A stretch of DNA of 33,552 nucleotides from Desulfuromonas sp. (GTDB taxonomy: Bacteria; Desulfobacterota; Desulfuromonadia; Desulfuromonadales; BM501): contig NZ_PKUB01000012.1 of the NCBI RefSeq assembly GCF_002868845.1, positions 3,431 to 36,982 on the forward strand, given 5' to 3'. The translations under genes and the position numbers were made by a program. Within the stretch, counting starts at the first letter, position 1; every line of letters starts with the position of its first letter. Positions 1 to 33,552 of this stretch are shown here, in pieces. Under the pieces are notes generated by a model. That model was not told the origin of the DNA. It was given only the letters and a program-made list of their open reading frames with translations, and ran no database searches.

Positions 1-1299
1 CGCCACCGTCACCCCGGAAGGCAAGGTGTCGGTCAGAATCGCTGAGAGGGTCGCCGCCGTGGCGTTGCTGTTGCCCAGGCTGATCGTCAGCGTGCTCGTG
101 CCGTTCGAGGCGATGGTCGACGGCGCGAAGGCCTTACTCACGGTCGGCGCTGCAGCGTTGACGGTCAGATCGGCCGTCGCCGCAGAGGCGTTGTTGCCAA
201 AATCGGTCTGAAGATCGCCGATGGCGATGGTGTTGGTCACCGTCCCCGGCGAGCCGCTGGTCACGTCGACGGTGATCGTGCAGCCGCCGGCAGGAATCGT
301 CGCCCCGCTGGCATAGCTCACCGTCCCGCTGTCGGCTGCAGCCGTCACCGTTCCGCTGCAGGTGCCGCCCACGTTCGGCGTGCCCGCCACCGTCACCCCG
401 GAAGGCAAGGTGTCGGTCAGAATCGCTGAGAGGGTCGCCGCCGTGGCGTTGCTGTTGCCCAGGCTGATCGTCAGCGTGCTCGTCCCGTTCGAGGCGATGG
501 TCGACGGCGCGAAGGCCTTACTCACGGTCGGCGCTGCGGCGTTGACGGTCAGATCGGCCGTGCCCGCTGCGGTGTTGTTGCCAAAATCGGTCTGAAGATC
601 GCCGATGGCGATAGTGTTGGTCACCGTCCCGGGCGTGGCGCTGGTCACGTCGACGGTGATCGTGCAGCCGCCGCCAGGAATCGTCGCGCCGCTGGCGTAG
701 CTCACCGTGCCGCTTCCGGCTGCAGCCGTCACCGTTCCGCTGCAGGTGCCGCCGACGTTGGGCGTACCCGCCACCGTCACACCGGAAGGCAGGGTGTCGG
801 TCAGGACCGCCGAAAGGGTCGCCGCCGTGGCGTTAGCGTTGCCAAGGCTGATCGTCAGCGTGCTCGTGCCGTTCGAGGCGATGGTCGACGGCGCGAAGGC
901 CTTGGCGACCGTCGGGGCTGCAGCGTTGACGGTCAGGTCTGCCGTCGCCGCAGAGGCGTTATTGCCCTGGTCGGTCTGAAGGGCGCCGATGGCGATGGTG
1001 TTTGTCACTGTCCCGGGCGTGGCGCTGGTCACATCGACGGTGATCGTGCAGCCGCCGGCAGGAATCGTCGCGCCGCTGGCGTAGCTCACCGTGCCGCTGC
1101 CGGCTGCAGCCGTCACCGTTCCGCTGCAGGTGCCGCCGACGTTGGGCGTGCCCGCCACCGTCACCCCGGAAGGCAAGGTGTCGGTCAGAATCGCTGAGAG
1201 GGTCGCCGCAGTGGCGTTGCTGTTGCCCAGGCTGATCGTCAGCGTGCTCGTGCCGTTCGAGGCGATGGTCGACGGCGCGAAGGCCTTGGCGACCGTAGG
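1..1299 (-). repeat. 384-bp tandem repeats coding for 128-aa domains
   Basis: Three full units (916-1299, 532-915, 148-531) and a partial one (1-147) share an exact period of 384 bp and are nearly identical in DNA. For example, the sequence at position 1 recurs at 385, 769 and 1153. Each unit encodes one domain beginning PTVAKAFAPSTIASNGTS. The units differ at a few places; near the domain end, for instance, NNASAATADL alternates with NNTAAGTADL. A divergent 126-aa copy lies just before them (about 1300-1677). The array runs off the window, so the copy number is unknown. Confidence 0.95.
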
Positions 1300-2994
1300 G
1301 GGAGTGACGACGTTCAGGGTCGCCACGGGACTGGCATCCGCAGTAATCCCTTGCGTCGTTGTCACGGTCGAGGTCTGGTTGTCGTGGGATCCGGCGGTGG
1401 AGCTCGTGACGTCGACGGTGACGGTGCAGGAACCGGTCGCCGGGATATTCCCCGAGGTCACGGCGAAGCTGCCGTTGCCCGCCGCGCCGTCGTGGGAGAC
1501 CGAGGCGCAGGTCCCGCCCACGTTCGGCGGGTTGGCGACCGTCATGCCCGAGGGGAAGTTGTCCGTGAAGGCCATCCCGGTGAGGCCCGTCGCCCCGAGG
1601 TTTGTGAGGGTGAAGGTGAGGGTACTCGTCTCACCCGACTGGATCGTCGACGGGGAGAAGGCCTTGGCGATGCTGAGGGTCTTCGCGACCACCACGTCGA
1701 CGAAGCCCGAACCGACGGTCACAATCCCCGACTTGCCCGAGGCCGTGTTGCGATAGGTCCCGGCCGTATTGGGGGCGGTCACGGTGTAGACGAGGTTGTG
1801 GGTTCCGCCGGCGGGGATGATCCAGGATGTGTCGGGAATCCCGATGAACTCGAGGGTGCCCGTGGCGCCGGCGCTGGGGATATAGCTCGAGTTGGCCGCC
1901 GTCACGGCGCTGCTGGCATGGAGCCCCTGGAAAGTCATTCCGCCGGGAAGGACGTCGGTGATCCGGTCGAGGATGGCGGCCTGAGCGCTGGTGTTCTGGA
2001 TGGCGACGGTGTACTGGACCGTCCCCCCGAGGGGGACCGGGCTGGCCGCGACCGACTTGGTCACGGTGAAGGGGTTGGTGCCAACGGGGTAATTGATATG
2101 GAAATCGGTGTCATGGAAGTTGTTGGTGTACTTGACGTTGGTCGCTCCGCTCGTCTGGGCGGAGAAAGGGCTGGAAGTGGTCGTGGCCCCTTCGCAGAGA
2201 TAGCGGATTAAATAACGAACCTCCACGAGGATCCCCGGATCGGGACCGGGAGGGCCGACGCACCCCGTGCCCTTTCCTGTCTGGGAATCGGGCGCTTCAA
2301 AATAGAGCTTGTCAACAGTGGTAGCTGGAATAGCTGTCGATTCGGAGCAACGAATCTCGGAGCCACTCAGGGCGAAACAGCCTGCGTTGAAGCTGGTGTT
2401 GCCGGAAGGCTGCAGGTTGAACCGGTCCCCTGCGGCGGTGTTTCCGAAGGCGTAGAGGACGTCGTAATAGAATTCCTGCCCGAGTACGGCCCCGGGGCCC
2501 AGGGTCATCCCGGCCAGAAGCCCTCCTGCGTTGGAACTGAGTTCGCTGGTCGCTGTGACCGTGGAGCCGTTGGTCACCTGCGCTCCGGAGTAATTGACGG
2601 GGCTCCCGGTCCCGTCGGAAATCCCGACGTTGATGGTCGAGCTGTTGGGCGCCTCGTCGTGGCAGGGGTAGTAGATGTGCCAGTAGACGGTCCGGGTCTG
2701 GCCCGCGTCGAGTTTCCCGACGTACTGGGTGGCGGCCTGGCCCCCGCTGAGGCCGAAACCGGCATTAAAGCCGGTCAGTTCGGCCGTCAGATTGGTCACG
2801 TTCACCCCCGTAGTGGCCTTGATTTCGAAAGCGACGTAGGCTGCACCGGGGCCGTCGATGGGACAGCCGTTGCTGTCGGAGGTGAGGTAGGGGTCGGTGA
2901 CCATCGTGACGGTGAGATCACCGGAGACGAGCGCCAGCACCTCCCCGCAAAAGACGAGAAGGCACAGAACGACCCCGCAGAGGAGTCTCCCCAT
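1..2994 (-). CDS. Giant secreted DUF11-like tandem-repeat protein, 3' end beyond window
   Basis: The frame is open for 998 codons from an ATG at 2994 to the window edge, so the C-terminus is missing. The protein starts with a signal peptide (MGRLLCGVVLCLLVFCGEVLA). About 320 residues of exported N-terminal region follow, with scattered cysteines. After that come immunoglobulin-like DUF11/DUF7933-type domains carrying signatures such as IAKAFSPSTIQSGETSTL and PSGMTVANPPNVGGTC. The last visible domains are near-identical 128-aa repeats, each with a cysteine pair (GGTCSG and AGGCTI). The start lacks a good ribosome binding site, because the GGGGAGG upstream is too far away, so coupling to the preceding gene is likely. 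It lies 38 bp after the OmpA-domain gene and is the last visible member of the operon. Families of this kind are usually surface or matrix proteins; the specific role is unknown. Confidence 0.85.
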   Translation of the reverse strand, partial: MGRLLCGVVLCLLVFCGEVLALVSGDLTVTMVTDPYLTSDSNGCPIDGPGAAYVAFEIKATTGVNVTNLTAELTGFNAGFGLSGGQAATQYVGKLDAGQTRTVYWHIYYPCHDEAPNSSTINVGISDGTGSPVNYSGAQVTNGSTVTATSELSSNAGGLLAGMTLGPGAVLGQEFYYDVLYAFGNTAAGDRFNLQPSGNTSFNAGCFALSGSEIRCSESTAIPATTVDKLYFEAPDSQTGKGTGCVGPPGPDPGILVEVRYLIRYLCEGATTTSSPFSAQTSGATNVKYTNNFHDTDFHINYPVGTNPFTVTKSVAASPVPLGGTVQYTVAIQNTSAQAAILDRITDVLPGGMTFQGLHASSAVTAANSSYIPSAGATGTLEFIGIPDTSWIIPAGGTHNLVYTVTAPNTAGTYRNTASGKSGIVTVGSGFVDVVVAKTLSIAKAFSPSTIQSGETSTLTFTLTNLGATGLTGMAFTDNFPSGMTVANPPNVGGTCASVSHDGAAGNGSFAVTSGNIPATGSCTVTVDVTSSTAGSHDNQTSTVTTTQGITADASPVATLNVVTPPTVAKAFAPSTIASNGTSTLTISLGNSNATAATLSAILTDTLPSGVTVAGTPNVGGTCSGTVTAAAGSGTVSYASGATIPAGGCTITVDVTSATPGTVTNTIAIGALQTDQGNNASAATADLTVNAAAPTVAKAFAPSTIASNGTSTLTISLGNANATAATLSAVLTDTLPSGVTVAGTPNVGGTCSGTVTAAAGSGTVSYASGATIPGGGCTITVDVTSATPGTVTNTIAIGDLQTDFGNNTAAGTADLTVNAAAPTVSKAFAPSTIASNGTSTLTISLGNSNATAATLSAILTDTLPSGVTVAGTPNVGGTCSGTVTAAADSGTVSYASGATIPAGGCTITVDVTSGSPGTVTNTIAIGDLQTDFGNNASAATADLTVNAAAPTVSKAFAPSTIASNGTSTLTISLGNSNATAATLSAILTDTLPSGVTVA

Positions 2995-3032
2995 CAAGCG
3001 CCCCGCCGGGCGATGTCCTCCCCTGTCCCTTC

Positions 3033-4202
3033 TCAATGTTTACCCTTTCCGGAACGGGCCGCCCCTTCGACCTGCAGGTCGTCCCTCTGCTCCACGAGGG
3101 TCAGGGTCTCGATCCCCTGGAAATTGAACTCGACCCGGCGGTTCATGGCGTGGCCCCAACTGTCGGGGTCGGCGATCCGGGGAGCGGTTTCGCTGAAGGC
3201 CTTCACGCTCAGGCGCCCGGCGTCGATCCCCCGGGACACCAGGTAGCTCATGACCGCCTCGGCCCGGCGCCGGGAGAGCTTGTCATTGTAACCGCGGCCG
3301 CCGCGGACGTCTGCGTGTCCGTGAATCTCGAGGGCGCTGCCCGGCGAAGCGGTCAGCGTCGAGGCGACCCGGTCGAGGACGGCGGCCGTCGCCGGGCTGA
3401 TCTCTGCACTGTCGAGGGCGAAGTGGACGCTGTCGGGGAGCCGGGCGGCCGGGGCCTGCGGGGGCTCGGGGCAGGCCGGGCACTCGGTGCACTCGGGCGG
3501 CGGTGCCGGGACGGGGATCGGCGGGGCGGCGACGGCGCACTCGGCCGCCTGGCGACGGATCTTGCGGGCCATGCGCTCGGCGGCGGAGATGTAGGGCTTG
3601 CTGTGGCGCCACCCCATCTCCTTCTCCTCGTGGCCGGACCAGACGAGCTGAACCTCGAGCTGGGCGACGAGCCCCTCGACGCAGGGGAAGCGGCCGGGGT
3701 CGGCCTTCATCCCAGCGGCCAGGGCCCACAGGTCCTCGCGCACCCTCATGCTCTGGGGGATGACCGGCGTCTCCGTCCCCATCTCGACCGGGGAGAGGCC
3801 GTCCTCGAAGCCGATCACCAGGCGCAGCGCCTCGGTCAGGGCCTCCTCGACGACGGAGGAGCGGTCGTTCTCGTTGTAGTTGGAGCGGGCGAAGTCGAGC
3901 CAGGCCTGGGCCTTGGCGAAGTGGTAGGAGTCGACCTCGACGCCGCGGCGGTTGATCTCGCCGAGGCGGTCCTGAACCGAGGCGAGCTGGCTTCGGTCGG
4001 CGGCGATGACCTCGTCGCTGATCCTCTTCTTCGGAGGAGCGAGCAGGGGCTTCGGCTCGGGCTGAGCCTCAGGCTGCGGCCCGAGAATGATCTTTTTGGA
4101 GATGATCATTGGCGAGACGGGGCGAGCCGCCTCTTCCCCGGCGGCGAAGGCCGCGGGGGCGAAGAGTCCGAAAAGTAAGAGGGATATCAGGCAGTGTCGC
4201 AT
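3033..4202 (-). CDS. OmpA-family peptidoglycan-binding protein
   Basis: This is a 389-aa exported protein. A signal peptide (residues 1-20) is followed by a helical region (about 60-215) with the stretch AKAQAWLDFARSNYNENDRS. A Pro/Cys-rich linker comes next (226-255, PPPECTECPACPEPP), and then an OmpA C-terminal domain (256-362). The OmpA domain shows GHADVRGGRGYNDKLSRRRA (295-314), which contains the Asp and Arg that contact diaminopimelate in this family. A short tail follows. No N-terminal barrel is present, so the protein probably sits in the periplasm holding partners to the cell wall. The start is supported by AAAGGTG upstream of the ATG. It lies 24 bp after the barrel gene and 38 bp before the giant repeat gene, which suggests it anchors one or both. 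Confidence 0.9.
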   Translation of the reverse strand: MRHCLISLLLFGLFAPAAFAAGEEAARPVSPMIISKKIILGPQPEAQPEPKPLLAPPKKRISDEVIAADRSQLASVQDRLGEINRRGVEVDSYHFAKAQAWLDFARSNYNENDRSSVVEEALTEALRLVIGFEDGLSPVEMGTETPVIPQSMRVREDLWALAAGMKADPGRFPCVEGLVAQLEVQLVWSGHEEKEMGWRHSKPYISAAERMARKIRRQAAECAVAAPPIPVPAPPPECTECPACPEPPQAPAARLPDSVHFALDSAEISPATAAVLDRVASTLTASPGSALEIHGHADVRGGRGYNDKLSRRRAEAVMSYLVSRGIDAGRLSVKAFSETAPRIADPDSWGHAMNRRVEFNFQGIETLTLVEQRDDLQVEGAARSGKGKH

Positions 4203-4226
4203 GGATGCACCTTTCGAAAAGGGCGG

Positions 4227-7200
4227 TCAGGGGCCGCTCTTCGTCCCCCTGTCGTCGGGGGAGATGGTCTTGTTCTGTTCCGGATCGTTCCCGTCGAGCA
4301 GATGCTCATCGAACTTGAAGCGGAAACGCATGTAGAAGCCGGGATTGGTGTAGTCCTCCCCGGAGAGGTCGCGGTCGTAGAAACCGAGGAAGTTGTAGCC
4401 CCCCGAGATCCAGAGGTTGGCGGCGAAGAGGTAGCCGATCTCGCCGCCGATCCCATAGTTGAGGGCGTCGTCTTCGCGGGCCAGGGCGCTGGCGAGAAAC
4501 CCGGCGTCCCAGCGCTCGGTAATGTCGTAGATCAGGCGACCGGCGAGAAGCTGGGCCGAGGTCGAATCGTCGTCCGAGCCGAACTTTTCGTCGGTCCACT
4601 TCAGGGCGCAGCGCCCGCTCACCGTGGCCGCCCGGGAGGGCTGCACGTTGAGGTGGGTCGAGAAGATGTGGACGGAGCGCTCCTCCCTCTGCTCGCCGGG
4701 GAACTCCTCCTCCTCGCGCTTGAACTCGTAGCGCGACAGGACGTTCCAGCGGTTGTTGTCGACCGGGCGATAGGCGAAACCGATCTGGTAGCGCTCCTGC
4801 TGCCGCTCCTCGGAGGTGCCGTCCCCCTCGAGGAGCGAGTAGACGTTGCGAGAGAGGAGGGTCCAGTCCCGGCTCATCTTGAGGGCGAGCCCGGCGCTGC
4901 CGAGGAAGCTGTCGCTGCTCTCGCCGTTGTGGACCTCGGCCCTCAGGCTCCCCTTCCAGAGGGGGTTGCCCGAGTAGACGAGGGCTCCGGTGACGGCGGT
5001 GGAACTGTTGTCCGCCGAACCGGTCAGGGCGTGGACCCGCTCGATGCCGACATTGGCGATCACCCCCTCGGCGAGGGTCCAGGCGTTGCGCAGGCCGACG
5101 GCCGCCTCCGAATCGCGCCCGCTGACGGAGTCGCGAATACGATACTCGCTGAAGACATTCCCCCGACGCATGTAGGGCGATTCGACCCCGACCAGGGTTA
5201 CGTTGCGCTCCTGCACGTCGTTGAGGGAGAACTCGCCGGCGAGGGTGGAGACGAAGCGGTGCTGGGCGTAGATGCGTCCGCCGTTGCTGAGCTGGTAGTC
5301 GCCGCCGACGCCGACGGAGCGACGGTCGCCGGCGTCGATTGCCTGCTCGGCCTCGACGAAGACGCCGGCCCGGGGGGCGAAGGGGACCCTCGCGGCGAGC
5401 TTGGCCCGCACCGAGGTGGTGCTGAAGGGGGTCGCCCCGGTGGTGTCCGCCTCGGCGGGGGCGGTCGTCTCCTCGGCGAGGCGCAGCCCGAGCTCGCCCC
5501 GCAGCGAGCCGTTGAAGGCGTGCTCGAGGTTGACCAGGAGCCCCTTGCGCTCGCCGTCGTTCTCCAGGTCGCGGGAGAGGAGGGCCTCGGCCCCCAGGCT
5601 CGTCTTGCGGGTCAGCCGGAGACGGGCGTTGGCACCGGCCTCCTCCCGCCCGGCGAGCAGGAGCGAGGAGGGGTTGTCGAAGTTTTCGTCGGTGCGGTGG
5701 GCGTAGACGGCGGCGGAGAAGGTGTCGCCGGTGTGCTGCAGCTCGACCCGCTTGCCCTCGCCGGTGCCGAGAACATCCCCGCTCGTCTCGGCCCACTCGC
5801 CGACAAGGAAGGTCTTGGGGGCCACCTTGACGGTCATGTTGGCGCCGCCCATGGTGTAGCGTTCGACGGGGCTGTCGTCGTGGACAAGGACGCCCCCGAC
5901 CTCGACCCGGTCGTGGAGGCGGGCCTGGGCGTCGCCCCCGGCGATCCAATAGTGGCCCGACTCCCCCTCGGTCTCGTAGGTCACCCGGATGAAGTTGGGG
6001 TTGAGGTCCTGGTCGTAGATCGGGACGGGGGCCCTGAGGACGATGCGGCCGGAAAGGACGTCGAGCTCGTAGTCGGTGAAGCGGGCCAGCGAGTCGACGG
6101 CCACGATGCGGGACTTCTGGTTGCGGTCGCGGGTGACGATCTCTACCCGCTCGCTGTTGACGACCAGATCGCTCTCCTTCAGGAAGTAGGGCCCGGAGAC
6201 CCCCTTTGCTGCGATCTCCTCGACGACCTGGCGGGTGCCGTCCTCGCTGACGAAGGCGTTGAGGTTCACCCTCTCGGTCTCGTGGTGGAACTTCGCCCCG
6301 TTGAAGCTGCGGTTGTACAGGGAGAGCTTGCGAGCCTGGGCCGGCGCCAGGGTCGAGAAGTCGCCGAGGAGCAGGTACGACTTCTTGCGGTCGACCCGGA
6401 CGTAGAGTCGTCCCGTCGACTGGGCGTCGTAACCGCGTACCGAGGCGTCGCCGTAGACCGGGTAGAAGGCGTCGGGCTCGATGTCGCGGAAGAGGCGCTC
6501 CCGGGTTTCCTTCTCCGAGTCGTAGGCGACGGTGAGGAGGGTATCTCCCCGGACCTTCCCCTTGAGGAAGAAGGCGGCCCGCGCCCCGGCCGAGCCTTCG
6601 CCGCCCGAGATGTTGTCGAGCTCCCTCTCGAAGCCGTCGGCCGGGCTCGCCCCGACAAGGGCGGCGGAGCCGAGGCGGCTCAGGTTGACCACCCCCTCGA
6701 CCAGGCCGGTGGCGATGATCGGGCGCAGGTCGGGGAGGAAGTAGAGGATGCAGGCCCCCTCGAGAATCCCCGAGGAGACGACGACCAGGGCCTCGCCCGG
6801 CTCCTGGGGGGGACGCAGGCCGAAGGTGGCGCTCCCCCCCTCGATGAAGACCTGAATGCCCGGGGTCTCGGGGTCGAGGTCGACCACGTCCCAGCGCCCG
6901 AGGCTGGCCTCGAGGGTCAGCTGGGTGCGCACCGTCACCGGGACCCCCTCGGGGTCCTTCAACTCGACCTTGAGGGGCACGACGCTGTGGCCGTCGGCGA
7001 CCAGGCCGGCGTCGGGGGGGGTGACGGCGATCTCGCCGAGGCCATCGGGGGCGACGAGGCGGATCGTCTCGCTCTGGCGGTCGTTGCCGAAGGGATCGAC
7101 GTAGGTCAGCGCGAGGGTGTTCTCCCCCGGCTCGAGGTTGACCCCGATGTACTCCCAGGCGAGAAGCCCGCGGCTCGGGTCGATGATGCGCTTGCCGACA

Positions 7201-9653
7201 CGCCTTTCGCTCACGGTCTCGCCGTTGAGGGAGAGGCGGAAGCGTCCCCCTTCGGGGCCCTTGATCCGGACGTGGACCTGGGCAAAAGGGAGGGTGTCGC
7301 CGTCGCGCAGGTCGAGGAAGGCCGGGGTGGTGTCCTCGATCCCGTCAAGAAGGTCCTCGAGGGAGATCAGGGCCGGCACGAGAAGGGGCGGTTGGGAGGT
7401 GTCGGGCACATCCCCGGGGTCGATCATCGGCTCGAAGGTCGGAACCTTCGGCGTGTCCTCGACGTACCCGCTCGCCGAGGCGGACAGGGACGTCTCTTCG
7501 GTCCCGTCGGAGGGGTCGGCGTCGAGAATTTCGCGCACCCGGCGCTCCACGTCGGCGACGAAAACATCCCCCCGCTCGCGGCGCAGCACGACCTGCTCGA
7601 GGATCTCGCCGGTGCAGGACCCCTCGGCGAAATCAGCCCGGTGGAGTTCGCCGTTCTTGATGTCGATGAAGCGGCTGCCGGCGTCGCCGGCGAAGCGGTT
7701 GGAGAGGGTGATCATTTCCGAGCCGGCAGGCAACGTCGTCTCGTCGATGCGCAGGACGTGGGTGCTCGGGGAGAGCCCGTAGAAGCTGAACTTGCCCTCC
7801 GCATCGGTAACTACGAAGGAGCCGTCCTGCATGAAGAGGCGCACTCCCGGGATGCCCGGCTCTTCGTCGCCCTGGCGGCGATCCCAGTCGCAGTTGACGT
7901 AGACCTTGCCGACCACGTAGCCGCGGGAGGTGAAGACCCCAGGGACAACGTCGACCCGGGCCTGGGCCCGGTTGGAGACGAGGCTGCCGTCGACCACGGC
8001 GAAGGCGGTGTTGACCCCGTCCCCCTGCAGGGCGCCGGGCCCGATGGCGGCCCGGTAGGTCAGGCTGGCGCGGGAGCCGGCCGGGATCTCGCCGACGGCG
8101 AAGGTGAGCTGGCGCCCGCCCCCGCCCTTGGGATCGGCGATCCGGACCCCGTCGATGCGGGCCGAGCCGTTGCTGAAAACGAAGCCGTAGGGAAGAAAGT
8201 CCTCCACGGTCACGTTGGGAAAGTCCTGCCCCGAGGCGTTGACGACCGTCAGGGTGTACTGGACGACATCGGCGATCTCCGCCGTCGAGCGGTTCACCCT
8301 CTTCTCGAGGGACAGCACGGAGAAGGGGCGGTCAAGGGGCAGGTCGATGAAGACCGCCCCGGTCGACAGGTTCAGCTCGAACTCACCGCCGTAGGAGGCA
8401 GCCGGGTCGATGCGCCGCTCCGGCGGAAGATCGGCGGCGGGGACCGTGGAAGGGAAGAGGTATTCCCCGGGGGGGACGACTTCGATCCGGTAGGTGCTCG
8501 GGCAGAGGACCGGGAAATCGTAGCGGCCGTCCTCGCCCGTCACCTGCTCGGAGGGGAGGACCGCGGAGGCGGCGTAGTCGAGGACCTTGGCCAGTCCGCC
8601 GGGAATCCCGGCCGAGCAGGCGACGCCCGCCTCGGTCGGCTGGCCGTTGCCGCCACCGGTCACGTCGATGAGACGAACGATGGCTCCGGCGACCGGAGCG
8701 TCGGTGCGCGAATCGAAGACCACCCCGCCGGGATCGATGAAGATGACCGTCTCCGCCACGCTCTCGCCGCAGCCGGCGATGCTCGCCAGCAGGGTGTCCC
8801 CCTTGACGGTTTCGAGGATGCCGTTGCCGGGATCGGCGGGGAAGAGGTCGGCGTCCCGGGTCGGCACCGGGACGATCACGCGGAAGATTCCGGTGTCCTC
8901 GGCCGTCTCCTCGGCGAGAAGCTCCTCCAGGTCGCCGGTCAGGGCCGAGACGATGACAATGATCCGGGTCTCGGCCTGCGAGATCTCGGCGTTGCAGGCC
9001 GGGGCGTCGGCCTGGACGTGGAGGTCCTCGCCGAGCACGGTTCGGGCGATTTTTTCCCGGTATTCCGGGTCGTAGTAGTCGATGGTCGCCGGCGGCAGCA
9101 CCACCGCCGGCAGGGGTACCTCGACCGTGCCGCTGGCGGGGACGCCGCAGCCGTCGATGGAGACCATCAGCAGGTCGCCGCCGAGGATGTCGAGGACGCC
9201 GTCCAGGGGTTCGGCGGCGGCGAGGGCGCCGTCGCGGGTCGGAAAGGGAGAAGCGATGCGGAAGATCCCCGAATCGGGGGCGGTCTCCACCAGAGAGACC
9301 GCCTCCTCGTCCCCGGTCAGGGCCGAGACGAGAGTCGCGCCCAGGCTCTCGGCGAGCTCGGCGCTTTCGTTGCAGGCCGGGGAACGCCCCTGAACGAAGA
9401 GGTCGAAGCCGACCGGGGTCGTGGGGATCTCTTCGGTGTAGGGGGGATCGTAAAAGTCGACAGAAGCCGAAAGGGTAGCAACAGTCGAGACGATATTGCT
9501 CGAAACGGTCGTCTCGGGGGCGCCAGGCCCCAGCAGAAAGGTGGCGAAGGCCTGGTTGTCGACGCTCAGGGCGAACGCCGACGGCGCACCGGCCCCGAGG
9601 AGGGCCAGGGCGGCCATGCAGAAAAATGCCAGTTTTCGAAAGCTTCGGGTCAT
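4227..9653 (-). CDS. Adhesin-like protein with DUF11/SdrD-type domains and C-terminal beta-barrel
   Basis: This is a 1808-aa protein starting at ATG 9653 after GAAGG; an upstream in-frame start at 9725 would place 24 residues before the signal peptide. The order of parts is as follows. A signal peptide ends near AFA (27). An N-terminal module has NQAFA and SNIVSTV. Two copies of a roughly 120-aa domain follow (about 66-190 and 192-308, each with FYDP or YYDP and TG(E/D)). Next come a carboxypeptidase-regulatory-like domain (about 308-440), a DUF11 domain (about 444-570) and an SdrD-B-like domain (about 578-650, PGIPGVRLFMQDG). A further Ig-like region lies at about 870-970. From about 1030 to 1790 alternating amphipathic strands form a predicted outer-membrane barrel, ending GFYMRFRFKF, with an 18-residue polar tail. 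The function is unknown; the architecture suggests a surface-exposed or scaffold outer-membrane protein. Confidence 0.88.
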   Translation of the reverse strand: MTRSFRKLAFFCMAALALLGAGAPSAFALSVDNQAFATFLLGPGAPETTVSSNIVSTVATLSASVDFYDPPYTEEIPTTPVGFDLFVQGRSPACNESAELAESLGATLVSALTGDEEAVSLVETAPDSGIFRIASPFPTRDGALAAAEPLDGVLDILGGDLLMVSIDGCGVPASGTVEVPLPAVVLPPATIDYYDPEYREKIARTVLGEDLHVQADAPACNAEISQAETRIIVIVSALTGDLEELLAEETAEDTGIFRVIVPVPTRDADLFPADPGNGILETVKGDTLLASIAGCGESVAETVIFIDPGGVVFDSRTDAPVAGAIVRLIDVTGGGNGQPTEAGVACSAGIPGGLAKVLDYAASAVLPSEQVTGEDGRYDFPVLCPSTYRIEVVPPGEYLFPSTVPAADLPPERRIDPAASYGGEFELNLSTGAVFIDLPLDRPFSVLSLEKRVNRSTAEIADVVQYTLTVVNASGQDFPNVTVEDFLPYGFVFSNGSARIDGVRIADPKGGGGRQLTFAVGEIPAGSRASLTYRAAIGPGALQGDGVNTAFAVVDGSLVSNRAQARVDVVPGVFTSRGYVVGKVYVNCDWDRRQGDEEPGIPGVRLFMQDGSFVVTDAEGKFSFYGLSPSTHVLRIDETTLPAGSEMITLSNRFAGDAGSRFIDIKNGELHRADFAEGSCTGEILEQVVLRRERGDVFVADVERRVREILDADPSDGTEETSLSASASGYVEDTPKVPTFEPMIDPGDVPDTSQPPLLVPALISLEDLLDGIEDTTPAFLDLRDGDTLPFAQVHVRIKGPEGGRFRLSLNGETVSERRVGKRIIDPSRGLLAWEYIGVNLEPGENTLALTYVDPFGNDRQSETIRLVAPDGLGEIAVTPPDAGLVADGHSVVPLKVELKDPEGVPVTVRTQLTLEASLGRWDVVDLDPETPGIQVFIEGGSATFGLRPPQEPGEALVVVSSGILEGACILYFLPDLRPIIATGLVEGVVNLSRLGSAALVGASPADGFERELDNISGGEGSAGARAAFFLKGKVRGDTLLTVAYDSEKETRERLFRDIEPDAFYPVYGDASVRGYDAQSTGRLYVRVDRKKSYLLLGDFSTLAPAQARKLSLYNRSFNGAKFHHETERVNLNAFVSEDGTRQVVEEIAAKGVSGPYFLKESDLVVNSERVEIVTRDRNQKSRIVAVDSLARFTDYELDVLSGRIVLRAPVPIYDQDLNPNFIRVTYETEGESGHYWIAGGDAQARLHDRVEVGGVLVHDDSPVERYTMGGANMTVKVAPKTFLVGEWAETSGDVLGTGEGKRVELQHTGDTFSAAVYAHRTDENFDNPSSLLLAGREEAGANARLRLTRKTSLGAEALLSRDLENDGERKGLLVNLEHAFNGSLRGELGLRLAEETTAPAEADTTGATPFSTTSVRAKLAARVPFAPRAGVFVEAEQAIDAGDRRSVGVGGDYQLSNGGRIYAQHRFVSTLAGEFSLNDVQERNVTLVGVESPYMRRGNVFSEYRIRDSVSGRDSEAAVGLRNAWTLAEGVIANVGIERVHALTGSADNSSTAVTGALVYSGNPLWKGSLRAEVHNGESSDSFLGSAGLALKMSRDWTLLSRNVYSLLEGDGTSEERQQERYQIGFAYRPVDNNRWNVLSRYEFKREEEEFPGEQREERSVHIFSTHLNVQPSRAATVSGRCALKWTDEKFGSDDDSTSAQLLAGRLIYDITERWDAGFLASALAREDDALNYGIGGEIGYLFAANLWISGGYNFLGFYDRDLSGEDYTNPGFYMRFRFKFDEHLLDGNDPEQNKTISPDDRGTKSGP

Positions 9654-9684
9654 GGAGCCTTCAACGGGTAGAGAGTGGCAAGGC

Positions 9685-9717
9685 GGGGGGCACGGAACGG
9701 GTCGCTCCGTGCCCCCC
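9685..9717 (-). promoter_or_regulatory. Perfect 12-bp intergenic hairpin
   Basis: The arms GGGGGGCACGGA (9685-9696) and TCCGTGCCCCCC (9706-9717) are exactly complementary around a 9-nt loop. The hairpin lies in the 76-bp gap between the 938-aa gene and the barrel gene. No T-run follows on the minus strand, so it is not a standard terminator. It may protect the upstream mRNA or set expression ratios within the operon. Confidence 0.7.
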
Positions 9718-9729
9718 GGGGGCAATACC

Positions 9730-12546
9730 CTACTTGTTGATCATGATCCCGAAGGTGACCGTCGCCGACTTGTTCGACCCGAGGGTCCCGAGGGTCCCGA
9801 TGGTCGCGGTGATCGACCCCGTGTCGCCGCAGTCCGGGGCGGTGATCGACCCGACGGTGGTCGCAGCGTCGGCATCGACAGCGCCGGTGCCGCAGGCGCC
9901 GCCGGCGCTATCGCGGCTGCCGTCGTCGAAGGTGGAATGGGCCGGGGTCGAGTCGGAGAGGACGAGGGTGGTCACGTCGGCCGTTCCGTCGTTGGTGGCG
10001 ACGATCTGGTAGCGCACGCACTCGCCGGGGTTGCCCTGGAGCTGGCCGGTGGTAAAGGCGGTGTCGGCGGTGCCGTCACAGTTTGTGTCGAGGGCCTGGG
10101 TCTTTACCAGGCGGACCTGGCCGGCGATGACCTGGGTCGTATCGTCGACCGAGTCGGCCGGGGCGGTCCCCGTCAGGGTGCCATTGGCGGTCGTGGCGGT
10201 GAGGGTCGTCTTGTTGATGTCACCGATCCCCGCGCTGGCCGACGCGGTGACCTTGACGAAGAAGCGGGCCGACTCGCCTGCGGAGAGGCCGTTGTCGAGA
10301 GGGTCCACACCGGCGATCGCGTGAATACCCGCCGCGGGGACGATGGGGTCGGCGGCGTCGAGGGCGTTGTCGCCGTTCAGGTCGTAGTAAACGACGCTGG
10401 TCCACCCGGAGAGGGAGTCGCTCAGGCCGAGGGTGACGGTGCTGCCGGAGTTGTCCCCCTCGGTGACGTTGCCGTTGTTCTTGAGGATGTGGGTGTAGAC
10501 CACCGAGCCGCCGGGGTAGACCTGGCCGCTGTTCTCGGGGGAGACGGAGAGGTTGCGAACCGTGTTGACGCTCACCCGGTCGTGCTTGGTGTCGACCGCC
10601 CCGGTCGTCGGGGAGAGGGCGCGGAAGTAGATCTCCACGTTGCCCGGCGAAGCGTTCGCAGGAACGTCGAGGGTGGCGCAGACCGGGGTGCTGGCGTCGG
10701 CATTGACCACGCCGGTGTTGGTGACCGGAGCGCCCGAGGCCGGGCATTCGCCGCCGTGGAAGGAGACGGTCCAGCCGGTCGGCAGGTCGTTCACCACGGG
10801 GTCGGCCCAGGTGTTGTCGTCGTCGGCGAAGAGGTTGTAGGTGTCGGCCACGGCGCTGGTGTTCTTGACGTAGAGGGTGAAGCTGGCGGTGGCGCCGGGG
10901 TTGACCGTCTCGGTCGTCTGGGGATCGGCCTCGCCGGTGCTATAGCCGTAACCACACAGGTCGGGGTCAACCTCGTCCCCATTGCAACTGTCATGATCTC
11001 TGGCGTAGTTGTTGGTCAGGTCAACGGTGTTGCCGGTGATCGCGCCGAGAGTGTTCACCACCGTGTTGCTCTTTGTGGGGTCGGTCGCCGAGGTGGCGGT
11101 CAGGGTCACGGAGAAGCCGCTCCCGCCGTTATCGCCGGAGGCGTTGGCCGGGAGGGTCGCCTTGATCACGACCTTGTATTCATTTTTATCATCAACGGCA
11201 TCATCGGTCGCAACCAAGACAGGGCCGGTGTCAGGATCGGCCGTGCCGGCGGAGCTGGTCAGGGGGGTGGCGCCGTCGGACTTGTAGAGCTGGAAGACGG
11301 TTCCCGCCGGGAAGGTGCTGCTGCCGAGGGTGATGTCGAAGGTGTCGGTGCCGTTGCCGGTGTTCCAGATGTAGTTGCTGAAGGTGACCGTCGCGCCCTG
11401 GAGGGCGGTGGCGACCGTCACCGGCTCGTCGACCCCGTCGGCGTGGTCGGTGCTCGAGCCGTTGGCGACGACCCCGGCCGCCGCCAGGACAGTGTAGGCC
11501 GCCGTGTTGGTGTTGGTGGGGCCGACGTCATCCCCGCCGCCGGCGGGCTTGTCGTTGTATGCGAATTTGGCGGTGTTCGTGGTGGTCGCCGCCCCGGGGG
11601 GCAGACCGCTGTTGATGGTCACGTTGAACTTGATGAAGCCGCTGGCGCCGGGGCCGACGCTGGAGATAACCGCCGTCACCGTATCGGCCGTGGTCACGTC
11701 CCAGTCGTAGGCGAGCCCGGAGGAATCGCCGGCAGCGGCATCGGTCACCGTCGCGCCGCCGGACCACTGGCCGCTGTCGGCCACGTAGGTCATCCCCGCG
11801 GTCGCCCCGGAGCCGATGACGTCGGTGAGGATCACGTCGGAGGCTGCGCTGTTGCCGTTGTTGGTGTAGGTCAGGGTCACGGTGATCGGCCCGGCGCTCG
11901 GAGAGGGACCGCTGCTCAGGGAGAGGGCCTTGGTGACGAGGAGGACCGCGTTGCCCGTCACGGTGACGGTGTCGGTGTTGGTCTCGGTCTCCGAGGTGGT
12001 GTGGTTGCTCTCGCCCGTGACGGTGATCGTCTCACTCTCGGCGGCCGCGGCGTCGGCAGGAACCGTCGCCGCGACGACGAACTTGTAGCTCGCCCCGGGG
12101 GCGAGGGAGGGAGTGATGGCGACTTCTGTGCCGCTGTCGGGGACGCCGTTGCCGTCGGCGTCGGCGAAGATTTTCAGGCTGGTGAAGGCAATCGTCCCGG
12201 TATCGGCATCGACGGCGGAAAGGTCGAAGGTGTCGGCCCCGTTCCCCGTGTTGGTCAGGGTGTGGGTGAAGTAGACGGTGCTGCCGGGGGAGATGGTCTT
12301 GCTCCCGTTCTGGGTGAGGGTGAAGCTGGCGACCTGCTTCACGATGGTCGATACGACGTTCGATGTGGCGGTGCGGCCGACATTGGAATCGTCGGTGTAG
12401 GTCGCCGAGGCCTGGTTGCCGATGGAGGTTCCGGCCGGCGGCGCCGCCAGGGCGGACGACAGACCGAAGCCGACAAGGGCCAGGGCCAGCAGCATGTGAA
12501 TGAAATAACGGAGCGGGGCTCTTCGCTTGCGGGACTGCTCTTTCAT
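9730..12546 (-). CDS. Secreted DUF11-type protein with calcium-loop motifs
   Basis: This is a 938-aa exported protein. The ATG at 12546 has an excellent AGGAGG site upstream. A long signal peptide (basic start, then about 16-35) is followed by TSIGNQASATYTDDSN and SNVVSTIV, the same N-terminal module seen in the barrel protein next door. The remainder is a chain of DUF11/CARDB-like beta-sandwich domains with motifs such as TLTNTGNGADTFDLS and VLSDSTPAHSTFDDG. Three calcium-loop patterns of the form DxDxDGxxD are visible: D129-D131-N133-D137, D722-N724-D726-D730 and D820-N822-D824-D828. The protein ends at GIMINK with no membrane anchor, barrel or sorting signal. It probably forms part of a secreted or surface-attached structure, but the exact role is unknown. 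Confidence 0.87.
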   Translation of the reverse strand: MKEQSRKRRAPLRYFIHMLLALALVGFGLSSALAAPPAGTSIGNQASATYTDDSNVGRTATSNVVSTIVKQVASFTLTQNGSKTISPGSTVYFTHTLTNTGNGADTFDLSAVDADTGTIAFTSLKIFADADGNGVPDSGTEVAITPSLAPGASYKFVVAATVPADAAAAESETITVTGESNHTTSETETNTDTVTVTGNAVLLVTKALSLSSGPSPSAGPITVTLTYTNNGNSAASDVILTDVIGSGATAGMTYVADSGQWSGGATVTDAAAGDSSGLAYDWDVTTADTVTAVISSVGPGASGFIKFNVTINSGLPPGAATTTNTAKFAYNDKPAGGGDDVGPTNTNTAAYTVLAAAGVVANGSSTDHADGVDEPVTVATALQGATVTFSNYIWNTGNGTDTFDITLGSSTFPAGTVFQLYKSDGATPLTSSAGTADPDTGPVLVATDDAVDDKNEYKVVIKATLPANASGDNGGSGFSVTLTATSATDPTKSNTVVNTLGAITGNTVDLTNNYARDHDSCNGDEVDPDLCGYGYSTGEADPQTTETVNPGATASFTLYVKNTSAVADTYNLFADDDNTWADPVVNDLPTGWTVSFHGGECPASGAPVTNTGVVNADASTPVCATLDVPANASPGNVEIYFRALSPTTGAVDTKHDRVSVNTVRNLSVSPENSGQVYPGGSVVYTHILKNNGNVTEGDNSGSTVTLGLSDSLSGWTSVVYYDLNGDNALDAADPIVPAAGIHAIAGVDPLDNGLSAGESARFFVKVTASASAGIGDINKTTLTATTANGTLTGTAPADSVDDTTQVIAGQVRLVKTQALDTNCDGTADTAFTTGQLQGNPGECVRYQIVATNDGTADVTTLVLSDSTPAHSTFDDGSRDSAGGACGTGAVDADAATTVGSITAPDCGDTGSITATIGTLGTLGSNKSATVTFGIMINK

Positions 12547-12631
12547 TGCCGAATCCTCCTAGAATGGTCTATTGACTGCACAAATAGAATCTTGAAAAAC
12601 TTTCGAATTCAAATAATCAAAGGGCGAAGAC

Positions 12632-13141
12632 TCACCGTCCCTCCGCGATGCGGGCGCGGGCCTTGACGACGGTCTCCTGGCCGGGGCCGAGGCTGCCGAT
12701 CTCCCAGCGCAGTGCGCGGTAGTCGCGATAGGGGACCGCCCTCTGCTCCTCCCGGCCGCTGGCAAGGCGCACCAGGCGCCGCAGGGGGACGGGGCCGAAA
12801 CTCTCGCCGTCGGTCGAGGCGCTGACCTGGGCAGGAATTGCGCTGCCCGGCAGGTATTCCATCCCTTCGGGAACGGGCAGGGTGCCGAGAATGTTGCCGA
12901 GGCTCCTTTGGGAGACGTTGCGGTAGCGCGCCGTGTACTCGATGACGTCACCCGGGTGCCCCTCGTCGGCCGGGAGGAACTCCTCCTCGCCTCCGGGGCC
13001 GGCGACGACGCGAACCGAGGACATCTCGATCACCAGGGGGCCCTCTCCGGCGGCGATCGACGGCACGACAAATGCGCAGAGCAGCATGGCCATGACGACG
13101 GCAATGAACCGTCCACTTCTCTTAATGGCTGTGATGTTCAC
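12632..13141 (-). CDS. Small exported DUF11-like protein
   Basis: This 169-aa protein is read from a GTG at 13141, chosen because AGGAGG sits 8 nt upstream; an earlier in-frame GTG at 13177 has no such site. A signal peptide (RSGRFIAVVMAMLLCAFVV, then SIAA) leads into a single beta-rich domain with features of DUF11 repeats: PGDVIEYTARYRNVS, GTLPVPEGMEYLPGS and LRWEIGSLGPGQE. It is the first gene of the surface operon, 85 bp ahead of the 938-aa protein. A one-domain member at the head of the unit could be a subunit or assembly partner of the larger repeat proteins; this is inferred from context only. Confidence 0.82.
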   Translation of the reverse strand: MNITAIKRSGRFIAVVMAMLLCAFVVPSIAAGEGPLVIEMSSVRVVAGPGGEEEFLPADEGHPGDVIEYTARYRNVSQRSLGNILGTLPVPEGMEYLPGSAIPAQVSASTDGESFGPVPLRRLVRLASGREEQRAVPYRDYRALRWEIGSLGPGQETVVKARARIAEGR

Positions 13142-13216
13142 GTGGATCTTCCTCCTGCGCCCTTCGGTTGGGAGCACTCTAATGAGGAGAGCTCGACCCC
13201 CATCGAATGCAAATCC

Positions 13217-13234
13217 TAGTCATCATTTTGACTA
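13217..13234. promoter_or_regulatory. Inverted repeat, candidate operator
   Basis: TAGTCA and TGACTA are separated by 6 nt. The repeat lies just downstream of the candidate promoter and about 75 bp upstream of the first gene of the surface operon. The shape and position fit a dimeric repressor site or a small mRNA hairpin. No regulator can be named. Confidence 0.4.
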
Positions 13235-13272
13235 AAAGTAGCAAAACAATGATATACAAACAAGTCTTTTAT

Positions 13273-13301
13273 ATTATTCTAATATCCATATTTAGTTGCA
13301 A
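13273..13301 (-). promoter_or_regulatory. Candidate sigma-70 promoter of the surface operon
   Basis: On the minus strand, TTGCAA (13296-13301) and AATAAT (13273-13278) are spaced by 17 nt within a strikingly AT-rich island in otherwise GC-rich DNA. The predicted transcript would have a leader of about 125 nt before the GTG at 13141. A second, weaker candidate, TTGACG, lies further upstream near 13345. Confidence 0.4.
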
Positions 13302-13710
13302 AAAAACCTTTCCCCTTCCGGGTTTATTGCGGGAAAACTATATTTCGTCAAACCAACCCCCCCCTGGAAACCGCCCTTCCTCTACCCTTCCAACAGCATT
13401 TGAGGCAATCCCCGCTGTCGGCCCAAGCAGATTGGGAGGCAGCAACCGCGGAGGCGCAGGAAGGGGGGGAGGAGGCTAATAAACCCTTCCCAATCGAGCC
13501 TCTCTCCATGCCCCCGAGACGTTGCACAGGGCGAACAGGGAGACCTCGCCCCGTGTGGGCTGACAACCCGCTGCCGAAGGACTGCACCTAGAAGATCGTC
13601 AAAAAAGGTGTTCCCCTGAGGACAAGCCGGCCCATTAGGAAGACTTGGAAAAAACGGGCCAAGAGCGGGTTGTTTTGGCCAACCCCAGCGAGCAACCGCT
13701 ACGCCTGCCC
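13302..13710. other. Intergenic region with no recognised gene
   Basis: This stretch separates the terminator of the phosphodiesterase gene from the promoter island of the surface operon. The short open frames on both strands lack credible ribosome binding sites and protein-like composition. A weak hairpin (GGGTTG at 13667 with CAACCC at 13680) is visible. I recognise no tRNA, riboswitch or other known RNA. Confidence 0.5.
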
Positions 13711-13750
13711 AAAAACGAAAGCCCCGCAGGGGAACCTGCGGGGCTTTCGG
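13711..13750 (-). terminator. Rho-independent terminator
   Basis: A 13-bp perfect stem (13718-13730 with 13735-13747, loop GGAA) is followed on the minus strand by CGTTTTT. It lies about 30 bp beyond the stop of the phosphodiesterase gene. Confidence 0.9.
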
Positions 13751-13777
13751 CGTTCAAAACAGGGCTCGCGGCGACGC

Positions 13778-14491
13778 TTAACGAGCGTCCAGGTGCCTGC
13801 TAACCATTCCCGGGTCGTTGGAAAAGACGCCGTCCACTCCCAGCTTCAGCAACCGTTCGAGGCGGGCAGGATCGTCCACCGTCCAGGCGAACAACCGCAG
13901 ACCCTTCTGCCGGCAGGCGGCGACCAGAGACTCAGATACAAACTCGTGACGGGGGTGGACGCTTTCGGCGCCGCAGGCCGCAGCCCGACGCACAGTTCCT
14001 CTCCAGAGGCGGGAATCGGTCAGAAATCCAAGGGGCAGGCGGGAATCGGACCGGCGCAACGCCTGCAAGAGGCCGTGGTCGAAGGAGGACACCATCGCCC
14101 GGACCGAAGGATAGGCGCGCAGCAGCTTGAGAACGGCGAGTCCGGCACGGGGGGTCTTGATTTCGACGTTGATGCGCAACCGCTCCCCCGCCCACGCGAG
14201 CACCTCTTCCAGAAGCGGCAGAGGCTCGCCCTGAAAACAGGGGGCGAACCAGGAACCCGCATCGAGAACACCAAGCTCCCCCGCGGCCATCGCCTCGACC
14301 GGGCCGCGGCCATCGGTTGTCCGCTCCAGGGTATCGTCATGAACCACGACCACACGGCCATCCCGGCTCAGATGGACGTCCAACTCAATCCCGTCGGCAC
14401 CATCGGTCTCGGCCTGGCGAAAGGCCGCCATGGTATTCTCCGGCGCCCGGGCGGAAGCGCCCCGGTGTGCCCAAACGAACATCCCTGCCAT
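13778..14491 (-). CDS. Glycerophosphodiester phosphodiesterase family protein
   Basis: This 237-aa protein of the GDPD TIM-barrel family hydrolyses glycerophosphodiesters to glycerol-3-phosphate and an alcohol. The hallmark residues are present: HRG near residue 9, PENT at 16-19, the metal-binding ELDVHLSRDG, and VVHDDTLERTTDG. Later motifs are NVEIKTP and, near the end, FAWTVDDPARL with GVDGVFSNDP. The length is typical. The start at ATG 14491 is preceded by a run of G; an alternative ATG is 9 nt downstream, and a TTG at 14548 would overlap the upstream rhodanese gene. There is no signal peptide, so it is probably cytoplasmic. It is likely co-transcribed with the rhodanese gene and ends at the terminator just downstream. 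Confidence 0.92.
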   Translation of the reverse strand: MAGMFVWAHRGASARAPENTMAAFRQAETDGADGIELDVHLSRDGRVVVVHDDTLERTTDGRGPVEAMAAGELGVLDAGSWFAPCFQGEPLPLLEEVLAWAGERLRINVEIKTPRAGLAVLKLLRAYPSVRAMVSSFDHGLLQALRRSDSRLPLGFLTDSRLWRGTVRRAAACGAESVHPRHEFVSESLVAACRQKGLRLFAWTVDDPARLERLLKLGVDGVFSNDPGMVSRHLDAR

Positions 14492-14528
14492 TCCCCCCCC
14501 AGATGTAAGGAATCCGCCGGAGCCGGAC

Positions 14529-14918
14529 TCAGGGACCTCCCCGGTCAACGGGAAATCCGCGCAGCTGCCACCCCCAGATCCCTCCGTACATGTTGTACAC
14601 CTCGGGGTATCCCTGCTGAGCGAGGTAGTTGGAGACCATGGAACTGCGGGAACCGACAGCGCAATAGACCAGGATGGGACGATCGGTCGGCACCTCCTTC
14701 AAACGCCCCAGCAACTGAGCGATGGGGATGAGCCGGGATCCTGCGATACGAACTTCGGCATACTCGGCCGGGGAACGCACATCGAGCAGGAAGACTTTGG
14801 AATCCTTCTGAACCAAGGCCCTCGCCTCGGCTGCGGAAAGGTTTTTACTAACGGCAGCCAGGGCCGGGTTTCCCGAAAGGGCCACCAGCAACAGGACGAG
14901 GAATAATCTTTTATACAT
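14529..14918 (-). CDS. Periplasmic rhodanese-like sulfurtransferase
   Basis: This 129-aa protein has a signal peptide (YKRLFLVLLLVALSGNPALAA, residues 2-22) and one rhodanese domain. The active-site loop is CAVGSRS with the catalytic cysteine at 86. The conserved FLLDVRSPAEYAEVRIAGS lies upstream of it (residues 43-61), and GGIWGWQ near the end. Such proteins carry persulfide sulfur; the substrate is unknown. The start has GGGAGGTG upstream and a consensus -10 about 45 bp away. Its stop lies 37 bp before the phosphodiesterase start, so the two are probably one transcript without an obvious shared pathway. Confidence 0.92.
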   Translation of the reverse strand: MYKRLFLVLLLVALSGNPALAAVSKNLSAAEARALVQKDSKVFLLDVRSPAEYAEVRIAGSRLIPIAQLLGRLKEVPTDRPILVYCAVGSRSSMVSNYLAQQGYPEVYNMYGGIWGWQLRGFPVDRGGP

Positions 14919-14962
14919 ATCTCTAATGCACCTCCCGGTTCGACCAACGCTTTCGACGGCCC

Positions 14963-14968
14963 ATTATA
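14963..14968 (-). promoter_or_regulatory. Consensus -10 element for the rhodanese transcript
   Basis: A perfect TATAAT reads on the minus strand about 45 bp upstream of the rhodanese start, in the divergent gap shared with glpX. No good -35 hexamer is found at 16-18 bp, so an activator may be needed. Confidence 0.4.
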
Positions 14969-15080
14969 TAGTATTTTACGGAAAGGCCGCCACCCCAAAA
15001 GGATTGATCTTTGCCCACAATTCGTGACATGATGATCGACCTTATCAATCAACAAAAACTCTCAAAGGAGTGCGTCTTTC

Positions 15081-16034
15081 ATGGATCGGAATCTGGCCCT
15101 CGAACTGGTTCGTGTCACCGAGGCGGCGGCTTTGGCCTGCGGCCGCCTGGTCGGCAAGGGCGACAAAATGGCCGCCGACGAAGCCGCGACCAATGCCATG
15201 CGCCGCACCCTCGATTCGATCGAGTTCAACGGCACCGTCGTCATCGGAGAGGGGGAAATGGACGAAGCCCCCATGCTCTATATCGGGGAGAAGGTCGGCA
15301 ACGGAGGCCCGACCGAGGTCGACATCGCCGTCGACCCCCTGGAGGGGACCAACATCTGCGCCAAGGGCATGAGCGGCTCCATCGCCACCATCGCCCTGGC
15401 CCCCCGTGGAGGGTTTCTCCACGCTCCCGACATGTACATGGAGAAGATCGCCGTTGGCCCGGACGCCAAGGGCGCCATCGACATCAACGCCTCCCCCACC
15501 CGGAATCTCGAAGCGGTCGCCGAAGCGAAGAACTGCTACATAGAGGACCTGACGGTCGTGATCCTGGACCGCCCCCGCCACGACAAGACGGTCGCAGAGA
15601 TCCGCAAGGCCGGCGCACGCATCCACCTCATCACCGACGGTGACGTGGCGCCGGTCATCGCCGCCGCCTTTGCCGACAGCGGCGTCGACATGGTGATGGG
15701 CATCGGAGGCGCCCCGGAGGGCGTTTTGGCCGCCGCCGCCCTCAAGTGCATGGACGGTGACATGCAGGGCCGCCTTGTCTTCATGAGCCAGGAAGAACGA
15801 CAGCGGGCCAAGGGGATGGGAATTACAGATTTCGACCGGGTCTACACCGCCGAGGAACTGGCCTCCGGCGACGTGGTCTTTGCGGCCACCGGGGTCACCA
15901 ACGGGGACCTGCTGCAGGGGGTGCGCTATTTCTCAGGCGGCGCCGAAACCCACTCGATCGTCATGCGCTCGAGAAGCCGGACCGTGCGCACCGTCAAGAC
16001 ACGGCACCACTTCAACTACAAACCGATCTATTGA
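15081..16034 (+). CDS. glpX: Class II fructose-1,6-bisphosphatase
   Basis: This 317-aa enzyme is of the GlpX type. It removes the 1-phosphate from fructose-1,6-bisphosphate in gluconeogenesis, in the cytoplasm, with a divalent metal. The substrate and metal motifs are clear: GEGEMDEAPML (56-66) and DPLEGT (85-90). The LITDGDVAPVI and GIGGAPEGVLAAAALK segments typical of the family follow. The length matches the family. AAAGGAG lies upstream of the ATG. A weak promoter candidate (TTGATC at 15004 and CATGAT at 15028) lies in the divergent gap with the rhodanese gene. The next gene has its own good promoter, so glpX may be monocistronic. Confidence 0.96.
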   Translation: MDRNLALELVRVTEAAALACGRLVGKGDKMAADEAATNAMRRTLDSIEFNGTVVIGEGEMDEAPMLYIGEKVGNGGPTEVDIAVDPLEGTNICAKGMSGSIATIALAPRGGFLHAPDMYMEKIAVGPDAKGAIDINASPTRNLEAVAEAKNCYIEDLTVVILDRPRHDKTVAEIRKAGARIHLITDGDVAPVIAAAFADSGVDMVMGIGGAPEGVLAAAALKCMDGDMQGRLVFMSQEERQRAKGMGITDFDRVYTAEELASGDVVFAATGVTNGDLLQGVRYFSGGAETHSIVMRSRSRTVRTVKTRHHFNYKPIY

Positions 16035-16072
16035 TCCGGGCATTCCGGCGAAAAGGGAGAACTATTTAACCC

Positions 16073-16101
16073 TTGTCAATCTCCTGTTGAATTGTTAGAA
16101 T
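16073..16101 (+). promoter_or_regulatory. Sigma-70 promoter before the cytidylate-kinase-like gene
   Basis: TTGTCA (16073-16078) and TAGAAT (16096-16101) are spaced by 17 bp, with five of six consensus bases in each. The predicted transcript starts near 16108, about 35 nt before the ATG. Confidence 0.65.
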
Positions 16102-16143
16102 CCTCAACGTTTTCTTGTAAGTACCTGCATTTCGAGGAGAATC

Positions 16144-16710
16144 ATGGCTATCATAACCATCTCGCGTGAAATGGGGAGCGCCGGCATCCCCATCGCCCAC
16201 AAAGCCGCCGAGCAGCTCGGCTACACTTTGGTCGATGGAGATGCCATCAAAAAGATGGCCCCCGCCTACGGGCTGAGCCCTGAGGCACTGGAGAAGGCCG
16301 ACGAGAAACCGCCACTCTTTGTGGACGAACTGGACGAAAAGATCGAGGTGGACCTCCACCAGATCGAGTTGATTGTCCTCGAATATGCCCTCAAAGGGAA
16401 TGTCATCATTTACGGCCGCGGCGGCCAGGATCTTCTCAGGACAATCCAGAGCGTCTTTCGGGTACGGATCATCGCCCCCTTCGAGGAAAGGGTGGAGCGC
16501 TGGGCCGAAAGAGAGTGGCTCGACCCGGACTACGCCCGCATTCTGGTCCGCAGGAGCGACCAGCAGCGTGGCGGATTCATCAAGTACTACTTTGACCGGG
16601 ACTGGGAAGACCCCCTCGGCTACGACCTCGTGATCAACACCCTGCGCCTCTCCGAGGACACAGCGGTCAAACTGATCTGCGAAGGGGTCCAGGACCAGAA
16701 CCTGGTCTAG
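16144..16710 (+). CDS. Cytidylate-kinase-like family protein
   Basis: This 188-aa protein belongs to the cytidylate-kinase-like P-loop family. It opens with the nucleotide-binding loop ISREMGSAGIPIAHKAAEQL, followed by VDGDAI, then NVIIYGRGGQDLL (a Walker-B-like strand) and an arginine-rich lid region (EERVERWAEREW, RRSDQQRGGFIKYYF). It is not the canonical Cmk; a small phosphoryl-transfer substrate is likely but unidentified. GAGGAG precedes the ATG. The frame ends in a TAG at 16708 and, read on in the same phase, leads into the BON-domain ORF, so the two may once have formed, or may still form, one protein. Confidence 0.85.
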   Translation: MAIITISREMGSAGIPIAHKAAEQLGYTLVDGDAIKKMAPAYGLSPEALEKADEKPPLFVDELDEKIEVDLHQIELIVLEYALKGNVIIYGRGGQDLLRTIQSVFRVRIIAPFEERVERWAEREWLDPDYARILVRRSDQQRGGFIKYYFDRDWEDPLGYDLVINTLRLSEDTAVKLICEGVQDQNLV

Positions 16711-16731
16711 AAGAAAGAAGCCTGCAAAAAG

Positions 16732-16971
16732 GTGCTGACAGACCTCATCATCCGCAAAAAGGCGGAAATCGCTATCGCCTCACTGCCCGACGTGGAAGCC
16801 CACCATCTGCACATCGCTTCGGAGAAGGGGAATGTCGCCGTCACCGGCCACATCCACAGCGAAAAGGAGCGCCAGGCGGTACTCGCCGCCATTGACAACG
16901 TAGAGGGGGTCAAAAAGGTTTCCGAGTACCTCAAGGTCATCGAGTACCGAACCTATCCCAGCGAACACTGA
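16732..16971 (+). CDS. BON-domain protein
   Basis: This 79-aa ORF starts at a GTG and encodes a single BON domain (residues about 8-70): IAIASLP, then [18 protein letters not shown], then [17 protein letters not shown] domains bind phospholipid or act as partner modules in bacterial envelope and signalling proteins. No signal peptide is present, and no clear ribosome binding site serves the GTG. It is in the same frame as the upstream kinase-like gene, separated by TAG and seven codons that read KKEACKK and look like the first helix of the domain. It therefore either depends on translational coupling or is the C-terminus of a split fusion protein. A strong terminator follows. Confidence 0.7.
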
Positions 16972-16994
16972 AGCCTTCCCAGCCCACCCATCCC

Positions 16995-17025
16995 AAAAGC
17001 CGGCCCGCACAGGCCGGCTTTTTTT
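16995..17025 (+). terminator. Rho-independent terminator
   Basis: The stem AGCCGGCC (16998-17005) and GGCCGGCT (17012-17019) has a 6-nt loop and is followed by seven T residues. It ends the kinase-like/BON unit. Confidence 0.92.
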
Positions 17026-17052
17026 GAACCGCCGCAGAAGGTCAGAACATCC

Positions 17053-17082
17053 TTGTCCGGGCTTTTTTTTTCATGCTAGGAT
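17053..17082 (+). promoter_or_regulatory. Candidate promoter of yebC-ruvCAB
   Basis: TTGTCC (17053-17058) and TAGGAT (17077-17082) are spaced by 18 bp. A TGC just before the -10 makes an extended -10. It lies between the preceding terminator and yebC. Confidence 0.5.
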
Positions 17083-17140
17083 AAGGCGCTTTCCCCTGAA
17101 TCATCCCAAGATATCGCGCACAGGCAAGGAGACTATCAGC

Positions 17141-17887
17141 ATGGCAGGACACAGTAAATGGGCCAACATCAAGCACCGCAAGGGCGCCCAGGACGCCAAA
17201 CGCGGCAAAATCTTCACCAAGCTCATCAAGGAAATCACCGTTGCAGCCAATATCGGCGGCGGCGACCTCGATGGCAATCCCCGTCTCCGGACTGCGGTTG
17301 ACAAGGCCAAAAGCGACAACATGCCGAAGGACACCATCGACCGGGCCATCAAAAAAGGTACCGGGGACCTGGAGGGCGTCGATTACGAGGAAGGGACCTT
17401 CGAAGGCTACGGCCCCGGGGGCGTGGCGGTCATCGTCGAATTCATGACAGACAACCGCACCCGGACCGTTGCGGATGTCAGGCATATTTTCACCAAGCAC
17501 AACGGAAACCTCGGCGTGAGCGGTTCGGTCGCCTTCCTCTTCGAGCGCAAAGGGCTGATCGCTTTCGGCACCGATGCCGACTTCGACGCCATCTTTGAAG
17601 CCGCTCTCGAGGCGGGAGCCGAAGACGTCAACGATGAGGGAGACGCCTACGAAGTCCTCACCGATCCGACCAAATTCATCGAGGTGCGCGAAGCCATGGA
17701 AGGGGCTGGCCTCAAGGGGCGGACAGCCGAACTCACCATGATTCCCCAGACCATGGTCGGGCTCGAAGGCAAGCAGGCCGAGCAGATGCTCAAGCTGATG
17801 GACAAGCTCGAAGACAACGATGACGTGCAGAACGTCTATGCCAACTTCGACATTTCCGACGAGGAAATCGCCAAGATCATGGGCTAG
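17141..17887 (+). CDS. yebC: YebC/TACO1-family protein
   Basis: This 248-aa member of the YebC/PmpR/TACO1 family begins with the diagnostic [23 protein letters not shown]. Other family segments are [30 protein letters not shown] and DNRNRT-like DNRTRT. Family members act as DNA-binding regulators or as translation factors that relieve ribosome stalling. The ATG at 17141 has AAGGAG upstream; an upstream in-frame start at 17024 overlaps the terminator and is rejected. It sits 54 bp ahead of ruvC, a common arrangement in proteobacteria. Confidence 0.96.
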
Positions 17888-17941
17888 CCGCGGGCGCCGG
17901 GCATCAGGCTTTCCCCCTTCAGGGTCCTGACACTTCATTTT

Positions 17942-18448
17942 ATGAGAATTCTAGGCATTGACCCCGGCAGCCGGGTCACCGGGTTCGGCATCGTTGAACA
18001 GCAGGGCAATCGGCTGATCCACGTTGACAACGGAGCCATCTTCACCCGCAGCGGCGATGCACTCCCCGCGCGCCTGAAACTCATCCACGACGGGCTTCAC
18101 CAGGTCATCGCCACCCATGCCCCCGAGGCGATGGCCATCGAGCAGGTTTTCGTGGCAAAAAACGCCATGTCGGCCCTCAAGCTCGGGCACGCCCGGGGTG
18201 CCGCCCTGCTGGTCGGGGCGAACAACCATTTGCCCATTTCCGAATACACCGCCCTGCAGGTCAAAAACGCCGTGGTCGGCTACGGCCGGGCGGCCAAGGG
18301 CCAGGTCCAGCAGATGGTCCGCGCCCTGCTGAACCTGCCCGAAATCGCCCAGGAAGACGCCTCCGATGCCCTGGCCGTCGCTATCTGCCACGCCCACAGC
18401 TCCGGCCTGAGCAACCGCCTGGAAAAGGCCTTGAGCCGCGGGCGCTGA
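17942..18448 (+). CDS. ruvC: Holliday junction resolvase RuvC
   Basis: This 168-aa endonuclease cuts Holliday junctions symmetrically during recombination and repair. The four acidic catalytic residues are at D7 (ILGIDPGS), E67 (AIEQVF), D139 and D142 (QEDASDALA). The basic segment KGQVQQMV is also present. The length is normal. There is no clear Shine-Dalgarno site before the ATG, so coupling or weak translation is likely. It starts the ruvC-ruvA-ruvB order. Confidence 0.97.
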
Positions 18449-18514
18449 GCAAGCACTGAATGCGCTCCTGCATCTCTTCTCCATTCTGAATCCTGACCTC
18501 CGGAATCTTGCCAC

Positions 18515-19114
18515 ATGATCGCTTTGCTGACCGGAAACATCGCATACAGGTCCACCGACCACCTGATCATCGACGTGGGCGGGGTCGGCTATCGGTTGCA
18601 GATCCCCCTGTCCACCTTCTACGCCCTGCCCGAGGACGGCGAAGTTCGCCTCCATGTCCACACCCATGTCAAGGAGGACGCCTTCCACCTTTTCGGCTTC
18701 CTCTCCAGCGAAGAGAAGGAGATGTTCGTACTGCTCATCTCCGTGTCCGTGGTGGGCCCCAAACTGGCGGTCAACATCCTCTCGAACATCCCCTCCGAGG
18801 ACCTTCGGCAGGCCCTCTCCGGAGGAGATGCAAAGCGCCTGTCCGCCGTGCCGGGAATCGGCAAAAAGACTGCCGAGAGGCTCGTTCTCGAACTCAGGGA
18901 AAAGGCCCAGCGGCTCGCCTCTTCTGCCGCCGCGGCCGCCCCTGCATCGTCTAAGACGGCATCGGTCAGCGCCATCGATGACGCCCTCTCCGCCCTGGTC
19001 AACCTGGGCTACAAGGAGAACCAGGCGAAAAGGGTACTCGAGGCCATGGAGATCGCCGCCGACGCTCCGCTGGAGGCCATCCTCAAAGGGGCACTGAAGG
19101 TCCTTGTGAAATGA
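18515..19114 (+). CDS. ruvA: Holliday junction branch-migration protein RuvA
   Basis: This 199-aa protein binds the junction as a tetramer and loads RuvB. The N-terminal OB-fold (MIALLTGNIAYRS to about 64) and the helix-hairpin-helix pair (SVVGPKLAVNIL, VPGIGKKTAERLVLELR) are present. An alanine-rich flexible linker (133-148) leads to the RuvB-contacting domain III (DDALSALVNLGYKENQAKRVL). It lies 66 bp after ruvC and 62 bp before ruvB. Confidence 0.97.
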   Translation: MIALLTGNIAYRSTDHLIIDVGGVGYRLQIPLSTFYALPEDGEVRLHVHTHVKEDAFHLFGFLSSEEKEMFVLLISVSVVGPKLAVNILSNIPSEDLRQALSGGDAKRLSAVPGIGKKTAERLVLELREKAQRLASSAAAAAPASSKTASVSAIDDALSALVNLGYKENQAKRVLEAMEIAADAPLEAILKGALKVLVK

Positions 19115-19176
19115 CCGGTCACCTCGCGGAATCTGAAAGAAACGCGTCCTTGTCCCATTAAGCCCAGAGCCTTTTT

Positions 19177-20199
19177 ATGACCGAGCGCATCATCACCGCC
19201 GGCACGGCCGGCGACGACGACAACTTCGAGACCAGCCTCCGGCCCCGCCTCCTCCCCGAATATATCGGCCAGAGCAAGGCCAAGGAGAACCTTCAGGTCT
19301 TCATCGACGCGGCCCGCGGCCGCGGGGAGGCCCTCGACCACGTCCTCTTTTACGGGCCGCCGGGGCTGGGAAAAACCACCCTGGCCAATATCGTCGCCAA
19401 CGAGATGGGCGTAAACATCAAGAGTACCTCCGGACCGGTCATCGAGAAGACCGGCGATTTGGCCGCCATTCTCACCAACCTGGAGGAAGGCGATGTCCTC
19501 TTTATCGACGAAATCCACCGCCTCTCCGCGGTCGTGGAAGAGATCCTCTACCCCGCCATGGAAGACTACCAGCTCGACATCATCATCGGGCAGGGACCCT
19601 CGGCGCGCACCATCAAGCTGGACATCCCCCGCTTCACCCTGGTGGGTGCCACCACCCGGGCCGGCCTCCTGTCCTCCCCCCTGCGGGACCGCTTCGGGGT
19701 CATCTCCCGGCTGGAGTTCTACACCCCCGAGGAGTTGACCACCATCGTCCGGCGCAGCGCCGATATCCTGGGCATCACCACCGAAGAGGAGGGGGCTGCG
19801 GAAATCGCTCGCCGCTCCCGGGGCACGCCGCGCATCGCCAACCGCCTGTTGCGCCGGGTGCGCGACTTCGCCGAGGTCAAGGGAGACGGCGTCATCACCC
19901 GGAAGGTGGCCGACCTCTCCCTCAGCCGCCTGGAAGTGGACCGCTGCGGTTTCGACCACATGGACCGCCGCATCCTGCTGGCCATCATCGACAAGTTTTC
20001 CGGAGGCCCCGTCGGCCTGGAGACCCTGGCCGCGACCGTCGGAGAAGAGAAGGACACCATCGAGGACGTCATCGAGCCCTTCCTCCTTCAAGAGGGTTAT
20101 CTCAACCGCACCCCCCGGGGAAGAGTGGCGACCCCCCTGGCCTACTCTCATTTTCAGCGACTCCCCCAGACGGAGAGTGCCGGGGACCTTTTCTCCTGA
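19177..20199 (+). CDS. ruvB: Holliday junction ATPase RuvB
   Basis: This 340-aa AAA+ motor drives branch migration with RuvA. It has Walker A GPPGLGKT (60-67), Walker [10 protein letters not shown] (109-117), sensor 1 LVGATTRAG, the arginine-finger region LRDRFG, and the winged-helix end with [15 protein letters not shown]. The length is typical. The gene is followed 40 bp later by a membrane GGDEF protein without an intervening terminator, so the signalling gene may share the repair transcript. Confidence 0.98.
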
Positions 20200-20239
20200 C
20201 CTGACATCCTTCGCCCCCCCCGCATGGAGGTATACGGGA

Positions 20240-21565
20240 ATGGAGATAGTGCCTCGCAAAGTCACCCATAAAATCGTCCTCTCCCACCTCCTGCTCCTGC
20301 TCTTCAGTCTGATCGCCATCGTCTTCGCCTTGACCGGCCTCCACAGCCAGACCCGCCGCTCCCAGGCACTCGTTGCCGTCGAGGTGCAGGCCCTCAACCT
20401 GTCCCGCCAGCTGCGAGGCAACCTCCTCGCCCAGGATGGCCTGGAAAAACAGTTTTTCATCCTCGAGAACCCCGAGATCATCTACCTTCTGGACCGACGC
20501 CAGGAGGTCTTCCTGGAACTCTGGCAGGCATTTTCCGCCCTCCCCCCGGCCCAACCCCTGCCCGACCTGGCGACCCTGGCCAGCCGCCATCGCGAGGAGT
20601 GGGACACCTTGCGCGGCCACCTCGGGAATAGCCCCGCGACGGCCGAAGGTTTTTCCCGAAACACCCTGTCGCCGTTGCGGGACAGCCTGATCCAGGCCCT
20701 TGAGGCGTTCCGCGGGCGCCAAGAAGAGACCATCCACGACCAGATCATTGAACTCTCCACGGCCGGTTCCCGGGCCTTTCGCTTGACCCTGCTGCTGGTC
20801 CTGCTCGGAATCGCCATCGGCACCCCCGTGGTTCTCTCGATCCTGCTCCACATCCACCGCTCGATCAGCCGACTGTCCCGGGCCACCGAAACCATCGGCT
20901 CGGGGGATTTCGACTTCAATCCCGCACAATTCTCCCAGGACGAGTTCGGCCTTCTCGCGGGCCGCTTCCACGAAATGGGGATGCGTCTCAAGGAGTCGGA
21001 GGAGCGCTCCCTCGACGCCAACCCGCTCACCCGCCTGCCGGGCAACCTCGCCATCGAGAGGGAGTTGGAAAAACGTATCTCGACCGGCCAGCCCTTCGCC
21101 CATGCCCTGGTCGACCTGGACCACTTCAAAGTCTTCAACGACCGTTACGGCTACCAGTCCGGCAGCGAGATCATCGCCGAGGTGGGCGAAATCGTCCGGG
21201 ACCTCGTAAGCAGGTTGGGAAACCCCAACGACCTGGTCGGGCACATCGGGGGGGACGACTATGTCATCCTCTCCACCCCGGAACGGATGGAGGGCATGGC
21301 GGCCGCCATCATCGAGGAATTCGACCGACGGGTGCCCGGGTACTACTCTGATGAAGACCGGACCCGGGGATTTTTCCTCGCCACCGACCGTTTCGGGGTG
21401 GAGCGCCAGTTCTCTCTCATGAGCATGTCCATCGCCATCGTCTGCTCCGAGAATTTCCTCCGTCCCTCCGCACCGGGAATCGCCGCCGAGTGTGCTAGGA
21501 TGAAGGACAACCTGAAAAACCTGCATGGAAGCAACTTCCTCATGGATCGCCGCAAGGGACGTTAA
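20240..21565 (+). CDS. Membrane HAMP-GGDEF protein with atypical GGDDY signature
   Basis: This 441-aa protein starts at ATG 20240, preceded by GGAGG. Two membrane segments (about 11-34 and 181-204) flank a helical sensor region of about 145 residues. A HAMP segment (about 205-255) and a GGDEF domain (about 258-435) follow. Conserved GGDEF residues include NPLTRLPGN, LVDLDHFKVFNDRYG and HIGGDD. The signature is GGDDY (337-341), not GG(D/E)EF, and the usual inhibitory RxxD is replaced by NPND, so there is no product-inhibition site. It could still make cyclic di-GMP or another dinucleotide, or act as a binding-only sensor. It sits 2 bp upstream of a lipoprotein gene, a likely functional partner. 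Confidence 0.88.
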   Translation: MEIVPRKVTHKIVLSHLLLLLFSLIAIVFALTGLHSQTRRSQALVAVEVQALNLSRQLRGNLLAQDGLEKQFFILENPEIIYLLDRRQEVFLELWQAFSALPPAQPLPDLATLASRHREEWDTLRGHLGNSPATAEGFSRNTLSPLRDSLIQALEAFRGRQEETIHDQIIELSTAGSRAFRLTLLLVLLGIAIGTPVVLSILLHIHRSISRLSRATETIGSGDFDFNPAQFSQDEFGLLAGRFHEMGMRLKESEERSLDANPLTRLPGNLAIERELEKRISTGQPFAHALVDLDHFKVFNDRYGYQSGSEIIAEVGEIVRDLVSRLGNPNDLVGHIGGDDYVILSTPERMEGMAAAIIEEFDRRVPGYYSDEDRTRGFFLATDRFGVERQFSLMSMSIAIVCSENFLRPSAPGIAAECARMKDNLKNLHGSNFLMDRRKGR

Positions 21566-21567
21566 AC

Positions 21568-21999
21568 ATGATGCGCCAGAGCCTTTTTCTCGGAATCGCC
21601 CTGCTGCTGGCCGGTTGCAGCGCCTCCCCCCTCGCCCCCTCCGCCGGGGCCCCTGCCCCGGCCCCCGAGGACCTCTTCGTCCTCGGACTCGAGCAGGGCC
21701 TGACCTCCGGCGATGTCCAGGCCCTCGAGCGGTTGCAGAGCACCTTCCCTGACAGCCCTTGGGCGCCCCGGGCCCAGGGTCTGCATCAGGCCCTGGAAGA
21801 GAAGCGGCTCCTGATGGGGGAGTTGGAAGCGCTGCGCGAAACCAACGCCCGATTGTCCAGGGAGATCCTGCTCTTGGAGGAGGGGAAAACCAGGGAGTAC
21901 CAGGAAAGGGTGGCGCTGGAGCGAAGGATTCTCCACCTCCAGGAAGACCTGGAAAAACTCTCCCAACTGCTCATCGAAACCGAAAGGCGGGCCCACTAG
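21568..21999 (+). CDS. Small coiled-coil lipoprotein
   Basis: This 143-aa protein has a signal peptide and lipobox LLAGC (cysteine 17), predicting lipid attachment in the envelope. A Pro/Ala-rich spacer and a short helical-repeat-like segment (about 34-75) precede a long charged coiled coil (about 76-140, EELEALRETNARLSRE-like). AAGGGA precedes the ATG. It is almost fused to the GGDEF gene (2-bp gap) and ends before a terminator. I do not recognise the family; a periplasmic partner of the GGDEF sensor is an inference from position. Confidence 0.8.
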   Translation: MMRQSLFLGIALLLAGCSASPLAPSAGAPAPAPEDLFVLGLEQGLTSGDVQALERLQSTFPDSPWAPRAQGLHQALEEKRLLMGELEALRETNARLSREILLLEEGKTREYQERVALERRILHLQEDLEKLSQLLIETERRAH

Positions 22000-22072
22000 C
22001 CCCGAGCGGACAGAAAAGCATTGGAAAAGGCCGCCCTCTGTGCTAGCTTGAGCAGGCAAGTCTGCCCCGTTG

Positions 22073-22096
22073 GGCCGCCGTGGTGGCGGCCTTTTT
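22073..22096 (+). terminator. Rho-independent terminator
   Basis: The perfect 7-bp stem GGCCGCC (22073-22079) and GGCGGCC (22085-22091) has a 5-nt loop and five T residues after it. It ends the yebC/ruv/GGDEF unit. Confidence 0.88.
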
Positions 22097-22129
22097 CTGT
22101 ATCCTAGCCCGCACGCCCCTTCGACAGCC

Positions 22130-22312
22130 ATGAACCAAAGGGACATAGAACTTTTCTGCCGCCAAATGGCCCTGTGGGCGTAATCCGCCATCGGCCAGGG
22201 ACGCTATCCCTTTCGAAAAATCGAAACATTCCCCAACCTCCTGACCGAAAAGGGTGAGCTTGCGCCGCCGCTCGTTTTCTGGATCAACAGAGACAGCTTC
22301 CTGGCCGGCGGA
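22130..22312 (+). pseudogene. 5' extension of the unknown gene, interrupted by an in-frame TAA
   Basis: An ATG at 22130 opens a protein-like frame (MNQRDIELFCRQMALWA) that hits TAA at 22181. After the stop the same frame continues with protein-like sequence (RYPFRKIETFPNLL, PPLVFWINRDSFLAGG) straight into the long ORF at 22313, with no other stop and no ATG. This looks like the true N-terminus of the downstream gene carrying a nonsense codon or a base error. Confidence 0.65.
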
Positions 22313-24505
22313 GTGCTGCTCTTCCCCGAGAAAGAAGCGGAGGAGGATATCGAGCGGGGAGGGGCATGCGCCCGGGCTCTTGGCTTGGGCCAGTTCGTCA
22401 CCTGGGCTGCCCGGGAGGTGGTTTTCTGGGAGGAGCGCGGGGAGTCGTCCCGGCAGCTCAAGGCTCTGCCCCTGCCGTCCTCTTCGGAAACGAGCGTGGA
22501 CCGTTTTCAGGACACTCTCCACCAGATCATGGAAGAGCTAAAAATCCGCTCGGTCACGAGCGGAGTGCCCCCCCATCAGCTCTCGCCCTACTGCCTTGCC
22601 AATCTCTGCCGCACCGCCTTGATGGACGTCGGGCCCTCCCTCGTGGAGGCCCAGCGCAGGGCGCTGGTGGAGCCCTCGACCCGCCGCAGCAGAGGCCCCG
22701 AAGAGAACCTCGCACTGGGAAAGGGGGCCCTGACCCTGGCCCGCCTCCTGAGTGCTCTCTGCTTCGACCTGATCCCCCCGACGGTACAGCCCGAAGGCCT
22801 GGAACGAGCCATGGGATTCGCCACGGACCGCCTTCCGGAAGAGCTTCGCCGGAGCCTGGAGGCGGGCCCCGAGGAACTGCCGCTGTCGGCGGAGAGCGCC
22901 GTGCGCTTTCACCACCTGTTTCGGCGCCTCGGTAAACTGCGAGTCGGGGAAACTCCCCGGGCGGCCGCTGAGACCATCGACATTCTGCTCCGACACGAAG
23001 GCCCCCGCCTCGGCGCTTGTCCCGCGCCGGGCACCGAGGCGCCCCACTCGGCTCCGTCGCTCGTGGTCAACAGCAACCGACCGCGGGGCGACGCCTCCGC
23101 TCGGGTCGAAATCTCCCCCCCGCCCGTCCTCGCGCTGTCCGCCCTGTGGCGCGCCCTGGAGGGCCAGGCTCCGGCCATTTCTCAGGCCGCCCACCCCTTT
23201 GAACTGGGCCCTTGCAAGGCACCGAAATCGATCAGGGGATGCCTTGCAAGCGGAGAGGTTCCTCCCTCCCGGCAGAAGCAGGCCCTGAAAGCCCGGCTGC
23301 GCAACTCGTGGCCCACCCGGCGCTTTGCCCTCCCCGCCCAGGCCCCGCTTTGGGCCTATGAGTTTATCCACCTGCTCGGGCTAGCCGACCGGCGAGCGGA
23401 GATCGAGCTGGTCACCCCGGGAAAGTGGCTGGGAAGCGAGCTTGCCGTCCCTCTCCTCGCCCTGATCAAAGAACAGTTCACTCTCCGGTTCCTCGGTCCC
23501 GCCCTGCAGGGGGGGCTGGAGCTTCACCTCACCAAAGGCGCCGGGCCGGAGGCCGCCACCGCGATCCTCGGCCCCGACGGACCGCGACAGGTCTCCTGGG
23601 GAACCCTTCAATCTGCTCACGACAGCCTTTTGACCCTTGCCCTGACCCTGCCAACGCCCCAGTGGGTCATGATGGAGGAAGGGCTGCTGTCTCTGCCGAC
23701 CGAAGCGGACTGGCCCCGGCAACTCGAGAGAGAGCTCTTCCTATTCACCCGTTCCACCCTGGGACGCACCCTTTGGGGGCAGGTCGATGCAACGGGGGCC
23801 ATGCCCTCCCTTGCGAGCCTGCAGCAGGCATTTCTGCGCCACGGCTGTCCCCTGCCGCCCGCAGACGTCTTGCACGACCTGCGACTGCTGGATGCGGGAC
23901 CGGACTCACCTCCCCCCCCGCAGAACGTTCTGGACCAGGAACTGCTCCGCTCGCTCGGCCCGGGCGCAATCCCTTGCGCTCCGCAGGAAAGCACGGAAGA
24001 GAAACCCGCCCGGCACGTCTCCCCCCCGGCGAGGCCCCGAAGGCAGACCCTGGAACGCCTGATCAGCGGCACCGTTTTCATCGACGGAATCCCTCGCTTC
24101 CCGGAACATTACCTCTTCCATGTCCCGAGCTCCCAACTCCGGGAATACCGCGTCACAGGCCCCTTGAAAGCGCGCGGAGAATTCTTCGGCCAGTACGTCC
24201 TGGAACAGGCCGATGGCACCACCCTTGAGGTCGAGGGAGAGGAGACCGCCAAGGCCCTCATCCTTGCATCTCTCGGCGACCGCCTCCCCCTGGCCCTGCC
24301 CGTCGAACGCGAATTGACCGCCGAGGTATTGAAGAAATTCCTGAAGGACCTGAGAAGGCTGCGCCAGGCCCTTCTTCAGGAGTGCCACCTGCATCTGGCC
24401 AACCCACGCTCGGCCAAAAGCCTGGCGGCTGGCATCTGGCGCTCCCACGGCCTTCCTCCCTGGGAATGGCTGGACGATGAGAAACTCCTTTTCATTGAGA
24501 CGTGA
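22313..24505 (+). CDS. Large protein of unknown function, probably N-terminally interrupted
   Basis: The open part is 730 codons from a GTG at 22313, but that GTG has no ribosome binding site and lies inside a continuous domain-like stretch. The natural protein is probably about 790 residues, starting at 22130. It is acidic to neutral, Pro/Leu-rich and without a signal peptide, membrane segment or motif I recognise. The last 150 residues look best ordered: GTVFIDGIPRFPEHYLFHVP, then FFGQYVLEQADGTTLEVEG, then a helical end rich in Leu and Arg. Codon use and GC match the neighbours, so there is no sign of transfer. It may no longer be made at full length. Confidence 0.65.
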   Translation: MLLFPEKEAEEDIERGGACARALGLGQFVTWAAREVVFWEERGESSRQLKALPLPSSSETSVDRFQDTLHQIMEELKIRSVTSGVPPHQLSPYCLANLCRTALMDVGPSLVEAQRRALVEPSTRRSRGPEENLALGKGALTLARLLSALCFDLIPPTVQPEGLERAMGFATDRLPEELRRSLEAGPEELPLSAESAVRFHHLFRRLGKLRVGETPRAAAETIDILLRHEGPRLGACPAPGTEAPHSAPSLVVNSNRPRGDASARVEISPPPVLALSALWRALEGQAPAISQAAHPFELGPCKAPKSIRGCLASGEVPPSRQKQALKARLRNSWPTRRFALPAQAPLWAYEFIHLLGLADRRAEIELVTPGKWLGSELAVPLLALIKEQFTLRFLGPALQGGLELHLTKGAGPEAATAILGPDGPRQVSWGTLQSAHDSLLTLALTLPTPQWVMMEEGLLSLPTEADWPRQLERELFLFTRSTLGRTLWGQVDATGAMPSLASLQQAFLRHGCPLPPADVLHDLRLLDAGPDSPPPPQNVLDQELLRSLGPGAIPCAPQESTEEKPARHVSPPARPRRQTLERLISGTVFIDGIPRFPEHYLFHVPSSQLREYRVTGPLKARGEFFGQYVLEQADGTTLEVEGEETAKALILASLGDRLPLALPVERELTAEVLKKFLKDLRRLRQALLQECHLHLANPRSAKSLAAGIWRSHGLPPWEWLDDEKLLFIET

Positions 24506-24516
24506 CTTGATATAAT
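24489..24516 (+). promoter_or_regulatory. Extended -10 promoter before queH
   Basis: A perfect TATAAT (24511-24516) is preceded by TGA (extended -10), with TTTTCA (24489-24494) 16 bp upstream. It overlaps the end of the unknown gene and would serve queH, the DUF2905 gene and the patatin gene. Confidence 0.5.
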
Positions 24517-24570
24517 GAGGCCTGTCCCGCCCCCCTTCCAACGATGCTTTACGCGAAACCGAAGGTCCCC

Positions 24571-25110
24571 ATGAACGTTTTGCTCCATGTCTGTTGCGCC
24601 AACTGCGCCATTTATCCCGTCAAGGTCCTGCGGGAGCAGAACCACCAGGTCACCGGCTTTTTTTTCAACCACAACATCCATCCCTACCAGGAGTACCGGC
24701 GCCGTCTGGAGACGACACGGGACTATGCCTCCCGGGTGGAGTTGCCGATGGTCTTCAGAGAGGAGTACCTCCTGGAGGATTTCCTGGGGCAGGTGGCCCA
24801 AGCCCCACGGACCCGCTGCGATTACTGCTACCTTTCCCGCCTGGAGGAGACCGCACGCACGGCCGCCGAGCAGAACTTCGACGCCTTCTCCACCAGTCTT
24901 CTTTACTCCCGCTATCAACAACACGATCTGATCCGCCGTCACGGCGAGGAACTCGCTCTGCGCTACGGGATCTCCTTCGTCTACCGTGATTTCCGCGCCG
25001 GGTGGCGGGAGGGGATCGAAACCTCCAAGGCCATGGAGCTTTACCGCCAGCAGTACTGCGGCTGCATCTACTCGGAGAAGGAGCGCTATTGCCCACAGGG
25101 AAGGAATTGA
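24571..25110 (+). CDS. queH: Epoxyqueuosine reductase QueH
   Basis: This 179-aa protein of the DUF208/QueH family catalyses the last step of queuosine synthesis, reducing epoxyqueuosine in tRNA. It is the iron-sulfur enzyme that replaces the cobalamin-dependent QueG. The metal-binding cysteines are visible: HVCCANC (C8, C9, C12), RCDYCY (C83, C86), YCGC (C163, C165) and C174. Family segments FNHNIHPYQEYRRR and FSTSLLYSRYQQHD are present. ATG 24571 is preferred over ATG 24544 because GAAGG lies just upstream and the family starts at this point. Confidence 0.93.
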   Translation: MNVLLHVCCANCAIYPVKVLREQNHQVTGFFFNHNIHPYQEYRRRLETTRDYASRVELPMVFREEYLLEDFLGQVAQAPRTRCDYCYLSRLEETARTAAEQNFDAFSTSLLYSRYQQHDLIRRHGEELALRYGISFVYRDFRAGWREGIETSKAMELYRQQYCGCIYSEKERYCPQGRN

Positions 25111-25113
25111 CCG

Positions 25114-25323
25114 GTGCACCCGGGAAAACTGCTCATCGCCGCCGGCATCGCCCTGATCGCCGCCGGGCTGTTTTTCACCTTCGGAGGGAAAATCCCCTTT
25201 CTGGGCCGGTTGCCCGGCGATATTGCCATCAAAAGAGAAAACTTTTCCTTTTTCTTCCCCCTCACCACCTGCATCCTGATTTCCCTGCTCGTCTCCTTTC
25301 TTCTCTGGCTTTTCCGGCGCTAG
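25114..25323 (+). CDS. DUF2905 two-helix membrane protein
   Basis: This 69-aa protein from a GTG with AAGGA upstream has two transmembrane helices (about 5-22 and 46-66). Between them is the DUF2905 signature GKIPFLGRLPGDIAIKREN. The function of the family is unknown. It follows queH by 3 bp and precedes the patatin gene, so all three probably share a transcript. Confidence 0.88.
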   Translation: MHPGKLLIAAGIALIAAGLFFTFGGKIPFLGRLPGDIAIKRENFSFFFPLTTCILISLLVSFLLWLFRR

Positions 25324-25396
25324 CGCCACCCCCCTGCGAATCACTTGCCAACGAGCGATGCCGGACATCCCCGCCAGCACCGCCGAGGGTCGCCCC

Positions 25397-26344
25397 ATGA
25401 AAACGGGTAAAAGGAAGATCGGCCTTGCGCTGGGCAGCGGCGCCGCCCGCGGCCTGGCTCATATCGGGGTCTTGAAGGCCTTCGAAGAAGAAGGCATTCA
25501 GATCGACTGCATCGCCGGGACCTCCATCGGGGCCTTTATCGGGGCCCTCTACGCCGCCGGCGTTCCCGTCGAGAAGATGGAACAGGTGGCCAGCCAAGTC
25601 GACTGGCGGCAGCTTGCCCGCCTGATCGACCCCATTCTTCCCACCTCATGCATTATCGACGGCAAGAAAGTTTCCCGGTTCATCTCCGAACTGTTGCCGG
25701 CGAAAACCTTTGAGCAGCTGCGCATCCCCCTGGCGGTGACGACGACAGACATCGAAACAGGAGAGGCCCTGGTCATCAAAAAGGGCAACCTCCATGAAGC
25801 CCTGCGGGCGGCCATCGCCTTTCCCGGGATTTTCACGCCGGTCCGCTTCTTCGATCGGTTTCTCATGGACGGAGGCCTGTGCAACCCGGTTCCCGTCGAT
25901 GTGGTTCGCAACCTCGGCGCTCGATCGGTCATCGGGGTCTGCGCCATCCCTGCCGTCATGAAGGAAACGTCCGAGACCTATTTGCCCTCCCGGGCCAAGC
26001 GCCGCCCCGGCAAGCCCTTTCTCGAACTGCTCAACGCCGAGCGCATCGAAAGTTTTCTGCGCGAGATGATGGGCTCCGCGGCGACTGAAGAAGACGAGCC
26101 AAGAGAGGGGTCTGCTCATCGCAAGCCGCCGGGGATTTTCCGCATCTTCTCTCAAAGCGTGGCCATCATGGAAAACCAGATCAATGCCCTGCGCCTTGAG
26201 AAGAATCAGATCGACCTGCTGATCAGGCCCCCCCTGAACGGCATCAACCTTTTGGAATTCCACCGCGCGGCCGAGGCCATTGCCGCCGGGGAAGAGGCGA
26301 CCCGCAAGGTTATGCCCAAAATACGAAAAATGGCCGGCCGCTGA
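25397..26344 (+). CDS. Patatin-like phospholipase
   Basis: This 315-aa protein resembles the bacterial RssA/patatin group of lipid acyl hydrolases. It has the oxyanion loop GSGAARG (13-19), the nucleophile elbow GTSIG with Ser43, and the catalytic dyad motif DGG (158-160). The C-terminal part carries an acidic linker (EEDEPREGS) and a helical end. There is no signal peptide, so it is predicted to be cytoplasmic or membrane-associated. The ATG at 25397 has GAGGG 7 nt upstream, while the earlier ATG at 25358 lacks a site. The substrate is unknown. Confidence 0.93.
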   Translation: MKTGKRKIGLALGSGAARGLAHIGVLKAFEEEGIQIDCIAGTSIGAFIGALYAAGVPVEKMEQVASQVDWRQLARLIDPILPTSCIIDGKKVSRFISELLPAKTFEQLRIPLAVTTTDIETGEALVIKKGNLHEALRAAIAFPGIFTPVRFFDRFLMDGGLCNPVPVDVVRNLGARSVIGVCAIPAVMKETSETYLPSRAKRRPGKPFLELLNAERIESFLREMMGSAATEEDEPREGSAHRKPPGIFRIFSQSVAIMENQINALRLEKNQIDLLIRPPLNGINLLEFHRAAEAIAAGEEATRKVMPKIRKMAGR

Positions 26345-26386
26345 ACTTTCAACGAGCCGACCGGCGCCCGTGAAGAGGCTGTCCCG

Positions 26387-26414
26387 TTGCAAGCCCTGAT
26401 CCCTGTGTTACTAT
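26387..26414 (+). promoter_or_regulatory. Candidate promoter of the phasin-like/ubiB pair
   Basis: TTGCAA (26387-26392) and TACTAT (26409-26414) are spaced by 16 bp just ahead of an AT-rich stretch. GTGTTA and TAACAC (26405-26434) form an inverted repeat over the likely start site. Confidence 0.35.
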
Positions 26415-26453
26415 TTAAGTACCTAAAATAACACTAGCTTAAGGGAGGATGCA

Positions 26454-26765
26454 ATGTTCGAGCTGATCGAAAAAACCCTGCTCCTGGGAATGGGAGCCAT
26501 GTCCCTGAGTCAGAAAAAGGCGGAAGAACTCCTTGAGGAATTGCGCCATCGATTCGACGTCAGCGAGGAGGAAGGCAAGGCCATGCTGGAAAAAATCCAG
26601 GAGACCATGAGGGAGAACCAGAAAAAACTGGAGGAACTGGCGGCCGAGGAAGTCAAGAAGGCCTGCGAGCGGCTCGGCGTGGCGACCTCCGAAGAATTCG
26701 AAAAGCTTCAACAGCGAGTTCACAAACTCGAAAACCAGATCAAACAAATGAGCAAACCCAACTGA
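26454..26765 (+). CDS. Phasin-like coiled-coil protein
   Basis: This 103-aa, highly charged helical protein resembles the phasin-like/polyhydroxyalkanoate-granule-associated family. It starts MFELIEKTLLLGMGAMSLSQ, a short hydrophobic helix, and continues as a long Lys/Glu-rich coiled coil (about 20-100). A GGGAGG site precedes the ATG. It lies 13 bp before ubiB, and this pairing suggests a role at membranes or lipid surfaces rather than proven granule binding, because no polyhydroxyalkanoate synthase is in the window. Confidence 0.75.
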   Translation: MFELIEKTLLLGMGAMSLSQKKAEELLEELRHRFDVSEEEGKAMLEKIQETMRENQKKLEELAAEEVKKACERLGVATSEEFEKLQQRVHKLENQIKQMSKPN

Positions 26766-26778
26766 TCCGCCTCAAGAT

Positions 26779-28470
26779 ATGCTGACCTTTTCGCGGATCA
26801 ACCGCAACATCCGCTCCATCCGGCGATACCGAACCATTCTCGGCATTCTCATAAAGTACGGCTTCGGTCATATCGTCGAGCAGCTCAACATCGACTATTA
26901 TCTCCAGCTGGGTCGAAAAATCGTAACCCTCGGCTCTGCCCCGAAGGAGATAGAGCGTCTGACGCAACCCGAGCGCCTGCGCCTAGCCCTTGAGGAGCTC
27001 GGCCCCACCTTTATCAAGCTCGGCCAGCTCCTCTCCACCCGCCCCGACCTTATCCCCCATGAATACGCCGAGGAGTTCCGAAGACTTCAGGACAAGGTTC
27101 CCTCCTTTGCCCTGAAGGAGGTCCGGGACCAGATCCAGCTGGAACTCGGCTATCCCCTGGAACAGTTCTTCTCGGAATTCTCCTCCGTGCCCCTCGCCGC
27201 CGCCTCCATTGCCCAGGTTCACCGGGCCCGGCTGCGCAGCGGCGAGGAGGTGGTGGTCAAGGTGATGCGCCCAGGGATCGGGAAAATCGTCGATACGGAC
27301 CTGGACATCCTCATGGGACTGGCCTATCTCATCGAACGCCACATCCCCACGGGGGAGGTATTCGACCCGATCGGAATCGTCAGAGAGTTTCGTCGAACCA
27401 TCAGCCGCGAAATGGACTTTGCCAGGGAAGGGCATACCATCGACCGGTTTATCTCGAACTTTTCCGAAGACCCGACCGTTCATGTCCCCAAGGTCTATTG
27501 GGACTATACGGGAAAGACGGTTTTGACCATGGAGTTCGTGGCCGGCATTAAGGTCTCCGAGTTCAACCTCCTCTCCAAAAGGGGCTACGACCTCAGGGTC
27601 ATTGCCCGCAACGGGGCCAACGCTTTTCTCAAACAGGTTCTGATTCACGGCTTATTTCACGGCGACCCCCATCCCGGCAACGTCTTCATTCTGGACGGCA
27701 ACAAGATCTGCATGCTCGACTACGGGATGGTCGGACGAGTGGACGAGGAGATCAAGTACCAGCTGGTCGATCTGCTGATGGCGGTACTCGCGCGAGATGC
27801 AGACCGGGTGATCGACCTGCTCCTCTATTCAGGAGAGCTGACCGAAGAGGTCAACACCCGGCAACTCAAGAGAGACCTTTCCGAACTCATCGACGATTAT
27901 TACGAAATCCCCCTCCAGGAGATCAACGCGGGCAAGCTGTTGATCGATTTCGTCGAACTCCTGACCCGCTACCGCATCAAATTCCCCTCCGACCTCATGC
28001 TCCTGGGCAAGGCCCTAGTGACCATGGAGGGCATTGGCCGTCAACTCGACCCCGATTTCAACATGATCGAGCATCTCAAGCCCTTCATGGAAAAACTCGT
28101 GCGCGAACGGGCAAACCCCGCCAATGTTTCAAAAGAGGCGATCCGGACCATCCAGGCCTATGGCGCCCTGGCGAAGAACTTCCCACGGGACCTCAAAGAG
28201 TTCATCAACCGCGTAAACCGCAACCAGTTTAAAATCGATCTGGAACACCGTGGGCTGGAAAAACTGATTACGGACCTGGACAAATCGAGCAACCGCCTCT
28301 CCTTCAGCATGATCATCGCCGCCCTCATTATAGGCTCTTCCCTGATCATGCAGACCGAAAAGGGCCTCACCCTCTTCGGGTTTCCCATTCTCGGGTTTCT
28401 CGGCTATTTGGGCGCCGGATTTCTCGGACTGTGGCTCGCCATCGGCATCTTGAGATCCGGGCGTCTGTAG
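26779..28470 (+). CDS. ubiB: UbiB/ABC1-family atypical kinase
   Basis: This 563-aa member of the UbiB/COQ8 family supports isoprenoid quinone synthesis. In anaerobic deltaproteobacteria the quinone is probably menaquinone, so the symbol reflects family membership. Diagnostic motifs are KLGQ (80-83, the family's KxGQ), the alanine-rich loop AAASIAQVH (140-148), the invariant Lys161, HGDPHPGN, and the metal-binding LDYGMVGR in place of DFG. Two C-terminal membrane helices (about 505-560) anchor it. The ATG follows the phasin-like gene by 13 bp. A second role in lipid transport has been proposed for this family. Confidence 0.93.
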   Translation: MLTFSRINRNIRSIRRYRTILGILIKYGFGHIVEQLNIDYYLQLGRKIVTLGSAPKEIERLTQPERLRLALEELGPTFIKLGQLLSTRPDLIPHEYAEEFRRLQDKVPSFALKEVRDQIQLELGYPLEQFFSEFSSVPLAAASIAQVHRARLRSGEEVVVKVMRPGIGKIVDTDLDILMGLAYLIERHIPTGEVFDPIGIVREFRRTISREMDFAREGHTIDRFISNFSEDPTVHVPKVYWDYTGKTVLTMEFVAGIKVSEFNLLSKRGYDLRVIARNGANAFLKQVLIHGLFHGDPHPGNVFILDGNKICMLDYGMVGRVDEEIKYQLVDLLMAVLARDADRVIDLLLYSGELTEEVNTRQLKRDLSELIDDYYEIPLQEINAGKLLIDFVELLTRYRIKFPSDLMLLGKALVTMEGIGRQLDPDFNMIEHLKPFMEKLVRERANPANVSKEAIRTIQAYGALAKNFPRDLKEFINRVNRNQFKIDLEHRGLEKLITDLDKSSNRLSFSMIIAALIIGSSLIMQTEKGLTLFGFPILGFLGYLGAGFLGLWLAIGILRSGRL

Positions 28471-28544
28471 CCCCTTGTGTGGACCGACAAACACACCCTC
28501 TTGCATAACTGCAACACCCTGCCCGGCCGTTCCCTCCGGCCCGC

Positions 28545-28564
28545 GAAATTAAACGTTTAATTTC
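28545..28564. promoter_or_regulatory. Perfect 20-bp palindrome upstream of lpxC
   Basis: GAAATTAAAC is followed directly by GTTTAATTTC, a perfect dyad centred about 60 bp upstream of the predicted lpxC start site and AT-rich in GC-rich DNA. It is placed where an activator or repressor dimer would bind. The binding protein is unknown. Confidence 0.7.
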
Positions 28565-28589
28565 AGGTACTTGACAAAGGACACATCCT

Positions 28590-28605
28590 TGGCAAAGAGT
28601 TTGCA
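28590..28605 (+). promoter_or_regulatory. Sigma-54 promoter of lpxC
   Basis: TGGCA-N6-TTTGCA has the -24 GG and -12 GC at exactly the required 12-bp offset, matching TGGCACGRNNNTTGCW at all fixed positions except the two after TGGCA. The predicted start is near 28616, about 48 nt before the ATG. A TTGACA at 28571 lacks a plausible -10. Confidence 0.65.
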
Positions 28606-28663
28606 TGAAAGCCCCCTGTAAAGCACAAAGCAATCTGCTGTGCTCAAGGAGGATACCTTTTTC

Positions 28664-29578
28664 ATGATTTTTCAATGCACTCTTGCCCGACCCGTTTCCA
28701 TCTCGGGAATCGGCCTGCATACGGGACGCCGGATCAATATGGCTCTGCGCCCTGCTGCGGCAGGGACGGGCATCGTTTTTCACCGCACCGAGGGTGAGCG
28801 TACCGTCTCCATTGAAGCGATCTCTGCCAACGTCGTCGATACCCGCATGGCGACAGTTCTGGGCAAAGGCGGACTTTCCGTATCGACCGTCGAGCACCTC
28901 CTCGCCGCGGTGAGCGCCTTCGGCATCGACAACGTCCATATCGACATCGACGGGCCAGAGGTTCCGATCATGGACGGCAGCGCCCTGCCCTTTGTCGAAC
29001 TGCTTCAGAGAGCCGGCGTTCGGCGCCTGTCCCGCAGTCGAAAATTTTTGGCCATTCGCAAACCGGTCACCGTCGTCGATGGCGAAAAGCGGGTAAGCCT
29101 GATCCCCTCGCGGTTTTTCCGCATCACCTACGACATCGCCTTCGACCACCCCAGCATCTCGCTGCAGCACCGTTCCATCAAGTGCTCTACGGAACTCTTC
29201 CGCAGAGACATCGCTCCGGCCCGAACCTTTGGCTTTCTCAGGGACGTTGAATACCTGAAATCCAGGGGACTGGCTCAGGGCGGTTCGCTGGAGAACGCGG
29301 TCATCCTCGATGACCAGGGCGTGGTCAACCCGGAGGGGCTGCGCTTTCAGGACGAGTTCGTCCGCCACAAGATCCTGGACTCCGTTGGCGACCTCAGTCT
29401 GATCGGCTACCCCATCCTCGGCCACGTCAAAGCCTTCAAGGCCGGCCACGACATCAATCACCAGATGGTGGAGAAAATCCTCTCCTCACCAGAGTGCTGG
29501 AAACTGGTCGAATTCGCCGACGAGGACCTCCGTGAGGCGCTGAAAGCAGGGACTCCGGCCCTGGCCCTGTCGGCCTGA
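28664..29578 (+). CDS. lpxC: UDP-3-O-acyl-N-acetylglucosamine deacetylase
   Basis: This 304-aa zinc enzyme catalyses the committed step of lipid A synthesis. The zinc ligands are H78 (STVEHLLAA), H235 and D239 (VRHKILDSVGD); the catalytic H262 is in KAGHDINH. The ISGIGLHTGRR start and DGSALPFVELL are typical. AAGGAGG lies upstream of the ATG at 28664. The gene is alone between a sigma-54 promoter and a terminator, which implies regulation separate from the usual cell-division or lipid A clusters. Confidence 0.97.
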   Translation: MIFQCTLARPVSISGIGLHTGRRINMALRPAAAGTGIVFHRTEGERTVSIEAISANVVDTRMATVLGKGGLSVSTVEHLLAAVSAFGIDNVHIDIDGPEVPIMDGSALPFVELLQRAGVRRLSRSRKFLAIRKPVTVVDGEKRVSLIPSRFFRITYDIAFDHPSISLQHRSIKCSTELFRRDIAPARTFGFLRDVEYLKSRGLAQGGSLENAVILDDQGVVNPEGLRFQDEFVRHKILDSVGDLSLIGYPILGHVKAFKAGHDINHQMVEKILSSPECWKLVEFADEDLREALKAGTPALALSA

Positions 29579-29605
29579 GTTCATTCACGCATGATTTCAC
29601 CCCTC

Positions 29606-29631
29606 AAAGGCAGCCTTCGGCTGCCTTTTTT
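29606..29631 (+). terminator. Rho-independent terminator
   Basis: The 10-bp stem AAAGGCAGCC (29606-29615) and GGCTGCCTTT (29619-29628) has a TTC loop and a T-run to 29631. It ends lpxC. Confidence 0.93.
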
Positions 29632-29652
29632 CGTTGGAGCCGGCCATGGCTG

Positions 29653-29682
29653 TTGCAATCCTCTGTTTTTTCAGCGTAAAAT
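29653..29682 (+). promoter_or_regulatory. Candidate promoter of ntrYX
   Basis: TTGCAA (29653-29658) and TAAAAT (29677-29682) are spaced by 18 bp and lie 35 bp before the ntrY start. Confidence 0.45.
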
Positions 29683-29716
29683 TACCCTCTTAGACTTCTA
29701 ACGCAAGAGGCCGTTG

Positions 29717-31966
29717 ATGAAGGATTCCCCTGCCCGCCAGTCCCAAGAGGGCTCCGAAAACCGAAAGCGCCGCCGCGAGTGGATGTTGATCTGCCTCATC
29801 ATCCTGCTGGTGGTCCTTTTCACCCGATTTGAATCCCGGCTCTTCGAGTTGACCTCCAGTGCCCCTCTTTCCAACAGCATCCTGGTTCTGGCCCTGATCA
29901 ACATCAACATCCTGCTCATTATTCTCTTTCTCTTCCTGATCTTCCGCAACCTGTTCAAACTGATCCTGGAACGGCGGCGCGACGTGCCGGGGGCGCGCCT
30001 TCGCAGCAAACTCGTGGCGGCCTTCGTGGCCCTCTCCCTGGTGCCGACCATGCTCCTTTTTTTCGTCTCGGCCGGATTCATCACCAACACCATAGAGAAC
30101 TGGTTCAATGCCAAGATCGAGGCGTCCCTGCGGGAGTCACTTGAAGTCGCCCAAACTTACTACAAGAATTCGGCAACCAACGCCCTCTACTACGCCGAAC
30201 AGCTCGCCCGAATCGTCAAGGAGAAAAAGCTCCTCAACGAGGAGAACCTCCCCGACCTGCGCCAAGTCATCAAGGAAAAACAGCAGGAATACAACCTGGG
30301 AATCGTAGAGGTATTCTCCTCGACCTATGAAGAACTGGTGCGGGCCTCAAACCCTCAGGTCCCTGCCGCGGAATTCACCGACCTCGGGTCGGACAACATC
30401 CGTGAGGCGTTTCAGGGCAACCGTTTCACCCGCATCACCCCCATCGGCAAGGCGGACCTGATTCGGGGAATCGTCCCGGTCTATTCCAACTGGAACCCCA
30501 AAGACGTTGTCGGGGTGGTCGTGGTCAATTACTATGTCCCCTACTCCCTGGTCAACAAGATGAAGGAAATCTCCACCTCCTTCGAGCAGTACAAGAGCAC
30601 CAAGTTGCTCAAGGGCAAAATCCAGAAGGGGTACATCATCGTCCTTCTTCTCATCGCTTTGGTGATCATTTTCCTCGCGACCTGGTTCGGGTTCCACCTG
30701 GCACGCGGCATTACGGTTCCCATTCAGGAATTAGCTCTCGCCACAGGCCGCGTGGCCGGCGGAGACCTCGAGGTTCACATCGATGTTCAAAGCGATGACG
30801 AGGTCGGAACCCTGGTCGAGGCCTTCAACAAGATGACCGCAGACCTGCGCCGAGGGCAGCAGGAAATTGGTGAAACCACCCAGGAACTGGAATCCTCCAA
30901 CCTGGAACTGGACCAACGCCGACGCTACATGGAAATCGTCCTGAAAAACGTGACGGCCGGGGTCATCTCCGTCGACCGGCAGGGACGCCTCACGACCATT
31001 AACAAATCGGCTGAAAAACTGCTAAGGATCAAGACCGGTAAGGTTCTGGGCAAGCACTTCCGCGAAGTTGTCGGAACCGAACACCTGCCCATGATCAAAG
31101 ACTTTCTCAAGGACCTCATGGATTCGGGCAAGGACTCCATCCGCAAGCAGGTCACCCTGACGGTTCAAGACAGCAAGGTCACGCTCCTGGTCAACGTAAC
31201 TACCCTGCGGGATGAAAGCGGCGAATTCATGGGAACGGTGGTGGTCTTCGACGATCTCACCCAGTTGCTCAAGGCCCAGCGCATGGCTGCCTGGCGAGAG
31301 GTGGCCCGGCGCATCGCCCATGAGATCAAAAATCCCCTGACCCCCGTTCAACTCTCTGCCCAGAGACTGAGACGACGCTACCTCGATCGTTTCGATGATG
31401 ACGACCAAGTCTTCGACGAATGCACCAACATGATCATCAAACAGGTCGATGAACTGAAAAACCTGGTCAACGAATTCTCGAGTTTTGCCCGCTTGCCCGC
31501 CAGCAACCCGACCCCGAACAACCTCAACGAGATCATCGCCGAGGCACTGATCCTCTTTCAAGAAGGGCACAAGGAGATCGACTTCTCCTTTCATCCGGAC
31601 CCGAAGGCGCCGGTTTTCAACCTCGACCGAGACCAAGTCAAGCGCGCAATCGTCAACCTGCTTGACAACGCTGTCGGGGCGATGGAAGGGGATGGGGCCA
31701 TCGAGGTCGAAACTAACTTCAACGCCAACCTCCAAATGGTGACCTTCTCCGTGGCCGACACCGGTGTCGGCATCCCCCCGGAGGACAAACCGCGCCTTTT
31801 TGAGCCCTATTTTTCCACAAAAAAATCGGGAACGGGACTCGGCTTGGCCATCGTTTCCAGCATCATTTCGGATCATAACGGCTATATCCGGGTCCGGGAC
31901 AACTATCCGAAAGGGACCCGGTTCATCGTGGAACTGCCTCTTCGAGGCAACACCCTCCCGGTCTGA
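29717..31966 (+). CDS. ntrY: NtrY-like sensor histidine kinase
   Basis: This 749-aa membrane kinase has an N-terminal membrane region with several helices (about 22-36, 52-76, 96-120), an extracytoplasmic region (about 120-295) and another helix (about 300-325). A HAMP segment and a PAS domain (about 405-500) follow. The histidine box is RRIAHEIKNPLTPVQLSAQRL with His535. The ATP-binding domain has the N box NLLDNAVGAM, DTGVGIP and GTGLGLAIV. The box and order match NtrY kinases linked to nitrogen or envelope signals. ATG 29717 has AAGAGG upstream. ntrX follows 47 bp later. The stimulus is unknown. Confidence 0.92.
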   Translation: MKDSPARQSQEGSENRKRRREWMLICLIILLVVLFTRFESRLFELTSSAPLSNSILVLALININILLIILFLFLIFRNLFKLILERRRDVPGARLRSKLVAAFVALSLVPTMLLFFVSAGFITNTIENWFNAKIEASLRESLEVAQTYYKNSATNALYYAEQLARIVKEKKLLNEENLPDLRQVIKEKQQEYNLGIVEVFSSTYEELVRASNPQVPAAEFTDLGSDNIREAFQGNRFTRITPIGKADLIRGIVPVYSNWNPKDVVGVVVVNYYVPYSLVNKMKEISTSFEQYKSTKLLKGKIQKGYIIVLLLIALVIIFLATWFGFHLARGITVPIQELALATGRVAGGDLEVHIDVQSDDEVGTLVEAFNKMTADLRRGQQEIGETTQELESSNLELDQRRRYMEIVLKNVTAGVISVDRQGRLTTINKSAEKLLRIKTGKVLGKHFREVVGTEHLPMIKDFLKDLMDSGKDSIRKQVTLTVQDSKVTLLVNVTTLRDESGEFMGTVVVFDDLTQLLKAQRMAAWREVARRIAHEIKNPLTPVQLSAQRLRRRYLDRFDDDDQVFDECTNMIIKQVDELKNLVNEFSSFARLPASNPTPNNLNEIIAEALILFQEGHKEIDFSFHPDPKAPVFNLDRDQVKRAIVNLLDNAVGAMEGDGAIEVETNFNANLQMVTFSVADTGVGIPPEDKPRLFEPYFSTKKSGTGLGLAIVSSIISDHNGYIRVRDNYPKGTRFIVELPLRGNTLPV

Positions 31967-32013
31967 CCCCGCGCAACCTTTGGTTGAGGTCGCTCCGATA
32001 AAGAAAGCGAACA

Positions 32014-33381
32014 ATGAAAACAATTCTGATCGTCGATGACGAAAAAAGCATTCGCGAAAGCCTCAAGGGGATATTGCAAGACGAAGGATTTCGCCCCTTG
32101 TTCGCCCAGAACGGGGAAGCGGGACTGACCATGGTTCGGGAGGAGAATCCGGACCTGGTGCTGCTCGACATCTGGATGCCAGGCATGGATGGGCTGGAAA
32201 CGCTGAGGCGCATCCGTGAAGAGAGTCCGGAACGGCTCGTTATCATGATGAGCGGCCACGGAACGATCGAAACCGCCGTCAAGGCCACCAAACTTGGTGC
32301 CTACGACTTCATTGAGAAGCCGCTCTCCCTGGAGAAGGTCCTGCTCTGCATCCAAAATGCCATGAAGGTCGGTCGGCTCGTTGAGGAAAATCGGTCCCTG
32401 AGAGCGAAAATCGCCAAGGACTACGAGATGATCGGAAAGAGCCCGGCCATCCTCGATCTTAAGAACCAAATTGAAATCGCCGCTCCGACCTCGGGATGGG
32501 TTCTGATAACGGGCGAGAACGGCACCGGTAAGGAGTTGGTCGCCCGTGCCATCCACACTCTCTCCAAGCGGCACGACAAGCCTTTTGTCGAGGTCAATTG
32601 CGCCGCCATACCAGAGGACCTTATCGAGTCAGAACTCTTCGGCCATGAAAAAGGGGCCTTTACCGGGGCGACAGCCCTGCGCAAGGGAAAGTTCGACCAG
32701 GCCCACGAAGGAACCCTCTTCCTCGACGAAATCGGGGACATGAGTCTCAAGACCCAAGCCAAAGTCCTGCGCATTCTCCAGGAACACAAATTCGAACGGG
32801 TGGGCGGCCAGAGAACGATCGAAGTGAATGTGCGGGTCATCGCCGCCACCAACAAAGACCTTGAGGAGGAGATCCGCCAAGGGGCTTTTCGCGAGGATCT
32901 CTATTACAGGCTTAATGTCCTCCCCTTCCATGTCCCCCCCCTGCGGGAGCGCCAGGACGACATCCCCGCCCTTGCGAATCACTTCCTGGATCACTTCTGC
33001 CGCAAAGAGAGCCGGCAGAACAAGACCCTCTCGCCGAAGGCCATCGTCGCCCTTGCGAACTACACCTGGCCGGGTAACGTACGCGAGTTGAAAAACATCA
33101 TCGAGCGTCTGGCCATCATGTCTCCCGATGAAGTCATTACCGAAAAACACCTGCCGGGATCGATCCAGGCGAAACAAGCCGCCTCGCCAGCGGGCGCAGC
33201 AGCGTCCTCCGTCGAATTACCGACCTTTCGGGAAGCCAAAGAGGGTTTCGAGCGCGAATTTTTGCTCCAGAAACTGGAGGAAAACGAGTGGAACGTCTCC
33301 CGAACCGCGGAAGCCGTCGAGATAGAACGCTCCAACCTTCACAGGAAAATCAAAAATTACGGAATAGAACTGAAAAAGTAG
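32014..33381 (+). CDS. ntrX: NtrX-like sigma-54-dependent response regulator
   Basis: This 455-aa regulator has a receiver domain with phospho-acceptor D52 (LVLLDIWMPGMDG) and Lys102 in EKPLSLE. An AAA+ domain (about 140-375) carries Walker A GENGTGKE (167-174), the sigma-54 contact loop GAFTGA (214-219) and Walker B LFLDEIGD. A Fis-type helix-turn-helix ends the protein (RTAEAVEIERSNLHRKIKNYGI). All residues needed to activate sigma-54 promoters are present, which is relevant because lpxC just upstream has such a promoter. It forms a pair with ntrY and ends about 70 bp before a shared terminator. Confidence 0.95.
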   Translation: MKTILIVDDEKSIRESLKGILQDEGFRPLFAQNGEAGLTMVREENPDLVLLDIWMPGMDGLETLRRIREESPERLVIMMSGHGTIETAVKATKLGAYDFIEKPLSLEKVLLCIQNAMKVGRLVEENRSLRAKIAKDYEMIGKSPAILDLKNQIEIAAPTSGWVLITGENGTGKELVARAIHTLSKRHDKPFVEVNCAAIPEDLIESELFGHEKGAFTGATALRKGKFDQAHEGTLFLDEIGDMSLKTQAKVLRILQEHKFERVGGQRTIEVNVRVIAATNKDLEEEIRQGAFREDLYYRLNVLPFHVPPLRERQDDIPALANHFLDHFCRKESRQNKTLSPKAIVALANYTWPGNVRELKNIIERLAIMSPDEVITEKHLPGSIQAKQAASPAGAAASSVELPTFREAKEGFEREFLLQKLEENEWNVSRTAEAVEIERSNLHRKIKNYGIELKK

Positions 33382-33451
33382 AGGTTCGCGAGGGAAGATA
33401 CTTCAAAGGAAGGACAAGCGGAAGCTTGTTTAAAATTTCCAGACAACAAAA

Positions 33452-33482
33452 AAAAGGCCCCTTCGAAATGAAGGGGCCTTTT
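33452..33482. terminator. Bidirectional terminator between ntrX and the rRNA operon
   Basis: A 13-bp perfect stem (33452-33464 with 33470-33482, 5-nt loop) has A/T runs on both sides. The longer T-run reads on the minus strand, so it mainly ends the rRNA transcript, and it can also stop ntrX readthrough. Confidence 0.9.
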
Positions 33483-33490
33483 GAATAAAT

Positions 33491-33552
33491 TTCGGCGGCG
33501 ACCTACTTTCCCACACAGTCGCCCGTGCAGTATCATCGGCGCAGTAGGGCTT
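33491..33552 (-). rRNA. rrf: 5S ribosomal RNA, 3' part
   Basis: Read on the minus strand, the last 62 bases match the conserved 3' half of bacterial 5S rRNA, including GCGCCGATGATACTGC and GTGTGGGAAAGTAGG followed by the closing-stem strand. The 5' half lies beyond the window. The terminator just downstream supports an rRNA operon end. Confidence 0.92.

Follow-up and report, generated by a model that had tools for sequence, protein, structure and literature searches.

Five neighboring genes for exported proteins in a Desulfuromonas genome comprise a real, widespread and unnamed unit, found with the same gene order in several phyla, a conclusion that is well supported. The window analyzed here, i.e. 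the whole stretch of 33,552 nucleotides, corresponds to bases 3431-36982 of contig C12 in a 3.7 Mb genome of 99.8% completeness. Because the synteny spans phyla, chance is excluded as the origin of the gene set. A preceding reading made from the sequence only knew of no named system of this composition, and none has been found in the databases and literature searched; searches for DUF11/OmpA/barrel operons and for DUF11 fibrils or secretion likewise retrieved no description of this system in the non-subscription literature covered.

Layout of the operon and the exported subunits

All five genes lie on the minus strand, and each product has a signal-peptide-like (Sec) N-terminus. Starts were read from the sequence at 13141 for gene 1 (GTG, preceded by AGGAGG), 12546 for gene 2, 9653 for gene 3 (ATG), 4202 for gene 4 and 2994 for gene 5 (ATG). 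The intergenic gaps, from gene 1 to gene 5, are 85, 76, 24 and 38 bp, reproducing the initial description of five exported proteins in a row on one strand separated by 24-85 bp. The features of the locus are as follows.

13716..13749, minus strand: strong terminator belonging to the GDPD gene upstream of the operon
13273..13302, minus strand: promoter-like site, by consensus match only, in AT-rich sequence ahead of gene 1
12632..13141, minus strand: gene 1, small exported protein of 169 aa with a single DUF11-like domain, belonging to a conserved family (family alignment, genome co-occurrence with the barrel)
9730..12546, minus strand: gene 2, exported NEW3/DUF11 protein of 938 aa with an N-terminal IGNQASATYTD motif (domain search, Opitutaceae homologues)
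9684..9718, minus strand: 16-bp stem-loop with one G-U pair and no T-run, separating the subunit genes from the barrel gene (-44 kcal/mol, z -5.6)
4227..9653, minus strand: gene 3, outer-membrane protein of 1808 aa (domain searches, AlphaFold)
6003..6239, minus strand: plug-like domain of gene 3, inserted after barrel strand 6 in the model
4308..6596, minus strand: predicted beta-barrel of gene 3, about 38 strands arranged as 6 strands, insert and 32 strands (AlphaFold, pLDDT 82, pTM 0.74)
3033..4202, minus strand: gene 4, exported protein of 389 aa with an N-terminal helical-looking domain and a C-terminal OmpA domain (domain search, sequence reading)
3168..3422, minus strand: OmpA domain of gene 4, with the peptidoglycan-site residues kept (HADVRG...LSRRRA; PF00691, E 6e-18, and sequence reading)
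1..2994, minus strand: gene 5, giant exported DUF11/DUF7933 repeat protein that runs beyond the window (domain search, 384-bp repeats)

The strong terminator at 13749-13716 sets the GDPD gene apart from the operon. Within the operon, the domain content bears out the earlier calls, with DUF11-type domains in genes 1, 2, 3 and 5, SdrD_B in gene 3 and OmpA in gene 4: PF01345/TIGR01451 (DUF11) exceeded the cut-off in genes 2, 3 and 5, and the single match in gene 1 is weak (TIGR01451, E 0.002, under the cut-off). Gene 2, which carries NEW3/DUF11 domains, has full-length homologues in Opitutaceae with identities of 39-44%. Gene 5 consists of DUF7933 repeats (repeat unit 384 bp) and DUF11 domains, with SdrD-like and DUF11 domains at the C-terminus; it is not ended by the window edge and continues to contig base 306, ahead of a 13-bp hairpin. 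The repeat array spans three single-N assembly gaps in the contig, and since the repeats may be collapsed in the assembly, the length of the product is uncertain (at least about 2,000 aa).

Exported DUF11 proteins are widespread in diderm bacteria, and no route for their export is known. A C-terminal export signal shared by the subunits was considered and dropped: a first count against protein length gave 41 of 57 versus 13.9 expected, and the C-terminus is flush with a DUF11 strand in 21 of 28 subunits versus 126 of 760 other genes, but in a fairer, within-protein test the last DUF11 domain of the subunits was not significantly more similar to gene 1 than the internal ones (11 of 28 versus 7.0 expected, p 0.07).

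The stem-loop at the junction of genes 2 and 3 occurs once in the genome, and a genomic repeat element was rejected on this ground; a terminator was rejected for lack of a T-run after the stem. Among 13 other loci of the clade, 10 have a stem of at least 10 bp at the same junction, as do 38 of 39 Psychrobacter loci, compared with about 9% of shuffled sequences; at the junction of genes 1 and 2 such stems are found at none of 10 clade loci and at 6 of 37 Psychrobacter loci, and in a sister clade the gene 2/3 stem is scarce (5 of 27). The stem-loop sequences differ between lineages and the position recurs. Among 14 Psychrobacter stems, 8 of 14 pairs have changed on both sides, with G-U intermediates, i.e. 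the stem covaries; 98.8% of the alignment cells pair, a figure biased upward because the stems were picked for being long. The arrangement recalls the papA-papH stem-loop of pilus operons, and by analogy with these operons the element may have a role in the ratio of subunit to barrel.

Conservation, co-occurrence and history of the gene set

The sequence-only reading had treated the five genes as a single unit that would be called into question by homologues occurring independently, with no shared neighborhood. Such a pattern was looked for and did not occur; the block recurs in Desulfuromonadales and across further phyla. Homologues of P0003 are present in 28 of 58 relatives, and about 14 of these 28 show the block, whole or in part, in the order giant DUF11 protein, in some cases a further DUF11 protein, small gene-1 homologue, DUF11 protein of 380-440 aa and barrel of about 1980 aa. 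A scan of 84,980 species genomes yielded at least 79 distinct loci, and those listed include Opitutaceae, many Psychrobacter, Oxalobacteraceae, Alphaproteobacteria and Desulfobulbaceae, among others. Linkage of the small, NEW3/DUF11 and barrel genes, often extending to the helical/OmpA and giant proteins, holds for an Acinetobacter plasmid and for Desulfuromonadales, Opitutaceae, Psychrobacter, alphaproteobacteria and betaproteobacteria. Opitutaceae share the order of the window (small protein, protein of about 930 aa, barrel of about 2000 aa, helical protein, giant protein), and a mobilizable plasmid of Acinetobacter haemolyticus encodes small, NEW3, DUF11, barrel, OmpA and DUF11 proteins. 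The conserved part of the neighborhood contains no further gene beyond the set.

The small subunit is closely linked to the barrel. A gene-1 homologue lies upstream on the same strand at 74 of 97 barrel genes (some loci overlap), exactly two genes upstream in 66 of those 74; a six-frame search added gene-1 homologues at six further loci and two plasmid loci, and many of the barrel loci still devoid of one start at a contig end. At the genome level, of 15 genomes with a full type-A barrel 14 have a gene-1 homologue, as against none of 19 genomes lacking that barrel. The homologue is adjacent to the barrel in 13 of the 14, and in the fourteenth the contig carrying it could not be followed further. 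In a wider sample of the phylum (118 genomes, eight of them with a barrel), stand-alone matches to the gene-1 profile were found in each of the four genomes that have a full type-A barrel, against none of 20 without.

In a tree of the barrels, the window and a Desulfuromonas MAG form a pair (support 100/99), which is placed in a 17-row clade (100/100) together with five Verrucomicrobiota and nine Pseudomonadota rows; most Desulfuromonadales barrels belong to another clade. Transfer between phyla would be the simplest reading of this topology, which falls short of proof.

The predicted giant barrel and the OmpA-type peptidoglycan anchor

Gene 3 combines N-terminal repeats, CarboxypepD/SdrD_B and DUF11 domains, two Ig-like domains and a C-terminal giant barrel. 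No Pfam or NCBIfam model matched the barrel part, and in these databases the barrel family as a whole is hit only by models for barrels or Ig domains in general, either weakly or for a minority of its members. The C-terminal barrel is backed by two AlphaFold models, one built with 19 sequences and a later one with 43 homologues (pLDDT 82, pTM 0.74). DSSP applied to the latter delineates 6 strands, a small beta-domain insert (model residues 158-236) and 32 strands; the count of about 38, taken from a predicted model of pTM 0.74, is the same in both models. The plug-like insert is among the most conserved parts of the protein (NSExVxI...DYxIDYxxGxLxF).

In structural comparison, the matches to the barrel are partial, the best being FimD (Z 16.2, 335 residues, rmsd 7.7 Å), followed by SlpA (Z 14.8, 271 residues, rmsd 3.9 Å), with porins close behind. 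Foldseek placed SlpA on top for the core model, with LptD and SprA near the top, and SprA first for a longer model; MtrB and TonB-dependent receptors are also among the fold matches. Given low TM-scores of about 0.2-0.25 and the general likeness among barrels, these matches are no proof of an export role. At the sequence level, the barrel has no significant match to any solved structure in the PDB, SprA included. More than the fused adhesin suggested initially, the barrel is predicted to have approximately 38 strands and a plug-like insert, with a shape nearest to the export platforms FimD and SprA and the S-layer barrel SlpA.

Gene 4 carries the Asp/Arg site of an OmpA-type peptidoglycan anchor, preceded by a helical-looking domain (AKAQAWLDFA..NDRS). 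In the window's clade a separate gene-4 homologue is usual, the N-terminal domain being its conserved part and OmpA being present only in some members, and none of about 60 barrels of this clade has an OmpA domain within the barrel protein. At about 24 loci, in the sister clade and a side branch, an OmpA domain with the peptidoglycan site resides inside the barrel protein, in the sister clade just ahead of the Ig domains and the barrel. Other fusions link further components: at locus L048 a DUF11 part and the barrel form one chain of 3,296 aa, and at loci L050 and L052 a gene-1-like domain is found within the giant protein. These domain fusions suggest that the parts work together.

Proposed export platform, competing explanations and known systems

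The observed gene order, conservation, co-occurrence, fusions and stem-loop covariation, together with the predicted barrel fold, are compatible with a giant barrel that is tied to peptidoglycan and serves as a platform for exporting or assembling DUF11 subunits, a reading to which a probability of roughly 0.5 is assigned. Genes 1, 2 and 5 would supply small, medium and giant Sec-exported DUF11 subunits; the N-terminal Ig/DUF11/SdrD part of gene 3 would be periplasmic and receive them, and the barrel would pass them to the surface and keep them attached. The OmpA domain of gene 4 would fix the platform to peptidoglycan, a task that in relatives would fall to the domain inside the barrel protein, and the gene 2/3 stem-loop would allow more subunit than barrel to be made from one transcript. 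In this scheme, the direction of transport, the assembly of subunits and the effect of the stem-loop are what we infer. The probable function of the five-gene system is to build or anchor a layer or fibre of protein outside the cell. Of the sequence-only reading, the conserved unit is supported, and no result shows the matrix or fibre that it envisaged as the product.

The main rival to export or assembly is an S-layer-like anchor, in which the barrel and the OmpA protein hold a DUF11 coat whose subunits arrive otherwise, e.g. by type II secretion. SlpA, as used in Deinococcus, is among the best structural matches, with its low rmsd over 271 residues and the top Foldseek rank for the core model, and the OmpA anchor is conserved; however, the score of FimD is no lower, no other recognizable export component is encoded in the operons and the small subunit is invariably accompanied by the barrel, which leaves this explanation rather unlikely. 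That the locus encodes a single surface adhesin complex, with the DUF11/SdrD half of gene 3 lying outside and binding other DUF11 proteins and with a pore that has no export role, appears improbable: DUF11 and SdrD_B are indeed common in surface adhesins, in keeping with the fused adhesin of the sequence-only reading, but relatives have an OmpA domain, its peptidoglycan site intact, between these domains and the barrel, and its position N-terminal to the barrel in the same chain suggests that the "adhesin" half is periplasmic rather than external. The matches to MtrB and TonB-dependent receptors and the plug-like insert could also be accommodated by a plugged pore that imports macromolecules or houses an MtrB-like redox conduit, with the DUF11 proteins as surface receptors. 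This appears highly improbable, as no cytochrome, TonB or SusD family is matched by the five genes of the window, the conserved neighborhood offers no additional gene and the hosts range far beyond metal reducers.

Extending the export or assembly reading, the locus may, tentatively, represent an undescribed outer-membrane secretion/assembly pathway that has spread horizontally through several phyla, in which the largest single-chain barrel yet, of about 38 strands, exports and holds DUF11 proteins, an RNA stem-loop sets the subunit-to-platform ratio, and the barrel is a distant relative of SprA outside Bacteroidota. With a giant barrel among their constant partners, DUF11 proteins would have a testable export route, e.g. 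in cultivable Psychrobacter.

Among known systems, autotransporter/intimin-type proteins were rejected, as their translocator barrel has 12 strands versus about 38 predicted here. The DUF11/SdrD surface proteins (TIGR01451, PF01345, PF17210) share the domain content of genes 2, 3 and 5 but are loose domain families, in contrast to the constant gene set described here, whose barrel family is unclassified. Deinococcus SlpA (the S-layer deinoxanthin-binding complex) is similar in being a very large barrel that holds a surface layer, with a low-rmsd partial match, although the match covers about half of the gene 3 barrel; SlpA is not known to have DUF11 subunits or an OmpA partner. Chaperone-usher systems (FimD/PapC) resemble the locus in the highest structural Z and in small beta-sandwich subunits, and ushers have an insert after barrel strand 6, as predicted for gene 3; however, the usher barrel has 24 strands versus about 38. 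Membership in the usher family was not supported: at E 1, PF00577 had no match in the genome, with a positive E. coli control. None of the five genes matched a chaperone family, although a divergent chaperone may be present.

The type IX secretion translocon SprA/Sov of Bacteroidota is likewise a giant single-chain outer-membrane barrel, with 36 strands (PMC7463736) compared with about 38 predicted in gene 3. It differs in its partners, the operons described here encoding DUF11 and OmpA proteins instead of PorV, Plug or motor. The family cut-off of TIGR04189 was not reached by the relatives' barrels (10.8-12.4 bits versus 200), and in the source genome the sole match to this profile, at 8.4 bits, is outside the locus. 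The GldM profile TIGR03517 had no matches here, which is uninformative as the control genomes had none either. In the genomes of two relatives, the only match of the SprA profile falls inside the barrel, at the place of the insert (model positions about 615-686, E 0.02 and 0.08), and in a side-branch member the insert region matched no NCBIfam model other than SprA (E 0.005, below significance). These sequence matches suggest, and do not demonstrate, a distant kinship of the barrel with SprA. If the strand count is right, the gene 3 barrel would be larger than that of SprA, which has been described as the largest in the outer membrane (PMC7463736). The kinship, if true, would bear on the origin of the type IX translocon.

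Stem-loop at the gene 2/barrel gene junction

The junction between gene 2, which encodes a NEW3/DUF11 protein, and the gene of the giant barrel protein contains the following element:

9684-9718, minus strand: stem-loop between gene 2 and the barrel gene

A stem-loop is found at the equivalent junction in the related loci L056, L057, L058, L088, L097, L105 and L106, as well as in Psychrobacter loci, with its position conserved across the loci and its sequence diverse. Among the Psychrobacter stem-loops, covariation is observed. At one locus of this genus (L109, Psychrobacter sp. WY6), the barrel gene and the adjoining subunit genes are split into several frames, owing either to decay of this copy or to errors in the sequencing.

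Surroundings of the operon

Past the hairpin that follows gene 5, the start of contig C12 (L002, 1-230) contains a degenerate repeat of this gene's C-terminal DUF11 sequence, which may be a second copy or may be a scar left by recombination. Genes elsewhere in the window include:

20177-21565, strand opposite to the operon: GGDEF (diguanylate cyclase) gene
32014-33381, close to the far end of the window: sigma-54 response regulator gene

The former lies about 7 kb from the operon, and the stretch between, before the latter, includes the housekeeping genes glpX, yebC, ruvB and lpxC.

Side branch of the barrel family

Five loci, L048-L052 (genomes G019, G031, G035, G028 and G012), form a branch to the side of the main barrel clades, in which the barrels are paired with or fused to DUF11 proteins of about 3,000 aa and several possess their own OmpA domain. 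This branch may represent a second type of the system.
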